Shown here: positions 1-64,000 of the stretch, piece by piece
How the letters are laid out: every line of letters starts with the position of its first letter
Position numbering within the stretch: the first letter of the stretch is position 1
NCBI GenBank assembly: GCA_902763885.1
Contig: CACWTU010000005.1
Location: 1 to 64,000, forward strand
Reading direction: 5' to 3'
From: an uncultured Bacteroidales bacterium
Lineage (GTDB): Bacteria > Bacteroidota > Bacteroidia > Bacteroidales > Bacteroidaceae
DNA: 64,000 nucleotides
Notes under the pieces: generated by a model
The model's database searches: none
What the model saw: the letters and a program-made list of their open reading frames with translations, nothing else
Told to the model about the DNA's origin: nothing
Made by a program: the position numbers and the translations under genes

Positions 1-294
1 AACTGGCCGGACACCAACGATTACGGTTTCTGGAGCATAACCATGTATGACAAGGAGAATTTCTTTTATGACAACGAGCTGGACCGTTACAACATTACTG
101 ACCGCAGTGATTGTGTAAAGAACCCGGACGGCTCACTTGACATACTCATTCAGTATGAAAAGCCCGCTGAAAATGTAAGCAACTGGCTTCCTGCGCCTAA
201 TGACAAATTCCACCTCTATTTCAGAATCTACAATCCAGTTGAGCGAATAACCAAGAACGAGTGGAATATGCCTACAATTACTCGCTTGGATTGA
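1..294 (+). CDS. DUF1254/DUF1214-type protein, C-terminal fragment
   Basis: The reading frame is open from the first base of the window, so the gene is cut at its 5' end and only about 97 C-terminal residues are visible. The pattern FWSITMYD, then a DN..LDRYNI stretch, NPDGSLDI, NWLPAP and FRIYNP matches my memory of the DUF1214 domain that ends DUF1254/DUF1214 proteins. These are envelope or secreted proteins of unknown biochemical role. The stop is followed within 12 bases by a REP-like palindrome. Family assignment rests on pattern recognition; function is unknown. Confidence 0.75.
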   Translation, partial: NWPDTNDYGFWSITMYDKENFFYDNELDRYNITDRSDCVKNPDGSLDILIQYEKPAENVSNWLPAPNDKFHLYFRIYNPVERITKNEWNMPTITRLD

Positions 295-304
295 GAAAAC
301 GTGT

Positions 305-325
305 AAAAGGGGACTGTCCCCTTTT
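305..325. repeat. REP-like palindrome
   Basis: A perfect inverted repeat with 10-base arms (AAAAGGGGAC / GTCCCCTTTT) around a single central T. It sits just after the stop of the partial first gene and is the shortest, most regular member of the GGGGACtGTCCCC family found at many gene ends in this window. It could act as a terminator hairpin for the upstream gene. Confidence 0.85.
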
Positions 326-422
326 ATGCGTTTTTGGCAAAATGTTGCAAACTTGCAAGTTGTGCTTTCTATTTGTTGGGATTTTTGGAAATTTGATAGA
401 AAAAAGTAATTTTTTTATTGTT

Positions 423-458
423 TTTGAGAACAACGTATCAAAATAGTACGTATCTTTG
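423..458 (+). promoter_or_regulatory. Bacteroidetes-type promoter for the glnK-amt leader
   Basis: TATCTTTG (451-458) matches the TAnnTTTG -7 consensus of Bacteroidetes primary-sigma promoters. A TTTG at 423-426 could be the -33 element, though the 24-base spacing is rather long. Transcription would start about 25 bases before the leader ORF, the same layout seen at the two other leaders. Confidence 0.55.
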
Positions 459-488
459 CCCTCGAAATCAAGAACAAAACAGATTTTC

Positions 489-611
489 ATGTTTATCGGT
501 TTTAAAAATATAACCACTGTTCAGCTGAATAATAACCAGCAGCAGAATAATCAGAACCAGAATAATAATCAGGTTCCGATGGTTATACCTTTTGACCGGT
601 CAGGTATGTAA
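489..611 (+). CDS. Asn/Gln-rich leader peptide of glnK-amt (attenuator)
   Basis: A 40-codon ORF, ATG to TAA, lies between a promoter and an intrinsic terminator upstream of glnK-amt. It encodes 10 Asn and 7 Gln, most of them in the run NNNQQQNNQNQNNNQ (residues 14-28). The stop is followed 25 bases later by the terminator hairpin. The last codons contain GACCGG (594-599), which can pair with CTGGTC (642-647) of the terminator's 5' arm. Inferred role: ribosomes stalled at Asn/Gln codons when the charged tRNAs are scarce would free this segment and prevent termination, switching on ammonium uptake. Codons 20-30 are almost identical in DNA to those of the asnB leader. No protein function for the peptide is implied. 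Confidence 0.8.
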   Translation: MFIGFKNITTVQLNNNQQQNNQNQNNNQVPMVIPFDRSGM

Positions 612-636
612 CTGTTCGTATTAAATCAAAAAATAT

Positions 637-669
637 AAAGGCTGGTCTTTTTGAGACCGGCCTTTTTTT
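637..669 (+). terminator. Attenuator terminator before glnK
   Basis: A 12-bp stem (637-648 with 654-665, one G-T pair) and a 5-base TTTTG loop are followed by a T run to 669. It lies between the leader ORF stop and glnK, so it would end transcription before the structural genes unless the 5' arm is sequestered by the leader-ORF end (594-599). Confidence 0.85.
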
Positions 670-725
670 GTTTCATGATGGATCCAACAAACAAATAATT
701 GTCAAACCCTTTAAAACAAACTAAT

Positions 726-1073
726 ATGAAGAAAATTGAAGCAATCATCCGTAAAACTAAGTTTGAGGATGTAAAGGAGGCTCTCTTTGAGGCTGACATC
801 AACTGGTTCTCGTATTCAGAGGTACATGCCATCGGTCAGGACCGTCAGGACCGTATCTACCGTGGCGTTATGTACAGCACTGACATCATCTCACGTATCG
901 AGATTACTATCATCTGCCGTGACCAGTTTGTTGAGCCTGCCATCAATGCCATTATGGGTGCAGCCCGTACAGGTCAGGTGGGTGATGGCCGAATCTTTGT
1001 GAGCCCCGTGGATGACACATGGTCAATCCGTACCGGCGAACACGGTGATACCGTATTGAGAGACAAGAAGTAA
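726..1073 (+). CDS. glnK: P-II nitrogen regulatory protein GlnK
   Basis: A 115-residue P-II family signal protein; these trimers bind ATP/ADP and 2-oxoglutarate and gate the Amt ammonium channel. MKKIEAIIR at the N-terminus, the T-loop with YRGVMY (Tyr at the position uridylylated in enterobacterial P-II), ARTGQVGDGRIFV and the IRTGE end are all present. An in-frame ATG at 699 would add nine residues not typical of the family, so the start at 726 is preferred. It lies 27 bases upstream of amt, the classic glnK-amt pair, behind the Asn/Gln leader and terminator. Whether the Tyr is modified in this organism cannot be told from sequence. Confidence 0.93.
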   Translation: MKKIEAIIRKTKFEDVKEALFEADINWFSYSEVHAIGQDRQDRIYRGVMYSTDIISRIEITIICRDQFVEPAINAIMGAARTGQVGDGRIFVSPVDDTWSIRTGEHGDTVLRDKK

Positions 1074-1100
1074 ATGTAAAAACAATTAAATCATTAAGTT

Positions 1101-2327
1101 ATGGAAGACATTTCAACAATTAGCGGACTTGATACCGTATGGGTATTGATAGCAGCAATGCTAGTGTTCTTTATGCAACCGGGATTTGCGCTGGTTGAAG
1201 CAGGTTTTACCCGTTCCAAGAACACAGCCAACATATTAATGAAGAACTTTGTGGATTTCATGGTCGGTTCATTCCTTTTCTGGATGATAGGATTCGGCCT
1301 GATGCATGGAAGCGGCAACGGTTTCATCGGAAGCCTACATCTTTTTGACTGGTCATTCTTTGGTGACACAAACGTTCCGGCAGAATGTACCTTGATTTTC
1401 CAAACAGTATTCTGCGCCACAGCCGCCACTATAGTATCAGGCGGTATGGCTGAGAGAACCAAGTTCTCAATGTACATCCTTATTTCAATCATCATCTCTG
1501 TAATCATCTATCCCATTGAGGGTCACTGGACCTGGGGCGGCGGCTGGCTGTCAGAGCTTGGTTTCCATGATTTTGCAGGTTCAACAGTTGTTCACTCTTG
1601 CGGTGGCGTGATTGCTCTTGCAGGTGCAATGGTACTTGGTCCACGTATCGGTAAGTACTCAAAGACTGGTGAGTCTCGCGCTATTCCCGGTCACAACCTG
1701 ACATTCGGTGCTCTGGGCGTATTCATCCTCTGGTTCGGATGGTTCGGTTTCAACCCCGGTTCACAACTTGGTGCTGAGGGTATGGAGAACGCTATTGCAA
1801 TCTCTCATGTAATGTGCACAACCAACATGGCTGCAGCTACAGGCGGTATCTCAGTTCTGTTCCTCACATGGTTGGTTTACGGCAAACCTTCACTCTCACT
1901 GGTATGCAACGGCATCCTGGCTGGTCTGGTAGGTATCACAGCCGGTTGCGACCTGGTATCAATAGGTGGTGCAGCAATCATCGGTGCAGTCTGTGGTATC
2001 GCAATGGTTGGTTCTGTTGCCCTGATTGACAAGATTTGCAAGATTGATGATCCCGTTGGTGCTGTTTCTGTTCATGGAACATGCGGTATCCTGGGTACTC
2101 TCATGACCGGTATGTTTGCAGTTGACGGTGGCCTGTTCTACGGTGGCGGCTGGCACTTCCTGGGTGTTGAGGCTCTCGGTTCACTGGTAACTTGCGCTTG
2201 GTCATTCGGTCTTGGCCTGCTCACATTCGTTATCCTCAAGAAGGTTCATGGCATTCGCGTTGAGGCCAGAGTTGAAGAGGAAGGATTGGATATTTATGAG
2301 CATGGAGAGACTGCTTACAACATTTAA
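1101..2327 (+). CDS. amt: Ammonium transporter Amt
   Basis: A 408-residue polytopic membrane protein of the Amt/MEP/Rh family that conducts ammonium across the inner membrane. Family landmarks seen include the N-terminal GFALVEAGFTRSKN segment, GGWLSELGFHDFAGSTVVHS with the first pore His region, WFGWFGFNPGS, and the VHGTCGILGT segment with the second pore His. Length is normal for the family. There is no cleavable signal peptide. It follows glnK by 27 bases and should be co-transcribed with it under the Asn/Gln leader attenuator. An AT-rich intergenic repeat begins five bases after the stop. Confidence 0.95.
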   Translation: MEDISTISGLDTVWVLIAAMLVFFMQPGFALVEAGFTRSKNTANILMKNFVDFMVGSFLFWMIGFGLMHGSGNGFIGSLHLFDWSFFGDTNVPAECTLIFQTVFCATAATIVSGGMAERTKFSMYILISIIISVIIYPIEGHWTWGGGWLSELGFHDFAGSTVVHSCGGVIALAGAMVLGPRIGKYSKTGESRAIPGHNLTFGALGVFILWFGWFGFNPGSQLGAEGMENAIAISHVMCTTNMAAATGGISVLFLTWLVYGKPSLSLVCNGILAGLVGITAGCDLVSIGGAAIIGAVCGIAMVGSVALIDKICKIDDPVGAVSVHGTCGILGTLMTGMFAVDGGLFYGGGWHFLGVEALGSLVTCAWSFGLGLLTFVILKKVHGIRVEARVEEEGLDIYEHGETAYNI

Positions 2328-2331
2328 ATAT

Positions 2332-2469
2332 AATTGAAAATTGAGAATTGAAAATTGAAAATTGGTGAGATTTGGATTTTGATTCGGAATTAAAATTAAA
2401 AACATCTATATAAAATAGTTGAGTAGACCTACGCAGATGCTTGTAATTCTCAATTTTCAATTTTCAATT
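2332..2469. repeat. AT-rich ATTGAAA heptamer arrays, inverted pair
   Basis: At 2332-2364 there is a direct array of ATTGAAA/ATTGAGA heptamers; at 2445-2469 the complementary array (AATTCTCAATTTTCAATTT) occurs in the other orientation, so the two could fold together. The same arrays recur near 14880-14902 and 46988-47020. No coding signal is seen between amt and the gene at 2583. Confidence 0.7.
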
Positions 2470-2490
2470 ATGTCACTTCGTTCCATGATT

Positions 2491-2554
2491 CTTGTCGCGA
2501 CTCGGGATAGAAAGTAAACTTTCTCTCCTCTCACTGCTCCAAGAATTCTCAATT
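2491..2554. repeat. Intergenic repeat with hairpin, copy 1
   Basis: The reverse complement of 14801-14867: conserved flanks (TTGTCGCGACTCGGGATA and CTCTCCTCTC.CTGCTCC) surround a short perfect hairpin GAAAGT-aa-ACTTTC (2510-2523). The hairpin sequence differs from that of the other copy while pairing is kept. Located upstream of the outer-membrane protein gene at 2583. Confidence 0.7.
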
Positions 2555-2582
2555 AAAATAACGCCTTACAAATTAAAGAATT

Positions 2583-3275
2583 ATGAAAAAGATTTTCTCA
2601 TTAGTAACATTAGTGATAGCAATTGTGGCACCTGTAAGTGCCGAAGTGGAAACAACCGTAGGAGCCGATGTGGTCAGCCGTTATATCTGGCGTGGCTGTG
2701 ATCTGGGCGATGCAGCTTTTCAACCCACATTGGGCGTAAGCGCCGCAGGATTTGACCTGTCACTCTGGGGAAGTACCGGTATAGTAAACTTTACTGATAC
2801 CAAAGAGTTTGATGTAACCTTGAGCTACGGCATTGCCGGACTCAGCGTAGGCGTAACAGACTATTGGTTCAGCACAGGTATTGAGCCATACGGACGCTAT
2901 TTCGGATATAAGGAAAAAGAGACCGATCATGTGTTTGAGGCATTCCTGGGCTATGATCTTGGATTTGCATCCATATCCTGGTACACAAACTTTGCCGGTA
3001 ATGATTTCAAGGCCAACGGAGACCGTGCGTACAGCTCATACTGTGAGATATCGGCACCCTTCAGTGCTTTTGGAGCTGACTGGACCGCAACTGCCGGATT
3101 CGTTGCATCAGAGAGCGTTGAGTATGCAACTGAAGGATTCTCAGTTACCAATCTCTCTGTCACTGCCAAAAAAGAGCTTGAGATATCGGACCGTTTCAGC
3201 CTTCCTATATCGGCAGGACTCACCGTTAACCCCTGCTCTGAGATGGCCTACCTGGTATTCGGAATCTCATTCTGA
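2583..3275 (+). CDS. Putative outer-membrane beta-barrel protein
   Basis: A 230-residue protein with a signal peptide (MKKIFSLVTLVIAIVAPVSA, cleavage likely after SA). The mature part alternates hydrophobic and polar residues with many Gly and aromatic residues (VSRYIWRG, LSYGIAGLSVGVTDYWF) and ends in FGISF, a terminal Phe typical of outer-membrane barrels. The N-terminal VSRYIWRG.DLG pattern resembles TorF-type putative porins. It follows amt but is separated by 255 bases of repeats, so co-transcription is uncertain; a role in nutrient passage is only a guess. Confidence 0.7.
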   Translation: MKKIFSLVTLVIAIVAPVSAEVETTVGADVVSRYIWRGCDLGDAAFQPTLGVSAAGFDLSLWGSTGIVNFTDTKEFDVTLSYGIAGLSVGVTDYWFSTGIEPYGRYFGYKEKETDHVFEAFLGYDLGFASISWYTNFAGNDFKANGDRAYSSYCEISAPFSAFGADWTATAGFVASESVEYATEGFSVTNLSVTAKKELEISDRFSLPISAGLTVNPCSEMAYLVFGISF

Positions 3276-3294
3276 TTTGTTCATTTTTTGAAAG

Positions 3295-3360
3295 TAACCC
3301 GAAAGGGAAGTCCCCCTGTGTCATGTGAGATGGCACAGGGGGACTGTCCCTTTCGGGTCA
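3295..3360. repeat. REP-like long inverted repeat between convergent genes
   Basis: Two arms (about 3295-3323 and 3330-3360) are inverted copies of AACCCGAAAGGGACAGTCCCCCTGTG with a one-base deletion in the left arm. The right arm supplies the stop codon of the - strand gene at 3358. Probably acts as a bidirectional terminator between convergent genes. Confidence 0.85.
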
Positions 3361-3906
3361 CTTCAGTTTCTTCATCTCATAACCCAGGCGGTGCAGCTCA
3401 ATAGCTGCGCCTATTGAGAACATAACCTGAACAGCGCGGGCATAGACGTAGAATGCACGGCGGCTTTGAGGCTCTATTTTCTCCTGGCGTATGAATGTGA
3501 CAGCGGTCTGGGCGCATGTCTGCATCAGGGATGTGATCTGCTGTGCTTGCTTGCCATCGGGCAACAGACCAAGTATGTCTTTCAGAATATGGTCATCCAT
3601 ATCATCAAAACCGTTAGGCCCCAGCAGCACGCTGTAGGGCTGATCTTTCAGCTTGTTCCAATTGCGGTTCCACCAGCAGGCTACAGCCATACCAATATAA
3701 CCGGCCCAGGCTACTGAAACCGTAGGGTAGGCGGCAATCTCCTTCACGCCGTCGGCAATATACTCCGGTGCAAGTTCCTTCCACTTAAGGTCTATGTCAT
3801 CGGACCTGAGCAGAATGCCTTCAAGCATCCCTGCATCGGTACATATCTTTAGTAATTCCCTCTCCAGACGGTCCTGGAACATGTTGTAGTACAACTGGTC
3901 TTCCAT
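3358..3906 (-). CDS. Conserved hypothetical protein
   Basis: A 182-residue cytoplasmic protein without signal peptide; I do not recognise a named family. It starts MEDQLYYNMFQDRLERELL, is rich in helix-forming residues and has one moderately hydrophobic stretch (VSVAWAGYIGMAVACWW, about residues 63-79) flanked by charged residues. Its stop codon is the last base triplet of a REP-like arm. Its promoter is probably the - strand -7 box at 3927-3934, divergent from the alpha-galactosidase gene. No functional inference is offered. Confidence 0.75.
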   Translation of the reverse strand: MEDQLYYNMFQDRLERELLKICTDAGMLEGILLRSDDIDLKWKELAPEYIADGVKEIAAYPTVSVAWAGYIGMAVACWWNRNWNKLKDQPYSVLLGPNGFDDMDDHILKDILGLLPDGKQAQQITSLMQTCAQTAVTFIRQEKIEPQSRRAFYVYARAVQVMFSIGAAIELHRLGYEMKKLK

Positions 3907-3926
3907 ATCGTGATATTATTGGACAG

Positions 3927-3949
3927 CAAAGGTAATTTTTTTACCTTTG
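3927..3949. promoter_or_regulatory. Divergent -7 boxes in a perfect inverted repeat
   Basis: CAAAGGTAA (3927-3935) and TTACCTTTG (3941-3949) form a 9-base perfect inverted repeat. Each arm read outward contains TACCTTTG, a full match to the Bacteroidetes -7 TAnnTTTG. The + strand box serves the alpha-galactosidase gene (ATTG at 3918-3921 as possible -33, 20-base spacer) and the - strand box serves the hypothetical gene at 3358. Confidence 0.55.
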
Positions 3950-3977
3950 TGCCATTCACAACTTACTGACAAATATT

Positions 3978-5207
3978 ATGAGAAAACTTACAGGAGCGCT
4001 GCTTATGGCAGCCATGCTGGTTCCTGATTGGAGCGCAGCACAGAAATGGGAAGGTTTGGCCGATACGCCCCAGATGGGCTGGAACAGCTGGAACAAGTTC
4101 GGACAGAACATCAGTGAGAAACTTATCCGTGAGCAGGCCGATGCAATGGTGGCTGAAGGACTGGTTGATGCCGGATACATTTATCTCAATATGGATGACT
4201 GCTGGCACGGCGAGCGTGATGCCGACGGATTTGTTCAGCCTGATCCCAAGACATTCCCTTCAGGAATCGAGTCTCTGGCCGATTACGTTCACTCTAAAGG
4301 TATGAAACTGGGTATATATTCCGATGCGGGCCGTAAGACCTGCGCCGGCCGTACCGGTAGTTTCGGTCATGAGTATCAGGATGCCCTGCAGTATGCCCGC
4401 TGGGGAATTGACTACCTTAAATATGACTGGTGCTCAAGTGAGAACATCAACCCGCGTGGTGCATATACCCTGATGCGTGACGCTCTGCGTGCCGCCGGCC
4501 GCCCCATACTGTTCAGCATGTGCGAGTGGGGTACCAACAAGCCCTGGGAGTGGGCTGAGAATGTAGGCCACTCATGGCGTACCACCGGCGATATCACTGC
4601 CCGTTTTGCAGGCAACCCCCGTCAGCGCGGCTGGGGGCAGACCGTTCTGAGCATCATTGACCAGAACGCTCCCTTACGCAAATACGCAGGTCCGGGCCAC
4701 TGGAATGACCCCGATATGCTTGAGGTTGGCAACGGCATGAGCGTCAATGAGGACCGCGCCCACTTTAGCATGTGGTGCATGATGGCCGCTCCTCTGATTC
4801 TTGGTAATGACCTTTCAAAGATGACCGATGAGACCCGCGCCATCATTCTTAACAAAAAGGTGATAGCCATTGATCAGGACAAGCTGGGAGTTCAGGGTCT
4901 GCGCTACAAGACAGAAAACGAGATAGAGTATTGGTTCAAGCCGCTGGAAGGTGGTGACTGGGCATTCTGCCTGCTCAACCGCAGCACAGAACCCGTAGAG
5001 TGCAACATCAACTGGCAGGACTACAACTTTACCGATGATGAGGTGAGCCACCTTTCAACATCATTTGACGCCATAACCTATAACATTGAGAATCTGTGGG
5101 AATCAAACGCCAAGAAGGCAAAGGTGGGCACCACCAAGAAGGCTCTCAAGGTAACGGTTCCCGGCCACGATGTGGCAATGTACCGCCTCACGCCAAACAA
5201 AAAATGA
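3978..5207 (+). CDS. Alpha-galactosidase, glycoside hydrolase family 27
   Basis: A 409-residue secreted or periplasmic enzyme that releases terminal alpha-linked galactose from oligosaccharides. It has a signal peptide (MRKLTGALLMAAMLVPDWSAAQ), the GH27 opening TPQMGWNSWNKFG, the YLKYDWCSS motif with the catalytic nucleophile (Asp at residue 150), and GHWNDPDMLEVGNG carrying the general acid/base Asp. C-terminal beta-sandwich residues follow. Length fits the family. The TGA stop is the first triplet of a double REP-like element. With the nearby GH10 xylanase it suggests plant-polysaccharide use, although no SusCD pair is adjacent. Confidence 0.93.
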   Translation: MRKLTGALLMAAMLVPDWSAAQKWEGLADTPQMGWNSWNKFGQNISEKLIREQADAMVAEGLVDAGYIYLNMDDCWHGERDADGFVQPDPKTFPSGIESLADYVHSKGMKLGIYSDAGRKTCAGRTGSFGHEYQDALQYARWGIDYLKYDWCSSENINPRGAYTLMRDALRAAGRPILFSMCEWGTNKPWEWAENVGHSWRTTGDITARFAGNPRQRGWGQTVLSIIDQNAPLRKYAGPGHWNDPDMLEVGNGMSVNEDRAHFSMWCMMAAPLILGNDLSKMTDETRAIILNKKVIAIDQDKLGVQGLRYKTENEIEYWFKPLEGGDWAFCLLNRSTEPVECNINWQDYNFTDDEVSHLSTSFDAITYNIENLWESNAKKAKVGTTKKALKVTVPGHDVAMYRLTPNKK

Positions 5208-5274
5208 CCCAAAAGGGACAGTCCCCTTTGGGCCATTTTTTGGACACATTGGGGACTGTCCCCTTTGGGTCACT
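5203..5274. repeat. Double REP-like element between convergent genes
   Basis: Two consecutive palindromic units (about 5203-5238 and 5239-5274), each with AAGGGGACtGTCCCCTTTGGG-type cores and GACCC/GGGTC ends. It begins at the stop codon of the alpha-galactosidase gene and its other end contains the stop codon (5270-5272) of the - strand SGNH hydrolase gene. Confidence 0.85.
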
Positions 5275-5929
5275 TTATAGCTTCAAGCAGCTGATCACAG
5301 ATGGCCTTCATTCCGCTTATGGATGGATGGCCATTCTGTTTTTCTATGTCGTGCAGTTCAATAAGCTGTACGCCGTAGTGCTTGCAGACTTCACGCATGG
5401 ACTCGTTGACATCTTCATTCAGCTCAGAGTTCAGGATAGAGTAGAGCTCAGCCTTGGGATACTGTTTCTTGAGCATATCCAGCAGGCATGCCAGAGCCGG
5501 ACGGAAATTCTTGCAGTCATCCTTGGTCCAGTCTGAATACTGGTACTCGCCCATTGGAGCACGTGCCCATGCATCGTTGGTGCCGCCAAAAACAAAGATT
5601 ATATCCGGGTTGCCCAGCTTGTCAACGCGTGAGATGAAGTTGTTACGTGAAGCATCCATACGGCCATATCCAGTACCACAGATGGTTGTGCCGCCCCATG
5701 AATCATTCTTTTCAAGCACATATCCCTTAGCCTTGATGTAAAGGTCCCACCAGGTCTGGCTAACCTCTGTCACATCATTGCGGTCATTTGGATAGAACGG
5801 ATTGTAACCCTCAGGGTTCACGCCCTGGAATGTGGAGTAAGAGTCACCCAGGATAGAAACTTTCTTAGTCTGGGCTGATGTTGCCATAACGGCCATAGCC
5901 ATAAGCACAATTGAAAACAGTTTTCTCAT
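5270..5929 (-). CDS. SGNH/GDSL-type hydrolase, secreted
   Basis: A 219-residue hydrolase with a signal peptide (MRKLFSIVLMAMAVMATSAQ). An ATG four codons further upstream (5941) is possible, but MRKL gives the cleaner signal peptide. Block I is SILGDSYSTF with the Ser nucleophile, block III is FVFGGTNDAWA (GxND), and NGHPSISGM near the C-terminus supplies the catalytic His. Such enzymes are esterases acting on acylated sugars or lipids; the substrate cannot be fixed. It converges on the alpha-galactosidase gene, so the two are separate transcripts. Confidence 0.85.
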   Translation of the reverse strand: MRKLFSIVLMAMAVMATSAQTKKVSILGDSYSTFQGVNPEGYNPFYPNDRNDVTEVSQTWWDLYIKAKGYVLEKNDSWGGTTICGTGYGRMDASRNNFISRVDKLGNPDIIFVFGGTNDAWARAPMGEYQYSDWTKDDCKNFRPALACLLDMLKKQYPKAELYSILNSELNEDVNESMREVCKHYGVQLIELHDIEKQNGHPSISGMKAICDQLLEAIK

Positions 5930-5980
5930 AATCATTGTCAATTATATTTGATGCGGTAAAGTTACACAAAAAAACATAAG

Positions 5981-6012
5981 GTGGCACAGGGGGACTGTCC
6001 CCTTTGTGTCAT
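5981..6012. repeat. REP-like palindrome
   Basis: GGCACAGGGGGACtGTCCCCTTTGTGTC, an imperfect inverted repeat, sits in the divergent region between the SGNH hydrolase and the exonuclease gene. This copy is therefore upstream of genes on both sides rather than at a gene end. A TACATTTG -7 box for the exonuclease gene follows at 6022-6029. Confidence 0.8.
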
Positions 6013-6070
6013 TTTTTTGCGTACATTTGTCTAAACTTTATGACGAACAAACAATTTGTGAGCTTAAGAG

Positions 6071-6562
6071 ATGAGAGATTTTGCGGCAATAGACTTTGAA
6101 ACTGCTAATAATGAGCGCAGTTCTGTTTGTTCAGTAGGTGTTGTCATTGTTCGTGATGGGGAGATAGTGGATACTTTCTATTCTCTTATCCAGCCGGAAC
6201 CTAATTATTATAACTATTGGTGCACTCAGGTACACGGCTTGTGCTGCCAGGATACCGATGACGCACCGGTGTTCCCAAAAGTATGGGCACAGGTGGAACC
6301 TTTGATCCAAGGTCTGCCATTGGTTGCCCATAACAAACCGTTTGATGAAGGCTGCCTGAAGTCCGTCTTCCGCGTCTATCAGATGGATTACCCTGATTAT
6401 GAGTTCTATGATACCCTCTGTGTTTCACGGCGAGTGCTCCCTGATTTGGAGAACCACCAGCTGCAAACCGTCGCAGCAGCCTGCGGCTACTGCTTAGAGA
6501 ATCATCACCACGCGCTTGCTGATGCTGAAGCCTGTGCATGGATAGCAAGAGAAATACTATAA
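6071..6562 (+). CDS. DEDDh 3'-5' exonuclease (DnaQ/epsilon-like)
   Basis: A 163-residue single-domain exonuclease. Exo I FAAIDFETAN gives the first Asp and Glu, Exo II VAHNKPFDEG the second Asp, and Exo III HHALADAEACA the His and last Asp, so all DEDDh residues are present. Stand-alone proteins of this size remove nucleotides from DNA or RNA 3' ends in repair or RNA turnover; the exact role is not deducible. A TACATTTG -7 box lies at 6022-6029. The acetyltransferase gene starts only 6 bases after the stop, so the two probably form an operon. Confidence 0.88.
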   Translation: MRDFAAIDFETANNERSSVCSVGVVIVRDGEIVDTFYSLIQPEPNYYNYWCTQVHGLCCQDTDDAPVFPKVWAQVEPLIQGLPLVAHNKPFDEGCLKSVFRVYQMDYPDYEFYDTLCVSRRVLPDLENHQLQTVAAACGYCLENHHHALADAEACAWIAREIL

Positions 6563-6568
6563 GAAATA

Positions 6569-7186
6569 ATGAAACAGGAAATAAATCCCAAGGATACTAA
6601 TAGAGCCATTGCATTTGAGCTGTGGACAAAGTCGCCTATGCCGATGGTGACGCTCACTAAGACGTTTGACGTAACGCGGCTGCGCAAGGTGAGCCGAAGG
6701 CGCGGAATGAAGTTCAATATGTTGCTGTGCTGGTGCATCGGTCGTGCTGCATCAAAGATAGAGGAGTTTTACATGCTGCCCCAGGACGGGAAACTATACA
6801 AATATGACCGCATGGCCATCAACGTGATAGCGAACAATGTTAAGGGCGGACTGAGTTTCTGCGATGTTGCCGTCAGCGATGATCTGGAGAAGTTTAATGC
6901 TAATTATCTTCACCTGACAGAGACCATCAGCCAGACCTGTCAGGATATCCTGGATGATGAAGCCGTGATCGTAGGCACATCGGCAGTTACGGGTACGGAA
7001 CTGGACAGCCTCGTCAATCAGTATAGCGGCATCTTCAACAATCCCTTTGTGGCGTGGGGCCGATACCGCAAAGGCTGGCTCAAGACAACCTTGCCCATCT
7101 CCTTCCAGTTCCACCACGCCCAGATGGACGGTTGCCAAGCCGCCCGTTTTCTGGAAGAACTTCAAAAGACAATTAATACGATATAA
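6569..7186 (+). CDS. CatA-like (type A chloramphenicol acetyltransferase family) protein
   Basis: A 205-residue cytoplasmic protein of the CAT family. The C-terminal FQFHHAQMDGCQAARF matches the catalytic HHxxxDG motif, with the His acting as general base in acetyl transfer from acetyl-CoA, and the N-terminal FELWTKSPMPMVTLTKTFDVT resembles the CAT fold start. Chromosomal CatA-like proteins often do not confer resistance, so chloramphenicol is only one possible substrate. It follows the exonuclease gene by 6 bases. A REP-like unit starts 8 bases after the stop. Confidence 0.8.
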   Translation: MKQEINPKDTNRAIAFELWTKSPMPMVTLTKTFDVTRLRKVSRRRGMKFNMLLCWCIGRAASKIEEFYMLPQDGKLYKYDRMAINVIANNVKGGLSFCDVAVSDDLEKFNANYLHLTETISQTCQDILDDEAVIVGTSAVTGTELDSLVNQYSGIFNNPFVAWGRYRKGWLKTTLPISFQFHHAQMDGCQAARFLEELQKTINTI

Positions 7187-7193
7187 TGGAATT

Positions 7194-7222
7194 GTGACCC
7201 AGGGGGACAGTCCCTCTGTGCC
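7194..7222. repeat. REP-like palindrome, degenerate
   Basis: GTGACCCAGGGGGACAGTCCCTCTGTG is a shortened member of the family at the end of the CAT-like gene. A GTGCCATTTTGAGTCA remnant continues to the mtgA stop at 7261. Confidence 0.7.
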
Positions 7223-7260
7223 GCCGTTCACTCCAAATCTTCCCGATGTGCCATTTTGAG

Positions 7261-7926
7261 TCATTGCATCTGCTCAAGCAGAGCGTTGCAGCGGTTGCGC
7301 TGGTAAGTAGTAAGTTTTGTGGGATTGTACTTTAGCGGGTTGGGCAGGCAAATGGCAATTGATACGGCCTGCCTGCGAGTTAGTTTGTTAGCGTGACATC
7401 CAAAAAAATGTTCTGCGGCGGCTTCGGCCCCATAGATGCCGGGGCCCATCTCAATCACGTTAAGGTAAACCTCCATTATCCGGTCCTTGCTCCAAAGCAG
7501 TTCAATAAGGACGGTCCAATAGGCCTCCCATACTTTTCTGATGCCTGTACGGGAGCCGAATGAAAATACGTTTTTGGCCGTTTGCTGCGATATGGTGCTG
7601 CAGCCACGCAGCTTGGTCCCTTTGTTCATGTGATCATCCCGCATCTTCCTGATCTCATCCCAATCAAAACCATGATGGTCATAGAACTTCTGATCCTCAG
7701 TCAGAACCACAGCTTTGGCAAGTTGGGGCGATATCTTATCCAGGCTAACCCATGTGTGCCGTGTTTCATACGTCTCTACTTTCCTGTTCTGGATGGTACG
7801 TTTAAGCATAAGCGGAGTGTATATTACGGGAACATAGCGCAACAGCAGCACCAGAGCCAGGCTCAGTGCTATAAAGAGTAGGGGGAGCCTTACAAGTAGC
7901 TTATATTTCCGCTTGCGTTTCTTCAT
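7261..7926 (-). CDS. mtgA: Monofunctional peptidoglycan glycosyltransferase MtgA
   Basis: A 221-residue GT51 enzyme that polymerises lipid II into glycan strands at the outer face of the inner membrane. A basic N-terminus (MKKRKRKYK) precedes one TM segment (about residues 10-30), then the GT51 signatures TEDQKFYDHHGFDWDEI (catalytic Glu), GCSTISQQTAKNVF, and KDRIMEVYLNVIEMGPGIYGAEAAA. There is no transpeptidase domain, so it is the monofunctional type. The frame stays open 56 codons further upstream, but that part crosses a REP-like element and a pseudogene, so the start at 7926 is chosen. Confidence 0.93.
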   Translation of the reverse strand: MKKRKRKYKLLVRLPLLFIALSLALVLLLRYVPVIYTPLMLKRTIQNRKVETYETRHTWVSLDKISPQLAKAVVLTEDQKFYDHHGFDWDEIRKMRDDHMNKGTKLRGCSTISQQTAKNVFSFGSRTGIRKVWEAYWTVLIELLWSKDRIMEVYLNVIEMGPGIYGAEAAAEHFFGCHANKLTRRQAVSIAICLPNPLKYNPTKLTTYQRNRCNALLEQMQ

Positions 7927-8006
7927 AAACGGATAATCCAAATCAGTTGCAAAAATACTTATTTGATACGTAGAACAATCACAGGCTAAAGAGAATCTGA
8001 AGGCAT

Positions 8007-8041
8007 AATGGCACACGGGGACAGTGCCTACTGTGCCATTT
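8007..8041. repeat. REP-like palindrome, degenerate
   Basis: AATGGCACACGGGGACAGTGCC...TGTGCCATT, an imperfect family member. It lies over the end of the RhuM-like remnant and supplies that fragment's in-frame stop. Confidence 0.7.
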
Positions 8042-8246
8042 TTCCAATCAGTTCCTTCGCTGTGATATCCCTCATCAGGGTGAAAGCAAACCATTTACGG
8101 AATTTAGTGCCTCGTTTGGACTTTACTCTATAGCCAACCGATATTATTACATCAAGGTTGTATGCTGTGTATTCGTAGATTTGATCACCCTCGGTACCCA
8201 TATGTGCAAAATTTGCACATGTGATATCTTTCTCAAGTTCCTGTCC
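8028..8246 (-). pseudogene. RhuM-family protein remnant
   Basis: Read on the - strand, about 72 codons are open, but no ATG stands at the left end and the fragment is bounded by stops. The translation contains CANFAHMGTEG, then YNLDVIISVGYRVKSKRGT and KFRKW, the characteristic core of virulence-protein RhuM family members. A full gene would be several times longer. The upstream part is replaced by the end of the YdeI-like gene, and the downstream end runs into a REP-like palindrome that provides the stop. I read it as a decayed gene from a former mobile or restriction-type island. Confidence 0.72.
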
Positions 8247-8249
8247 TTA

Positions 8250-8825
8250 TCAAACAATTCTGCCAAAATCACTCCACCCAGCCTGCATCTTGCCGTTGTG
8301 GCAGTCCTCGATGAATTTCTGCAGGGTCTTCTGGGCGTATTCGGGACGGTTGGTGTGCTGATAGTGTTGGATTCGATCTACCTTGATGCGGCGGTAGTTC
8401 TCGGGGCAGGAGCGGTAGAAACGCCAGGCTTGGGCATCGGCCTTAATGGCGTTGATTACCCAGTCCTCATAGACAAACAGCTTGGGGTTGAGGTCTGGGG
8501 CTACGGCAAGGCCGGCGGATGTCATCTCACCGGTCTTGATGAGGCGTCGGCATCGGACCAGGTTCTGCTCGCACCAGTTGCTACGCTTGCGGCGCGGGGT
8601 GAAGTGCTGGATGGGCTTGCCGTCATCGATGCGTTTCTGGGTGCTGTCAATCCAGCCAAAGCACAGCGCCACCTCTACGGCATCCACGTACCGCACTACG
8701 CCCGGGCAGTCAGCTTCAGCTCGGTTTATGCGCAGCCAGAAATCACTCACCTTATCGTGATTATCCTTGTACCATTGGTACAGTTCCTGGCGGGTGTGTA
8801 TGTCAAGCAGGTTGGTTACTTCCAT
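8250..8825 (-). CDS. YdeI/OmpD-associated family protein
   Basis: A 191-residue cytoplasmic protein of the YdeI-like family. Seen motifs are LYQWYKDNHDKVSDFWLRINR, VRYVDAVEVALCFGWIDSTQKRID and FTPRRKRSNW, which together define these proteins. Family biochemistry is poorly known, with proposed stress or peptide-resistance links. An ATG 13 codons upstream (8864) lies inside a REP-like element, so MEVTNLLDIHT (8825) is the better start. It sits three bases from the RhuM remnant. Confidence 0.82.
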   Translation of the reverse strand: MEVTNLLDIHTRQELYQWYKDNHDKVSDFWLRINRAEADCPGVVRYVDAVEVALCFGWIDSTQKRIDDGKPIQHFTPRRKRSNWCEQNLVRCRRLIKTGEMTSAGLAVAPDLNPKLFVYEDWVINAIKADAQAWRFYRSCPENYRRIKVDRIQHYQHTNRPEYAQKTLQKFIEDCHNGKMQAGWSDFGRIV

Positions 8826-8856
8826 ATCAGTTCTTCTTCTGCGAATATAATCAAAA

Positions 8857-8891
8857 AGGGGCACAAAAAGAACCGTCCCCTTTGTGCCCCT
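8857..8891. repeat. REP-like element, GGGGACGGTTCT subtype
   Basis: AGGGGCACAAA...TTTGTGCCCCT arms enclose an asymmetric core (AAGAACCGTCCCC). It lies between the end of the xylanase gene and the start of the YdeI-like gene. The same subtype recurs at 28559-28654 and 47335-47480. Confidence 0.85.
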
Positions 8892-8896
8892 GCGGA

Positions 8897-10021
8897 TTAG
8901 GGGATGTTGAGGACCGCATCAAATGCGGGCTTGGGGGTGCGGTCGCGGTTAAAGAGGAGGGGGTAGTTGGTGCGGTTGGGGATGGGGTAGCCGTTCTTCC
9001 AGGACATGCCGTCTTGGAGGCCCCAGATGGTTACGCGGTCTATCTTGTCACGGCGGTCATAGAATATCTGCATCAGCTCCTTGTAGCGGGCGGTCAGCTG
9101 AGCCTGTACATCATCGGGGAGTCCGTTCTTGTAGGGGTCCAGATAGGTTTCAAATTCCTCCAGCTGGTAGAGCGGGTCCTGGAGTGACTTGCCTATTACC
9201 TGGCCCTCCTTGGTGAGCGGAAGCACATCGACATCAAGTTCAGTTATCATGACCTTTACTCCCAATGCGGCAAAGGTGTCAATGGCGGCGGTTATGTATT
9301 CATTCTTGGGGAAATTAAGACCCCAATGGGCCTGTATGCCGATGCCGTCTATCCTGATACCGTTCTTTTGGAGCATTCTGACCATGCGGGCTATTCCGTC
9401 ACGTTTGGAGGGGCGCCACGCGTTGAAATCGTTGTAATAGAGCTCGGCGTTGGGGTCATACTGATGGGCAAACTGGAATGCCAGGCGTACCACCTCATCG
9501 CCGTTGCCGTTAAAGGCATCGGTCCACAGCGTCTTGCGGTATGATCCGTCATTGTCTATGATCTCATTCACAACATCCCATGCGTTGATCTTACCGGCAA
9601 AATGTCCGGCTACGGTCTCTATGTAACTGCGCATGGTCTCAACCATCTCATCGTGGCTCTTGGGGGTGCCGTCAGCGTGATTGAAAAAGAAATCAGGGGT
9701 CTGGTTATGCCATACCAGGGTGTGGCCCAATGCCCACAGGCCGTTATCCTGGGCAAACTGTACATAACGGTCAGCAGCCTGAAAGTTCCAGGTGTCAGGT
9801 CTGGGGTGCAGCACCTCAGCCTTCATATCGTTCTCAGGCGATATGGCGTTGAACTGCTGGAGTATGATTTGGGCGGAACGGTTGTCACGGCCGCTCACAA
9901 TCTGCGAGTTTACGGCGCATCCTATTTTGAATGCATCGGCATACGCGCTTTTAAGGGTTTTCTGGGCAAATGCGGGGCATATTGTGAGCACCGCTGCGCA
10001 TAGAATGATATGCTTTCTCAT
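8897..10021 (-). CDS. Endo-1,4-beta-xylanase, glycoside hydrolase family 10
   Basis: A 374-residue secreted or periplasmic enzyme hydrolysing internal xylan bonds. It has a signal peptide (MRKHIILCAAVLTICPAFAQ), ISPENDMKAEVLHPRPDTWNF at the substrate cleft, GHTLVWHNQTPDFFF, INAWDVVNEIIDN with the acid/base Glu, and MITELDVDVLP with the nucleophile Glu, all GH10 hallmarks. An earlier ATG at 10048 adds nine residues without benefit; MRKH is chosen. It has no attached binding module. Its end lies six bases from a REP-like element. Confidence 0.94.
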   Translation of the reverse strand: MRKHIILCAAVLTICPAFAQKTLKSAYADAFKIGCAVNSQIVSGRDNRSAQIILQQFNAISPENDMKAEVLHPRPDTWNFQAADRYVQFAQDNGLWALGHTLVWHNQTPDFFFNHADGTPKSHDEMVETMRSYIETVAGHFAGKINAWDVVNEIIDNDGSYRKTLWTDAFNGNGDEVVRLAFQFAHQYDPNAELYYNDFNAWRPSKRDGIARMVRMLQKNGIRIDGIGIQAHWGLNFPKNEYITAAIDTFAALGVKVMITELDVDVLPLTKEGQVIGKSLQDPLYQLEEFETYLDPYKNGLPDDVQAQLTARYKELMQIFYDRRDKIDRVTIWGLQDGMSWKNGYPIPNRTNYPLLFNRDRTPKPAFDAVLNIP

Positions 10022-10070
10022 AACTGTAAGGTTAGTTAATTGTTTCATTAATTACAAAAGTACTAAAAAA

Positions 10071-10143
10071 GTGACACAATAGGGACAGTCCCCTTTGTGT
10101 CATTTTGAAAACGGCACAAAGGGGACTGTCCCTATTGTGTCAC
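10071..10143. repeat. REP-like pair forming a large inverted repeat
   Basis: Two complete palindromic units (10071-10103 and 10113-10143) are reverse complements of each other (GTGACACAATAGGGAC... and ...GTCCCTATTGTGTCAC), giving a cruciform-capable 73-base structure. It sits upstream of the xylanase gene and about 95 bases before the asnB leader promoter. The rest of 10022-10292 shows no coding signal. Confidence 0.85.
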
Positions 10144-10237
10144 TTCTGTCAAAATGCTGCGCTATTATATATAAAGGTGTCAAAATGTAAATGGAGAAAA
10201 ATTTTTTGTGATAAAGTGATATTTTCTTGCCAAATGA

Positions 10238-10269
10238 TTTGGTGGATAGAAAAAGTGTGCTTAAATTCG
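10238..10269 (+). promoter_or_regulatory. Promoter of the asnB leader
   Basis: TTTG (10238-10241) and TAAATTCG (10262-10269, one mismatch to TAnnTTTG) are separated by 20 bases. The predicted transcript would start about 18-20 bases before the leader ATG at 10293. Confidence 0.55.
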
Positions 10270-10292
10270 CACCGTAATTAGCAAAACGAGAT

Positions 10293-10403
10293 ATGTCTAA
10301 AGGTTTGGTTTACATAGTAGCCAATAATAATCAGAATAATAATCAGAACCAGAATAATAATCAGGTTCGGATGGTTACTCCTTTAGACCAGCGGGAAAGC
10401 TAA
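10293..10403 (+). CDS. Asn/Gln-rich leader peptide of asnB (attenuator)
   Basis: A 36-codon ORF between promoter and terminator upstream of asnB. It contains 10 Asn and 5 Gln, concentrated in NNNQNNNQNQNNNQ (residues 11-24). Bases 10338-10368 are identical to 546-576 of the glnK leader, and similarity continues through a V-x-MV-x-P-x-D ending. GACCAG (10386-10391), near the ORF end, can pair with CTGGTC (10438-10443) of the terminator's 5' arm. Inferred role: sensing of charged tRNA-Asn (and tRNA-Gln) by ribosome stalling, fitting control of the asparagine biosynthetic gene by its product. Confidence 0.83.
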   Translation: MSKGLVYIVANNNQNNNQNQNNNQVRMVTPLDQRES

Positions 10404-10431
10404 TCATTCAGGTATATACAAAACAAAACAT

Positions 10432-10464
10432 AAAAGACTGGTCAATCTGATCAGTCTTTTTTTT
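10432..10464 (+). terminator. Attenuator terminator before asnB
   Basis: A 13-bp stem (10432-10444 with 10448-10460, one G-T pair) with a 3-base loop ends in an eight-base T run starting inside the 3' arm. It is placed 28 bases after the leader stop and 53 bases before the asnB start. Confidence 0.88.
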
Positions 10465-10516
10465 GTTTGATACGCCAGAGCAGAGAACAGAAAACAATAA
10501 AAAAACAATAATTACT

Positions 10517-12211
10517 ATGTGTGGAATAGTTTCAATCTTCAGGATTAAGAAGCAGTCAGAGCAGCTCCGACAGCAGGCATTGGAAATGAGTCGTAGGATT
10601 CGTCATCGCGGTCCCGACTGGAGCGGTATCTGGTGTGGTGGCTCTGCCATCCTGGCTCATGAGCGTCTGAGTATAGTTGATCCCCAGTCTGGCGGTCAGC
10701 CTCTGTTCAGTGAGGACCGTCTGCAGGTGCTGGCCGTAAACGGTGAGATATACAACCATCAGGCAATACGCCGTGAGTATGAGGGCCGATACACGTTCAG
10801 TACCGGCAGTGACTGTGAGGTTATCCTGGCGCTGTACCGCGACGCCGTACGTGCCGGCGGCAGCCAGGAGGATTTTATCCGTATGCTTGAGAGATTGAAC
10901 GGCATTTTTGCCTTTGCCCTGTATGATGCTGAGCGTGACGAGTATCTGGTGGCTCGTGACCCGATAGGCGTCATACCTCTTTATATAGGTAAGGATGCGC
11001 AGGGACATATCTGCGTGGCCAGTGAGCTTAAGGCACTGGAGGGTATCTGCACTGAGTATGAGCCGTTCCTGCCGGGACATTTCCTGAGCAGCCGCAGCGG
11101 ACATGTGGAGCGCTGGTACACCCGTGACTGGTTCAAGTATGATGCCGTTAAGGATAACAAGGCCGATGTGGCTGAGCTGCGTAAGGCTCTTGAGGCAGCA
11201 GTAAAGCGTCAGCTTATGAGTGATGTTCCTTACGGAGTGCTCCTGTCAGGTGGTCTGGACAGCTCCGTGATATCGGCCATAGCAAAGAAGAACGCTGCAC
11301 GCCGTATTGAGACCGATGACCAGCAGGAGGCCTGGTGGCCGCGTCTGCACTCATTTGCAGTGGGTCTTAAGGGTGCGCCTGATCTGGCCAAGGCCCGTGA
11401 GGTGGCAGATCACATTGGTACCGTACATCATGAAATCAACTATACCGTCCAGGAGGGTCTGGATGCTATCCGTGACGTGATCTACTTCATTGAGACTTAT
11501 GATGTTACCACAGTACGCGCCAGCACACCTATGTATCTGCTTGCCCGCGTGATACGCAGCATGGGTATCAAGATGGTGCTTAGCGGTGAGGGTGCCGATG
11601 AGGTGTTTGGAGGTTATCTCTATTTCCATAAGGCTCCCGATGCCCAGGCATTCCATGAGGAGACCGTACGTAAGCTTTCTAAACTGCACCTTTATGACTG
11701 CCTGCGTGCCAACAAGTCACTGGCAGCATGGGGCGTTGAGGGCCGCGTGCCGTTCCTGGACAAGGAGTTCCTGGATGTGGCAATGCGTATGAACCCCGCC
11801 GCCAAGATGTGCCCGGGCCATGAGATTGAGAAGCGTGTGGTACGTGAGGCTTTTGCCGATATGCTGCCTGAGAGCGTTGCATGGCGCCAGAAGGAGCAGT
11901 TCAGTGACGGAGTGGGGTACAGCTGGATTGACTCACTCAAGGAGATCACCGCAGCTGCCGTAAGTGATGAGCAGATGGCTCATGCAGCAGAGAGGTTCCC
12001 CATCAACACTCCCATGAACAAGGAGGAGTACTACTACCGCTCAATATTTGAGGAGCATTTCCCAAGCGCATCAGCAGCCAAGTGCGTACCCAGCGTACCG
12101 AGCGTAGCCTGCTCTACTGCTGAGGCTCTGAAATGGGATGCAAGTTTCAGCAAACTGAACGATCCGAGTGGACGTGCAGTGAAAGATGTTCACGAAAACG
12201 CTTACAAATAA
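10517..12211 (+). CDS. asnB: Asparagine synthase, glutamine-hydrolysing
   Basis: A 564-residue cytoplasmic enzyme converting Asp, Gln and ATP to Asn. The chosen ATG makes MCGIVSIF, so Cys2 becomes the N-terminal nucleophile of the class II glutaminase; the ORF's earlier ATG at 10463 would bury it. HRGPDWSG, VNGEIYNH and the later ATP-pyrophosphatase loop GVLLSGGLDSS confirm both domains, as does SGEGADEVFGGYLYFHKAP. The gene lies behind an Asn/Gln leader and terminator and 390 bases before glnN, which has its own leader. Product feedback by Asn-tRNA attenuation is the natural reading. Confidence 0.96.
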   Translation: MCGIVSIFRIKKQSEQLRQQALEMSRRIRHRGPDWSGIWCGGSAILAHERLSIVDPQSGGQPLFSEDRLQVLAVNGEIYNHQAIRREYEGRYTFSTGSDCEVILALYRDAVRAGGSQEDFIRMLERLNGIFAFALYDAERDEYLVARDPIGVIPLYIGKDAQGHICVASELKALEGICTEYEPFLPGHFLSSRSGHVERWYTRDWFKYDAVKDNKADVAELRKALEAAVKRQLMSDVPYGVLLSGGLDSSVISAIAKKNAARRIETDDQQEAWWPRLHSFAVGLKGAPDLAKAREVADHIGTVHHEINYTVQEGLDAIRDVIYFIETYDVTTVRASTPMYLLARVIRSMGIKMVLSGEGADEVFGGYLYFHKAPDAQAFHEETVRKLSKLHLYDCLRANKSLAAWGVEGRVPFLDKEFLDVAMRMNPAAKMCPGHEIEKRVVREAFADMLPESVAWRQKEQFSDGVGYSWIDSLKEITAAAVSDEQMAHAAERFPINTPMNKEEYYYRSIFEEHFPSASAAKCVPSVPSVACSTAEALKWDASFSKLNDPSGRAVKDVHENAYK

Positions 12212-12284
12212 GCCTTTTAAATATCGGTTTGTTGTAATAAACATTTTTTTAATGTCATTTTGAGAAAAAAATATGAGAAATAGT

Positions 12285-12315
12285 TTTCAAATTGCAACAT
12301 TTATTGCTACTTTTG
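12285..12315 (+). promoter_or_regulatory. Promoter of the glnN leader
   Basis: TACTTTTG (12308-12315) matches TAnnTTTG; a TTTC at 12285-12288 with 19-base spacing is a weak -33 candidate. The leader ATG follows 33 bases downstream. Confidence 0.5.
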
Positions 12316-12348
12316 CATCGTTTTTGAAACATAAAGACAAGCAAAGGC

Positions 12349-12489
12349 ATGAAAGTGTTGAAAGGATATGGTTCTGTATATGCTCTGGAGGTTGGTTTCA
12401 ACCCTAAGCGTAATGCCGGGAATAATAATTCCGGCAACTGGAACCGTTTTACCGGACATCAGGCTTATCTCTCTCCAGCCGGGGAGTAA
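12349..12489 (+). CDS. Asn-rich leader peptide of glnN (attenuator)
   Basis: A 46-codon ORF with seven Asn codons, six of them clustered in NAGNNNSGNWN (residues 22-32), but only one Gln. Its sequence is otherwise unrelated to the two other leaders, so the shared Asn cluster is probably functional rather than inherited. CCAGCC (12475-12480), five codons before the stop, is a perfect complement of GGCTGG (12531-12536) in the terminator's 5' arm. Placement, size and architecture match the glnK and asnB leaders. It points to Asn-tRNA charging as the common signal. Confidence 0.72.
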   Translation: MKVLKGYGSVYALEVGFNPKRNAGNNNSGNWNRFTGHQAYLSPAGE

Positions 12490-12527
12490 GCCAAACGATA
12501 AAACTAAAAATCTTTCAAAACAAACAT

Positions 12528-12562
12528 AAAGGCTGGCCCGCTTGGACTGGCCTTTCGTCTTT
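12528..12562 (+). terminator. Attenuator terminator before glnN
   Basis: AAAGGCTGGCCC and GGACTGGCCTTT pair over 12 positions with one mismatch and two G-T pairs around a GCTT loop. The T tract is interrupted (TTTCGTCTTT), so it is weaker than the other two. It lies 38 bases after the leader stop and 40 bases before glnN. Confidence 0.72.
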
Positions 12563-12601
12563 AATAATTAACAAGAACAAAAACACTAAAACAATACAAT
12601 T

Positions 12602-14788
12602 ATGAGTGAACTTAGATTTGATGTGATACAGGATGCTTTCAAGAAGAAGGCAGCTGTAGTGGAGACACCGGACAAGAAGACGTCAGAGTATTTTGGCGAG
12701 TTGGTGTTCAACCGTGACAAGATGCGCAAGTATCTTGATGACAAGACCTTCAAAGCTATTGTGAACTGCATTGACAATGGTGAGCCTCTGGACCGCAAGA
12801 CAGCCGATGGCGTTGCTGCCGGAATGAAGACCTGGGCAATGGAACATGGCGTGACACACGTAACCCACTGGTTCCAGCCGCTTACAGACGGTACCGCTGA
12901 GAAGCATGACTCTTTCATGGAGTATGACGGCAAGGGCGGTATGATTGAGACTTTTGACGGCAAAGCCCTGGCACAGCAGGAGCCTGATGCTTCATCATTC
13001 CCCAGCGGCGGTATCCGTGCCACATTTGAGGCCCGTGGTTATACCGCATGGGATCCCACATCACCTGTATTCATCCAGGATGATACCCTTTGCATACCTA
13101 CAGTATTCATTTCATATACCGGTGAGGCTCTTGACTACAAGACACCTCTTAAGAAGGCCCTGAAGGCTGTGAACGATGCAGCTCTGCCTCTCTGCCGCAT
13201 GTTTGATCCCAAGGTTAAGAAGGTGTTCTCATACCTGGGCTGGGAGCAGGAGTACTTCCTGGTTGATGAGGACCTCTACGCAGCACGTCCCGACCTGATG
13301 CTTACAGGCCGTACACTGATGGGTCACGCCTCATCAAAGAACCAGCAGCTGGATGACCACTACTTTGGTGCCATTCCTTCACGTGTTGCCGCTTTCATGC
13401 GCGACATTGAGATTGCCGGTTACAAGCTGGGTATTCCTCTTAAGACACGTCATAACGAGGTTGCTCCTAACCAGTTTGAGCTTGCTCCCATATACGGTGA
13501 AACCAACCTTTCAAATGATCAGAACCAGCTGATGATGAACGTGATGAACAGCATTGCCCGTAAGCACGGATTTGTAGTTCTGTTCCACGAGAAGCCGTTT
13601 GACGGTATCAACGGTTCTGGTAAGCATAACAACTGGTCACTGGGTACTGATACCGGCACACTGCTGCTGGCTCCCGGTAAGGATGCTATGGGTAACCTGC
13701 AGTTCGTTACATTCTTTGTAAACGTTCTGGCTGCCGTACAGAAGCACAACGATATCCTCAAGGCTTCTATCGCTACCGCTACCAACGCTCACCGTCTGGG
13801 CGCCAACGAGGCACCTCCCGCCATCGTATCGGCCTTCCTTGGCAAGACAATGACATCTGTACTCAAGAAACTGCTTGAGGTTCCGTCAGATACTCCTATT
13901 GAGATTGCCGGCAAGAAGGGTAAGTCAGTTGGTCTGGTTGAGATTCCTGAGATATTCGTTGACAACACTGACCGTAACCGTACATCACCGTTCGCATTCA
14001 CCGGTAACCGTTTTGAGTTCCGTGCCGTTGGTTCAAGCGCAAACTGCGCAGGTGCCATGACCGCTCTGAACGCAGCCGTAGCTGAGCAGCTGATAGCCTT
14101 CAAGGCCGATGTTGACAAGGAGATGAAGGCTGGCAAGGCCATGAACATAGCTATCATGGATACCTTGAAGCCCATCATCAAGAGCATCATAGATGTTGTA
14201 TGCTTTGACGGTAACGGTTATACCGATGAGTGGAAGGCTGAGGCCAAGAAGCGTGGTCTGGATACCCTGACCAACGTTCCTGAGATGTTCAAGTCATTCA
14301 CCACTCCCAAGGCTATCGAGCTGTTCACCAAACTTGGCGTTTACACTGAGAAGGAGCTTGAGGCCCGTAACGAGGTTAAGTGGGAGATATATACCAAGAA
14401 GGTACAGATTGAGGCCCGCGTAACCGGCCGTATGGCAATCAACCATATCATTCCTGCCGCTCTTGCATATCAGACCAAGCTGCTCAAGAACATCGATCTT
14501 ATGAAGGATGTATATGGTGACAGCTTCAAGGATATGGCCGCTGTAAGCATGGGATTCGTTACCAGGATCTCTGAGCTGGTTAACCTGCTCAAGAAACAGG
14601 TTGATGATATGGTTGAGGCCCGCAAGGTTGCCAACAAGATTGAAGGTGAGTATGAGAAGGCTATGGCTTATCATGAGATTGCCGAGAGTCTCTTCCCGCT
14701 GCGTAAGACTATCGATAAGCTTGAGGAGGTGGTTGACAACGATATGTGGCCTCTGCCGAAGTACAGAGAATTGTTGTTCATCAACTGA
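12602..14788 (+). CDS. glnN: Glutamine synthetase type III (GlnN)
   Basis: A 728-residue cytoplasmic enzyme making glutamine from glutamate, ammonia and ATP. The length (about 720-730) and motifs such as THWFQPLTDGTAEKHDSF, GWEQEYFLVD, LKTRHNEVAPNQFE, GINGSGKHNNWSLG and TDRNRTSPFAFTGNRFEFR are typical of GSIII, the main ammonium-assimilating synthetase in Bacteroidales. It is preceded by an Asn-rich leader and terminator, and followed by a repeat-filled gap and gltBD, which together form the GS-GOGAT cycle. Confidence 0.96.
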   Translation: MSELRFDVIQDAFKKKAAVVETPDKKTSEYFGELVFNRDKMRKYLDDKTFKAIVNCIDNGEPLDRKTADGVAAGMKTWAMEHGVTHVTHWFQPLTDGTAEKHDSFMEYDGKGGMIETFDGKALAQQEPDASSFPSGGIRATFEARGYTAWDPTSPVFIQDDTLCIPTVFISYTGEALDYKTPLKKALKAVNDAALPLCRMFDPKVKKVFSYLGWEQEYFLVDEDLYAARPDLMLTGRTLMGHASSKNQQLDDHYFGAIPSRVAAFMRDIEIAGYKLGIPLKTRHNEVAPNQFELAPIYGETNLSNDQNQLMMNVMNSIARKHGFVVLFHEKPFDGINGSGKHNNWSLGTDTGTLLLAPGKDAMGNLQFVTFFVNVLAAVQKHNDILKASIATATNAHRLGANEAPPAIVSAFLGKTMTSVLKKLLEVPSDTPIEIAGKKGKSVGLVEIPEIFVDNTDRNRTSPFAFTGNRFEFRAVGSSANCAGAMTALNAAVAEQLIAFKADVDKEMKAGKAMNIAIMDTLKPIIKSIIDVVCFDGNGYTDEWKAEAKKRGLDTLTNVPEMFKSFTTPKAIELFTKLGVYTEKELEARNEVKWEIYTKKVQIEARVTGRMAINHIIPAALAYQTKLLKNIDLMKDVYGDSFKDMAAVSMGFVTRISELVNLLKKQVDDMVEARKVANKIEGEYEKAMAYHEIAESLFPLRKTIDKLEEVVDNDMWPLPKYRELLFIN

Positions 14789-14800
14789 TGTTGATAAACA

Positions 14801-14942
14801 ATTGAGAATTTTTGGAGCAGCGAGAGGAGAGACTAAGCTCGCTTAGGCTATCCCGAGTCGCGACAAAAATCAACAACGGAGTTGTTAATTGAAAATTGAA
14901 AATTTATTCTTCGCTTCGCTCAGAATGAGCGGAGCGGAGATT
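14801..14942. repeat. Intergenic repeat with hairpin, copy 2, plus ATTGAAA array
   Basis: 14801-14867 matches the reverse complement of 2491-2554, but its central hairpin (CTAAG-CTCG-CTTAG, 14833-14846) has a different sequence with pairing preserved. It is followed by an ATTGAAA array (about 14886-14902) and a second imperfect hairpin (CTTCGCTTCGCTC...GAGCGGAGCGGAG). This fills the glnN-gltB gap; no leader ORF or clear -7 box was found before gltB. Confidence 0.7.
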
Positions 14943-14971
14943 AAATAAAAAGTAGTTGAAAGTAATATTAT

Positions 14972-17900
14972 ATGAAAAAATACGGTTTATACGACCCTCA
15001 GAATGAGCATGATGCCTGCGGTATAGGTATGATGGTAAACCTTAAGGGGGGAAAGACACACCAGCTTGTTGACAGTGCGCTCACACTGCTTGAGAACATG
15101 AAGCACCGTGGTGCCGAGGCTGCCGACAACAAATCAGGCGACGGAGCCGGAATTATGCTTCAGATACCGCATGAGTTCATTCTCCTGCAGGGTATCCCGG
15201 TACCTGAGCGTCTCAGTTACGGAACAGGACTTGTGTTCCTGCCCAAGGACAAGGCTCTTGGCGATAAGTATCTGGACATAATCCGTGAGGAGGTGTCCAA
15301 GATGGGTCTGGAGCTTACCAATGTCCGTGAAGTACCCGTTAACAGCAATATCCTGGGCGATGCCGCACGTGCCACTGAGCCGCGCACAGTTCAGATATTC
15401 GTAACCGGAGCATCAGAGGCTGATGGTCTGGAGACTAAGCTCTATAAGGTGCGCAAGCATGTTGAGCAGAAGATTGACAACCGTGATTTCTACATTGTAT
15501 CACTTTCATGCCGTATCATTGTCTATAAGGGAATGCTCACCTCCACACAGCTGCGTGAGTATTATCCTGACCTGAGCAGTCCGTTCTTTACGAGCGGCAT
15601 TGCAATGGTACATTCACGTTTCAGTACCAACACATTCCCCACATGGTCACTGGCCCAGCCGTTCAGAATGCTGGCTCACAACGGTGAGATAAACACCATT
15701 CGCGGTAACCGCGGTTGGATGGCAGCCCGTGAGAGCGTGCTTTCATCGGCCGCCCTGGGTGAGGTGAGCGATATCCATCCTATCGTACAGCCCGATATGA
15801 GCGACAGTGCATCATTTGATAACGCACTTGAGTTCTTTGTACGTTCAGGTATGTCTCTGCCGCACGCAATGGCCATGATGATCCCGGAGTCATTCAATGA
15901 GAAGAACCCCATCAGTGATAAGCTCAAGGCATTCTACGAGTACCACTCAATCCTTATGGAGCCGTGGGACGGACCTGCCGCAATGCTCTTTACCGATGGC
16001 CGTTATGCCGGAGGTATGCTTGACCGCAACGGCTTGCGTCCCGCACGTTACCTCATTACCGATGACGGTATGCTGATAATGGCATCAGAGGCCGGATGTA
16101 TCCAGGTTGATGCTGCCAAGATAGTAGAGAAGGGTAAGCTCCAGCCCGGTAAGATACTCCTTATTGATACTGACAACGGTCAGATTTTCCGTAACAATGA
16201 GGTTAAGGATGCTCTGGCCAGCGAGCTTGACTATGCCGGATGGCTCAGCGCCGGACGCGTAGAGCTGGGCAAGCTCAAGAGCGGCCGTAAGGCACCCAAT
16301 GATGTTAAAGACTTTACCAGACGCTTAAGGGCGTTTGATTATACACGTGAGGATATTGACCGCGTTATCGTTCCTATGTGTCAGACGGCTCAGGAGCCTC
16401 TGTCATCAATGGGTAACGATACCCAGCTGGCCGTCCTCTCTGACCGTCCGCAGCTGCTGTTCAACTATTTCCGTCAGCAGTTTGCGCAGGTTACCAACCC
16501 GCCTATTGACCCCATCCGTGAGGAGCTTGTCATGTCACTGACCGAGTACATCGGCGCCGTCGGCATGAACATCCTTACTCCTAGTGAGGGCCACTGCAAG
16601 ATGGTTCGCCTGCCGCAGCCGGTACTTACCAACACTGAGCTTGATACCCTCTGCAACATACGTTACAAGGGATTCAATACTGAGGTCCTGCCCATCCTGT
16701 TTGAGAAGTCAAAGGGAGCCAAGGGGATGGCCGATGCAATAGAGAGCCTGTGCAAGGAGGCTGAGAAGTCAGTCGATGCAGGTATCAACTACATTATTCT
16801 TAGTGACCGCGGTATAGATGAGACTCATGCCGCAATACCTTCACTGCTTGCAGTAAGTGCCATTCACCACTATCTGGTATCAATCCAGAAGCGTGTGCAG
16901 ACCGCACTGATTGTTGAGAGCGGTGAGATTCGTGAGGTTATGCATGCTGCTTTGCTGCTGGGCTACGGTGCCAGTGCCGTTAACCCGTACATGGCATTTG
17001 CAGTGATAGATGACCTTGTCAAGAGGGGAGAGATCCAGCTTGACTATGAGACCGCTCAGCACAACTACATCAAGGCTGTTGACAAGGGTCTCAAGAAGAT
17101 ACTCAGTAAGATGGGTATCAGCACCATACGTTCATACCGTGGTGCCAAGATATTTGAATCAATTGGCTTGAGTCAGGAGCTTCTTGCCAAGTATTTCGGA
17201 ACAGCATCATCAACCGTAGGCGGTGTATCGCTGGAGGGTATCTGCAAGGATGCCATACGCATGCAGGAGCAGGGATTCAGCAAGGCTGAGCCTGATGATG
17301 TGCTTCCGTTCATCGGCCAGTATGCGTTCCGCAAGGACGGAATACGTCACGCGTGGACACCTGAGGCCATTTCAACATTGCAACTTGCAACCCGTTTGGG
17401 TAGCTACAAGAAATTCAAGGAGTTCTGCTCAATTGTGGATGACCGTCCCGAGCAGCTGTTCCTGCGTAACTTCTTCAAGTTCAAGAGCAATCCTATATCA
17501 ATTGATGAGGTAGAGCCTGCTGAGAAGATTGTTAAGCGCTTTATCGGTGCCGCAATGTCATTCGGTGCCATAAGCAAGGAGGCTCATGAGGCTATCGCAA
17601 TTGCCCTGAACACTCTTGATTCACGCAGCAATACCGGTGAGGGCGGTGAGGACAGCGAGCGTTTCCACACTGATGTGGACGGCGTATCACTGAGCAGCCG
17701 CATCAAGCAGGTGGCATCGGGCCGATTCGGCGTTACTGCCGAGTATCTGGTCAACGCTATGGAGATTCAGATCAAGGTGGCCCAGGGTGCAAAACCGGGT
17801 GAGGGCGGTCAGCTGCCTGGCTTCAAGGTGAACGAGATCATTGCCCGTACACGTAACTCAATTCCCGGAATTTCACTGATTTCACCTCCGCCTCATCACG

Positions 17901-19435
17901 ATATCTATTCTATCGAGGATCTGGCACAGCTTATATTTGATCTGCGTAACGTGAACCCAAAAGCCAAGATCAGCGTCAAGCTGGTGGCTGAGAGCGGAGT
18001 AGGTACCATTGCAGCCGGTGTGGCCAAGGCCAAGGCTGACCTGGTGGTTATCTCAGGCTCTGAGGGCGGCACAGGCGCATCACCCGCATCATCAATCCGT
18101 TATGCAGGTATATCACCTGAGATAGGTCTGAGTGAGACTCAGCAGACTCTGGTTCTGAACGGTCTGCGTAAGGAGATTGAGGTTCAGGTGGATGGTCAGC
18201 TCAAGACCCCGCGTGATGTGATATCAATGGCTCTGCTGGGTGCAGGTGAGTTTGGATTCGGAACGGCTCAGCTCATTGTGCTGGGATGCCTGCTGATGCG
18301 TAAGTGTCATACAAACGCCTGCCCTGTAGGTGTGGCTACCCAGGATCCCGCACTTCGCGCCAAGTTCCGCGGTCACAGCCAGTACCTTATCAACTACTAC
18401 ATGTATATGGCTCAGGGCGTAAGGGAGCTGCTGGCAGAGATGGGATTCCGCAAGTTTGAGGATATCATCGGCCGTACAGACCTTATTGAGATAGATACTA
18501 CCAAGTTCAACGATAAGACACGCGGTCTTGACTTCAGCAGCATGCTCACCAAGATTGACGGTGACCTGTACAAGATTGAGGATCAGATACATGACCTGAG
18601 CAAGGTGCTTGACCAGAAGATCATCAAGGCATCGGCCGATGCCATTGAGAAGGGCACCAAGGTTGATCTTTCATACGATATAATCAACACTGACCGTGCC
18701 GCAGGTGCAATGCTTTCAGGTACTATAGCAAGCAAGTATGGACATGACGGTCTTGAGGACGGAACAATCAACGTAACGTTCAAGGGATCGGCAGGACAGA
18801 GTTTTGGCGCATTCCTTATGAAAGGCGTGAACTTCAAGCTTGTGGGTGAGGCCAATGACTATGTAGGCAAGGGTCTGTCAGGCGGCCGCATTGCAATTTG
18901 TCCGCCCGCTGAGAGCAAGTATGATCCGTCAGAGAACATCATAGCCGGTAACACCATACTGTACGGTGCTACAAGCGGTGAGATATTCATAAACGGCCGC
19001 GCAGGTGAGCGCTTTGCTGTACGTAACTCTGGTGCCACTGCAGTTGTTGAGGGTGCCGGTGATCACTGCTGCGAGTATATGACAGGTGGCCGCGTGGTTG
19101 TGCTGGGTACTACGGGACGTAACTTTGCAGCCGGTATGTCAGGCGGTCTGGCTTACGTCTGGGACAAGAATCATGACTTTGACTACTACTGCAACATGGA
19201 TATGATTGAGCTTGACCTGATTGAGGACAAGGCCGGTCGTGATGAGTTGCGTGGTCTCATAGAGAAGCATTACAAATATACCGCTTCTCCGCTGGCTAAG
19301 AAGATGCTGGATAACTGGGAACAGTATGTGGGTGAGTTCATACAAGTAACACCTATTGAGTACCGCCGCATACTCCAGGAGGAGAAGATGAAGGCGCTGC
19401 AGCAGAAGATTGATAACGTTCAGCGTGATTATTAA
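14972..19435 (+). CDS. gltB: Glutamate synthase large subunit
   Basis: A 1487-residue cytoplasmic flavoprotein that transfers the glutamine amide to 2-oxoglutarate. EHDACGIGM places the class II amidotransferase Cys at residue 16 after a short propeptide, as in other GltB proteins. Later come PFRMLAHNGEINT, the FMN-binding synthase region (GEGGQLPGFKV, SPPPHHDIYSIEDL, GSEGGTGASP), CHTNACPVGVATQ for the 3Fe-4S cluster, and the C-terminal glycine-rich beta-helix (GLSGGRIAICP, GMSGGLAYVWD). Full length. gltD follows after 20 bases. Confidence 0.96.
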   Translation: MKKYGLYDPQNEHDACGIGMMVNLKGGKTHQLVDSALTLLENMKHRGAEAADNKSGDGAGIMLQIPHEFILLQGIPVPERLSYGTGLVFLPKDKALGDKYLDIIREEVSKMGLELTNVREVPVNSNILGDAARATEPRTVQIFVTGASEADGLETKLYKVRKHVEQKIDNRDFYIVSLSCRIIVYKGMLTSTQLREYYPDLSSPFFTSGIAMVHSRFSTNTFPTWSLAQPFRMLAHNGEINTIRGNRGWMAARESVLSSAALGEVSDIHPIVQPDMSDSASFDNALEFFVRSGMSLPHAMAMMIPESFNEKNPISDKLKAFYEYHSILMEPWDGPAAMLFTDGRYAGGMLDRNGLRPARYLITDDGMLIMASEAGCIQVDAAKIVEKGKLQPGKILLIDTDNGQIFRNNEVKDALASELDYAGWLSAGRVELGKLKSGRKAPNDVKDFTRRLRAFDYTREDIDRVIVPMCQTAQEPLSSMGNDTQLAVLSDRPQLLFNYFRQQFAQVTNPPIDPIREELVMSLTEYIGAVGMNILTPSEGHCKMVRLPQPVLTNTELDTLCNIRYKGFNTEVLPILFEKSKGAKGMADAIESLCKEAEKSVDAGINYIILSDRGIDETHAAIPSLLAVSAIHHYLVSIQKRVQTALIVESGEIREVMHAALLLGYGASAVNPYMAFAVIDDLVKRGEIQLDYETAQHNYIKAVDKGLKKILSKMGISTIRSYRGAKIFESIGLSQELLAKYFGTASSTVGGVSLEGICKDAIRMQEQGFSKAEPDDVLPFIGQYAFRKDGIRHAWTPEAISTLQLATRLGSYKKFKEFCSIVDDRPEQLFLRNFFKFKSNPISIDEVEPAEKIVKRFIGAAMSFGAISKEAHEAIAIALNTLDSRSNTGEGGEDSERFHTDVDGVSLSSRIKQVASGRFGVTAEYLVNAMEIQIKVAQGAKPGEGGQLPGFKVNEIIARTRNSIPGISLISPPPHHDIYSIEDLAQLIFDLRNVNPKAKISVKLVAESGVGTIAAGVAKAKADLVVISGSEGGTGASPASSIRYAGISPEIGLSETQQTLVLNGLRKEIEVQVDGQLKTPRDVISMALLGAGEFGFGTAQLIVLGCLLMRKCHTNACPVGVATQDPALRAKFRGHSQYLINYYMYMAQGVRELLAEMGFRKFEDIIGRTDLIEIDTTKFNDKTRGLDFSSMLTKIDGDLYKIEDQIHDLSKVLDQKIIKASADAIEKGTKVDLSYDIINTDRAAGAMLSGTIASKYGHDGLEDGTINVTFKGSAGQSFGAFLMKGVNFKLVGEANDYVGKGLSGGRIAICPPAESKYDPSENIIAGNTILYGATSGEIFINGRAGERFAVRNSGATAVVEGAGDHCCEYMTGGRVVVLGTTGRNFAAGMSGGLAYVWDKNHDFDYYCNMDMIELDLIEDKAGRDELRGLIEKHYKYTASPLAKKMLDNWEQYVGEFIQVTPIEYRRILQEEKMKALQQKIDNVQRDY

Positions 19436-19455
19436 ATCTTAAAGAAGAAGACACT

Positions 19456-20802
19456 ATGGGAAATCCAAGAGCTTTCTTGACCGTACCCAGACAGGACGCC
19501 GGTCATAGACCAATACATGAGAGAATAGCTGACTTTGGTGAGGTTGAGCAGACGCTGAATGACAGCAGCCGCCAGCAGCAGGCTTCACGCTGCATGGACT
19601 GCGGCGTACCGTTCTGCCACTGGGCTTGCCCGCTGGGCAACAAGCAGCCTGAATGGCAGGATGCCGTTTACAAAGGCAAGTGGGAACTGGCTTACAAGCT
19701 GCTTTCAGCCACAAATGACTTCCCTGAGTTTACGGGTCGTATCTGCCCGGCACTCTGCGAGAAGAGTTGTGCCCTGAACCTTTGCATCGATGCTCCCGTT
19801 ACCATCCGTGAGAACGAGTGCTCCATAATTGAACACGCTTTCCGCGAGGGTTTTGTCAAGGTTCATACTTATGAGCGTAACGGAAAGAAGGTTGCCATCA
19901 TAGGTGCAGGTCCTTCTGGTCTGAGTGCTGCAGTACGTCTCAACGCGCTTGGTTATGAGGTAACCCTCTTTGACAAGATGCCGTCGGCCGGCGGACTGGT
20001 ACGTTACGGAATTCCTAACTTCAAGCTTGACAAGTATGTGATAGACCGCCGTATGGCTATCATGGAGCAGGAGGGAATTAAATTCCAGTTCAACACAATG
20101 GTTGACCTTAACGATCTGCCCAAGGGCTTTGACGCATACATCATATCCAACGGTACACCTACCGCACGTGACCTTAAGATTCCGGGACGTGAGTTCAAGG
20201 GCGTATATTTTGCCCTGCAGATGCTTACACAGCAGAACCTGCGTCTGGCAGGACAGGAGTTCAGCCCTGAGGAGACCGTATCGGCCAAGGGTAAGAAGGT
20301 ACTGGTTATAGGTGGCGGTGATACCGGTAGTGACTGCATCGGAACATGTCATCGTCAGGGTGCCGTAAGCGTGACCCAGATTGAGATCATGCCTAAGCCG
20401 CCGGTAGGTTACAACCCCGCAACACCTTGGCCGCAGTGGCCTAACATTCTCAAGACCACAACCAGTCATGAGGAGGGTTGCGAGCGCCGCTGGTGCCTTA
20501 CTTCAAACAAGTTCCTGGATGACGGTAAGGGTAACCTTAAGGGCGTTGAGGTTGAGACTGTAGAGTGGGTACCGGATCCTAACGGTGGCCGCCCGCAGAT
20601 GAAACCTACAGGCAACAAGGAGATCATTGAGTGCGATATGGTGCTGCTGGCTATGGGATTCCTCAAGCCTGAGCATCCGCAGTATGCTGAGAACGTGTTC
20701 CTGGCAGGTGATGCCAAGAACGGTGCCAGCCTTGTGGTCCGCGCACTTGCAAGCGGCCGTGAGACTGCTGCAAAGGTTGATGCATATCTCAAGAGTAAAT
20801 GA
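19456..20802 (+). CDS. gltD: Glutamate synthase small subunit
   Basis: A 448-residue FAD and NAD(P)H-binding partner of GltB that feeds it electrons. The N-terminal [17 protein letters not shown] cysteines bind 4Fe-4S clusters, with a second set at [26 protein letters not shown] is the FAD dinucleotide fold and [14 protein letters not shown] the NAD(P) fold. It ends one base before dapF, so gltBD, dapF and probably dapL form one transcript. Confidence 0.95.
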
Positions 20803-20803
20803 T

Positions 20804-21640
20804 ATGGGCGTGATCCGTTTCACAAAGATGCAGGGCCTTGGCAATGACTACATCTATGTCAATGTCATGGAGTGCCCCATAGCCAATCCCGAACAGTTCT
20901 CCATACGCTGGAGCGACCGCCGCAAGGGAATAGGATCGGACGGCCTTATCATGATAGGACCGTCAGCCATTGCCGATTTCAGCATGAGAATTTTCAATGC
21001 CGACGGATCTGAGGCACGTATGTGCGGAAACGGAGCGCGTTGTGTCGGTAAGTATCTGCATGACAAAGGATTAACCGCCAAGACAGAAATTAGGCTCGAG
21101 ACTCTTTCCGGCATCAAGATCCTAAAGTTGCACTTAGGTGCAGACGGCACTGTGGAAACCGTTACGGTCAATATGGGGCAGGGGCTGCCGCTTAAGGTGA
21201 ATCACGGTACAGGCACACTGGTAGGAGAGACACTCAACGTAGGTGAGGGACCTACCGTATGCTCTGCCATTGATATGGGTAACCCCCATATGGTGATGTT
21301 CGTAAAGGATGCCGAGAAGGCCCGTGTATCAGAGGTGGGCCCGCTTATGGAGCATCATGAGATGTTCCCTGACCGCGCCAACATAGAGTTTGCACAGGTG
21401 CTGGACCGCAAGCATATACGTATGCGTGTGTGGGAACGCGGCAGTGGCATAACTTTTGCATGTGGTACAGGTGCGTGCGCTACGGCGGTGGCATCGGCCA
21501 TGCAGGGATATACTGATCCGGATGGCTGTGATGTGATAATGGACGGCGGTACGCTCACGGTTTCATGGAACCCCCAGACTAAGGAGGTGCTGATGACCGG
21601 TGCTGCAGAGTTCGTGTTTGAAGGTACTGTAACAGAATAA
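20804..21640 (+). CDS. dapF: Diaminopimelate epimerase
   Basis: A 278-residue enzyme converting LL- to meso-diaminopimelate for lysine and peptidoglycan. [12 protein letters not shown], the [14 protein letters not shown] motif with the first catalytic Cys, and [14 protein letters not shown] with the second Cys are clear. The frame is open far upstream into gltD, but [11 protein letters not shown] at 20804 is the family-like start, one base after the gltD stop. Paired with dapL it completes the aminotransferase route to meso-DAP, a glutamate-consuming step consistent with its position after gltBD. Confidence 0.95.
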
Positions 21641-21647
21641 GATATAC

Positions 21648-22850
21648 ATGATAAAAGCAAATCTGAATTTTTCAAAACTGCCGCAGAGATACCTCTTTCT
21701 TGATATAGCAAAGAGGGTTGCTGCGTATAGTGAGAAACATCCCGGCGCTGATATCATCCGCATGGGTATAGGTGATGTGACCAAGCCGCTGGTTCCTGCC
21801 GTGATTGAGGCTATGCATAAGGCTGTCGATGACTGCGCAGCATCTGACACCTTCCACGGTTACGGCCCCGAGCGCGGTTACCTTTGGCTGAGAGAGGCTA
21901 TCGTAAAGGGTGATTACGCTCCGCTGGGAGTAAAGATGGATGCCGATGATATTTTCATCAATGATGGCGCCAAGAGTGATACCGGTAATATAGGTGACAT
22001 ACTGGCACCTGGCACAGTGGTTGGCATTACTGATCCTGTCTATCCCGTATATGTTGATACCAACCTTATGCGCGGCAATGTGATCAAGTACATTACCTGC
22101 AGCGCAGAGAACGGATTCACAGGAGATATACCTAAGGAGAAACTGGATGTCATCTATCTTTGCTACCCCAATAACCCCACAGGTGCAGTGATAACCCGCA
22201 GCAAACTGAAACAGTGGGTTGATTATGCTCTTGAGGCCGGCGCTCTAATCATGTATGATTCAGCCTACGAGGCTTTTATCCGTAACGCCGATATACCTCA
22301 TTCAATATATGAGATAGAGGGTGCAAGGAAGTGCGCCATAGAGTTCCGCAGCTTCTCCAAGACCGCAGGTTTTACTGGAGTAAGATGCGGTTATACCGTT
22401 ATTCCACAGGAACTTATGGTTAAGGATGAAAGCGGCCAGCCGGTTAACCTGAACGCTCTCTGGGAGCGTCGCCAAAGCTGCAAGTTCAACGGAGCCTCCT
22501 ACATCTCCCAGCGTGGAGCTCTTGCAGTCTATTCAGAAAAGGGCCGCGCCCAGACAAGAGCCACCATAGACTACTACCTGGAGACCGCCCGCATAATAAG
22601 ATTGAATATGGAAGAGCTCGGTTTGGAACCCCAGGGAGGTGAAAATGCCCCCTACATCTGGGCCAAGACTCCCAATGGCATAAGTTCATGGGATTTCTTT
22701 GACGAGCTGCTTAATAAAGCCCAGGTAGTGGTAACCCCAGGAAGCGGTTTCGGTCCCGCCGGTGAAGGATACTTTAGAATAACATCCTTTGCCGACCGCC
22801 AGAGAACCATAGAAGCAATGGAAAGAATTAAAAATATGATAAAGATATAA
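21648..22850 (+). CDS. dapL: LL-diaminopimelate aminotransferase
   Basis: A 400-residue PLP enzyme that makes LL-DAP directly from tetrahydrodipicolinate using glutamate. IIRMGIGDVTKPL, FHGYGPERGYLWLREAI, INDGAKSDTGNI, YPNNPTGAV and the PLP-lysine segment FRSFSKTAGFTGVRCGY match DapL. It starts seven bases after dapF and its stop is immediately followed by the carA ATG. Presence of DapL with DapF implies the short DAP route common in Bacteroidetes. Confidence 0.95.
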   Translation: MIKANLNFSKLPQRYLFLDIAKRVAAYSEKHPGADIIRMGIGDVTKPLVPAVIEAMHKAVDDCAASDTFHGYGPERGYLWLREAIVKGDYAPLGVKMDADDIFINDGAKSDTGNIGDILAPGTVVGITDPVYPVYVDTNLMRGNVIKYITCSAENGFTGDIPKEKLDVIYLCYPNNPTGAVITRSKLKQWVDYALEAGALIMYDSAYEAFIRNADIPHSIYEIEGARKCAIEFRSFSKTAGFTGVRCGYTVIPQELMVKDESGQPVNLNALWERRQSCKFNGASYISQRGALAVYSEKGRAQTRATIDYYLETARIIRLNMEELGLEPQGGENAPYIWAKTPNGISSWDFFDELLNKAQVVVTPGSGFGPAGEGYFRITSFADRQRTIEAMERIKNMIKI

Positions 22851-23930
22851 ATGGAGAGAGAAGCAGTTCTAATACTTGAAGACGGAACCCAGTACCGTGG
22901 CCGCTCGTTCGGCTATGAGAAGTCGGTATCGGGTGAGTTGGTCTTCTACACAGCAATGACCGGTTATCCGGAGAGTTTGAGTGACCCGTCATACAAGGGC
23001 CAGATCCTAGTGCCAACATTCCCGTTGATAGGCAATTACGGAGTGCCCGGAGACGAGACAGTAAATGGTATTTCCAAGTTTTATGAGTCGGACAGAATAC
23101 AGTGTTCGGCTCTTGTCATCTCTCAGTACTCGGCCGAATACAGCCATTGGGACTCGGCCAAGAGTCTGGGCGAGTGGCTAAAGAAGTGGGAGGTACCCGG
23201 TGTCTACGGCATTGATACAAGGGCTCTTACCAAGCGCCTGCGCGAGAAGGGCGCCATGCTGGGCAAGATAGTGTTCGGTGATGAGGATATACCGTTCTAT
23301 GATCCCAATAAGGACAATCTGGTATCACAGGTATCATGCCCCGAGATAAAGCACTACGGAAACGGCAAGTACAAAGTCCTGATGGTGGATTGCGGTATGA
23401 AGAACAACATACTGCGCTGCCTGCTTGACTATAACGTACAGATAAAGCGCGTGCCCTGGAACTATGATTTCAGCGGTGAGGATTATGACGGCCTGTTCAT
23501 ATCAAACGGTCCCGGCGACCCCGCAATGTGCACTGAGACCATAGCAAACATACGTAAGGCACTGCAGCAGGACAAGCCCATCATGGGTATCTGCCTGGGC
23601 AACCAGCTGCTGGCACTTGCCGCAGGAGCCAAGACCTACAAACTCAAGTACGGACACCGCGGACATAACCAGACAGTACGCATTCCAGGTACCCATAAGT
23701 GCTTTGTGACATCACAGAACCACGGTTTCGCCATTGATGACAGCACGCTGCCCGCAGACTGGGAGCGTATGTTTGAGAACCTGAACGACGGTACGAATGA
23801 AGGTGTCAAACATAAGACCAAACCCTTCTTCTCAACCCAGTTCCACCCTGAGGCATCGAGCGGACCTACCGATACAGGCAATCTGTTCGGCATGTTTGTG
23901 GAGAATATGATCAATTACTCTAAGAAATGA
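22851..23930 (+). CDS. carA: Carbamoyl-phosphate synthase small subunit
   Basis: A 359-residue glutaminase subunit providing ammonia for carbamoyl phosphate (arginine and pyrimidine synthesis). The N-terminal ILEDGTQYRGRSFG and YTAMTGYPESLSDPSY are typical; MGICLGNQLLALAAG carries the nucleophile Cys248; QFHPEASSGPTDT gives the His-Glu pair. The ATG directly abuts the dapL stop, and carB overlaps its end by four bases, showing tight translational coupling in the operon. Confidence 0.95.
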   Translation: MEREAVLILEDGTQYRGRSFGYEKSVSGELVFYTAMTGYPESLSDPSYKGQILVPTFPLIGNYGVPGDETVNGISKFYESDRIQCSALVISQYSAEYSHWDSAKSLGEWLKKWEVPGVYGIDTRALTKRLREKGAMLGKIVFGDEDIPFYDPNKDNLVSQVSCPEIKHYGNGKYKVLMVDCGMKNNILRCLLDYNVQIKRVPWNYDFSGEDYDGLFISNGPGDPAMCTETIANIRKALQQDKPIMGICLGNQLLALAAGAKTYKLKYGHRGHNQTVRIPGTHKCFVTSQNHGFAIDDSTLPADWERMFENLNDGTNEGVKHKTKPFFSTQFHPEASSGPTDTGNLFGMFVENMINYSKK

Positions 23931-26900
23931 ATGATGCTATGGAAGATGTAAAGAGAGTACTTGTGCTCGGATCAGGAGCACTCAAGATAGGTCAGTCAGG
24001 TGAGTTTGACTACTCCGGTTCACAGGCTCTTAAGGCTCTGCGTGAGGACGGCAAATACACCATACTTATAAACCCCAATATAGCCACAGTCCAAACATCA
24101 GAGGGTGTGGCCGATGCCATCTATTATCTGCCCATCACCGCCACATTCGTGGAGAAGGTAATCCAGAAGGAGAAACCCGATGGCATTATGCTGGCATTCG
24201 GAGGCCAGACAGCACTGAACTGCGGTGTGGAGCTCTACAAGAGCGGCATACTGGAGAAATACGGCATCAAGGTATTAGGCACTCCGGTTCAGGCTATCAT
24301 AAACACTGAGGACCGTGAGCTGTTTGCCGATATGATGCACTCCATAAACGTAAGGACTCCGCGCAGTGAAGCCGTAAACAATATGGAGGAGGCCCTTAAG
24401 GTGGTCAAGGAGATTGGTTATCCTGTAATCGTTCGTGCAGCCTATACGCTGGGCGGTCTGGGTTCAGGTTTCTGCTCCAATGATGAGGAACTTAAGAGGG
24501 TTGCAGCATCGGCATTCTCATATTCTCCGCAGATACTGGTTGAGGAGTCACTCAAGGGCTGGAAGGAGATTGAGTATGAGGTGGTGCGTGACCGCTATGA
24601 CAACTGCATCACGGTCTGCAACATGGAGAACTTTGACCCGCTGGGCATCCATACAGGTGAGAGCGTGGTTGTGGCTCCCTCACAGACTCTGAGTGATCAC
24701 GAGTATCACAAGCTGCGCCGCATTGCAATCGATATCATCCGCCACGTGGGTATAGTGGGAGAGTGCAACGTACAGTATGCCCTTGATCCCAATTCCGATG
24801 ATTACCGCGTGATTGAGGTTAACGCCCGTCTGAGCCGCTCATCGGCCCTGGCATCAAAGGCTACCGGTTATCCGCTGGCATTTGTGGCTGCAAAACTGGG
24901 CTTAGGATATGGCCTGGATGAGATTCCAAACTCTGTGACCAAGGTTACATCGGCCTGCTTTGAGCCCGCCCTGGACTATGTGGTATGTAAGATTCCGCGT
25001 TGGGACCTGGGTAAGTTTGAGGGCGTTTCACGTCTGATTGGCTCCAGCATGAAGTCTGTGGGTGAGATCATGTCAATAGGACGCACCTTTGAGGAGGCTA
25101 TCCAGAAGGGTATGCGTATGATTGGACAGGGCCTGCACGGATTTGTTTGCAACAATGTGCATGTGCCTGATATTGAGCAGGAACTGGTTAATCCTACTGA
25201 CCGCCGTCTGCCGGCCATTGAGCAGGCTTTTGCGCAGGGTTACACCGTAGATAAGCTGCATGAGCTGACCAAGATTGACAAGTGGTTCCTGTGCCGTCTG
25301 GCAAATATTCATAACATAAAAGAGCAGCTGGTTGCTGCCGGTGACCTTAAGAATGTCAGCGAGGATCTGCTGCGTGAGGCCAAATGCATGGGATTCAGTG
25401 ATTATCAGATAGGTAAGCTTACCATATCTGGTGATAAACTTAACCCGCATGAGAAACAGGCTGCCGTACGCAAGTATCGTAAGGGCTTGGGCGTTCTGCC
25501 TGTGGTAAAGCAGATTGATACGCTGGCTGGTGAGTATCCGGCATTCACCAACTATCTGTACATTACCTATAACGGAACGGAGAACGATGTTCAGTTTGAG
25601 CAGGACGGCAAGTCTGTGGTTGTACTGGGTAGCGGTGCTTACCGCATTGGTTCATCTGTTGAGTTTGACTGGTGCGGTGTGGCTGCCGTAAAGAAGATCC
25701 AGGAGATGGGCTACCGTGCCGTTATGATAAACTACAACCCGGAGACCGTAAGTACTGACTACGATACATGTGACCGTCTGTTCTTTGATGAATTGACTCT
25801 GGAGCGTGTATTGGATATATGCGATATGGAGGCTCCTAAGGGCGTTATCGTATCAACCGGCGGTCAGATTCCTAATAACCTGGCTCTGCTGCTGGATCAT
25901 GAGGGAATAAACATTCTGGGTACATCTGCCAAGAGCATAGATATGGCTGAGGACCGTCAGAAGTTCTCTGAGATGTGTGACTCTCTGGGTATTGACCAGC
26001 CGCGTTGGAAGGAACTTACCAGCATGGATGATATCTGGAGCTTTGTTGATGAGGTGGGTCTGCCTGTGCTTATCCGTCCGTCATACGTGCTGTCAGGTGC
26101 CGCCATGCGTGTGGTAAGTGACCGTGCGGAGCTTGAGACTGCGCTCAACAATGCCGCTGTGGTTAGCCAGGAGCACCCGGTTGTGGTGACTGAGTTCCTG
26201 CAGCGTGCCAAGGAGGTTGAGATTGATGCTGTGGCTCAGAACGGCGTTATCAAGTGCTACGCCATAAGTGAGCACATTGAGTTTGCCGGCGTGCATTCCG
26301 GCGATGCTACTGTGGTGTTCCCGGCTCAGAAGCTCTACTACGAGACCATACGTCAGATTAAGAAGATATCCAAGAAGATTGCAGGTGCTCTGAACATATC
26401 GGGCCCGTTCAATATCCAGTTCCTGGCTAAGGAGAACAGTATCAAGGTTATTGAATGTAACCTGCGTGCTTCCAGAAGCTTCCCGTTCGTTAGCAAGATC
26501 ACCAAGTTCAACTTTATAGGTATGGCTACTGAGATCATGCTGGGCAAGGAGGTTGAGCCTTTCGGTAAGACGTTTGCCGATATTGACTATGTGGGTGTAA
26601 AATGCTCTCAGTTCTCGTTTGCCCGTCTGCTCAAGGCTGATCCTATTCTGGGTGTGGATATGGCATCTACAGGTGAGGTGGCCTGCATCGGTGACAACTA
26701 CCATGAGGCTCTGCTCAAGAGTATGATATCGGTAGGCACACGCGTTCCGTCAAAGGAGAAGGGCATCCTGCTGTCATCGGGCCCCACAAAGTCCAAGATT
26801 GACCTGCTGGATGCAGCGCGTATCCTGGATGATTACGGCTATAAGATCTATGCTACAAGTGGTACGGCCCATTTCCTTGAGGAGAACGGCGTTAAGGTGC

Positions 26901-27163
26901 AGGAGGTGCTGCACTGGCCGGATTCTGATGAGAAACCCAATGTGATTGACTATATGCGCGGCGGCAAGATTGACCTGGCCATTAACATTCCCAAGAACAA
27001 CACTGCACGTGAGCTTGAGAACGGCTACAAGATAAGGCGTACGGCGGTTGATTTCAATATCCCGCTCATTACAAACGCCCGTCAGGCCAGCGCCTTCATC
27101 TACGCCTTCTGCAAGATTGGAGTTGACGGCCTTGCCATCAAGAGAATAGACGAATACGTATAA
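23927..27163 (+). CDS. carB: Carbamoyl-phosphate synthase large subunit
   Basis: A 1078-residue enzyme with two homologous ATP-grasp halves, each starting with a GSGALKIGQSGEFDYSG- or GSGAYRIGSSVEFDWCG-type motif (residues about 16 and 575), and a C-terminal MGS-like allosteric domain (about 940-1078). It joins bicarbonate, ammonia and two ATP. A second ATG four codons in (MEDVKRVLVLG) is an equally good start. Overlaps carA by four bases and is followed two bases later by purF. Confidence 0.95.
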   Translation: MNDAMEDVKRVLVLGSGALKIGQSGEFDYSGSQALKALREDGKYTILINPNIATVQTSEGVADAIYYLPITATFVEKVIQKEKPDGIMLAFGGQTALNCGVELYKSGILEKYGIKVLGTPVQAIINTEDRELFADMMHSINVRTPRSEAVNNMEEALKVVKEIGYPVIVRAAYTLGGLGSGFCSNDEELKRVAASAFSYSPQILVEESLKGWKEIEYEVVRDRYDNCITVCNMENFDPLGIHTGESVVVAPSQTLSDHEYHKLRRIAIDIIRHVGIVGECNVQYALDPNSDDYRVIEVNARLSRSSALASKATGYPLAFVAAKLGLGYGLDEIPNSVTKVTSACFEPALDYVVCKIPRWDLGKFEGVSRLIGSSMKSVGEIMSIGRTFEEAIQKGMRMIGQGLHGFVCNNVHVPDIEQELVNPTDRRLPAIEQAFAQGYTVDKLHELTKIDKWFLCRLANIHNIKEQLVAAGDLKNVSEDLLREAKCMGFSDYQIGKLTISGDKLNPHEKQAAVRKYRKGLGVLPVVKQIDTLAGEYPAFTNYLYITYNGTENDVQFEQDGKSVVVLGSGAYRIGSSVEFDWCGVAAVKKIQEMGYRAVMINYNPETVSTDYDTCDRLFFDELTLERVLDICDMEAPKGVIVSTGGQIPNNLALLLDHEGINILGTSAKSIDMAEDRQKFSEMCDSLGIDQPRWKELTSMDDIWSFVDEVGLPVLIRPSYVLSGAAMRVVSDRAELETALNNAAVVSQEHPVVVTEFLQRAKEVEIDAVAQNGVIKCYAISEHIEFAGVHSGDATVVFPAQKLYYETIRQIKKISKKIAGALNISGPFNIQFLAKENSIKVIECNLRASRSFPFVSKITKFNFIGMATEIMLGKEVEPFGKTFADIDYVGVKCSQFSFARLLKADPILGVDMASTGEVACIGDNYHEALLKSMISVGTRVPSKEKGILLSSGPTKSKIDLLDAARILDDYGYKIYATSGTAHFLEENGVKVQEVLHWPDSDEKPNVIDYMRGGKIDLAINIPKNNTARELENGYKIRRTAVDFNIPLITNARQASAFIYAFCKIGVDGLAIKRIDEYV

Positions 27164-27165
27164 CT

Positions 27166-28599
27166 ATGGAAGAATTGCATCACGAATGTGGAGTGTTTGG
27201 CATTTACGGAGTAGAGAATGCCTCACAGTATGCCTATTATGCACTGCATAGCCTGCAGCACCGCGGTCAGCAGGGTTGCGGTATTGTCAGCGCCGATAAG
27301 CATGGCATGCATCTGCATAAGGGTGCAGGGCTGGTGATTGAGATATTCGGCCAGAATCATCTGGATGAGCTGACAGGCAACATGGCCATCGGTCATGTCC
27401 GATATCCGACCACCAATGTGGGCGGTATGGAGAATATCCAGCCGTTCACGTTCCATCATTATACGGGCGATTTTGCTTTAGCACACAACGGTAACATTAT
27501 AAATTCCAAGGAGTTAAGGCTTTATCTTGAACGTCGCGGAAGCCTGCTGCAGACTACATCTGACAGTGAGCTGTTTGCCCACCTCATCAAGAAAGATCCT
27601 ACTGAGGAGGACCGTATAATAAACCTGATCAATGCCCTGAACATGATTGAGGGCGCTTTCTCATTGGTCATAATGACTCCCAACCGTATTTATGCGTGTC
27701 GTGACAAGTACGGGTTCCATCCGCTTTCCATTGCCAAGCTGGGTGAAGGTTATGTGGTGGCCAGTGAGACCTGTGCATTCGATGCTATTGGAGCCGAGTT
27801 CATACGTGACGTGAATCCCGGTGAGGTGATCTCAATAGATCATCACGGCATACGCTCCAATGACTATTCAAAGCTGCGCAGTCACCGTATGTGCGTGATG
27901 GAATACATCTACTTTGCCCGTCCGGACAGCGATATTGAGGGCTGTAACGTGCATTCATTCCGCAAGCTGTCAGGTCGTCTGCTCTATGAGGAGCATCCTG
28001 TTGATGCCGATATCGTGGTGGGTGTGCCTGATTCCAGCCTGAGCGCCGCAATGGGTTACGCTGAGGCCAGCGGCATCCCGTATGAGATGGGTCTGCTCAA
28101 GAGCAAATATGTGGGCCGTACCTTCATTCAGCCAGCACAGGAACTGCGTGACAAGGGCGTAAAGATGAAGCTTTCACCTGTGCGCAGCATCGTGAGCGGC
28201 AAACGTGTAATCCTGATTGATGATTCAATAGTGCGCGGAACCACATCGCGCCAGATTGTACGTATGTTGCGTGATGCCGGCGCTACTGAGGTTCATGTAT
28301 GCATTGCCAGCCCCAAGTACGCATTCCCTTGCTACTACGGTGTTGATACCGGCACATATGATGAACTTATAGGTGCAAGCCATACTGTAGATGAGATTCG
28401 TGACTACATAGGCGCTGATTCACTCTATTACCTCTCATTGGAAGCACTTTACAAATCATCGGGCCGCTCCATGACCAGATGTGAGCTCTGCACCGCCTGC
28501 TTCAACGGTGAATATCCCACCAACCTCTACAAATATGAGGATGATCTCAAACGCCACAAGGGGCACAAAGGGGACGGTTCTTTTTGTGCCCCTGAGTAA
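27166..28599 (+). CDS. purF: Amidophosphoribosyltransferase PurF
   Basis: A 477-residue enzyme for the first step of purine synthesis, using Gln and PRPP. MEELHHECGVFGIYG implies a short propeptide removed to expose Cys8; HSLQHRGQQGCGI, LAHNGNI and the PRPP loop VILIDDSIVRGTTSRQI are intact; CELCTAC near the end resembles the Fe-S cysteines of the Bacillus type. The last ten codons (HKGDGSFCAPE region) are encoded by a REP-like element, so the natural C-terminus has been replaced or extended by the repeat. Follows carB by two bases. Confidence 0.94.
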   Translation: MEELHHECGVFGIYGVENASQYAYYALHSLQHRGQQGCGIVSADKHGMHLHKGAGLVIEIFGQNHLDELTGNMAIGHVRYPTTNVGGMENIQPFTFHHYTGDFALAHNGNIINSKELRLYLERRGSLLQTTSDSELFAHLIKKDPTEEDRIINLINALNMIEGAFSLVIMTPNRIYACRDKYGFHPLSIAKLGEGYVVASETCAFDAIGAEFIRDVNPGEVISIDHHGIRSNDYSKLRSHRMCVMEYIYFARPDSDIEGCNVHSFRKLSGRLLYEEHPVDADIVVGVPDSSLSAAMGYAEASGIPYEMGLLKSKYVGRTFIQPAQELRDKGVKMKLSPVRSIVSGKRVILIDDSIVRGTTSRQIVRMLRDAGATEVHVCIASPKYAFPCYYGVDTGTYDELIGASHTVDEIRDYIGADSLYYLSLEALYKSSGRSMTRCELCTACFNGEYPTNLYKYEDDLKRHKGHKGDGSFCAPE

Positions 28600-28654
28600 C
28601 ACTTGGCGGATTTTAGATTAGGGGCACAAAAAGAACCGTCCCCTTTGTGCCCCT
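28559..28654. repeat. REP-like pair at the purF end
   Basis: Two units (28559-28593 and 28620-28654) are reverse complements of each other with AGGGGCACAAA ends and the GGGGACGGTTCTTTTTGTG core. The first is translated as the C-terminus of PurF and includes sequence up to the TAA. The pair may terminate the long gltB-purF transcript. Confidence 0.85.
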
Positions 28655-28677
28655 TTGGGAGCTTTGTGCTAACTTTG
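28644..28677 (+). promoter_or_regulatory. Promoter of the FNT-like gene, overlapping a REP unit
   Basis: TAACTTTG (28670-28677) matches the -7 consensus. The best-spaced TTTG (28644-28647, 22-base spacer) lies inside the second REP-like unit, so the repeat may contribute the -33 element. Confidence 0.45.
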
Positions 28678-28696
28678 TGCCCATAATTCTTTGAAT

Positions 28697-29305
28697 ATGG
28701 GAAAGTTCAGCACAATTTTCAAGTCTTCAGTACTTGCAGGTATCTGCATCGGAATAGCAGGATTCGGTTTTCTGGCATTGGGTGGCGTTGTAGGCGCCGT
28801 AATGTTCGCTTTTGGCCTTATCACGGTAGTTTGTTACAAACTCAAGCTCTATACCGGTACGGCCGGATTCATTGTCAAAGGTGAGGTAGGGGATCTGCTC
28901 CTTATTCTGCTGGGCAATATCGTAGGCTGCTTGCTGGTTTCTCTGCTTGCCAGGGTGTCGCCGATGCCGTTGCAGGAGGCTGCTCAGAAGATTCTTGAGG
29001 GCCGATTGGCTATCGGTCCCGTACGTGCAGGCCTGCTTGCCATAGGTTGCGGATTCCTGATGACTACGGCCGTCACCTTTGCCCGCAGGAACCAATGGCT
29101 GCCGCTGCTTTTTGCAGTCCCCATGTTCATACTCTGCGGATTCCCGCACTGCATAGCCGATGCATTCTACTACCTTACGGTTCCGTTCAGCTTCATAAAG
29201 GAAAACCTTGGTAGTGTGCTGATTCTGTACGTTTGTCTGGTTATAGGTAACTTTATAGGTTGCAACCTCTACCGCTTCATCATGATAGGTGAGGAGAAGG
29301 TGTAA
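28697..29305 (+). CDS. Formate/nitrite transporter-like membrane protein
   Basis: A 202-residue inner-membrane protein with about six hydrophobic segments. GFGFLALGGVVGAVMFAFGL, YTGTAGF and the late GNFIGCNLYR resemble the FNT family, whose members pass formate, nitrite or hydrosulfide. It is shorter than canonical FNT proteins (about 270). Start ATG at 28697; the open frame has a TTG two codons earlier. Placement beside nitrogen genes makes nitrite or ammonium-related transport tempting, but the substrate is unknown. It converges with the capsule operon, five bases apart. Confidence 0.62.
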   Translation: MGKFSTIFKSSVLAGICIGIAGFGFLALGGVVGAVMFAFGLITVVCYKLKLYTGTAGFIVKGEVGDLLLILLGNIVGCLLVSLLARVSPMPLQEAAQKILEGRLAIGPVRAGLLAIGCGFLMTTAVTFARRNQWLPLLFAVPMFILCGFPHCIADAFYYLTVPFSFIKENLGSVLILYVCLVIGNFIGCNLYRFIMIGEEKV

Positions 29306-29310
29306 GTCCT

Positions 29311-30549
29311 TTATTGGCTTACGAATCTGCTTCCGTTTTTTTCCTCTTTTACATGAAAATCACCATCTACCAACCTTTGCAGAGTACGCCAAACTACTCC
29401 TTTCTCTATGCGGCTTATGCTTCCTAATCGACAAAAAGCCTTCCATATTGCTGTACCCTGAAAACGTCCATCGTCACCAACCGGCCCGCTGTGTTGTTGC
29501 CATCTCATGAATTTATAGAATCCGAAAGTCACCGATACCGCCATTAACACAACAACGTATGTCTGAGTGTTAATTGAAGCGCCTCCCATCCACAGTAACA
29601 ACCATACAAGCATAACAATCAGGTTTAAAGAGAGTATTGATATGGCTGCCCGCAGATGCGAGAAGCCCATGTCAATGAACAGGTGGTGCAGATGAGACTT
29701 ATCAGGCCTGAAAGGTGAATATCCCCTTACTATACGTGCCGTCATCACTCGCAGCGTGTCAAAAACAGGTATGCACAGTATTGACACAATCATGGCTATA
29801 ATTCCTATATTATCTGCCTCCATTTCCGGAGCACGGCGTAATGACAGGGCTCCAAAAGTAAAAATGACCATCATAAAGCCCAACATCATAGTCCCTCCGT
29901 CGCCAATAAACATCTTTGTCTTTTTGCCAAACACGTTGTGCATGAAGAATGGTATGAGAGCTGATGCTGTGATGACAGCCAGACATGACCACACAGTCTG
30001 TCCGATTGAGATGAAAAGCACAGCAAAACCAATACATGAAATAATACAATAACCGGATGAATAAGCATCTATACCGTCAATCATATTTATAGCATTGATT
30101 GTACCCACTCCTGCTACTAATGAAAGTGGTATTCCAATCCAGGGGCTTATTTCATGAATGCCTAAAAAACCGTAGAAACTGTGAATATAGTAGCCTGTGA
30201 ACGCCATATAGGCACCGACAATTCCAAACTGAATTACCAAGCGCAGTATAGCTGGCAGATTAATGATATCGTCCCATACGCCCAGTATCAGCATGGTTGT
30301 AATTGCCATTATGCTCCATCGTATGCTGGCTCCACTGACCAGTAATGCCATTGCAAGGCATCCGGCAAGAACGCCGGCATAGACAGCTACGCCTCCCATT
30401 ACTGGAATAGGTTTTCTATGCAGTTTGCGTGCATCCGGATTATCCACTATGTTATGTCGTCGTGCATATCGCAGCACAAAAGGGAAGACTATAGCCGTAA
30501 CCGTCAAAGACAAGATGGAGACAATAATCAGCACATACGATAATTCCAT
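29311..30549 (-). CDS. Undecaprenyl-phosphate sugar-1-phosphate transferase (WecA/TagO-like)
   Basis: A 412-residue polytopic enzyme that starts glycan synthesis by moving a sugar-1-phosphate (commonly GlcNAc-1-P) onto undecaprenyl phosphate. WDDIINLP, INMIDGIDAYSSG, MFIGDGGTMMLG and the cytoplasmic HHLFIDMGFSH loop are family motifs. It is the last gene of the 14-gene - strand operon and overlaps the preceding glycosyltransferase by one base. A basic C-terminal extension of about 60 residues after the last membrane segment has no clear motif. Confidence 0.9.
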   Translation of the reverse strand: MELSYVLIIVSILSLTVTAIVFPFVLRYARRHNIVDNPDARKLHRKPIPVMGGVAVYAGVLAGCLAMALLVSGASIRWSIMAITTMLILGVWDDIINLPAILRLVIQFGIVGAYMAFTGYYIHSFYGFLGIHEISPWIGIPLSLVAGVGTINAINMIDGIDAYSSGYCIISCIGFAVLFISIGQTVWSCLAVITASALIPFFMHNVFGKKTKMFIGDGGTMMLGFMMVIFTFGALSLRRAPEMEADNIGIIAMIVSILCIPVFDTLRVMTARIVRGYSPFRPDKSHLHHLFIDMGFSHLRAAISILSLNLIVMLVWLLLWMGGASINTQTYVVVLMAVSVTFGFYKFMRWQQHSGPVGDDGRFQGTAIWKAFCRLGSISRIEKGVVWRTLQRLVDGDFHVKEEKNGSRFVSQ

Positions 30550-31670
30550 TACTGACAGATTTTATTATATATTTCCAAATGTTTATCTATTACATTCTCT
30601 ATAGAAAACTCCTGTTCGGCTTTCTTTCTTGATGCTTTGCCCATAGCGATGCGTAGTTCTTTTTTCTCTATCAGGATACGCAGTTTATCGGCCAGGGCTT
30701 CACTGTCTTTGACTGGAATAAGGAATCCGTTTATTCCGTCTTCAACAACATCCTTGCATCCAATGGAGTTTGTGGTAATAATGGGCCTACCCACGGCGCA
30801 GGCATCTATGAGTGACTTGGGTACCCCCTCACGGTAATAACTTGGAAACGCCATGATGTGACATTGTTCCAATATCGACTTGATGTCCTTCTGGAAATGC
30901 AGCCATTTGATATATCTTCCGTCACAGCGGCTATCAAGCACCTCTTGCGATACAGCATCAGAATTCACAGCCAGGCGACCGCAGAGCAAGAATTCAACTC
31001 GCCCCTCATACTCCTTGCGCAGTATCTCTGCAGCCTCTATCAGCTCCATCACGCCTTTTTCTTTGACCATTCTGGCAGTAAACACTACTTTCAATGTCTC
31101 ACTGTCAGGTTCTGGCACAAACCTGAATACATTCAGATCTACTCCGGAACCTTTAATGAACTCTGCCTGATTTTCTGTGATGACTCCATGTTGTATGAAC
31201 AGGTTCTTATCTTCCCGGTTCTGAAATATTACCTTGACATTCTTACGCTTGTTGGAGAATCGCATCAATGTCAAAACTCCCCTTGCCGTAACACTTAACT
31301 TATTGTTTGAGAAAAGTGCTCCAAGTCCGCTTACTGCATTGACAACGCCACGGACACGGGCTTGTCTGGCAGCAAGCCCTCCCCACAGGATATTCTTAAG
31401 GCCCACGTGATGGACCACGGCATCCCTGTTCTTTTTATATAGGGTAAACAGGAATCTCCATGTCTTGATTTCCTGTATGAGGTTCAATCCAGTGGGGTTG
31501 ATAGGTAACTCCAGAACCTTAAGTCCTATACGCTCCACCTCATCACGTTGCCCTGTATCCTTGCACACCACGGTGACATCCCATCCGGTTTTCTGTGCAG
31601 CCAAGGCAATCTCCTTCCGGTGCGATAGGAAAAAGCGGTCCTCGTTGACTATCATCAGAAGTTTCTTCAT
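30549..31670 (-). CDS. Glycosyltransferase, GT4/family 1 type
   Basis: A 373-residue cytoplasmic glycosyltransferase of the GT-B fold. GSGVDLNVFRFVPEP, FTARMVKEKGVMELIEAAE and the donor-binding FPSYYREGVPKSLIDACAVGRPIITTN (EGVPKSLIDACA) are typical of GT4. The N-terminal half (MIVNEDRFFLSHRKEIALAA) resembles the Gly-transf-4 acceptor domain. It overlaps its neighbours by four and one bases, so it is firmly part of the capsule operon; the sugar is not predictable. Confidence 0.88.
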   Translation of the reverse strand: MKKLLMIVNEDRFFLSHRKEIALAAQKTGWDVTVVCKDTGQRDEVERIGLKVLELPINPTGLNLIQEIKTWRFLFTLYKKNRDAVVHHVGLKNILWGGLAARQARVRGVVNAVSGLGALFSNNKLSVTARGVLTLMRFSNKRKNVKVIFQNREDKNLFIQHGVITENQAEFIKGSGVDLNVFRFVPEPDSETLKVVFTARMVKEKGVMELIEAAEILRKEYEGRVEFLLCGRLAVNSDAVSQEVLDSRCDGRYIKWLHFQKDIKSILEQCHIMAFPSYYREGVPKSLIDACAVGRPIITTNSIGCKDVVEDGINGFLIPVKDSEALADKLRILIEKKELRIAMGKASRKKAEQEFSIENVIDKHLEIYNKICQ

Positions 31671-32260
31671 CCTTCTGTTTCAGGTTTTTCTACATTCCTG
31701 ACCACTTTGGCCGGCACACCCGTGGCAATAGTCCATGCGGGTATGTCCTTTGTCACCAAGGCACAACTGCCGATGACTGCCCCTTCACCAATGGTGACGC
31801 CAGGCAGGATGGTCACGTTCAAGCCGATATAGCAACCTTTGCACAAGTGGATATCTCCGTATTTTGCAGGCAATTGCATAGGCTTCATTCCAACACGGTA
31901 GCTCTTCATGTCGCGCATGTGGCACCACAGTGTTACCCCGTTGGCCAGGACAACGTCATCTTCAACAGTTATCCTGTTGGCATTACCGAAATCAAGTCTT
32001 ACCTGATGACCTATATGAACTCTTTTACCCACTTTGCAGCCCAAGGCACGCCAGATGGCGGGACGTAGATGGTGCTTGTAGGCAAACTCAAAGATATATG
32101 CCTTGTAGGCATAATTAAAGATAAATCTCCGCCATATGGTTTTCAGCGCAAACCATATCAGTGAAAACGGATTAATCCGGCCGTGTTTCTCCTCGTTCTC
32201 TATCAGGTGCAAACGCTTCAGCAGACGGAATGTAAGCGTGGTCTTTTTCTTATCACTCAT
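31667..32260 (-). CDS. Hexapeptide-repeat acyltransferase (WbbJ-like)
   Basis: A 197-residue left-handed beta-helix acyltransferase, likely O-acetylating a capsule sugar. The C-terminal half shows repeated [LIV]G-x4 hexads (IGHQVRLDFG, IGLNVTILPGVTIGEGAVIGSCALVTKDIP) and the closing ATGVPAKVVRNV motif of the maltose/galactoside acetyltransferase group. The N-terminus is basic. It overlaps the genes on both sides (8 and 4 bases). Confidence 0.86.
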   Translation of the reverse strand: MSDKKKTTLTFRLLKRLHLIENEEKHGRINPFSLIWFALKTIWRRFIFNYAYKAYIFEFAYKHHLRPAIWRALGCKVGKRVHIGHQVRLDFGNANRITVEDDVVLANGVTLWCHMRDMKSYRVGMKPMQLPAKYGDIHLCKGCYIGLNVTILPGVTIGEGAVIGSCALVTKDIPAWTIATGVPAKVVRNVEKPETEG

Positions 32261-33386
32261 TGTTCATATATATTATTAAAGTCTCTTTTGCATTATTCTC
32301 CCATGAGAACTTAGCCAATTGGCTTTCAAGCTTTTGCTTTTTTTCTTGAATGGCCATCTCATCGTTCAGTGCTTCGGCAATCACCCTGCTCATATCGTCC
32401 ACATCGTAGGGGTTGAAATAGAACGCACAGTCGCCACATACCTCAGGAACTGATGAAACATTGCCTACTGCTGAGACTGTACCCAGACTGGCGGCCTCCA
32501 AAGGCGGGAAACCGAATCCTTCATAATAAGAGGGATAGACAAACAATGTGGCATTATGGGAGAGCCACAGCATCATCTCCGTAGGAACGTAGTCCAGGTA
32601 TATCACATCAGGGGTTTCAGCGATGGCCTTTAAAACGGGTGCAGCATCCAATTTCTGTAATCCGGCAAGTACCAGGCGTACATCGTCAAACCCGCCTTTT
32701 GCCTTCATGGCCGAAAAGGCTTTGAGGAGACGCAAATGGTTCTTGCGGGGCTCTATCTGGCTTAAGCAGAACAGGAATCGGCCCTCTTTCAGGTAGGCAT
32801 ATTCCCCAGGAAGATCATAATCCTTAATCCTATCAGCAGAGAAGAACGAGCGGTTGATGGCCTCGTGGATAACGGTTACCTTGTCAGGGGAGACACCACA
32901 GGTATCAATCATCTCGTTTTTAGTAAACTGTGAAATAGCTATAATGCGGTCAACCCTGGCTATCGATTCCTTCACAGCACGTTTAAGGAACTGATACCTG
33001 AAGAAAGAGTAGGTCTCAGGATAGCGGTATAGACGCAAGTCGTGGACCGTCATCAATAGCCTGGCATGCTTCATCCTGGGGGCATGGAAGAAGGGTGAGT
33101 GGAATACATTGAATTGCTCAGTTTCTTCCTCTTTGCTCCAGAACCTTTGGGCAAACAGACTGCGAAATATTTTCGACACCAGACTCCTGTGATAGGGAAT
33201 AGGCTTCAACTTAAATCTGGCCGGGAGGACGGTCTTGCAATACTCATACTGGTCTTCCAGTACATAGAGTACATAATCGTTGTCGTGGTCAACCTTTGCC
33301 AGATGATTGGTCAACTGGATAATGTACTCTTTTATGCCACCGCCACCTTTGGCGAAACAGAACTGGCAGTTAATTGCTATCTTCAT
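32253..33386 (-). CDS. Glycosyltransferase, GT4/family 1 type
   Basis: A 377-residue GT-B enzyme. FAKGGGGIKEYIIQL near the start, VIHEAINRSFF, FLFCLSQIEPRKNHLRLLKAF and the donor site FVYPSYYEGFGFPPLEAASLG are typical of mannosyl-/glucosyltransferases of GT4. An open frame adds 17 residues upstream (to 33437), but MKIAINCQF is the family-like start. It overlaps the WbbJ-like gene by eight bases. Sugar specificity unknown. Confidence 0.9.
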   Translation of the reverse strand: MKIAINCQFCFAKGGGGIKEYIIQLTNHLAKVDHDNDYVLYVLEDQYEYCKTVLPARFKLKPIPYHRSLVSKIFRSLFAQRFWSKEEETEQFNVFHSPFFHAPRMKHARLLMTVHDLRLYRYPETYSFFRYQFLKRAVKESIARVDRIIAISQFTKNEMIDTCGVSPDKVTVIHEAINRSFFSADRIKDYDLPGEYAYLKEGRFLFCLSQIEPRKNHLRLLKAFSAMKAKGGFDDVRLVLAGLQKLDAAPVLKAIAETPDVIYLDYVPTEMMLWLSHNATLFVYPSYYEGFGFPPLEAASLGTVSAVGNVSSVPEVCGDCAFYFNPYDVDDMSRVIAEALNDEMAIQEKKQKLESQLAKFSWENNAKETLIIYMNNE

Positions 33387-33408
33387 ACTTCTTTTTATTA
33401 AAGCAGAA

Positions 33409-34416
33409 TTACTTATTCGGAAATAGAATCTTCTCATTCACTTTTTTCATAAGCAAATGCAAAAGGTAAGATAATACAATGCATAGAATAAATGCTCCTA
33501 ACACTAACATGGTGCTGTTGCTTATAAAATGGCTCAAAAGGTATTGCGGCCTACGATGTCCGTGAATCAGATAAAACTCCAGACTGATGGTGCCGACGAA
33601 TGCAAAACACACTTCGATAAAATGAGTATATCTGTGAGACAAAAACAAACTTATTAATCCCAAACCCATTGGCAGCAAAGGAGCAGCTTGAACGACAAAC
33701 GGCACCTTCCAAAAGAAAGAAAAGGCCAAAGTGTAAACTAAAAGGATGAGGCAAGTGACAAAGAAAAGATTGTATTTGTTCTGTTCCAAATCCTTAAAGA
33801 AGAGAACACCCAGCAGAAAGATGGGAATACGGGTAACTGACAGGGAGAGATGGGGTAGGACCCCGCTCCACTTATACAACAAAACCAGGGGCACAGACAA
33901 AAGAACCATCAGCAACACCCCATTCCTTGACAATCTGTAAATGAGTGGAATCAGTATATAAAAAACCAAGAGCGTAGGAATGTACCATTCATAAAAACAC
34001 GTATTGAAAAAATACCCTAACCCTGTGTACCAGTAAAACATATCAACTATAGAATGGGGGTAAACAAAACTGCCATCGGGGAATTTTGACCCCACAAACA
34101 AGCCCATGATATGTAATGCAAATAACACTACCCACCAGGTTGGCAGAATCCTTTTAAACCGATTCAAATAGAATCTTTTGATGGTATTTTCCTTCAAAGA
34201 GTAACATAGTCCATATGCTGATACAAACAAGAATGTATCAACACTCAGACTAATATACATAAAAAAATCGTCCCAAAACCCCGTTGGCATAAAGCCGAAT
34301 TTCTCTGATCTTGCGTGATGCAAAAACACCAAAATCATTGAAAGACCCATCAACGCGGTTCTATGTTTTCCGATGCTTTCAAATAGAACTTTTGTTTTAT
34401 TTTCCATTGCCTTCAT
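33409..34416 (-). CDS. Membrane acyltransferase, family 3 (OafA/NodX-like)
   Basis: A 335-residue protein with about ten predicted membrane segments. GLSMILVFLHHARSE includes the conserved His pair region near the N-terminus, and SVDTFLFVSAYGLCYSL matches the family's FF.SGF-like second motif. Such proteins move acyl groups to extracytoplasmic sugars. Start at 34416 (MKAMENK) or three codons later is undecided. It is a more distant relative of the two next genes. Confidence 0.83.
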   Translation of the reverse strand: MKAMENKTKVLFESIGKHRTALMGLSMILVFLHHARSEKFGFMPTGFWDDFFMYISLSVDTFLFVSAYGLCYSLKENTIKRFYLNRFKRILPTWWVVLFALHIMGLFVGSKFPDGSFVYPHSIVDMFYWYTGLGYFFNTCFYEWYIPTLLVFYILIPLIYRLSRNGVLLMVLLSVPLVLLYKWSGVLPHLSLSVTRIPIFLLGVLFFKDLEQNKYNLFFVTCLILLVYTLAFSFFWKVPFVVQAAPLLPMGLGLISLFLSHRYTHFIEVCFAFVGTISLEFYLIHGHRRPQYLLSHFISNSTMLVLGAFILCIVLSYLLHLLMKKVNEKILFPNK

Positions 34417-34417
34417 A

Positions 34418-35410
34418 TTATTTTCTATTTTTTCCCAACACGTATTTACTAATGAACTTACTATTGGAGAGGAACTTGATGAACACCAAGCATAAGGCTG
34501 TTATCGCCACGGTGTATAATAATGACATAATATGAACCGTCACCATATTAAGTCCTGCAAGCCATTCCGGAATGGGTCGGAATTGGGGCAGGAAGAAATA
34601 ATCAATCAAGTAGATGGCTAATGAATTCTGCCCGATTAAGTTAATCAGTGAGTTAAACCTTGTCTGATGTTGAAAACTATTCTCATGACAGACAAAGAAG
34701 GATACAATGGAAAAAGTAGCGAAGTATCGCAGGGCTACATCTCTTAGGAAATGATGGAATGCTGAAGGCATGTCGTAAGTAAGCAGGAAAAGTACAATGA
34801 AGTAAGATAGTAGGAATGTTGCCTTAAACGCCTCGTTATGCATCAGTGATTCATATTTTGGTCGGAATTTCATAGCCAGTGTTCCTATGACAAAGAACTG
34901 GAAGAATTTGGTCACTCGTCGTAGGTCGAATATAGCAGGTCCGAAGTCCTTGTTTATAGCAAGCATCCCGATGCTCGCTATCGTAAGAACCAACAGCAAC
35001 CCAATCCTCCATTTCTCATTTTTGATGGCCAATGTAATCAGATAGTAGATAAAGAAACACTCAAACAGAACTATTGTGAACCAATAGCCATGCATGCCTC
35101 CTGTAATAAAGCCAAAGAGACTTTTGTGATTCATCAAATCCGTTCCAATGCGGAATACCAGTGCGGGGATAATTAGAAACACAAATTTCTTACGTATGTT
35201 GTCCAAAACATCCTTGATGCTCATGCTTTGTTTGTAAGCTAAGAATCCGCTAACAAAGAAGAATAAAGGCATCACGGGCGCATACATCATCTGTGATGCT
35301 AAGTTCTCGTATGGTTTGAAACCGTTTACGTCCAATACATGAAGGTCTATGACCAGCAGTATGGCCAGACATTTTAAAGCATCAAGATAGGCAATTCTTT
35401 TCTTTTCCAT
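34418..35410 (-). CDS. Membrane acyltransferase (fucose-4-O-acetylase-like), copy 2
   Basis: A 330-residue polytopic protein starting MEKKRIAYLDALKCLAI with the family's R-x-x-x-D-x-x-K and later IDLHVL His motif, then MPLFFFVSGFLAYK. It is closely similar along its entire length to the upstream neighbour (35422-36411): the same opening ten residues, TLAIKNEKWRIG, KDFGPAIFDLRR and the same C-terminal HFRPxPEW..GLNMVTVHI region. The two genes are a tandem duplicate with 11 bases between them. Probably O-acylates a capsule sugar. Confidence 0.86.
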   Translation of the reverse strand: MEKKRIAYLDALKCLAILLVIDLHVLDVNGFKPYENLASQMMYAPVMPLFFFVSGFLAYKQSMSIKDVLDNIRKKFVFLIIPALVFRIGTDLMNHKSLFGFITGGMHGYWFTIVLFECFFIYYLITLAIKNEKWRIGLLLVLTIASIGMLAINKDFGPAIFDLRRVTKFFQFFVIGTLAMKFRPKYESLMHNEAFKATFLLSYFIVLFLLTYDMPSAFHHFLRDVALRYFATFSIVSFFVCHENSFQHQTRFNSLINLIGQNSLAIYLIDYFFLPQFRPIPEWLAGLNMVTVHIMSLLYTVAITALCLVFIKFLSNSKFISKYVLGKNRK

Positions 35411-35421
35411 TACTAACTTAT

Positions 35422-36411
35422 TTATTTGTGCCCTAGAGCATATTTCCTGATGTATTTGCTATTAGAAAGAAACTTAATGAATACCAGGCATAAACCGGTT
35501 ATTGCTATGGTATAGAGTATTGATACAATGTGAACGGTCACCATGTTAAGCCCAGCGAACCACTCTGGCAAGGGACGGAAATGAGGCAGGAAGAAATAAT
35601 GCATTAAGTAGATGGCCAATGAGTTCTGTCCTATGTGGTTAATAATAGAGTTAACTTTTGATTCCTGCTGAAAATAGTCAGTATGGCATGCAAAGAATGA
35701 TATAACAGCAAAAGTTCCCAAATAGCGTAATACCACATCTCGCATTAAGTGATGTAATGCTACAGGTTTTATTTCATAACTTGTGAGAAACAACACAATG
35801 AAGAATAAAAGTAACACAGCAGCTTTTACAATTTCGTTATTTATCAACAACTCATATTGGGGCTTAAATTTCATAGCCAATGTTCCCAACACAAAGAACT
35901 GGAAATATTTGGTAAGTCGTCGAAGATCAAAAATCGCAGGCCCAAAGTCCTTGTCAACAGCAAGAATTCCGATACCCGCCATCGAAAGGATTACCAGTAC
36001 GCCAATCCTCCACTTCTCGTTCTTGATGGCCAGTGTAATCAGATAGTAAACAAGAAAACATTCAAACAGAACCACTGTGAACCAATAATCACTCATACCG
36101 TCAGTCAAGAAATGGAGTGGGGCATAGTGTTTCATTAGGTCCATACATAGTCGGAACACGACTGCAGGAATAACAAGGTACAAGAATTTCTTGAGTATGT
36201 TGCTAAAGACCTCCTTGACACTCATACTTACACGGTAAGCCAGGAAACCACTTACAAAGAAAAAGATAGGTAAGGTAAATGAATAAATCATAAGTGCTGA
36301 TAGTGAATCGTAAGGCTTAAAGCCATTGCCACTTCTCACGTGCCAATCTATTACCATCAAAATACCCAGACATTTGAGAGCATCAAGATAGGCAATTCTT
36401 TTCTTTTCCAT
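35422..36411 (-). CDS. Membrane acyltransferase (fucose-4-O-acetylase-like), copy 1
   Basis: A 329-residue paralogue of the following gene, with identical MEKKRIAYLDALKCL start and about ten membrane segments. IDWHVRSGNGFKPYD carries the conserved His and LPIFFFVSGFLAYRVSMS the second motif. Divergence is spread evenly rather than clustered, indicating two retained functional copies, perhaps with different acceptor positions. It begins 12 bases after the Stealth gene. Confidence 0.86.
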   Translation of the reverse strand: MEKKRIAYLDALKCLGILMVIDWHVRSGNGFKPYDSLSALMIYSFTLPIFFFVSGFLAYRVSMSVKEVFSNILKKFLYLVIPAVVFRLCMDLMKHYAPLHFLTDGMSDYWFTVVLFECFLVYYLITLAIKNEKWRIGVLVILSMAGIGILAVDKDFGPAIFDLRRLTKYFQFFVLGTLAMKFKPQYELLINNEIVKAAVLLLFFIVLFLTSYEIKPVALHHLMRDVVLRYLGTFAVISFFACHTDYFQQESKVNSIINHIGQNSLAIYLMHYFFLPHFRPLPEWFAGLNMVTVHIVSILYTIAITGLCLVFIKFLSNSKYIRKYALGHK

Positions 36412-36423
36412 TATTCGTCCTAA

Positions 36424-37428
36424 TTATAGTTCAAAAGATGATTTCTCCGGCAATATGGCGTCAAACGCTGCGTTTATCTGAGCTACCATTCCGTCGAAGT
36501 CTGCCACCTCCTCCGTGTCGGCCATCACCAGAATATCACGTTTCTGTATCCTGATGGCTGTGGTCAGATTGTCCATGTCACGGTCTGTCAGGTTATATCT
36601 GCAAGAACCTTTGACGATGTTGACAGGATGGAACTTTCCCGATGCCAGCTGCCAGAAACGGAACATATATTGGTTTACATCGGTAATGTCGCGGAAACGG
36701 TGGCTTGATACCTCACGGAGCAAGGGTTCCTCAACCTCCCACACCTCACGGAAGGTGCTCTTCAGGAAGGCCTGCGGCATGTGGTGGTTCCTGAATCCAG
36801 GGAATACAGAGAAGGGTAGTAAAGCCATTGTGCGCAGTAGTCCGGAACCGTAAATGGGGGTTAGCCATTTCATAGGGTTGGCTTTCAGTACGGCGCTTTT
36901 CCTGAAATGGCTGTTCACCACGTTCACGTCGTTCATCAGCATGTGTCCGCGAGGGCCGCCCATGGGCAATGTATCGAGCACGGCCATATCGCAGGGCAGA
37001 CCGTTACGGAAGAAACGTTCCGGCTTGACTGGCCTGAGGAGAAAGTAGTCATCATTGAAATAAATGAACTGCTCAGCCAGCCCCTCAATGCGGTGAAGGT
37101 TCAATTCTATCGGCCTGACGCTGAACGTGGGCAGAAACTCCTTGGGGATAAAGTCTTCATGACGGACAAAGTTCAGTTTCGGGGCGTTAATGTTCAGCCA
37201 CTTGGGCTTTTGTCCCGTAGTGATGAGATGCACCTTGCGCACCCACGGTGCAAACTTCTCAATGCCCCGGAACAGATATTGCATGTTGTTCCAGTCACGG
37301 TAGCGTATCTCCGTGTTGTTGTCACGCCCCATCTCCAAGGCAGCATATTTCCTGAATTCCTGCTGCCAATCCGGGTCACTGCCATCTACCCATGGAATAA
37401 CTATGTCTATGTCGTGATCTTTGTCCAT
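36424..37428 (-). CDS. Stealth-family sugar-phosphate transferase
   Basis: A 334-residue Stealth protein, the family of hexose-1-phosphate transferases that build phosphodiester-linked capsules. Conserved region 1 is IDIVIPWVDGSDP at the N-terminus; region 2 includes RYRDWNNMQYLFRGIEKFAPW, HLITTGQKPKWL and FIYFNDDYFLLRP; regions 3 and 4 follow around HMPQAFLK and HRFRDITDVNQYMF. All are present, so the enzyme looks intact. With TagD/TagF-like genes two to four genes upstream it suggests more than one kind of phosphodiester in the product. Confidence 0.9.
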   Translation of the reverse strand: MDKDHDIDIVIPWVDGSDPDWQQEFRKYAALEMGRDNNTEIRYRDWNNMQYLFRGIEKFAPWVRKVHLITTGQKPKWLNINAPKLNFVRHEDFIPKEFLPTFSVRPIELNLHRIEGLAEQFIYFNDDYFLLRPVKPERFFRNGLPCDMAVLDTLPMGGPRGHMLMNDVNVVNSHFRKSAVLKANPMKWLTPIYGSGLLRTMALLPFSVFPGFRNHHMPQAFLKSTFREVWEVEEPLLREVSSHRFRDITDVNQYMFRFWQLASGKFHPVNIVKGSCRYNLTDRDMDNLTTAIRIQKRDILVMADTEEVADFDGMVAQINAAFDAILPEKSSFEL

Positions 37429-37440
37429 TTGGATATACCG

Positions 37441-38355
37441 TTATTTATAAATAATCCTGTTTCTTTTCTTAGACAGCTTGCCAACCTTACGTGAAAGAAT
37501 AGGCTTCTCGCCCTTGCGCGTCTCAATGACACAATCTTTCACTATCGCCTGCTCGCAACCGGCAAATTGGATGGTATGTCTTGACTTGGCCATTACGTTG
37601 CAATTGAGTATCTCGACCTTGCCGATTCTTGCATTGCCGTATTCCTCTTTTCCGATGATAGCCCTGAAACCTCCCTCACACTCATTTACGGTGACATTCT
37701 CAATCAGAACATTATCCACAGTACATTGTTTGTTAGGTTCTATATCAATGGCATACTGTGGATTGGTACCGCTGATGTTTTCAATTGTACAATTACTGAT
37801 GGTAACACCGTCGGCCTTAGTAATGGAGATGCCTTGTCTTCGACTACCGTGCAGCAGACAGTAGGATATCTTTATGTCTTTGCAATTACCGCCAATGTAA
37901 ATACAATCCCCCCAACAGTCAGCTACCGTTATATCACTCACTGTCACATTCTCGGCACCATTAAGCCTGATTCCCATACCCCATTCACCGTTATTGCCGT
38001 AATGCGTAAATTTATCTCCAATAATACTACCTTTACCGTTGATTTTAACATTACTCCCCACCACAAGTATCATGTCATAGCTTTTATAATTATTGGGATC
38101 TAGGCAGAGATTACCGTCAATGACTACTTCCATATTGTCACCTACTATAAGACATGCACCTCCTTCTTCATTAACTTGCAATGGATAGTCTCCTTCAGAA
38201 ACTACAATCTTACCATTTTTGATTTCACGTCCATTGAATACTGAAACATCACCATTCGGGATTATATATGTAGCTCCCTGAAGGTCAATGACACCATCGT
38301 TTCCTGAAAGACTCAGGAACAAACTGCTAATTGCAAGTGGAATAATCGTATTCAT
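37441..38355 (-). CDS. Right-handed beta-helix protein, secreted or periplasmic
   Basis: A 304-residue protein with a short N-terminal hydrophobic segment (MNTIIPLAISSLFLSLS) and many repeating beta-helix coils (VIDGNLCLD, VKINGKGSIIG, VTVSDITVADC, IKISYCLLHGS, VTISNCTIENI, VLIENVTVNEC), the parallel beta-helix fold of pectate lyases and polysaccharide epimerases or lyases. The conserved catalytic residues of a named family are not clear to me. Inside a capsule operon it may trim, modify or bind the growing polymer. Confidence 0.78.
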   Translation of the reverse strand: MNTIIPLAISSLFLSLSGNDGVIDLQGATYIIPNGDVSVFNGREIKNGKIVVSEGDYPLQVNEEGGACLIVGDNMEVVIDGNLCLDPNNYKSYDMILVVGSNVKINGKGSIIGDKFTHYGNNGEWGMGIRLNGAENVTVSDITVADCWGDCIYIGGNCKDIKISYCLLHGSRRQGISITKADGVTISNCTIENISGTNPQYAIDIEPNKQCTVDNVLIENVTVNECEGGFRAIIGKEEYGNARIGKVEILNCNVMAKSRHTIQFAGCEQAIVKDCVIETRKGEKPILSRKVGKLSKKRNRIIYK

Positions 38356-38362
38356 GTTATGA

Positions 38363-39472
38363 CTACAGGGCGTTAATAAATCGTGAACTGTTTGACAATA
38401 ATGATATCATAATCATAATAAGGAATTGATTCCTTTTCAAATATCCGTTGTAATAGCAATAGCCGATCAGGATTATCAGTGGAATCATAGATATATACAT
38501 TATTCGATAAGAATATAAACTTCTTAGTCCGAATACAATCATAAAAGCCACGGAAATCATCAAGATTCCATACGTAATCCGATACATACCGATTACAGAG
38601 TGGGGTGCCTTCTTTTTCCAGAATAGTATAGTAACCGTAAAAAAAGGAAAATAGTAGTTGAGATATTTAATTAAAGTACTTAAACGGAATGCCCCCTGCT
38701 CCATTTCGTTGAAATTTTCCAATTTTGAAGAGATATCGTCATTGTCCAATAAAGCATTAAAAATTTCAAGATTAGAACTGAAATAGGAAATGCATATAAC
38801 CATAAATAAAAGTAAGAAGATTGATAATAATGACATTTCTTTCCTTTCTAATGGAAAATAAAGACAAGGAAGAATGGCAATGCCAATAAGTAATTCGTGA
38901 TGAAAAAAAACAGAAGATATCGCTATGCCTATTCCCAGAATCTTCATGATCCATCTTGTTTGATTCAAATACAAGGCAATTCCAAGAAAATAAACAGCCA
39001 TTGCCAATGATGCACGGGCATAGCAAAAAGTGTTAGAGTAAAAAACGAAAAGAAATAGTATAACCATACTGGGCATCAATAACCTTTCATATATCCGGAA
39101 GGTAATAAATGTAATTAAAATACCTCCTCCCCAAACTATAAGGCGGAATACTTCAAAAGGATAGTCAAAAGGCAAACTTCGACATATCAAAATCAGATAG
39201 ATATAGAACTTCTCCTTTCCCCAGATGCTGAAATCAAGTATGTTTATCCAGTCGCGATATTGGAAATAATCGTCATTTATACAATAAAAAACAGCATATA
39301 AAATAAAGAAGAAAATAAATAATCCTGTTACTTCCGTAACCCATTTGTTTCGATGCCAAGGTAACAATGTTTTTTTGAAAGTATAGACGAATACAAGCAT
39401 GTAGAGCAGCCAAAACATTGCCTGCACCCACATGGGTATCGAACTTCCATCAAAATTGTAAACCTGCTTCAT
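38363..39472 (-). CDS. EpsG/Wzy-like polysaccharide polymerase
   Basis: A 369-residue inner-membrane protein with about ten hydrophobic segments, low G+C compared with neighbours. NDDYFQYRDWINILDFS in the first outer loop and YARASLAMAVYFLGIALYL match the EpsG pattern of polymerases. It would link lipid-carried repeat units after the flippase turns them outward. Lies between the TagF-like gene (six bases) and the beta-helix gene (seven bases). Confidence 0.8.
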   Translation of the reverse strand: MKQVYNFDGSSIPMWVQAMFWLLYMLVFVYTFKKTLLPWHRNKWVTEVTGLFIFFFILYAVFYCINDDYFQYRDWINILDFSIWGKEKFYIYLILICRSLPFDYPFEVFRLIVWGGGILITFITFRIYERLLMPSMVILFLFVFYSNTFCYARASLAMAVYFLGIALYLNQTRWIMKILGIGIAISSVFFHHELLIGIAILPCLYFPLERKEMSLLSIFLLLFMVICISYFSSNLEIFNALLDNDDISSKLENFNEMEQGAFRLSTLIKYLNYYFPFFTVTILFWKKKAPHSVIGMYRITYGILMISVAFMIVFGLRSLYSYRIMYISMIPLIILIGYCYYNGYLKRNQFLIMIMISLLSNSSRFINAL

Positions 39473-39478
39473 AATAGG

Positions 39479-40627
39479 CTATCGTGTGTCTATCTCTTTA
39501 AGAATTCTTCTTGCAACAGTCTCCGACGAATTCCCTGATTCTTTTGTTCCGTAAAACAGGTCTATTTTATTTGCAATCTTTTTATGGTCATAGGTGTCCA
39601 GATTTGAAAGGATTGAGTTTAATTCTATCTGATTGTTAGCAACCAAATAACCTGCCTCCGCAGGATTGATCCAAAGCGACCTTTCTTTTGATAAATATTC
39701 TTCCTTGTCAAAATGCACTAAAATCACAGGCTTCTTTGTTAATAAGAAATCACCGGCGCAACTGGAGTAGTCTGTGATCAGTATATCGGTAATTAAAAGA
39801 AGATCTGCCATATCAGGATAAGCAGATACGTCCAGGTATGCAGGAGTACAGACATCCATATTGATTCCTTTTGAAAGTGAATGTGAGCGTACCAGACATA
39901 TCCATTTTCCGCCTTTTGCATCCAGGCTTTTTATAGTCTGGTCGATGTCTATGGCACATTGTTGGCTACGTTTCTCATCTCTGAATGTGGGAGCATATAG
40001 GATTATCTTCACATTATCTTTAATTCCCAAAGACATTCTAATCTTAGTTTCTTCGTCATTATATAGCTCATGGTTTACCAGTTTATCATTCCGAGGCATG
40101 CCATCCACCAATATTTCACCTTCATATCTCAGTCCTTGACGTGCTTTCCTTACACCATAGTCGGAGGCTGCTATAAACAGGTCACATTCCGACATGACGT
40201 GTCCATCAATATCGTTCTTGCTGCCATCTCCTGTAAGATAACCGATAGTCTTTATTCCTCTGTCACCATGCCAAGTCTGGATATAAAAGTTATCATGACC
40301 TTTGTAAACACCTAGATGTTTCCGATAAGTATAATTCAGCACCCATACCTTTGCCCGTGCTTGTGCTCTCAATGCTAAACGGGGTTCAGGTGGTACGGTA
40401 ACTACATATTCAGGAACATATTGTTGAAATTGAGGCTTAATAAGCCACACTATCCTGACATCTGGAGCAATCTTATGCAGGCATTCGCTGATGGCGCGGG
40501 GATTGTCTGAATACTGACCACGGAACGAGGCAAAAAAGACTGTTTTTTCCTTACGTGGCCGTGTCAGATAACACAGATACATATAGGTTTTCCGTACCCA
40601 TTTCCTGATGTTAACAGAAATCTCCAT
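39479..40627 (-). CDS. CDP-glycerol glycerophosphotransferase (TagF-like)
   Basis: A 382-residue enzyme of the family that adds glycerol-phosphate (or ribitol-phosphate) from the CDP-activated form. FFASFRGQYSDNPRAI, the acceptor motif YIQTWHGDRGIKTIGYL and the C-terminal TDILITDYSSCAGDFLL are diagnostic. It lies three bases after the TagD-like gene that would make its donor. The family is best known from Gram-positive teichoic acid; here it probably decorates a capsule or O-antigen-like chain. Confidence 0.9.
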   Translation of the reverse strand: MEISVNIRKWVRKTYMYLCYLTRPRKEKTVFFASFRGQYSDNPRAISECLHKIAPDVRIVWLIKPQFQQYVPEYVVTVPPEPRLALRAQARAKVWVLNYTYRKHLGVYKGHDNFYIQTWHGDRGIKTIGYLTGDGSKNDIDGHVMSECDLFIAASDYGVRKARQGLRYEGEILVDGMPRNDKLVNHELYNDEETKIRMSLGIKDNVKIILYAPTFRDEKRSQQCAIDIDQTIKSLDAKGGKWICLVRSHSLSKGINMDVCTPAYLDVSAYPDMADLLLITDILITDYSSCAGDFLLTKKPVILVHFDKEEYLSKERSLWINPAEAGYLVANNQIELNSILSNLDTYDHKKIANKIDLFYGTKESGNSSETVARRILKEIDTR

Positions 40628-40630
40628 TCT

Positions 40631-41059
40631 TTAGTCAATTATTTTTTTGTCTTCCTTTTCCCGAAGAAGTGAAGAACTGACGCCTTCCGTGTGTTGCAGA
40701 TATACCACCTTGGCCCCTAATGGCTGCAGGTCGAGTTCGGTCTGCCTCCACCGCTCATTGCCTTTCCAGTCACTGCCGATGAATACGGCATCAAAGTGCA
40801 GCCGCTGCCAGGCATCAGTCTTACTCAGCGTGTTGCAAAGCACCACCTTGTCAACACACCGCAGTTCGCTGATAATGGCAGCACGGTCATGCTCATTAAC
40901 CACGGGCAGCTTATGCTTGTATTCGCTCACTAACTGGTCGGTATTCACGCCGACAATCAGGCAGTCGCACAGTTCGCTTGCCTGATGGAGCAGATTCAAG
41001 TGGCCTATGTGGAACATATCGAACGTTCCCTGTGTGTATCCTGTCTTATATTTTTTCAT
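40631..41059 (-). CDS. tagD: Glycerol-3-phosphate cytidylyltransferase (TagD-like)
   Basis: A 142-residue nucleotidyltransferase making CDP-glycerol from CTP and glycerol-3-phosphate. YTQGTFDMFHIGHLNLL contains the HxGH nucleotide-binding motif and TEGVSSSLLRE is the counterpart of the RTEGISTT motif. Length is typical for GCT. Its start overlaps the serine-acetyltransferase-like gene by 14 bases and its product is the donor for the TagF-like enzyme encoded next. Confidence 0.9.
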   Translation of the reverse strand: MKKYKTGYTQGTFDMFHIGHLNLLHQASELCDCLIVGVNTDQLVSEYKHKLPVVNEHDRAAIISELRCVDKVVLCNTLSKTDAWQRLHFDAVFIGSDWKGNERWRQTELDLQPLGAKVVYLQHTEGVSSSLLREKEDKKIID

Positions 41060-41603
41060 TGGCCTGTTTATATTTGTCGGGAATCTCTTCTGGTCGCTTT
41101 GGACGTATCTGGTTCAAACCTTTTACCACACTATGTGAGGGTACGTCCTTGGTAACGATGGCACAGGCTCCAATGATGACGTCATCTCCTATCGTTACGG
41201 GGCCTATGACTGTAGCCTTTGAACATAACATGCAATCATTTCCTATTTTCGGATGACGACGGATGTGGTTTTTTATCAGTTCTCTGTCATTTTTGACAGC
41301 TGCCATGGCAACGAAAAAAGGATAGACCCTACAATTATCACCTATTTCCGCCGTAGGTCCAATCCTGATGCCCATTGGATGGCGTATCTGAAAGTTCTCA
41401 CCAATCTTAGCGCGTCGAGAAATCTTCAGCTGATATTTCTCCTGCAATTTGTTTTCCAGCCTCAATGCTCGTTTACGGTTGATGTAACCGCCCTTTTCAT
41501 ACAGGCGGCGCATCTTCCAGAACTTACGCTCTACTTTACGATCATAGTTGCTGATGCATAAGATATCAGTCAACCATATCTTTATGTCTTTAAGGATACT
41601 CAT
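41046..41603 (-). CDS. Serine-acetyltransferase-like hexapeptide acyltransferase
   Basis: A 185-residue left-handed beta-helix protein. IRHPMGIRIGPTAEIGDNCRVYPF, HPKIGNDCMLCSKATVIGPVTIGDDVIIGACAIVTKDVP and a lysine-rich tail fit the CysE-related sugar acyltransferases found in capsule operons; the helical N-terminal domain of true CysE is shortened. Probably acetylates a sugar rather than making O-acetylserine. Overlaps the flippase by four bases and tagD by 14. Confidence 0.83.
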   Translation of the reverse strand: MSILKDIKIWLTDILCISNYDRKVERKFWKMRRLYEKGGYINRKRALRLENKLQEKYQLKISRRAKIGENFQIRHPMGIRIGPTAEIGDNCRVYPFFVAMAAVKNDRELIKNHIRRHPKIGNDCMLCSKATVIGPVTIGDDVIIGACAIVTKDVPSHSVVKGLNQIRPKRPEEIPDKYKQANEKI

Positions 41604-43072
41604 TTATTTTTCTTTTTCCGTTTGATTTTCTTAACAAAGGGTTTTGCTGCTACACAAAAATACTGATAGGCATCAGGATGCATCAGTACGGACCATGCGC
41701 CGTATATTACCAAAAATATTATAAGTTTCAACATCCCGTCTGTATAAAGCGGGAGATTACATAATTTGCCTGTAAGGTAGGATAGGGTTGCGGCTGCCAG
41801 AGAAGCCATCATAACCGGCATGATATCAAGAAGCTGTTTTTGCCATCTATAGCCTATATGTTTTGATACAAGCCAGATATTGATAAAATAGGAGAACCAC
41901 GTATTTAGCACCATGCCTACCAGCAGACCGGGCATGCCATAAAATAACAGTCCGGCAATTACAAATGCGATACCCACGGCACGCTTCACGAACGTCCACA
42001 CAAACATTGTCCTGCTCTTTCCGATTGCAGCCACTGACTGATAGTTCACTGACTGCAGGCTATAGGCAAGTCCGGCTATACATAATACCTGAAAATATGG
42101 TACGCTGTCTGCCCATCTGTCTGTGTAGAGCAATGTAAACAAAGGCTTGGCACATAGTAACAGTATGAACATTAAAGGGAAAGTTACGTATGACACAGTC
42201 ATGGTAATCTTTTTGATCATGTCGCCTAAAGCAACTTTATCATCCTGAACTTCGGCATAAAGGGGATAGGTCACCTGCGTCATCACTTTTGATATGCTGG
42301 TGGATGCAAGACGTTCAGTGGAGTTTGCCTTGGAATAGTAGCCCATGGTGGAGGCGTTGTAGAACCTGCCTATCAACAATCCCTGTATCTGCTGGCCAAA
42401 CTGATTCAGCAGGTGAGTAAGGAACATGTAGAAGCCAAACCCGAAAAGTTCACGGAACGATTGCCATGAGAAAACCCATTTTGGACGCCAGCGCACGTAG
42501 AACCAGAAAACAATGGCTGGAATTGCTGCAGTCAGAATATTCTGTGCCACCAGAGACCAGACGCCAAACCCTTTATATGCCATAACCACGGTGACAGACA
42601 GTGCTGTGATCGAAGTGATAATGGTCACCAGGGAGAGAGTCCTGAAGTCCAGCTTCTTCTGTAGTTGATTACGCTGTACTATGTTGAATGCATAGATGAA
42701 CAGGACTATTCCTTGCACTCTCAGAATATCACTCAACTGGGGAATGTCATAGAACCTTGCTATGGCGGGAGCTGTGAGATAAAGCACAGCATACAGCACA
42801 ACCGATAACCCCATGTTCCAGAAAAAGATTGTGGAATAGTCTGTCTGGGTGGGGGCTTTCTTCTGAATCAGCGCTGAACCAAAGCCACCGTCTATGAATG
42901 ATTCGGCCAGAAGCATGAAAATCATCAACATTCCTATGCATCCATAGTCGTATGGGGTAAGCAGACGTGCAAGAATGATACCCGAAACGAATTGTATCAG
43001 CATCGTCGAGTATCGCTGCAGGGCTGTCCACACCACACCTTTAACGGCTTTCTGTCTTAATCCTTGTTTCAT
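41600..43072 (-). CDS. Lipid-linked oligosaccharide flippase (Wzx/WzxC-like)
   Basis: A 490-residue MOP-superfamily membrane protein with about 14 TM segments that would flip undecaprenyl-linked repeat units. GVVWTALQRYSTMLIQFVSG, LLTPYDYGCIGMLMIF and SFIDGGFGSALIQKK match the WzxC/colanic-type group. Start MKQGLRQKAVKG at 43072 is preferred to the ATG six codons upstream. First gene of the 14-gene operon; a TAATTTTG -7 candidate lies on the - strand at 43092-43099, so the leader would be very short if used. Confidence 0.9.
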   Translation of the reverse strand: MKQGLRQKAVKGVVWTALQRYSTMLIQFVSGIILARLLTPYDYGCIGMLMIFMLLAESFIDGGFGSALIQKKAPTQTDYSTIFFWNMGLSVVLYAVLYLTAPAIARFYDIPQLSDILRVQGIVLFIYAFNIVQRNQLQKKLDFRTLSLVTIITSITALSVTVVMAYKGFGVWSLVAQNILTAAIPAIVFWFYVRWRPKWVFSWQSFRELFGFGFYMFLTHLLNQFGQQIQGLLIGRFYNASTMGYYSKANSTERLASTSISKVMTQVTYPLYAEVQDDKVALGDMIKKITMTVSYVTFPLMFILLLCAKPLFTLLYTDRWADSVPYFQVLCIAGLAYSLQSVNYQSVAAIGKSRTMFVWTFVKRAVGIAFVIAGLLFYGMPGLLVGMVLNTWFSYFINIWLVSKHIGYRWQKQLLDIMPVMMASLAAATLSYLTGKLCNLPLYTDGMLKLIIFLVIYGAWSVLMHPDAYQYFCVAAKPFVKKIKRKKKNK

Positions 43073-43156
43073 GACTGTCTGTAAACACACACAAAATTAT
43101 ATTAATTTTGTAAAAAGCAGGCCGACTGGAAAAGAAAACAAGGTTAAAATGGCACG

Positions 43157-44158
43157 TCAGTATATTTGTGAAGGTGTGTTTGCTGTTTTGGATTCCGATT
43201 TCAGATAGAGGTCAAAGATGTTCTTGCCTGTCCAGCGGGTGGTAGGGATATCGGCTTCATTGAGTGTGGCGTCAAGTGTTGAGGGACGCTTGTCAAAAGC
43301 CATTTCCACAAATGAACAGAAGATATCAGTTGATCCGGGGAGCCAGCATGATACCTCATGTTGGTTACCTTCACAGCGTATTATCCAGTGATTGTAATTC
43401 TGTTTGTCCATGATCTTGTCTATCTTGCTGGCACCGCGCATCTTGGGCTGGAACGGCATTCCGAAAGATTTGTATGATACTATCTTGTCTTTGGTTCCGT
43501 GAAACATCAGCGTTGGTGCCGGCGGTGTCTTGTACTTGAGGTCTTTCTTACGGCTCAGCAGGCCGCCTGCATACGGTACTACTGCGGCTGGCATCCATCC
43601 CTCCGGCAGAGAGCTTGCGGCGGGTTGTGAGTTGGCTCTGGCGTGGTCAAGCTCCAGAACGGTAACCGCTCCAGCCGAGTTGCCGGTAAGTACAATGCGC
43701 TCGGGGTTAATGTCCAGCATATCGGCATTGCGGCATATCCATTCTATGGCATCGGAGCAGTCTTCTACAGCCATGTCTATGCATTTCCTGAACATGGCAG
43801 TATATTTGAACAGGTTGCTGTGTTCCGCTACGAGTTGCGAGTCACGTAACCCCAGGCGGTAATCTATGGATATGACTGTAAATCCGCGCTCCACAAGAGG
43901 TTCTGCCGACTGTTTTATATAAAGGTTGTCGCGGGTGCCCAAATAGAAACCTCCTCCGAACAGGATCACTACGCAAGCCTTGTCCTCACGCGGGTTAAGG
44001 GGTTTATAGACATCAAGGTACAGTACCGAGTCACGCATGGCATACATATATGTCTTACTCTCAGGCAGTTTGCTGTTTTGCGCTGATACCTTACATGGTG
44101 TGGCAAGGAATGAAAGTATTGCCAGAAAAAACGAGTATTTGATGATAGTCCTGAACAT
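43157..44158 (-). CDS. Alpha/beta hydrolase, secreted esterase-like
   Basis: A 333-residue protein with a signal peptide ending near KVSAQ. CVVILFGGGFYLG resembles the oxyanion HGGG loop, LTGNSAGAVTVLE holds the Ser nucleophile elbow (GxSxG-like GNSAG), TLMFHGTKDKIV gives the Asp region, and a His follows in the last third (CEGNQHEVSCW). It fits a carbohydrate- or lipid-esterase of the dienelactone/BD-FAE type. It is transcribed away from the S46 peptidase gene and 67 bases upstream of the capsule operon start, so might share its transcription. Confidence 0.82.
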   Translation of the reverse strand: MFRTIIKYSFFLAILSFLATPCKVSAQNSKLPESKTYMYAMRDSVLYLDVYKPLNPREDKACVVILFGGGFYLGTRDNLYIKQSAEPLVERGFTVISIDYRLGLRDSQLVAEHSNLFKYTAMFRKCIDMAVEDCSDAIEWICRNADMLDINPERIVLTGNSAGAVTVLELDHARANSQPAASSLPEGWMPAAVVPYAGGLLSRKKDLKYKTPPAPTLMFHGTKDKIVSYKSFGMPFQPKMRGASKIDKIMDKQNYNHWIIRCEGNQHEVSCWLPGSTDIFCSFVEMAFDKRPSTLDATLNEADIPTTRWTGKNIFDLYLKSESKTANTPSQIY

Positions 44159-44252
44159 ATTCGCAATAAATAGTAGTATTTATTACAAAGATAACATCAA
44201 AAACAGAATGTCTGAACGAAAATGTTATTTTTGCGATATAATATTCCAGGCA

Positions 44253-46235
44253 ATGAAGAGAACAATACTTATGCTGGCGCTGCTTATGGCAGTAGTATCA
44301 GTCAGAGCCGATGAGGGCATGTGGATGCTTCCCACACTCAAGAAGATGAACCAGACTGACATGAAGAAGCTGGGGCTAAAGATCAAGGCATCAGATATTT
44401 ATAGTGAGAAGAAAGCTTCAATAAAGGATGCTGTGGCGCGTTTTGGCAGCGGATGTACGGCTGAGCTGATATCGGACCGCGGGCTGTTGGTGACAAACCA
44501 CCATTGCGGTTATTCCTATATCCAGGGCCTTTCCACTCCTGAGCACAATTATCTGGAGGACGGATTCTGGGCTATGAACCAGGGGGAGGAGATTCCCGTT
44601 CCGGGGCTTTCGGTTACATTCCTGCAGAGTATGACTGATATCACAGGTTTGGCACAGGATAAGGCCGATACGCTGTTGGCAAGGACGCGTAGGGCAAATC
44701 CGGACTGCCAGGTGCAGGTTACAGGATTCTATGACGGAAACCAGAGTTATATCATAGTCAATAAGGTATATCGTGACGTGCGTTTTGTGGGCGCTCCGCC
44801 TGCATCGGCCGGTAAGTTTGGCGGTGAGACCGATAACTGGATGTGGCCGCGCCATACGTGTGATTTCTCAATGTTCCGCGTCTATACAGACCGTAGCGGA
44901 AATCCGGCAGATTACAGTGAGGATAATATCCCTCTGCGTCCCAAACGTTTCCTGAGCATATCGCTTAAGGGAATGGATGAGGGCGATTTTGCCATGGTGA
45001 TGGGTTATCCTGCACGTACGCAGCGATTTCAGACCGCCTCACAGCTGGAGCTGATGATGGAGGTTCAGGATGTTCGTATTGCAGCCCGTACTGTACGTCA
45101 GGATGTCATGTGGAAGGGTATGCGCTCCAATGATACAATAAGCCTTATGTATGCCAATAAGTATGCGTCATCAGCAAACGGATGGAAAAAATGGCGTGGC
45201 ATGAAGGAGAGTTTCGCCGATTTGGATGTGATAGCCCGTCAGCGTCAGAAAGAGGCCGATTTCATGGAGTGGGTCAATGCCAAGCCTAAACGTGCGGCCA
45301 AATACGCTACGGCATTATCGGAGATAGAGGATGCGGTGCATGCCAACACGGAGTATAACATAAGGAATGCGGTGTATAGTGAGAGTTTGGGCAATATTGA
45401 ACTGCTGCGGCTGTCACAGATGAGAGGCGCTGACAGGGAGGCGTTCTACCGCAATTACAGCCCTACGCTTGATTGTGAGATAGCCAAGGCAATGGTCAGG
45501 TTCTATGAGGAGAATGGCAGCCCCAAGGATTCACTTGACCTCTCTGATCTGGATGTTGACACGCTGTTTGCATATAGTGCTTACACGGACCCTGACAAGC
45601 TCAAATCCATGGATAACAAGGAACTTGCCGATGATCCGGTATCCAAGCTTAATGCTCTGATCAGGAAAGCCCGCAGGCAAATAAGCAACTCATATTCACC
45701 GGATGATGTGAATAGGCGTGAAGCGGCATCCAAGAATTTAACGGCAGGATTGATGGAGTGGAACAAGGGGGCCAAGCTGTATCCTGATGCAAACTCCACA
45801 TGTCGCCTCACATATGGAACGGTGCAGGGTTATACTACTAAGGAGGGTAAGAAATATGACTATTATACCTCAATGAAGGGCGTGATTGACAAGGAGGATC
45901 CCGGCAACTATGAGTTCCGTGTGCCGGCGCGTCAGAAAGAGCTGTATGCGGCTCGTGACTTTGGACAGTATGCCGGTCCTGATGGGGATGTGCCTGTCTG
46001 TTTCATTACCAACCTTGACATAACGGGCGGTAACTCCGGCAGCCCGGTGATGGATGCAGAGGGTAACCTGATAGGTTTGGCCTTTGACGGCAACTGGGAG
46101 GCTATGAGCAGTGACGTGATATTTGAACCGGAACTTACACGCTGTATATGCGTTGATATCCGCTATGTACTGTGGATGATGGATAAGTTTGGTGGTGCAG
46201 GGTATTTGTTGGATGAGATGAATATTGTAAAATAA
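44253..46235 (+). CDS. S46-family dipeptidyl-peptidase (DPP7/DPP11-like)
   Basis: A 660-residue periplasmic peptidase with a signal peptide (MKRTILMLALLMAVVSVRA). TNHHCGYSYIQ provides the catalytic His (83/84) and TGGNSGSPVMD the Ser (595). The residue 25 positions after that Ser, which sets P1 preference in Porphyromonas enzymes (Gly in DPP7, Arg in DPP11), is Ser620 here, so specificity is uncertain. An open frame extends 72 codons upstream across the divergent promoter region and is not used. A TATTTTTG -7 box lies at 44226-44233. Supports peptide use for carbon and nitrogen. Confidence 0.9.
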   Translation: MKRTILMLALLMAVVSVRADEGMWMLPTLKKMNQTDMKKLGLKIKASDIYSEKKASIKDAVARFGSGCTAELISDRGLLVTNHHCGYSYIQGLSTPEHNYLEDGFWAMNQGEEIPVPGLSVTFLQSMTDITGLAQDKADTLLARTRRANPDCQVQVTGFYDGNQSYIIVNKVYRDVRFVGAPPASAGKFGGETDNWMWPRHTCDFSMFRVYTDRSGNPADYSEDNIPLRPKRFLSISLKGMDEGDFAMVMGYPARTQRFQTASQLELMMEVQDVRIAARTVRQDVMWKGMRSNDTISLMYANKYASSANGWKKWRGMKESFADLDVIARQRQKEADFMEWVNAKPKRAAKYATALSEIEDAVHANTEYNIRNAVYSESLGNIELLRLSQMRGADREAFYRNYSPTLDCEIAKAMVRFYEENGSPKDSLDLSDLDVDTLFAYSAYTDPDKLKSMDNKELADDPVSKLNALIRKARRQISNSYSPDDVNRREAASKNLTAGLMEWNKGAKLYPDANSTCRLTYGTVQGYTTKEGKKYDYYTSMKGVIDKEDPGNYEFRVPARQKELYAARDFGQYAGPDGDVPVCFITNLDITGGNSGSPVMDAEGNLIGLAFDGNWEAMSSDVIFEPELTRCICVDIRYVLWMMDKFGGAGYLLDEMNIVK

Positions 46236-46283
46236 ATAATTGATTATCAATAAAATGTTTGTTTATATTTAAAGTTTGGTATT

Positions 46284-47000
46284 ATGGAAAAGAAGAGATT
46301 GGTGGTGTTGAGCGGATCGGGCATAAGCGCTGAGAGCGGTATAGCCACGTTTCGCGGCGGGAACGGCCTCTGGGATAATGAACCGGTTGAGGCTGTAGCT
46401 ACTGTAGACGGCTGGTATCGTGATCCGGCGCGTGTATTGCGTTTCTATAATGAACGTCGTGCCCAGCTGGCAACCGTAGAGCCCAATGAGGCGCACAGGA
46501 TTGTGGCTGAACTTGAGAAGGATTTTGACGTGTGCGTTGTTACGCAGAATGTGGATAATCTGCATGAGCGTGCAGGCAGCAGCAATATCATACATCTGCA
46601 TGGTGAACTGACCAAGGTCCGTCCGGAAGATACTTATACCGATATGGACTGGTGGAGTGAGCGTTACGTGCAGGACATAGGTTATAAGGCTATCAATATG
46701 GGTGATAAGGGCGGTCCGCACAATACCCAGTTGCGTCCGCATATAGTATGGTTCGGTGAGCAGGTGCCAAACCTGCAGAAGGCTGCCGATGAGGTGAGTA
46801 GGGCAGACATTCTGCTCATTGTAGGTACATCAATGCAGGTCTATCCTGCGGCTGGACTCTACCAGTATGCTCCGTCGGGATGCAGAATCTATATGATTGA
46901 TCCTGATCCGGCTGCCGCTGCGCATGTTAGCGGTGTGGTGCATATTCAGGATGTGGCTACGGCGGGGATGCGGAAGTTCAAGGAATTAATTGAGAATTGA
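46284..47000 (+). CDS. Sir2-family NAD-dependent deacylase without zinc cluster
   Basis: A 238-residue sirtuin. VVLSGSGISAESGIATFRG is the NAD-binding motif, TQNVDNLHERAG the catalytic-core motif, LHGEL the active-site His, and IVGTSMQVYPAAGLYQY the late NAD motif. YNERR supplies the Tyr-x-x-Arg pair associated with removal of succinyl or malonyl groups in CobB/SIRT5-type enzymes. The region between LHGEL and HIVWFGE has no Cys, so the usual four-Cys zinc module is missing. The last codons and the stop are formed by the ATTGAAA-type repeat that starts at about 46988. Confidence 0.9.
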   Translation: MEKKRLVVLSGSGISAESGIATFRGGNGLWDNEPVEAVATVDGWYRDPARVLRFYNERRAQLATVEPNEAHRIVAELEKDFDVCVVTQNVDNLHERAGSSNIIHLHGELTKVRPEDTYTDMDWWSERYVQDIGYKAINMGDKGGPHNTQLRPHIVWFGEQVPNLQKAADEVSRADILLIVGTSMQVYPAAGLYQYAPSGCRIYMIDPDPAAAAHVSGVVHIQDVATAGMRKFKELIEN

Positions 47001-47075
47001 AAATTGAAAATTGAAAATTCTTTTAGTCGCTTCGCTTGGTAAAAGCGCCCCTTCGGGTCGAGCGGAAAATTGAAA
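46988..47075. repeat. ATTGAAA array with GC hairpin, copy 3
   Basis: An ATTGAGA/ATTGAAA array (46988-47020) followed by an imperfect hairpin region (TCGCTTCGCTTGG...CGGGTCGAGCGGA) and another ATTGAAA. It resembles the second half of the element before gltB. It supplies the sirtuin stop codon and ends next to the small gene at 47078. Confidence 0.7.
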
Positions 47076-47077
47076 AA

Positions 47078-47332
47078 ATGATGATTAGCAAGGATAGTGT
47101 AGAGACGGCATATGCCTTTCTTCATCAGAAACTCAGAGTGTATGAGCATTCCACTCTTGATTGGCAGAAGGATGATATAGAGATGATTATTGGAGACTAT
47201 GCCGATCAAATCAATCCAGAACTCTTACTGCAATTGTCAAATGGAAATCCCGATTTTCTGAAAGATCACGCCACGTTCAAGAGAGACCTGATTCACGCTG
47301 TTAGTATATTGGAGCAGAATCTTTCTCAGTGA
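47078..47332 (+). CDS. Small hypothetical protein
   Basis: An 84-residue, probably cytoplasmic, helical and acidic protein (MMISKDSVETAYAFLHQKL, DIEMIIGDYADQINPELL, FKRDLIHAVSILEQ). I do not recognise a family. An earlier ATG at 47036 would translate the repeat, so 47078 (or the adjacent 47081) is chosen. The stop codon touches the left arm of a REP-like element. Coding potential is supported by ordinary amino-acid composition and clean boundaries only. Confidence 0.6.
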   Translation: MMISKDSVETAYAFLHQKLRVYEHSTLDWQKDDIEMIIGDYADQINPELLLQLSNGNPDFLKDHATFKRDLIHAVSILEQNLSQ

Positions 47333-47334
47333 GC

Positions 47335-47480
47335 AGCAGTACAAAAGGGGACGGTTCTGTTTTGTACTGTTTTCAGTTTTATACGTATTGGGATCCCATA
47401 TAAAGAAGGCGTCCGGAATCAAATCCAGACGCCTTTGTTGTAAAACAGTACAAAACAGAACCGTCCCCTTTTGTACTGCT
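47335..47480. repeat. REP-like pair flanking a terminator
   Basis: Arms 47335-47373 and 47442-47480 are near-perfect reverse complements (AGCAGTACAAAAGGGGACGG... and ...CCGTCCCCTTTTGTACTGCT). The left arm starts two bases after the stop of the small gene and the right arm ends at the stop codon of the convergent PurF-like gene. Between them is a separate terminator hairpin. Confidence 0.88.
47405..47436. terminator. Bidirectional intrinsic terminator
   Basis: AAAGAAGGCGTC and GACGCCTTTG arms around CGGAATCAAATCCA form an 8-bp GC-containing stem with A/T tracts on both sides, between convergent genes and nested in the REP-like pair. Confidence 0.7.
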
Positions 47481-48916
47481 TATTGTTGGTTCTCCTCCTC
47501 AAGGGTGTAGAAGGAGCTGCCGTCAAAGCAGTGTGTGCAGATGCGCTCCTTGGGCAGGCCAATAGCTTTAACAAGTGATTCTATTGAGGTGAACTTAAGT
47601 GTGGTAAGCTGCAGACGCTTGGCTATCTCGTCAACCATCCTGTTGTATTCAGGTGTGCCTGTAGTGGCGTATTTGCTGAGAGTCTCCTGGCTGGGGTTGT
47701 CGCCCTCAAAATCCTTAATAACACGGCGGCTGATAAGCTCAAGTTCGCTCTTGCTTGCAGAGTAATTCACAAACGGGCATCCGTAGATAAGGGGAGGACA
47801 TGATATGCGCATGTGGGCAGCCTTGACGCCAGACTCATAGAACTCATGTGAGTTATCCTTAAGCTGTGTGCCTCGAACGATACTGTCATCGCAGAATACC
47901 AGACGCTTGCCATTGAGAATCTCCTTGTTGGATATGAGCTTCATCTTGGCCACAAGGTTGCGGCGTGACTGATCGGTAGGCATGAAAGAACGCGGCCATG
48001 TGGGAGTATATTTGGCAACGGCTCTTGTATAGGGGCATTTGTGCCCCTCCGCATAACCAACCGCCATACCTACACCACTATCAGGAATTCCGCATGCGCC
48101 ATCCACCTCAACATCATCCTCACGACCCATAACACGGCCCAGCTCATTGCGGGCATCCTCAACGTTTCGGCCCTCATAGCAACTGGTGGGGAATCCGTAA
48201 TAAACCCACAGGAAAGAGCATATCTGCATCTTCTTGTTGGGCTTACGCAGCTCCTCATAGCCGTTCTCTTTTATTCTGATTATCTGGCCGGGGCCGATAT
48301 AGAGTTTAGTCTCAAATCCCAGATTCGGAAAAGCTGTGGTTTCAGTTGTTACGGCTACTGCATCATTTCTTACGCCAAGGGCTATCGGTGTGCGTCCCCA
48401 TGAATCACGTGCTGCAATTATGCCATCCTCTGTAAGCAGAAGCATTGAGCATGAGCCTTTTATGGTTCTGAAAACGTTTTCGATGCCATCCACATAGTCT
48501 TTGCCTTTTATGATGAGTAGGGCAATCAGTTCCGTGGGGTTGATCTTTCCGCTGCTGAACTCACTCAGATGCATGTTCTCGGCCAGCAGGCTCTCACATA
48601 TCTCCTCCTTGTTGTTGATTTTAGCCACCGTAACAAGGGCAAAGCGTCCCAGGTGACTGTTCATGAGCATGGGCTGCGCATCGGTATCACTGATTACGCC
48701 TATGCCGCTGTTGCCGCAGAATCTGTCCAGTTCACATTCAAACTTGCTCCTGAAATAGTCATTCTCAAGATTGTGGATGCTGCGCTTGAAACCCAGTTCA
48801 GGGTGGTATGTTACCATGCCGGCGCGGCTTGTTCCCAGATGTGACTGATAATCAGTTCCGTAAAAAAGATCATTGATGCATCTCTCCTTAGAGACGACTC
48901 CAAAAAATCCGCCCAT
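47480..48916 (-). CDS. PurF-like phosphoribosyltransferase lacking the N-terminal Cys
   Basis: A 478-residue PurF homologue, distinct from the one at 27166. It begins MGGFFGVVSKER: glycines stand where the glutaminase Cys should be, so glutamine hydrolysis by that nucleophile is not possible. The rest is well kept: HLGTSRAGMVTY, SHLGRFALVTV, DSWGRTPIALG, GIPDSGVGMAVGYAEG, the PRPP loop LVFCDDSIVRGTQ and CTHCFDGSSFY near the end. I recall similar MGGFFG proteins in Firmicutes, so the loss seems ancestral. Possible roles are ammonia-dependent phosphoribosylamine formation or regulation of purine synthesis. Confidence 0.85.
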   Translation of the reverse strand: MGGFFGVVSKERCINDLFYGTDYQSHLGTSRAGMVTYHPELGFKRSIHNLENDYFRSKFECELDRFCGNSGIGVISDTDAQPMLMNSHLGRFALVTVAKINNKEEICESLLAENMHLSEFSSGKINPTELIALLIIKGKDYVDGIENVFRTIKGSCSMLLLTEDGIIAARDSWGRTPIALGVRNDAVAVTTETTAFPNLGFETKLYIGPGQIIRIKENGYEELRKPNKKMQICSFLWVYYGFPTSCYEGRNVEDARNELGRVMGREDDVEVDGACGIPDSGVGMAVGYAEGHKCPYTRAVAKYTPTWPRSFMPTDQSRRNLVAKMKLISNKEILNGKRLVFCDDSIVRGTQLKDNSHEFYESGVKAAHMRISCPPLIYGCPFVNYSASKSELELISRRVIKDFEGDNPSQETLSKYATTGTPEYNRMVDEIAKRLQLTTLKFTSIESLVKAIGLPKERICTHCFDGSSFYTLEEENQQ

Positions 48917-49031
48917 TAGCTCTCTGTTAAAGTGTTATTGTGAAAGGGTTCTAAACTGAGCACAAAATTACAATTTCTCTCTGATTAATTATATCAGCAC
49001 GCCAAACACTTATCCACAATTTTGGTTAAGG

Positions 49032-49066
49032 TTTGTATGGAATGATAAAAAACTTGGCTATATTTG
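49032..49066 (+). promoter_or_regulatory. Promoter of the lipoprotein-TonB receptor operon
   Basis: TATATTTG (49059-49066) matches TAnnTTTG, with TTTG (49032-49035) 23 bases upstream. The first gene starts at 49115. Confidence 0.55.
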
Positions 49067-49114
49067 TATTTCGAAACATTGTTGAAATGTATTAATATTT
49101 AATTATTTGCATAT

Positions 49115-50593
49115 ATGAAAAGGTGTAATCTATTTGCGTTATGTGTCTCATCCATGATTCTGGCTCTCGGAGTGGCAGTTTTATCAGGATGTGATGGTGA
49201 GAAAGAAAAGCTGGATAAGGATAAGGAAAACGGCCAGAATTCCGGCGGTAACGGAAACCAACAAAATGCTGATGACATTGTATATCCTGTCGTTAAACAG
49301 AAAGAATTCATAGAAGATGCAGCAATTGATTTGCTGAATCTTTTCCCAGCTCAGAATTTTGAGTCACAAATCAGTCTGGGTAAGGATATCCAGAAGATAT
49401 GTGACACTTACAGATGGGACAATGTAGAGGGATGGGCTGATGATGCTCTTAAAACATGTCAGACACTCCTTAACCAGTATAGTGAAAAGACAGATGAATG
49501 GGTTTCTGAGTATAATAAAACCAGGGAATTATATTTTAAATATACAAGTATCTATAGTGAGCTTTTGGCAGTGTCAAACTTTACAGGCCATTTTGTCGCA
49601 AATAATAGAGCTTGGGATTATTCTCCCAGTGAAGGGCTGCAATTTGACTTTAAGGATAAAGGCGGAAATGAATGCGTAATCGTTTTATCTACAGAAGGTG
49701 AAAATACCAATGTCAAAATCCCTTCAGTTCATGCATACTATGGATATGACATTAGTAGAGAAGAAAAGGGTGATAGTTTATTAATATATTACAGTTATTA
49801 TCATGATAAATATAATATTCAACTAGTCATTCCTGAAACAATAACACTTTCATTGTCCAGGAGTGGTACATCTGTTGTGAAGCTTACTCTCAATACAAAA
49901 TTCGGGTCATTGACCGGTGATTCCTGTCTGGATCTCAGCACTAGTGTTATTGGGATACATTCGGAGCTGCAGATGGATAACGGTTACAGGTTTGTTGCTG
50001 ACAATGTGCTTTATAAGGGTAACGAGAATGTGTTGGTTCAGGCGCACGCCTATAAGGATGAAGATGAACTGTTGTCATTTGAGGTTTCTGGAGCCATAAA
50101 GGGAATGCCACAGTTGCTTTTTGCTGATGAGGGAGAGGATGCCTTTAAAAAGTATTTTCAAGAAGACATTAAGACTGACAGGTCTGATGTTTCTGATCTA
50201 AACATAAAAATAGACATTCACAAAAAGATACAGATTGCAGGTTCTGTTTCAAGTCTCCGTAAGTTATGGGAGTATACTGACAAGGCTAATGAATTTTATC
50301 TGGAGGAGACCAAATTCAAACAGTATGTAAGCAGCATAAATGAGACAATTGATATGGGGCTTTATTTCAATGGTTATGATACCAAACAAGCTAATGTCAT
50401 TGTAGAGGCATTCCCTAGATCCAGTTGGTATGACGATGTTGAAAGAGTTAGATGGAACATGCGCCCGGTAATAGTATTGTCAGACGGAAGCCAAACAAGT
50501 ACATTTGATGATTACTTTGATGAAAGGGAATTCAATAAGCTTATCAGTGTGTTTGAATCATTGCTTGATGATTACGAAGAAATGGCTGATTGA
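49115..50593 (+). CDS. Hypothetical lipoprotein
   Basis: A 492-residue protein with a lipoprotein signal (hydrophobic run ending VLSGCDG, Cys26 as lipidation site), then a low-complexity linker rich in Lys, Gly, Asn and Gln (KDKENGQNSGGNGNQQNAD). The remainder alternates a helical N-terminal part with beta-rich segments (IHSELQMDNGYRFVADNVLY). I do not recognise a domain. It heads an operon with a TonB-dependent receptor and a DUF4249 lipoprotein, so it is likely an outer-membrane surface or periplasmic component of the same uptake or sensing complex. Confidence 0.8.
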   Translation: MKRCNLFALCVSSMILALGVAVLSGCDGEKEKLDKDKENGQNSGGNGNQQNADDIVYPVVKQKEFIEDAAIDLLNLFPAQNFESQISLGKDIQKICDTYRWDNVEGWADDALKTCQTLLNQYSEKTDEWVSEYNKTRELYFKYTSIYSELLAVSNFTGHFVANNRAWDYSPSEGLQFDFKDKGGNECVIVLSTEGENTNVKIPSVHAYYGYDISREEKGDSLLIYYSYYHDKYNIQLVIPETITLSLSRSGTSVVKLTLNTKFGSLTGDSCLDLSTSVIGIHSELQMDNGYRFVADNVLYKGNENVLVQAHAYKDEDELLSFEVSGAIKGMPQLLFADEGEDAFKKYFQEDIKTDRSDVSDLNIKIDIHKKIQIAGSVSSLRKLWEYTDKANEFYLEETKFKQYVSSINETIDMGLYFNGYDTKQANVIVEAFPRSSWYDDVERVRWNMRPVIVLSDGSQTSTFDDYFDEREFNKLISVFESLLDDYEEMAD

Positions 50594-52637
50594 TTTTAAA
50601 AAACGGATATTAATAATATTATTATTTTTACTGGTTCATCTGGTTCCTCTGTTTTCACAGGCGGAACCGGATGATCTGGTTTATTCTCTTGATACTGTTG
50701 ATATATCGGCCTCAAAAAACATTTCACCATTAAGAGGTTCAGGAACAGGACAGATAATTCTGGATATGGATTATCTGGAGAGCCTGCCAAAATTTATGGG
50801 CAACACTGATCCATTAGGCGTAGCACGTATGCTGCCCGGTGTGCGTACATCAAACGAGTATGACGGCAGGCTCAATATTGATGGTGGCGGTAATGGGCAT
50901 AATGTCCTCTCTTTGAGTGGAGTACCGCTTTATAACGTGAATCATCTGCTCGGTTTCTTCTCAACATTCATACCAAGCCATTATGAGTCAATGTCACTGA
51001 GCCGAGCCCCAATAACTGCACAGTCGCCCAACAGGATAGGCGGGGAATTGGTGTTCCATCCTGCAGAGGATTCCATTGCCGGAACATTGAGCGGAGAGCT
51101 GTCGGTAGGGTTGCTTTCAACGCAGGGAACAGTAAAGATTCCAACCGGAAGGCATTCCAGCCTTACTCTTTCATTACGTGATTCATATATCAACCTGCTG
51201 TACTCAAAATGGCTGAATACAGAAGACCTTAATATGAATTATTCGTTCTTTGATTCAAATGTTACCTGGACATGCCATCTGAACGATAGGAATACATTGA
51301 CAGCCGACGCATATTGGGGATCTGATAAGGTGAAGTTTGATGTTGATACGTACTTGGCAGACATCGGTTTCAAATGGGGAAACAATGCCGAGGCGCTGCA
51401 TTGGACTCATAAGAACAGAGCCGGAACCCTTTTCTTAAAGCAAACTTTATTCAGGACTGAGCATCATAACAGGTTTGAAATAAGACATGAAGACCTTTCA
51501 ATGAATATGCCTACAGGTATCACTGATTATGGTTACATGTTAAAGATGGATTACAAACAGTTGTCAATGGGAATTGATGCCCTGTCTCATAATACTCAAA
51601 TACAGTCTCCGGTCATTGCCGGTACTTACAATGCCACAGAGATGAAACCTGTACGTCAGAATAATTGTGAGTGCTCCGCATATGTTGACTATACCCGTTC
51701 CTTGTCTGAATGCTTTTCATTAAGCTTAGGAGTGAGAGGCAATTGCTTCTTTATGGATAAGCGTAGTTTCAGGTCCGTTGATCCGTCCATGACGATAGCG
51801 TATCACAATGATGACAATGGATGGGACGTATCATTGAATCTGACCCAACGTCATCAGTACCTGTTCCAGACCGGAGTGACTGATTACGGATTGCCCATTG
51901 AATTCTGGTTTACAGCCGATAAGAACCACGAGCCTCAATACATGCGCGGATTGACGTTGTCAGGTAGTGTGCCACTTTTTAATGGAGGCTATTCATTGTC
52001 AACTTCAGTCTATTACCGACTGTTGTACAATCAGTTGGATTATTATGGATCTCTAATGGATTTCCTGTCAACAGACTATTCGTTATATGACCATCTGATT
52101 AAGGGCGAGGGCCGTAACTATGGAGTGGATGTGATGTTGACAAAAAATACAGGAAACCTATTGGGTTGGATAAGTTATAGCTACGGAAGGGCTTTGAGAA
52201 ATTTCAGTGCCGCAGGTATGGAGGGGTGGTATCCGGCCAGACATGAACGCAGGCATGAACTTGATTTGCTGCTCACATACAAGACCGGTAAAAGATGGGA
52301 GCCGTCATGTACATTCGTGGCTGCTGATGGCACACCGTTTACAGCTCCGGAATACTTCTATCTGATAAATTATAATGTATTTGCAAAATATGGGGAGTAT
52401 AACGCATACAGACTCAGACCCTATATGAGAATGGATTTATCAGTTAATATAGAGTTGAACCATAGGAACGGGTCATTCATAAAAGAGCATGGATTGTCTG
52501 TCAGTGCTTATAATGTACTTTGCCGAAACAATGATATATCATATCAGATGAAAATATATGATGACAAGATATATTACAGTCATATATCCTTTGTTTCAAC
52601 TGTGTTGCCTACAATAAGTTATTATTGCAAGTTTTGA
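50568..52637 (+). CDS. TonB-dependent receptor
   Basis: A 689-residue outer-membrane barrel with plug. The ATG at 50568 gives a membrane-directing start (MITKKWLIDFKKRILIILLFLLVHLVPLFSQ) and overlaps the lipoprotein gene by 26 bases. A plug domain follows (LPKFMGNTDPLGVARMLPGVRTSNEY, LNIDGGGNGHNVLSLSGVPLYNVNHL), then aromatic-rich beta strands. The N-terminal carboxypeptidase-like repeat typical of SusC proteins is absent. Immediately followed by the DUF4249 gene, a standard pairing in Bacteroidetes. Substrate unknown. Confidence 0.87.
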   Translation: MITKKWLIDFKKRILIILLFLLVHLVPLFSQAEPDDLVYSLDTVDISASKNISPLRGSGTGQIILDMDYLESLPKFMGNTDPLGVARMLPGVRTSNEYDGRLNIDGGGNGHNVLSLSGVPLYNVNHLLGFFSTFIPSHYESMSLSRAPITAQSPNRIGGELVFHPAEDSIAGTLSGELSVGLLSTQGTVKIPTGRHSSLTLSLRDSYINLLYSKWLNTEDLNMNYSFFDSNVTWTCHLNDRNTLTADAYWGSDKVKFDVDTYLADIGFKWGNNAEALHWTHKNRAGTLFLKQTLFRTEHHNRFEIRHEDLSMNMPTGITDYGYMLKMDYKQLSMGIDALSHNTQIQSPVIAGTYNATEMKPVRQNNCECSAYVDYTRSLSECFSLSLGVRGNCFFMDKRSFRSVDPSMTIAYHNDDNGWDVSLNLTQRHQYLFQTGVTDYGLPIEFWFTADKNHEPQYMRGLTLSGSVPLFNGGYSLSTSVYYRLLYNQLDYYGSLMDFLSTDYSLYDHLIKGEGRNYGVDVMLTKNTGNLLGWISYSYGRALRNFSAAGMEGWYPARHERRHELDLLLTYKTGKRWEPSCTFVAADGTPFTAPEYFYLINYNVFAKYGEYNAYRLRPYMRMDLSVNIELNHRNGSFIKEHGLSVSAYNVLCRNNDISYQMKIYDDKIYYSHISFVSTVLPTISYYCKF

Positions 52638-52640
52638 ATA

Positions 52641-53528
52641 ATGATGAGGAAAGCCATACATAGTTTATCGGTAGCATTGTTTATCCTGATGATGTGCGTT
52701 TGTTCGTGCAGCAAGGATATTGTGCTTGAACCGGCAAAATCAATTGTCGTAGAAGGGTGGATTGATGCCGGAGGTTTTCCTGTCGTAATATTAACCCGTT
52801 CGTTACCCGTAATGATAAACAGGGAAAATGGTGTGGAATTGGATGACCTGTCTGATTATGTGGTAAGGTGGGCCAAAGTAACGGTGAGTGACGGTGAATC
52901 GGAAGTTATACTAACAGGAGGTTCTGATAAAAACTACTTTCCTCCGTTCATTTATACTACGGGAGGAATCAAAGGGGTGGCAGGAAAGACATATAACTTA
53001 AAAGTGGAAACTGATGATCAGATTATTACGGCAACAACTACCATACCTGATAATCCTCCTGCAATAGACAGTATCGTATTTTCAACTATACCGAATGATA
53101 CCACTCTTGCGGGTATCAATGTTTACATTAAGGATAATCCCGGCACTCATGATTACTACAAGTCTTTCTATGTGACAGATTTGAACAACCCTCATTTCAT
53201 TTCATCAGTCCTGGGCGTTGTAGATGATGCTTTAGCCGACAGCACATTTGTCATGCAGATTATCCGGGACGGTAATCTGGTTGAAATGAATATAGACAAT
53301 GTCTATTACCGTAAAGGAACAGATGTGGCGCTAAAGATTGCAACGATGGATAGTATAAGCTACAATATATGGCAAGGATATGAGGACAGAATCCGCCTTG
53401 GCTTCTCATTCGTCACCTCAACGACAACCAATATCCCTACCAATGTAAACGGAGGAGTAGGGTACTGGTGCGGTTACAATGCCAGGACATGTGCATATAA
53501 AGTCAAGCCCCAAACGGTATTTCCATAA
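52641..53528 (+). CDS. DUF4249 lipoprotein
   Basis: A 295-residue lipoprotein with signal and lipobox (LMMCVCSCSKD). KSIVVEGWIDAGGFPVVILTRSLPV at the mature N-terminus is the recognisable opening of DUF4249, followed by Ig-like beta strands (KTYNLKVETDDQIITATTTIP) and a Cys-containing end. DUF4249 proteins are nearly always encoded next to TonB-dependent receptors and presumably cap or assist them. Three bases separate it from the receptor gene. Confidence 0.85.
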   Translation: MMRKAIHSLSVALFILMMCVCSCSKDIVLEPAKSIVVEGWIDAGGFPVVILTRSLPVMINRENGVELDDLSDYVVRWAKVTVSDGESEVILTGGSDKNYFPPFIYTTGGIKGVAGKTYNLKVETDDQIITATTTIPDNPPAIDSIVFSTIPNDTTLAGINVYIKDNPGTHDYYKSFYVTDLNNPHFISSVLGVVDDALADSTFVMQIIRDGNLVEMNIDNVYYRKGTDVALKIATMDSISYNIWQGYEDRIRLGFSFVTSTTTNIPTNVNGGVGYWCGYNARTCAYKVKPQTVFP

Positions 53529-53570
53529 ATGTTTATCAGGCTGACATACTGTATTTAAACATTTTTTATA

Positions 53571-53578
53571 TATGTTTG
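53571..53578 (+). promoter_or_regulatory. Candidate -7 box for the TIR/RyR/TPR island
   Basis: TATGTTTG is a full match to TAnnTTTG, 33 bases before the first ATG of the six-gene island and after the DUF4249 stop. No clear TTTG -33 element is seen. Confidence 0.45.
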
Positions 53579-53610
53579 TGGAATAGAACAATATTACCTT
53601 ACAACCTTTT

Positions 53611-55788
53611 ATGAAAAAACGCCAATTCCAGGTCAGACTGTGGTTTGACAGACTCCTGTCAAAAAGTATTTGGAGACAGTTCGGATTACTTGCCGTGGCA
53701 CTGGTCTTTGCTTTCGGACTGTCTTATCTTCTTCTCTCATTATCAGGAGCTGAATGGAAAGCGTTTTGTGATAAGAATGATGTAAGCCGATGTCTTTTGC
53801 CTCTTTATCTGCTTATTGATTCCAACGTGTTAAATGCCATGTACTTAGGCGGACATGTCCACGGATGGATGCTATTTGTAAGCAGTGTCACGTTTCTGAT
53901 AGGCGCATTTATCTTTAACGGTGCTATTATCGGTATTATAACCAATTCTATTGAACAACGTGTAAGAAACCACCGTGAGGGGCATCTCCATTATCTTAAA
54001 TCAGGTCATTATATCATTATGGGATATGATGATATGGTGCCTTCTATTATTATGCACATCTTTGAGAAGGATAAGGATGCATATGTGCTGATGATGAGTG
54101 CCGCAAGTGCTGAAGGTATCCGTGAGAAACTGCGTAAGGTGTTTGATGAGGATACTCTCAGTCACATTATCATCAATTACGGGCATCGTATGTCAAAAGG
54201 TTATTATAAGGATATACATCTGGAGAGTGCCGAGGAGATTTTTATAGTCGGGATGCGTTCATTACCCGCTCATGATGCCATCAATGTGGAGTGTGTTGAC
54301 AGTATGTGCGAATACTTTCAGGAATGTGCTGTGGCAGAGCTGCCCAAACGTATTACCTGTGTGTTTGAGGATCTTGATACTTATGCAGCTTTCAAGACAT
54401 CTGAGATATTCGGACAGGTAAGAGATCTGGGAATAGAGTTCGTGCCATATAATTTTTATGCGGGGTGGGCCAAGCAGGTTTTTGTGAAAAGGTTCCATAG
54501 GGATATGAATCATCTTGAATTAAAGATTTCATATCCATCAGTATATGGTGATGGTATTGCATCAGATGATGATAAATATATACATCTGGTATTTGCAGGA
54601 ACGACAAATTTTTCTGTGGCATTTGCGGCGGAAGCTGCCAATGTGCTGCATTTTCCAAATTGTATGGGAAAAAAAGGAGCAAGGACACGGATTACCTTTA
54701 TTGATATAAATGCCGATAAAGAGAAGGATGTCTTTATAGACAGAAACAGGCATTTCTTTGAGGTTCAGTCATATATTTACAGGGATTTATCTGTTGAGAA
54801 TGGCTTGGATGATGAAAAATACGGAAAAGAGCGTTTGCGTTTCAGTGCCAAAGAATCCGATTTCCTTGACGTGGAATTTGAATTCATTAAAGGCGATATT
54901 TTTTCACAGAAGATTCAGAATGAGATCCTAAATTGGTCAAAGGAACATAACAAGACACAGTATCTGTCACTTTTCCTTGCAATGGCAGATCAACGCCAGA
55001 ATTTCATGTTTGGCATGAATATGCCTGATGAGGTTTATGACAATGGGGTTAACATCTTTATCCGTCAGGACCGTTCAGATAATTTTGTTTCAAATCTGAG
55101 GGCGGCCGATGAAAAGATAAAAGATGATGATAATAAAAACACATATTATTACATAGAAAACAAGAAACTACAAAAGAGAGAGCATCTTGGGGGGCGTTAT
55201 GCCCATATTTATCCGTTCGGTATGAATGAAACGGCATTCTGTGCCGATGAAAAATCCTTGCGTAGAGCCAAGCTGATCAATTATCTCTATTCAACTGCTG
55301 ATTATGATGAGAACAGATTCCAAAGCATCATGTCTCTGGATTCCATACCTGAAGAGCAGATTTGGAAAGAGGCGGATGATGCATGGCGAAAGTTAAGCGT
55401 TGCCCTTAAGTGGTCTAATCTGTATAACGCATATTCAATTAGAATTAAACTGGCGACATTACGTGCTATGCGCGGCTTTGATATCAATGACACAAGTCAT
55501 GATACATCTCCTTTGTCAGATAGTGAGGTTGAACAGCTGGCCATAGCTGAGCATAACCGATGGAATGTGGAGAAACTGTTGATGGGATACAGGAAACCCT
55601 TAAAGCATGAAGATAAATATACTACTGATAATGAAGCTTTTAAACTAGGTTTGATGAAGAATAAAAATCGGTTCATTCATTATGATATACGGCCATATGA
55701 TGAATTGGATGAAAATGAAAAAGAACTGGACAGAATCTTTACGCAATATATTCCGTGGATAATCAAAAAAACAGAAACAATCCAATGA
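53611..55788 (+). CDS. CASTOR/POLLUX-like channel with RCK-like and C-terminal RyR domains
   Basis: A 725-residue inner-membrane protein. TM1 (about 24-45) and TM2 (about 86-111) bracket a short loop without a TVGYG filter. After TM2, NSIEQRVRNHREGHLHYLKSGH leads into a Rossmann-like regulatory region (HYIIMGYDDMVPSIIMHI; IFIVGMRSLPAHDAINVECV) resembling RCK domains of CASTOR/POLLUX ion channels. A second soluble region follows, and the C-terminus (about 630-710) has VEQLAIAEHNRWNVEKLLMGYR, the core of RyR domains. Inferred role: ligand-gated ion conductance, with the RyR or RCK part sensing a nucleotide-like signal. The next gene overlaps by four bases (ATGA). Confidence 0.78.
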   Translation: MKKRQFQVRLWFDRLLSKSIWRQFGLLAVALVFAFGLSYLLLSLSGAEWKAFCDKNDVSRCLLPLYLLIDSNVLNAMYLGGHVHGWMLFVSSVTFLIGAFIFNGAIIGIITNSIEQRVRNHREGHLHYLKSGHYIIMGYDDMVPSIIMHIFEKDKDAYVLMMSAASAEGIREKLRKVFDEDTLSHIIINYGHRMSKGYYKDIHLESAEEIFIVGMRSLPAHDAINVECVDSMCEYFQECAVAELPKRITCVFEDLDTYAAFKTSEIFGQVRDLGIEFVPYNFYAGWAKQVFVKRFHRDMNHLELKISYPSVYGDGIASDDDKYIHLVFAGTTNFSVAFAAEAANVLHFPNCMGKKGARTRITFIDINADKEKDVFIDRNRHFFEVQSYIYRDLSVENGLDDEKYGKERLRFSAKESDFLDVEFEFIKGDIFSQKIQNEILNWSKEHNKTQYLSLFLAMADQRQNFMFGMNMPDEVYDNGVNIFIRQDRSDNFVSNLRAADEKIKDDDNKNTYYYIENKKLQKREHLGGRYAHIYPFGMNETAFCADEKSLRRAKLINYLYSTADYDENRFQSIMSLDSIPEEQIWKEADDAWRKLSVALKWSNLYNAYSIRIKLATLRAMRGFDINDTSHDTSPLSDSEVEQLAIAEHNRWNVEKLLMGYRKPLKHEDKYTTDNEAFKLGLMKNKNRFIHYDIRPYDELDENEKELDRIFTQYIPWIIKKTETIQ

Positions 55789-56078
55789 TGAACAGAAACA
55801 GATACATACCGCAATTGGAGGATACATCTGATATTGAATTGCCCGATGAACTTGGGCAATTGGTTGAAAAGATGTCCAGGAACGTTCATGAAGTATGGGC
55901 CCAAACCCGTATATCGCAGGGATGGCAGTATGGTGAAACCCGTAATGATGTGCTCAAGACACACCCCGGTCTTGTCCCTTATGAAGAACTGCCTGAAGAG
56001 GAGAAGATATATGATCGCAATACATGTACTGAAACTCTGAAGCTGATAATCAAACTCGGATACAAGATATCAAAATGA
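55785..56078 (+). CDS. Stand-alone RyR domain protein
   Basis: A 97-residue protein that is almost entirely one RyR domain: YIPQLEDTSDIELPDELGQL, MSRNVHEVWAQTRISQGW, THPGLVPYEELPEEEK and YDRNTCTETLKLIIKLGYKI follow the ryanodine-receptor repeat closely. The ATG at 55785 overlaps the channel gene's stop (ATGA); the frame is open further upstream inside that gene, which is not used. Prokaryotic RyR domains are thought to bind nucleotide-like ligands. It could titrate, sense or transfer a signal made by the TIR protein three genes on. Confidence 0.85.
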   Translation: MMNRNRYIPQLEDTSDIELPDELGQLVEKMSRNVHEVWAQTRISQGWQYGETRNDVLKTHPGLVPYEELPEEEKIYDRNTCTETLKLIIKLGYKISK

Positions 56079-56104
56079 CATTTAATAAAAAGGATTAAAG
56101 AATT

Positions 56105-56914
56105 ATGAGGACTAGAAAATATTTTATGGTGGGATTGCTCGCTGCAGCGGGTGTTTCATTGGTTTGTTGGTCTGTATTAGGAAAAGACCATCATGATTAT
56201 GAGGAAGTAGATATGAATTTTGAAACTCCGTTGTCGGAAAGCACTGCCGAGCCTATAACAACGGAAGAGGAGGTTATTGCTGATTCTGAGGTTGAGGCTG
56301 AGGCAGTCACACTTTCAATAGTGGAAAAAGAGATTATTGACCAGGTTGAAGATGAGGCGCTTGATGAGAGGTTCGCAGGTGCATCGGCCAAAGGGACCAC
56401 TCAGGCGATGGACATAACTGAGAACAAGAACATTGAAGGTCCTCAAAAGCAAAAGGAAGAACCGAAAGTAGAAACAATTACTATTGTTGAAGATGCTTCC
56501 GATGTCATAACAATCGTTGATGATGTTATGGATGCTGCTGAGTGGGTGGATTTGGAAGATTCTGAGATTATTGAGGTTGAAGAAGAACCCGAAGAGGAAT
56601 CAACTTATATGGTTGTGGAGGATGCGCCGGAATATCCCGGAGGTGTACAGGCGTTAATGGATTTTCTGAAAGAAAACGTGAATTATCCAGCATTCTGTCG
56701 TGAGAATAATATCCAAGGGCGCGTGCTTGTTTCGTTTGTAGTTGACAAGGATGGTTCTGTGGTTGAACCACACATTGAAAAGGGAGTTCATCCAAAGCTT
56801 GATGAGGAGGCGCTTAGGATAATCGGTATAATGCCTAAATGGAAACCTGGCACACAGAAAGGAAAGCCTGTAAAAGTTAAGTTTACTGTACCTGTTAATT
56901 TCAGACTTGACTGA
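56105..56914 (+). CDS. TonB C-terminal domain protein with acidic linker
   Basis: A 269-residue protein: one N-terminal TM segment (about 7-26), a long linker (about 30-170) that is strongly acidic and rich in Glu, Val and Thr instead of the usual Pro/Lys, and a TonB C-terminal domain (YPGGVQALMDFLKENVNYP, GRVLVSFVVDKDGSV, MPKWKPGTQKGKPVKVKFTVPVNF). It lacks ExbB/ExbD neighbours. It may link inner-membrane components of the island to an outer-membrane protein or act as a mechanical coupler. Its stop overlaps the TIR gene start by one base. Confidence 0.85.
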   Translation: MRTRKYFMVGLLAAAGVSLVCWSVLGKDHHDYEEVDMNFETPLSESTAEPITTEEEVIADSEVEAEAVTLSIVEKEIIDQVEDEALDERFAGASAKGTTQAMDITENKNIEGPQKQKEEPKVETITIVEDASDVITIVDDVMDAAEWVDLEDSEIIEVEEEPEEESTYMVVEDAPEYPGGVQALMDFLKENVNYPAFCRENNIQGRVLVSFVVDKDGSVVEPHIEKGVHPKLDEEALRIIGIMPKWKPGTQKGKPVKVKFTVPVNFRLD

Positions 56915-58041
56915 TGAGCCAGGAGTATTTTGCGTTTATAAGTTACAGCTCCAAGGATATAGAGTGGGGTAAACGTCTCCAGCAGAAACTGGAACATTAC
57001 AAACTGCCGCTTGCCGTACGCCGTAAATACGGATATGACAGGAGTCCTGTCAAACCTGTTTTTTTTGCTCCGTCAGATATTCAACCCGGTGGCTTGAATG
57101 AGGAACTGAAAGAACGTCTCAAGGCATCAAGGAATCTGATAGTCATATGCTCACCAAATTCTGCACAATCAGAATGGGTGGGCAAGGAGATCAGGTTCTT
57201 CCATGAACTGGGCCGGACAGATAAGATTCACTTCTTTATTGTGGGCGGTATTCCACATAGTGGCCATAAGAACACGGAGTGTTTTAATCCGGTTATTGAG
57301 GAACTGGGGCTCCAGGAGATTTTGGGCGCAAACATTCATGAGAAAATCTTCAGATGGTCGTGGCTGAACAGGGAACGTGCATACGTCCAACTTATAACCA
57401 AACTGCTAGGTGTTGAGTTTGATGAGATATGGCGTAGGCATAAAAGGCTGATTGTCAGTAGGGTTATATATGGCATTCTTATTCTTGTATCCGTTCTTTC
57501 TATAATTGTCGGAGTTTGGTTCTTTAACAAGCCGATTGATGTGAGCGTCAGCTTGAATGAGGCCTCAGTCCATAATTCGGCTCTTCCGCCTGCCAGGAAC
57601 GCAGTTATCTCTATGTCAGTAGCCAATGAGACCAAGACTGATACTATATCTTCTATGAATGATATTGCAGTATTCAGGAATATTCCGCACAAATACATAA
57701 ACAGTACTGCACACGTTACAGTGGCTTGCCCGGATTACTGCAATGTGGATACTGTTCTCCCCTTATCGGCAAGCGTGACACTTGATATAAGTCGTGATTC
57801 ATCACGGTACGGTGATATCAGGTTTATTCTTTGGAATCCGCATAAGGAGAAGGGAGTTCCTAATAAGAAGATATACATAGAGGATATTGAGACAGAAAGT
57901 GATGCAAACGGTATAGTATCACTTCATGTTCCATTGGCCCGACAAAGGCAATCGTATAGGTTGAGAACGGACATTCCTCTTGCGGATACAATATTTTATA
58001 TGCCATGTATATCGCCTAATTTAGGAATAAGCATTAAATAA
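56914..58041 (+). CDS. Membrane-anchored TIR domain protein
   Basis: A 375-residue protein with a cytoplasmic N-terminal TIR domain (1-170): YFAFISYSSKDIEWGKRLQ, FAPSDIQPGG, and LIVICSPNSAQSEWVGKEI. Glu92 in WVGKE occupies the position of the catalytic Glu in NAD-cleaving TIR proteins such as SARM1 (WVHKE), so enzymatic activity is plausible. One TM segment (about 181-204) is followed by a beta-rich, probably periplasmic Ig-like region (205-375). The layout suggests envelope sensing outside and NAD hydrolysis or signalling inside. Overlaps the TonB-like gene by one base; the next gene starts 13 bases after its stop. Confidence 0.88.
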   Translation: MSQEYFAFISYSSKDIEWGKRLQQKLEHYKLPLAVRRKYGYDRSPVKPVFFAPSDIQPGGLNEELKERLKASRNLIVICSPNSAQSEWVGKEIRFFHELGRTDKIHFFIVGGIPHSGHKNTECFNPVIEELGLQEILGANIHEKIFRWSWLNRERAYVQLITKLLGVEFDEIWRRHKRLIVSRVIYGILILVSVLSIIVGVWFFNKPIDVSVSLNEASVHNSALPPARNAVISMSVANETKTDTISSMNDIAVFRNIPHKYINSTAHVTVACPDYCNVDTVLPLSASVTLDISRDSSRYGDIRFILWNPHKEKGVPNKKIYIEDIETESDANGIVSLHVPLARQRQSYRLRTDIPLADTIFYMPCISPNLGISIK

Positions 58042-58054
58042 GGTTGTGGTTTAT

Positions 58055-59005
58055 ATGAAACGTCTCTATTTCCTGATAATAACTCTGCTCGCGTTCATAT
58101 CATCATTTGGGCAACCGCAGCAAACAGGCATTATAAAATCAATAGGAAGGCCGGATAAACCAGGTGTACCTATTCCAAATGCTTCAATAAAAGTACGTGG
58201 GCTTGTGAACTCTGCTATCAGTACTGACAATGGAGAATTCCACATCTATATTCCGGAACTGATGGATGGAGATGAGTTCTTTCTTGTAAGTGTACGGAAA
58301 AATGGATATGAATTAAAGGATAAGGATATAATAGGGCGTCCGCTGGTTTATTCCACAAAGGTTCCATTGGAATTGCTTATGGTTGATGTTGAACAGCTTA
58401 TGAAAGACAGAGCCCGTATTGAAGAGAATGCCTATCGTGCTGCAGATAAAAGATATAAAAACCGTGTAGATGAACTGGAAAATCAGGTTAAAGAGAATAA
58501 GATTACAGAAGATAAGTATCATGCTGCCTTGATGGAACTTCAGACTAATTATGAAAGGTATCTTTCTCTGATAAGCGATATGGCTGACAGGTATGCCCGT
58601 ACTGATTATGATGACCTGAATGAAACGGAGAAGCAGATAATGGATTGTATTGAAGAAGGTGAGTTGCTGAAGGCTGATTCTCTGATACATACTATCTTTG
58701 ATCCCAATACGGTTGTGGAAAAGAACAGGGCTGCAAAGGAGGAGATAAGACATAATAGGGAGTTGGCTCTGGAGTTTATCAATAAAGCCAGTTCTGACAG
58801 GGACTCCATTCTGAAAGATATTGATAAAGCCAAGGAGATAGATGAAACGTGCCGTAATCTGAGCGGTGAGTATCTGATTCGAGGTGATACATTGAGGGCA
58901 TGCAACTGCCTGGAGAAGGCTTTGGAGATAGAGAAGATATTATACGGAGAATATGATTTTAGGGTCAGGGATACTGAAAAGGCCCTTAATGAATTGAGAC
59001 GATGA
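58055..59005 (+). CDS. Secreted protein, N-terminal paralogue of the TPR protein
   Basis: A 316-residue protein with a signal peptide (MKRLYFLIITLLAFISSFGQ). A beta-sandwich of carboxypeptidase-regulatory type follows (GRPDKPGVPIPNASIKVRG, NSAISTDNGEFHI), then long helices with coiled-coil character (ARIEENAYRAADKRYKNRVDELENQV) and one TPR-like unit at the end (LSGEYLIRGDTLRACNCLEKALEIEKILYGE). It is homologous over nearly its whole length to the first 300 residues of the next gene product. The frame opens at a GTG nine bases earlier, but the ATG gives the better signal. Overlaps the next gene by four bases. Confidence 0.8.
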   Translation: MKRLYFLIITLLAFISSFGQPQQTGIIKSIGRPDKPGVPIPNASIKVRGLVNSAISTDNGEFHIYIPELMDGDEFFLVSVRKNGYELKDKDIIGRPLVYSTKVPLELLMVDVEQLMKDRARIEENAYRAADKRYKNRVDELENQVKENKITEDKYHAALMELQTNYERYLSLISDMADRYARTDYDDLNETEKQIMDCIEEGELLKADSLIHTIFDPNTVVEKNRAAKEEIRHNRELALEFINKASSDRDSILKDIDKAKEIDETCRNLSGEYLIRGDTLRACNCLEKALEIEKILYGEYDFRVRDTEKALNELRR

Positions 59006-62000
59006 GGTTTGAAAGACTGCTGATATTATTGTTTTCTTGCTTTATGGGCTGTTACTCTACGGCTCAGATCCAGAAGGGGTATGTAAGGACCAAAGGCTTG
59101 CCTGATAAGCCTGGCGTTCCGCTAAGCGGTGTCTCTATACGTGTCAAAGGTACTCATAATCAGGCTATCAGTATAGATGACGGAACTGTGGCAATTGAAC
59201 TGATAGGAAAGAAGAACGGAGACGCTTATTTCCTGCAGCAGGTGCAGAAACTGGGTTATGAGTTGAATGACAAGAATGATCTCAATAGAGAGTTTGCCTT
59301 TTCTGACAAGGTAACCCAGGAATTTGTGATGGTTTCAACTTCACAGCTGTTGGCTGACAAGCAGAGGATAGAAGAGAATGCTTTCAAATATGCAGAGAAA
59401 AGCTATCTTCAAAAAATTGAGCAGTTGGATAAGCAAAAGGAGGCCAGTCTCATCGCTGCTGAGAAATATAATGAGGAGATACGGAACTTACAGGATCAAT
59501 TTGCTCAGTTCCAGTCTCTTATTGACGGACTGGCAGAGCATTATGCACATGTTGACTATGACAATCTCGATGAAAAGAGCAGAGAAATCTATATGCTGAT
59601 AGAGTCCGGACAGTTGGAACGTGCGGATTCTCTTATAAATGAGCTTTTTGATCCGATGGATGTCATCAGGCAGAACAAGGCTGCGCTGGATGAGATAAAC
59701 AAGAAACTCAGGAAAGCCCATGATATTCTTGATAAAGCCAATAAGGATATGGCTGCGGTCCTGAAACAGCAGGATAAGGATGCCGGATATCTTTACCAGC
59801 TATACACCATAGCTCTTGCAGGTTTTGACAAGGATAAAGCCAAGTTCTATATTGAGACCAGGGCGGAACTTGATACTGCCAATATACAGTGGCAGAATGA
59901 TGCCGGTTATTTCATCAGAGATTATCTGGCAGACTACAGCGGCGCCATGAAATATTTCAGGCGTTCACTGGATAAGGCTCTTGGAGCTTATGGTGAGGAG
60001 AGCGGATGGGCTGCCGTATGCTATAATGACATAGGGGCTACATACCTCAACCAGGGAGATACTGACAATGCCCTCAAATCATTGCTTAAGGCTCTTGACA
60101 TAAGCATAAATATTTTCGGAGAAGGACATATCAATGTGGCTCAGTGCTATAACACTCTTGGCAATACATATAGTCGAATGGGGGATTATTCCAAAGCATT
60201 GGAGTATTATGAAAAGTCTCTGGGCATAAGTGTTGACAGTTTGGGACAGGATAACATATCGGCAGCTACATATTATAACAATATCGGACAGGTATACAGT
60301 AATTTAGGCGAATATTCCAAAGCGCGTGACTATTATGAAAAGTCTATAGACATAAAAAAATCAGTATATGGTGATGCTAATAATGATGTTGCTACAGGTT
60401 ATGGCAATCTGGGTAATGTCTATATGAATTTGGGAGATTATACCTATGCCTTGGAACTGTTCAAAAAATCTGTCGATATCAAAAGGAGCATATTGGGAGA
60501 GAAACATCCGGATATTTCATCTGTTTACAATAATATAGGTGGAGTCTATTCTGAGTTAGGTGACTATGATGCGGCATCGGATTATTATGAGAAATCCATA
60601 TCAATATACAGGTCTGTCTTTGGCGAGAACCACCTGAATATAGCAACATGCTACAACAATCTCGGTAATGTGTGCAAGTTAAAGGGTGACTATGCCAAAG
60701 CATTGGATTATTTTGAGAAATCATTGAAGATAAGGAATGATCTGATGGGCTCTGATAATCTTCAGTCAGCTCCAGTCTATAACAATATAGGAGGATTGTA
60801 TTTTGAGAAAGCTGATTATGATAAAGCCATGGGGTATTATCAGAAGTCAATGGATATAATAAAGAACGCCATTGGAGATGAAAAGCCTGATATGGTAATA
60901 AGTTATATAAACATAGGCAGTGTTTATCATAATACCGGCCGATATGATGAAGCCTTGTCATATTTTAATAAGGCTTATGAGCTGGGAATCAAAGTCATAG
61001 GTGATAAACATCCCAGGATTGCACAATGCTTTAACAATATGGGAAATGTGTATTTCAGTATCGGCGATTACACAAACGCTATTGAATATCAGGAGAAGGC
61101 ATTGGCATTGAGGCTGGAGGTACTTGGTGAAAACAGCCCGGAAGTTGCAGCGAGTTATAATGACCTTGGATATCTCTATATAAGCCTGGGTAATTATGAA
61201 AAGGCATTGGATTTGTTTGAGAAGTCTTTAAAGATATACAGAAAGACATTAGGCGAGAAGCATATAAGCGTGGCTAAATGCCTGAATAATATCGGAGAAC
61301 TAAATATTAAACAAAAGAAGTATTCCGCGGCTTTGAAATATCTTGAACAGGCTCTGAAAATAAGGCAGGCTCAGTATGGGGAGAACCATCCGGATGTTGC
61401 TTATTCGTATTATAATATTGGCGACGTCTATTATAACCAGAAAAAGTATTCTGAAGCATTGGAGTATTATTTAAAATCGTTAGATATTAGGGAAAAGATA
61501 CTGGGTGGCAGCAACAGGCTGGTGGCAATGAGTTACTATAATGTAGGACAGGCGTATAACAAACTTGGAGATTATAACAAGACGGTCGAGAATTATAGCA
61601 AGGCTCTTGAAATCAGGTTACAGGTTTACGGAAGGGAGAATTCAGTTGTTGCCACAAATTATTATAATCTGGGAAATGTTTATTTCAATCACGGTGATAA
61701 TGAGAAGGCTGAGAGTTGCTATAAAGAGGCTTTGGATATAAGAAAGGCGTTATTTGGAGAGGAAGATTTGAGCGTAGCTGCATGTTATAACAATTTGGGA
61801 CAGGTTAAGAGGGATGAGAAGCGTTATGATGAGGCTCTGGATTATTGTAACAAAGCACTTGAAATAAGAAAAAAAGCGTTGGAGAATGATGATATGGACA
61901 TTGCCGTGTCATATTTCTATATAGCTGCTATCTATTATGATCAGGGTGATTATGGTAATGCCATAGAATACTTTGAGAAGTGCTATGATATAAGAAGGAC

Positions 62001-62097
62001 CATATCTGGTGATGGCTATCCAAGCACCAAGAATGTTCTGGACCTTCTCCAGAATTCCCGCCGGAATAAAAAGATTATTGATAGTCAACAAAAATAG
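59002..62097 (+). CDS. Secreted kinesin-light-chain-type TPR repeat protein
   Basis: A 1031-residue protein with a signal peptide (RLLILLFSCFMGCYSTAQ), the same carboxypeptidase-regulatory-like module as the preceding protein (LPDKPGVPLSGVSIRVKG), a coiled-coil segment (about 120-260), and then sixteen consecutive 42-residue TPRs (residues 336-1007) of the type YNNIGxVYxxxGDYxxAL.. KSLxIRxxxxGExH. The 42-residue spacing marks KLC/NPHP3-like TPRs, which form a long groove for peptides or proteins. If exported it would be a periplasmic scaffold or sensor arm. ATGA overlap with the previous gene indicates coupling. Confidence 0.88.
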   Translation: MRFERLLILLFSCFMGCYSTAQIQKGYVRTKGLPDKPGVPLSGVSIRVKGTHNQAISIDDGTVAIELIGKKNGDAYFLQQVQKLGYELNDKNDLNREFAFSDKVTQEFVMVSTSQLLADKQRIEENAFKYAEKSYLQKIEQLDKQKEASLIAAEKYNEEIRNLQDQFAQFQSLIDGLAEHYAHVDYDNLDEKSREIYMLIESGQLERADSLINELFDPMDVIRQNKAALDEINKKLRKAHDILDKANKDMAAVLKQQDKDAGYLYQLYTIALAGFDKDKAKFYIETRAELDTANIQWQNDAGYFIRDYLADYSGAMKYFRRSLDKALGAYGEESGWAAVCYNDIGATYLNQGDTDNALKSLLKALDISINIFGEGHINVAQCYNTLGNTYSRMGDYSKALEYYEKSLGISVDSLGQDNISAATYYNNIGQVYSNLGEYSKARDYYEKSIDIKKSVYGDANNDVATGYGNLGNVYMNLGDYTYALELFKKSVDIKRSILGEKHPDISSVYNNIGGVYSELGDYDAASDYYEKSISIYRSVFGENHLNIATCYNNLGNVCKLKGDYAKALDYFEKSLKIRNDLMGSDNLQSAPVYNNIGGLYFEKADYDKAMGYYQKSMDIIKNAIGDEKPDMVISYINIGSVYHNTGRYDEALSYFNKAYELGIKVIGDKHPRIAQCFNNMGNVYFSIGDYTNAIEYQEKALALRLEVLGENSPEVAASYNDLGYLYISLGNYEKALDLFEKSLKIYRKTLGEKHISVAKCLNNIGELNIKQKKYSAALKYLEQALKIRQAQYGENHPDVAYSYYNIGDVYYNQKKYSEALEYYLKSLDIREKILGGSNRLVAMSYYNVGQAYNKLGDYNKTVENYSKALEIRLQVYGRENSVVATNYYNLGNVYFNHGDNEKAESCYKEALDIRKALFGEEDLSVAACYNNLGQVKRDEKRYDEALDYCNKALEIRKKALENDDMDIAVSYFYIAAIYYDQGDYGNAIEYFEKCYDIRRTISGDGYPSTKNVLDLLQNSRRNKKIIDSQQK
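60007..62022 (+). repeat. Sixteen 126-bp coding repeats (42-residue TPRs)
   Basis: The DNA coding for TPR units 1-16 repeats every 126 bases with no length variation. Nucleotide identity between units is moderate and amino-acid consensus strong, so the array looks old and under selection rather than newly expanded. Confidence 0.85.
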
Positions 62098-62106
62098 GCT
62101 TGCCGA

Positions 62107-62418
62107 ATCCCACTCTTTACACAAATAAAGGCCGCCATTGGCTAACTAATCCAGAAAAGGATACGATTTGCAGTTATAATTCGGCCCGGAGGGACGAATC
62201 GGCCTGGAGGGCCGCCCGTTTCCGTTAGGAAACTAAAATGAGGTGGGATATTCATCCCACTCTTGCCACAAAATAAGGCCGCCCTCGGGCAGCTAGATGG
62301 TAGAAAGCCAGCATTTTGCAGTTATCATTCGGCCTGAAGGGACGAATCGGCCTGGAGGGCCGCCCGTTTCCGTTAGGAAACTAAAATGAGGCTTGCCGAA
62401 TCCCACTCTTTACGCAAA
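62107..62418. repeat. 147-bp tandem repeat, two full units and a partial third
   Basis: Units begin ATCCCACTCTT at 62107, 62254 and 62400 (periods 147 and 146). Each full unit has AAATAAGGCCGCC, a variable middle, TTTGCAGTTAT.ATTCGGCC, GGAGGGCCGCCCGTTTCCG and TTAGGAAACTAAAATGAGG; the last 60 or so bases are nearly identical. The third unit stops after about 20 bases, where the tRNA-Ser terminator starts. This fills the 348 bases between the TPR gene and the tRNA; no ORF is seen. Confidence 0.88.
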
Positions 62419-62462
62419 AAGCCAGGCTAAAACCTGGCTTCTTTGCGGAAAGAGTGGGATTC
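62399..62462. repeat. Inverted repeat of the tRNA-Ser 3' end around its terminator
   Basis: 62399-62418 is the reverse complement of 62443-62462 with one mismatch; the right arm is the tRNA-Ser T-arm and acceptor 3' strand, the left arm is the start of the third 147-bp unit. Between them is the tRNA terminator stem. Confidence 0.85.
62415..62440 (-). terminator. Terminator of tRNA-Ser
   Basis: On the - strand, AAGCCAGG-TTTTAG-CCTGGCTT followed by TTT forms an 8-bp stem with a T run, beginning six bases after the tRNA 3' end. Confidence 0.85.
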
Positions 62463-62533
62463 AAACCCACGGTACGGCAAGGCCGTACGCCGGATTTCGA
62501 GTCCGGTCCATTCGATCACTCTGGCATCTTTCC
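62446..62533 (-). tRNA. tRNA-Ser(CGA)
   Basis: An 88-base class II tRNA on the - strand. The acceptor GGAAAGA/TCTTTCC pairs fully, the D-arm stem is CCA/TGG, the anticodon stem-loop is CCGGA-CTCGAAA-TCCGG giving anticodon CGA (codon UCG, Ser), a long variable arm TACGGC..GCCGTA is typical of Ser, and the T-arm is GTGGG-TTTGAAT-CCCAC. CCA is not encoded. A - strand TACCTTTG at 62547-62554 is the likely -7 box. Confidence 0.94.
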
Positions 62534-62538
62534 TTGAA

Positions 62539-62584
62539 ATCGGGTGCAAAGGTATAGAAAAAATGTCTATCCGATGCACCCGAT
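62539..62584. promoter_or_regulatory. tRNA-Ser promoter region inside a 10-bp inverted repeat
   Basis: ATCGGGTGCA (62539-62548) and TGCACCCGAT (62575-62584) are a perfect 10-base inverted repeat. Between and overlapping them lies the - strand -7 box TACCTTTG (62554 to 62547). It may be an operator for the tRNA promoter or a terminator for the ACT-domain gene, whose stop is eight bases away. Confidence 0.5.
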
Positions 62585-62591
62585 AGATTAT

Positions 62592-62990
62592 TTACAACTC
62601 CTGGATAATCTGGTTGGCCAGCTCCGTGTTGTCGGGGCGTATGATTACGCGTGAGAACTCTGATGATGAATCAGCGAATGCGTACATGTACTCAACTGAT
62701 ATGCCGGCGGCTGAAAGGCGTTCCATTGCGTTAGCCATAGCGCCGGGTACATTGGCACACTCCAGATAAACCACCTGGGTCATTGTCACTGCGTATGAGT
62801 TTGCCTTGATGAGGTTGAAGGCGCGCTCAATCTGGTCACGCTCCACTATGATGCGGGCAATACCGAAATCCTGAGTCTCAGATACGGTGAATGCCTTCAT
62901 GTTTATGTTGTTGTTACCAAGCAGTCTGGCCAGCTCGGCAAATTTTCCCTTCTCATTCTCCAGGAAAACTGAAATCTGTCTGATAAGCAT
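62592..62990 (-). CDS. Double ACT-domain protein
   Basis: A 132-residue small protein made of two ACT-like ligand-binding units: IRQISVFLENEKGKFAELARLLG..NINMKAFTV (1-70) and VVYLECANVPGAMANAMERLSAAGISVEYMYAF (72-132). Such proteins bind amino acids and are commonly encoded beside phenylacetate/indoleacetate-CoA ligases in anaerobes, where they may sense aromatic or other amino acids. It starts 23 bases after the ligase gene, so the two are co-transcribed. Confidence 0.9.
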   Translation of the reverse strand: MLIRQISVFLENEKGKFAELARLLGNNNINMKAFTVSETQDFGIARIIVERDQIERAFNLIKANSYAVTMTQVVYLECANVPGAMANAMERLSAAGISVEYMYAFADSSSEFSRVIIRPDNTELANQIIQEL

Positions 62991-63013
62991 AGTTGGGGAT
63001 ATTGATTAGGTTA

Positions 63014-64000
63014 TTATTCAAATTTACGGTGGTCAATGGCGCGCTTGGCCTTGCCGGTTGAGCGCTCAATGGTACCGGGCTGCACAATCTTGATGTTAGG
63101 CTGGATACCTACAACGCTCTGGATCCTGGAAGTGAGGCGCTGACGCAGACGAACCAGTTCGTTAACCTGGTCAGTGTAGAACTCAGGCTTGACCTCAACC
63201 TGGATATCGAATGTATCAGTGTTGTTGATGCGGTCCACCTCAATAAGGAAGTAGGGCTCGTACTCCGGGAACTCCAGAAGGATTGATTCTATCTGTGACG
63301 GGAATACGTTCACGCCGCGGATAATCATCATGTCATCGCTGCGGCCCAGGATCTTGCCCATACGGACTGCGGTACGGCCACACTCACACTTGTCATAATT
63401 AAGATAGGTGAGGTCACGTGTGCGGTAACGTATCATGGGCATGCCCCACTTGTCAAGGGTTGTGAATACAAGCTCACCCTTCTGGCCGGGTTCAACAGGC
63501 TGCAGGGTTACGGGGTCTATGATCTCAGGATAATAGAGGTCTTCCCACAGATGGGTGCCGTTCTGGCACTCGCACTCGCCGCCTACGCCGGGGCCGCTTA
63601 TCTCAGTGAGTCCGTAGATATCATAAGCCTTGATGTGGAGCTTCTCCTCAAGTTCCTTACGCATGGCGTTGGTCCATGGCTCGGCACCGAATATGCCTAC
63701 CTTGAGCTTGAAGTTGTTTATGTCAAGACCCTGCTTGCGTATCTCCTCAGCCATGTAAAGGGCGTAGGATGGGGTGCAGGCAAGCGCCGTGGCACCAAAG
63801 TCCTGCATAAGCTGGAGCTGTTTCTGTGTGTTGCCGCTACTGGTGGGTATGACTGTGGCACCAATCTTGTGCACTCCGTCATGGGCACCCAGACCGCCTG
63901 TAAAAAGGCCGTATCCGTAGGCAATCTGAACCATGTCATCGCTATTAAGTCCATAGGCCGTAAAACAACGGGCTACAGCTTCTGACCAGTTATCAAGGTC
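63014..64000 (-). CDS. paaK: Phenylacetate-CoA ligase, 5' end beyond window
   Basis: The frame is open to the last base of the window, so the N-terminal part (about 100 residues) is missing and 328 residues are visible. IAYGYGLFTGGLGAHDG, PTSSGNTQKQLQLM, DIYGLTEISGPGVGGEC (adenylation motif), YRTRDLT, GRSDDMMIIRGVNVFPSQIE and the C-terminal STGKAKRAIDHRKF Lys region match PaaK-type adenylating ligases for aryl acetates. In anaerobic Bacteroidales this often works with indolepyruvate:ferredoxin oxidoreductase in aromatic amino-acid turnover, but those genes are not visible here. Confidence 0.92.
   Translation of the reverse strand, partial: DLDNWSEAVARCFTAYGLNSDDMVQIAYGYGLFTGGLGAHDGVHKIGATVIPTSSGNTQKQLQLMQDFGATALACTPSYALYMAEEIRKQGLDINNFKLKVGIFGAEPWTNAMRKELEEKLHIKAYDIYGLTEISGPGVGGECECQNGTHLWEDLYYPEIIDPVTLQPVEPGQKGELVFTTLDKWGMPMIRYRTRDLTYLNYDKCECGRTAVRMGKILGRSDDMMIIRGVNVFPSQIESILLEFPEYEPYFLIEVDRINNTDTFDIQVEVKPEFYTDQVNELVRLRQRLTSRIQSVVGIQPNIKIVQPGTIERSTGKAKRAIDHRKFE

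Follow-up and report, generated by a model that had tools for sequence, protein, structure and literature searches.

Leaders rich in Asn and Gln codons as candidate attenuators of nitrogen-assimilation genes in part of a Bacteroidales family

The glnK-amt and asnB units of an uncultured Bacteroidales bacterium are each preceded by a leader rich in Asn and Gln codons (N/Q leader), and comparative sequence analysis suggests, with a probability that we put at about three in four, that these leaders are ribosome-mediated transcription attenuators reading the charging of tRNA-Asn and tRNA-Gln. The elements seen in the sequences are a codon run, complementarity between two segments (strands 2 and 3), a terminator fold, a promoter box, the gene set and conservation; from them we infer ribosome stalling, antitermination, the signal and induction under amide starvation. 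In the proposed mechanism, with Asn and Gln plentiful, the ribosome would reach the stop codon of the leader and cover strand 2 (ACCAGUC-like); strand 3 (GGCUGGU-like), the 5' arm of the terminator, would then pair with strand 4 and transcription would end. With Asn or Gln scarce, the ribosome would stall within the N/Q run and leave strand 2 free to capture strand 3 before strand 4 exists, and RNA polymerase would read into the operon.

All features described below lie on the + strand of the window (the whole 64,000-nt stretch of DNA analysed). The original prediction of a promoter-like box, a short ORF and a terminator-like hairpin before each of glnK-amt, asnB and glnN was confirmed, as were the Asn counts given for the three ORFs (10 of 40, 10 of 36 and 7 of 46 residues, respectively). 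Upstream of glnK, the promoter-like box TATCTTTG (451..458), which we take to be of the Bacteroidota -7 type, is followed by the leader ORF MFIGFKNITTVQLNNNQQQNNQNQNNNQVPMVIPFDRSGM (489..611; 40 aa with 10 Asn and 7 Gln), which contains 15 consecutive Asn/Gln codons (528..572). Strand 2 (GACCGGTC, 594..601), the antiterminator partner predicted by complementarity and folding, begins 15 nt 5' of the leader stop codon. The predicted intrinsic terminator (637..670), to which both fold and covariation point, includes strand 3 at 640-647, and its hairpin (637-665) has a folding energy of -19.1 kcal/mol, with none of 200 shuffles equally stable. The genes behind it encode the P-II protein GlnK (726..1073; Pfam PF00543) and the ammonium transporter Amt (1101..2327; TIGR00836, over cut-off). 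The asnB unit has the same layout: a promoter-like box TAAATTCG (10262..10269) that differs from TANNTTTG by one base, the leader ORF MSKGLVYIVANNNQNNNQNQNNNQVRMVTPLDQRES (10293..10403; 36 aa with 10 Asn and 5 Gln) with 14 consecutive Asn/Gln codons (10323..10364), a strand 2 assigned by complementarity (GACCAG, 10386..10391), a predicted intrinsic terminator (10432..10465; hairpin 10432-10460 at -14.7 kcal/mol, 0 of 200 shuffles equally stable) and the gene for glutamine-hydrolysing asparagine synthase (10517..12211; NF006949, TIGR01536).

The glnN leader, proposed at the outset as an equal member, turned out to be a weak one. Its box (TACTTTTG, 12308..12315) precedes an ORF of 46 aa with 7 Asn and a single Gln (12349..12489; Asn-rich stretch at 12421-12444), its strand 2 (CCAGCC, 12475..12480) also lies within a predicted local hairpin, and its terminator-like hairpin (12528..12560, -12.8 kcal/mol) is weaker, 13 of 200 shuffles of 12528-12555 being as stable and the U tract being interrupted. 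The hairpin enclosing strand 2 is seen in the glnN leaders and is too conserved for covariation to be informative. Of 12 glnN leader copies, 5 lack the Asn-rich run but keep the ORF and the terminator. With R1, a covariance model based on 51 glnK/asnB leaders, glnN leaders score only 17-32 bits; in the window, the match at the glnN terminator region (21.7 bits, E 9e-4) is outscored by two reverse-strand echoes of other terminators. We regard the glnN leader as a probable, diverged member of the N/Q leader family. The type III glutamine synthetase gene glnN (12602..14788; PF12437) is followed in the same direction by gltB and gltD (14972..20802; NF008730, TIGR01317), which would be co-transcribed with it, and the co-directional run continues with carA, carB and purF (22851..28599; TIGR01368, TIGR01134), carB being presumed from its ORF. 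The glnN transcript may bring gltBD, carAB and purF under leader control.

The N/Q richness of the leader ORFs is far above chance. Among 8,128 distinct ATG ORFs of 20-60 aa from the fetched loci, taken as background, 63 have at least 8 N/Q per 15-residue stretch; 62 of these are family leaders and one (L111, Paenibacillus) is not. The TANNTTTG box occurs no more than 70 nt 5' of 64 of 72 distinct leader starts, against 3.6 expected from mononucleotide shuffles, and its spacing to the leader ATG is mostly 26-39 nt. Judged by sequence, the leader frame is intact in 75 of 77 distinct leaders; it is broken in two asnB leaders (L122, L126), yet the genes behind these have open frames. In the same genus, an N/Q leader is present at all 20 loci where glnK was found and at 19 of 22 asnB loci, the latter count including the truncated L122 and L158, which precedes a pseudogene. 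In sister genera and in other MAGs, the N/Q run is retained while other parts of the peptide differ, e.g., SNNQQQNNQQQNQEQNQ (L198) and FQQQSQSESNNNSQNN (L061). Conservation across genera covers three blocks, namely the codon run, strand 2 and the terminator. The Asn/Gln codons are thus kept as the remainder of the peptide changes, and the initial emphasis on Asn had to give way to both amino acids: Gln is the more frequent of the two in the glnK leaders of four sister-genus loci (L198, L203, L205 and L208).

Searches with R1 scored the best 50 candidates per genome in a 61-genome set and the best 20 in each of 151 family genomes; as the model was built on glnK/asnB leaders, the scores of these are circular and the other finds alone are independent. 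The 61 genomes hold at least 62 matches of at least 57 bits, the next score being 44.8. Of these 62, 39 are in the model, 3 are further glnK/asnB leaders and, among the matches listed, 20 are new element places. The downstream gene is readable at 19 of the 20, and all 19 are glutamine amidotransferase genes (13 glmS, 5 pyrG, 1 purF); the remaining place sits at a contig end. One of the 19 stands before glmS-pyrG elsewhere in the genome of the window. The family genomes add at least 4 places outside the model, before gltB (2), glnN (1) and glnK (1), so that in sister genera gltB and a second glnN bear the element. The gene set first named (glnK-amt, asnB, glnN) therefore stands but was too narrow, glmS, pyrG, purF and gltB also being preceded. 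Because the element lies before glmS-pyrG here and, in relatives, before pyrG, purF and gltB, it probably defines a single nitrogen/glutamine regulon.

An unlikely reading is that the leader and terminator are real but respond to translation in general, or to transcription-translation coupling, the N/Q run being merely a slow stretch. It would accommodate the five glnN copies that retain ORF and terminator without the run, and the amino-acid specificity of the run is read from sequence; against it, the run consists specifically of Asn and Gln in the glnK, asnB, glmS, pyrG, purF and gltB leaders, and wherever a gene can be read behind a leader it is one of amide-nitrogen metabolism, with the sole exception of G018, where glnK-amt is lost.

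The distribution of the element is restricted. Conservation of the small ORFs, for which an alignment across Bacteroidales had been suggested as a check, was borne out in the same genus and some sister genera, the leader being mostly absent at amt elsewhere in the order and family. At least 16 of the 151 family genomes have a match of at least 57 bits (genera g1, g39, g46 and g54), and in other families 24 genomes gave none among the best 50 candidates each. Within the genus, 13 of 37 genomes lack such a match among their best 50 candidates, and these also lack an amt or asnB match. In the 1 kb upstream of named amt loci outside the genus (L040-L065, L104), an N/Q ORF was found at 2 of 27, and an N/Q leader stands at 9 of 40 family amt loci (L183-L222) chosen among the 86 family genomes where amt was matched, counting L196, seen through the model. 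At asnB of other genera (L223-L248, the best 26 of 93 matching genomes), the leader was found at 0 of 26. Weak R1 matches of at most 45 bits (L321/L335, L323, L330-L333) proved on reading to have no N/Q leader, and another, L322, is a Trp-codon leader.

Pairing between strand 2 and strand 3 is possible throughout: at least 6 contiguous pairs are present in all 82 aligned leaders (77 distinct). The N/Q run ends 8-29 nt 5' of strand 2 in intact leaders. In a distance test, the stop codon starts 11-19 nt past the strand-2 start in 68 of the 77 distinct leaders; in 5 others it comes first, 6-8 nt ahead of strand 2. The distance required for masking is not found in two gltB leaders, where 37 nt separate the start of strand 2 from the stop, or in L122 and L126. 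Folding predicts, with strand 4 absent and the upstream RNA masked, a 2:3 probability of at least 0.5 in 65 of 77 leaders, the other 12 falling below this value (glmS leaders average 0.34), and, with strand 2 hidden, a terminator probability of at least 0.9 in all 77. When the whole leader is left free, the 2:3 probability drops much more in glnK (mean 0.26) than in asnB (0.83), and lowest-energy folds include 2:3 in 3 of 5 fragments (glnK, L198 and L061; not asnB and glnN). The terminator always wins at equilibrium in these predictions, so the switch would have to be kinetic. Covariation in the terminator reaches 0.352 versus 0.243 in shuffles that ignore relatedness (0 of 500). For the antiterminator 2:3 it does not exceed that of shuffles in either of two alignments (0.122 versus 0.181 shuffled in one of them): its core, CCRG/CYGG, is nearly invariant, 85.6% of cells are paired versus 87.3% after shuffling, and changes on both sides affect 5 cells in 2 pairs, a number that 20 of 500 shuffles reach. 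Taken leader by leader, 2:3 complementarity is modest, with p between 0.01 and 0.28 in 11 leaders; in 2 of the 11 (L039 asnB and L040), a helix other than that of strand 2 comes out best.

Conservation of strand 2 and terminator, and the local hairpin of the glnN leaders, would also suit a glutamine riboswitch or an RNA-binding regulator, with a ligand or protein controlling the terminator and the ORF being incidental. We consider this quite improbable, because the codon run is conserved between genera together with strand 2 and terminator, and no Rfam model except a tRNA matches the window at the gathering threshold. The N/Q leaders match no known Rfam family in the window or in six loci; at a lax threshold in the six loci, the best leader overlap is L20-leader, with 28.7 bits versus a gathering score of 58.7. 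As for the peptide, variable sites in nine 40-aa glnK leaders fall on third codon positions 12 times versus 5 and 4 for the others, and less clearly so in seven 39-aa leaders (10 third, 5 first and 9 second). Despite this pattern and conservation of the peptide inside the genus, function of a small Asn/Gln-rich peptide in trans, the terminator merely fixing basal expression, is the least probable reading, since genera share little of it except the N/Q run, which accompanies strand 2 and terminator in model-found copies.

Attenuation by tRNA-Asn/tRNA-Gln charging, the reading that we prefer, has well-known counterparts in the trp, his, leu, thr and ilv operons of Proteobacteria, which are controlled by ribosome-mediated transcription attenuators. 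Like these, the N/Q leaders combine a leader ORF with regulatory codons, a segment that could pair with the terminator 5' arm and a predicted intrinsic terminator before biosynthetic genes. Unlike them, they use both Asn and Gln codons, form one family before several operons, and have P-II, ammonium uptake and glutamine amidotransferases among their targets; no clear protective strand 1 emerged in them. T-box riboswitches of Firmicutes, for Asn and other amino acids, bind tRNA directly; they would sense the same tRNA charging and act on termination, as proposed for the N/Q leaders, but differ in this direct binding, and the T-box model, like those of glnA, Downstream-peptide and Bacteroid-trp RNAs, has no match in the window or the six loci. 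Bacteroid-trp RNA (RF01692), tabulated in PMC2864571 as a probable cis-regulatory RNA of Bacteroidetes, differs from the N/Q leaders in codons and genes; a Trp-codon leader is seen before trpB-trpE-trpG in L322. The glnA (RF01739) and Downstream-peptide (RF01704) RNAs appear in the same source as cyanobacterial riboswitch candidates; the codon run belongs to the N/Q leaders. The surmise that no comparable system had been described for Bacteroidetes was borne out in searches of open-access PMC papers, which gave no description of Asn/Gln-codon attenuators of nitrogen genes.

The idea of a shared attenuation system governing nitrogen assimilation is thus partly supported, by the common attenuator architecture and the nitrogen genes downstream that comparative anatomy reveals. 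The accompanying suggestion, that control is not left to NtrC-like regulators only, agrees with the curated ntrC cut-off being passed by none of 21 genomes; shorter sigma-54-activator-like proteins match beneath the cut-off, and such proteins may exert other control besides attenuation. GlnRS is over cut-off in 20 of the 21 genomes and AsnRS in all 21. The notion that Asn reports Gln, AsnB being the sole route, was dropped, because asnA is present in G000 and in 16 of 20 other genomes; no R1 match at asnA is among the matches listed. Whether, in part of this Bacteroidales family, Asn/Gln attenuators before glnK-amt, glnN, gltBD and most glutamine amidotransferases (asnB, glmS, pyrG, purF, carAB) replace an NtrC-type master regulator, with Gln/Asn-tRNA charging as the nitrogen signal, we regard as evenly balanced.

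Passages of PMC5552732 report that the nitrogen genes of Prevotella ruminicola 23 that change with ammonium supply include amtB, glnK, asnB, glnN, gltB, gltD, dapF and pyrG, and disagree on the direction of the response. Placed on a gene set of this kind, an attenuator family would supply a concrete mechanism of nitrogen control for this group; it would also carry attenuation beyond single biosynthetic pathways to a nitrogen regulon, and would add Asn and Gln to the amino acids sensed by attenuation.

Three short leader ORFs rich in Asn and Gln codons (N/Q leaders) lie where the original prediction placed them, at 489–611 before glnK, 10293–10403 before asnB and 12349–12489 before glnN, with the predicted 10, 10 and 7 Asn codons. 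The glnK and asnB leaders also contain 7 and 5 Gln codons and unbroken runs of 15 and 14 N/Q codons, respectively. Domain and family model matches identify the genes behind the leaders as P-II glnK, amt, asnB and type III glutamine synthetase, as had been proposed. Of the three terminators claimed, those after the glnK and asnB ORFs are borne out as predicted hairpins with U tracts (637–665 and 10432–10460); the weaker glnN hairpin (12528–12555) has a U tract with interruptions. A TANNTTTG-type promoter-like box is located no more than 70 nt 5' of the start in 64 of 72 distinct leaders (3.6 expected). At least eight N/Q per 15 residues were found in 63 of 8,128 distinct ORFs of 20–60 codons from the loci fetched up to that point, namely 62 leaders of the N/Q family and one unrelated ORF. 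The N/Q richness of the leader ORFs is not due to chance.

The window also contains eight copies (0.04 expected) of a palindromic repeat, GGGGACWGTCCCC with at most one mismatch, at 309, 3339, 5214, 5251, 5990, 7203, 10081 and 10121. The copies that were inspected are intergenic or at gene ends, like a REP family.

The anticipated conservation of small ORFs in the 5' regions holds in the window's genus and does not extend far beyond it: most of the remaining amt loci inspected across the order and family are without the N/Q leader. In the genus, the leader is found at 20 of 20 loci with an identified glnK, and the asnB N/Q ORF is kept at 19 of 22 loci, among them L122, where it is truncated, and L158, where it precedes a pseudogene. 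Leader DNA with a broken frame is present at the asnB locus L126, and no leader was found at L132 and L137, in both of which asnB is close behind amt. R1, a covariance model of the leader made from 51 glnK and asnB leaders, gave a match of at least 57 bits in 24 of 37 genomes from the genus; the other 13 had no amt match and no asnB match either. Leaders also occur elsewhere in the family, in genera g39, g46 and g54, and at the MAG loci L040 and L061, with peptides that have little in common beyond the N/Q run; four glnK leaders of g39 have more Gln than Asn codons. Leaders have outlasted their genes at L329 and L158 (G018:C40): besides the asnB pseudogene behind L158, glnK is gone behind L329 and the start of amt there is truncated. 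Across the genus and its nearest kin, GlnK (window 726–1073) is 44–90% identical, compared with 93–99% for the adjoining Amt.

The segment following the codon run (strand 2) can form at least six contiguous pairs with the terminator 5' arm (strand 3) in each of the 82 leaders aligned, 77 of them distinct, yielding a predicted antiterminator, 2:3. Among the distinct leaders, the stop codon begins 11–19 nt after the start of strand 2 in 68 and 6–8 nt before it in five; two gltB leaders have their stop 37 nt beyond that start, and the frames of L122 and L126 are broken. When RNA ending with the terminator 5' arm was folded and the part upstream was masked to mimic a stalled ribosome, the predicted 2:3 probability was at least 0.5 in 65 of 77 distinct leaders and low in glmS leaders (mean 0.34). 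With strand 2 hidden, the terminator was predicted in 77 of 77. The terminator always wins in equilibrium folding, and any switch would therefore have to be kinetic; the lowest-energy single fold contains 2:3 for glnK, L198 and L061, and lacks it for asnB and glnN. Terminator covariation was 0.352 versus 0.243 in shuffled alignments, with 0 of 500 shuffles as high, relatedness being uncontrolled by the shuffles. Antiterminator covariation in the leader alignments did not exceed shuffles; the core is almost invariant. Both partners of a pair change in few cases: three rows have A-U in place of G-C at the outer pair, and G-C replaces A-U in L061 and the purF leader L305. In 11 leaders tested singly, complementarity gave p values of 0.01 to 0.28, and in two of them the best helix was not strand 2. 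Cys codons, often paired (UGUUGU), recur just 5' of strand 2 in glmS, pyrG and some glnK leaders (PCCFTSR, CCSSSR, RCCLW), e.g., at 486–572 of L304.

By analogy, the N/Q leaders are predicted to work like the trp and his attenuators, with which they share a codon run, a predicted terminator and, in most leaders, the geometry. T-box, glutamine riboswitch and Bacteroid-trp models did not match the N/Q leaders in the window or in six loci searched, and no description of them was found in the open-access literature searched. A trp-type attenuator, a kind already known, occurs in the same bacterial family: at L322 (G082:C1, ~480–640, reverse strand), a Trp-codon leader, MYQNQNTYWWWRNSRPQTS, and a terminator precede genes resembling trpB, trpE and trpG. 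Every intact N/Q leader tabulated holds both Asn and Gln codons, with only 1–3 Gln codons in glmS, gltB and some pyrG leaders. AsnRS and GlnRS scored over cut-off in 21 and 20 of 21 genomes, respectively, so tRNA charging could report free Asn and Gln; asnA is present as well. No ntrC-family protein scored over cut-off among the 21 genomes. In a study of Prevotella ruminicola 23 (PMC5552732), amtB, glnK, asnB, glnN, gltB, gltD, dapF and pyrG change with ammonium supply, in a direction on which the paper's statements are inconsistent.

The glnN leader, proposed as the third member, keeps an ORF ending in PAGE-stop, strand 2 and the hairpin in 12 copies, five of which lack the Asn-rich segment. 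These leaders score 17–32 bits with R1, and the window copy, at 21.7 bits, falls below two reverse-strand echoes of the other terminators. Their strand 2 sits in a predicted local hairpin, which in the window (12462–12491) includes the stop codon; this stretch is conserved in the 12 copies, with few variable pairs, and the modeled hairpin could oppose antitermination. In some same-genus genomes, e.g., G029, glnN lies ~150 nt behind asnB with no N/Q leader found in the gap, and could thus be under the asnB leader. The glnN leader is regarded, from its sequence, as a diverged member and not as evidence equal to the other leaders.

Searching 61 genomes with R1 gave 62 matches of at least 57 bits; the best match under this value (44.8 bits) was without an N/Q leader. 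The 62 comprise 39 model members, three further leaders (of asnB in G029 and G036, and a leftover glnK leader in G018) and 20 new places, one at a contig end and 19 preceding glutamine amidotransferase genes (13 glmS, 5 pyrG and 1 purF). Where read, pyrG or purF is next after glmS. In the window's own genome, the new leader L304 precedes glmS-pyrG (TIGR01135, TIGR00337); in other genomes these two genes were named by eye from near-identical starts, and purF, gltB, glnN and carA by domain. Among 151 family genomes, R1 found four places outside the model, before gltB (L319, L320), before glnN followed by carA (L318) and before glnK (L334). The window's glnN leader stands at the head of a co-directional run, glnN-gltB-gltD-dapF-dapL-carA-carB-purF, where dapF, dapL and carB are what we take these ORFs to be; behind purF, where the run ends, lies a formate/nitrite-transporter family gene (PF01226, 28691–29305). 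Given this arrangement and presumed co-transcription, many glutamine-using enzymes could come under N/Q leaders.
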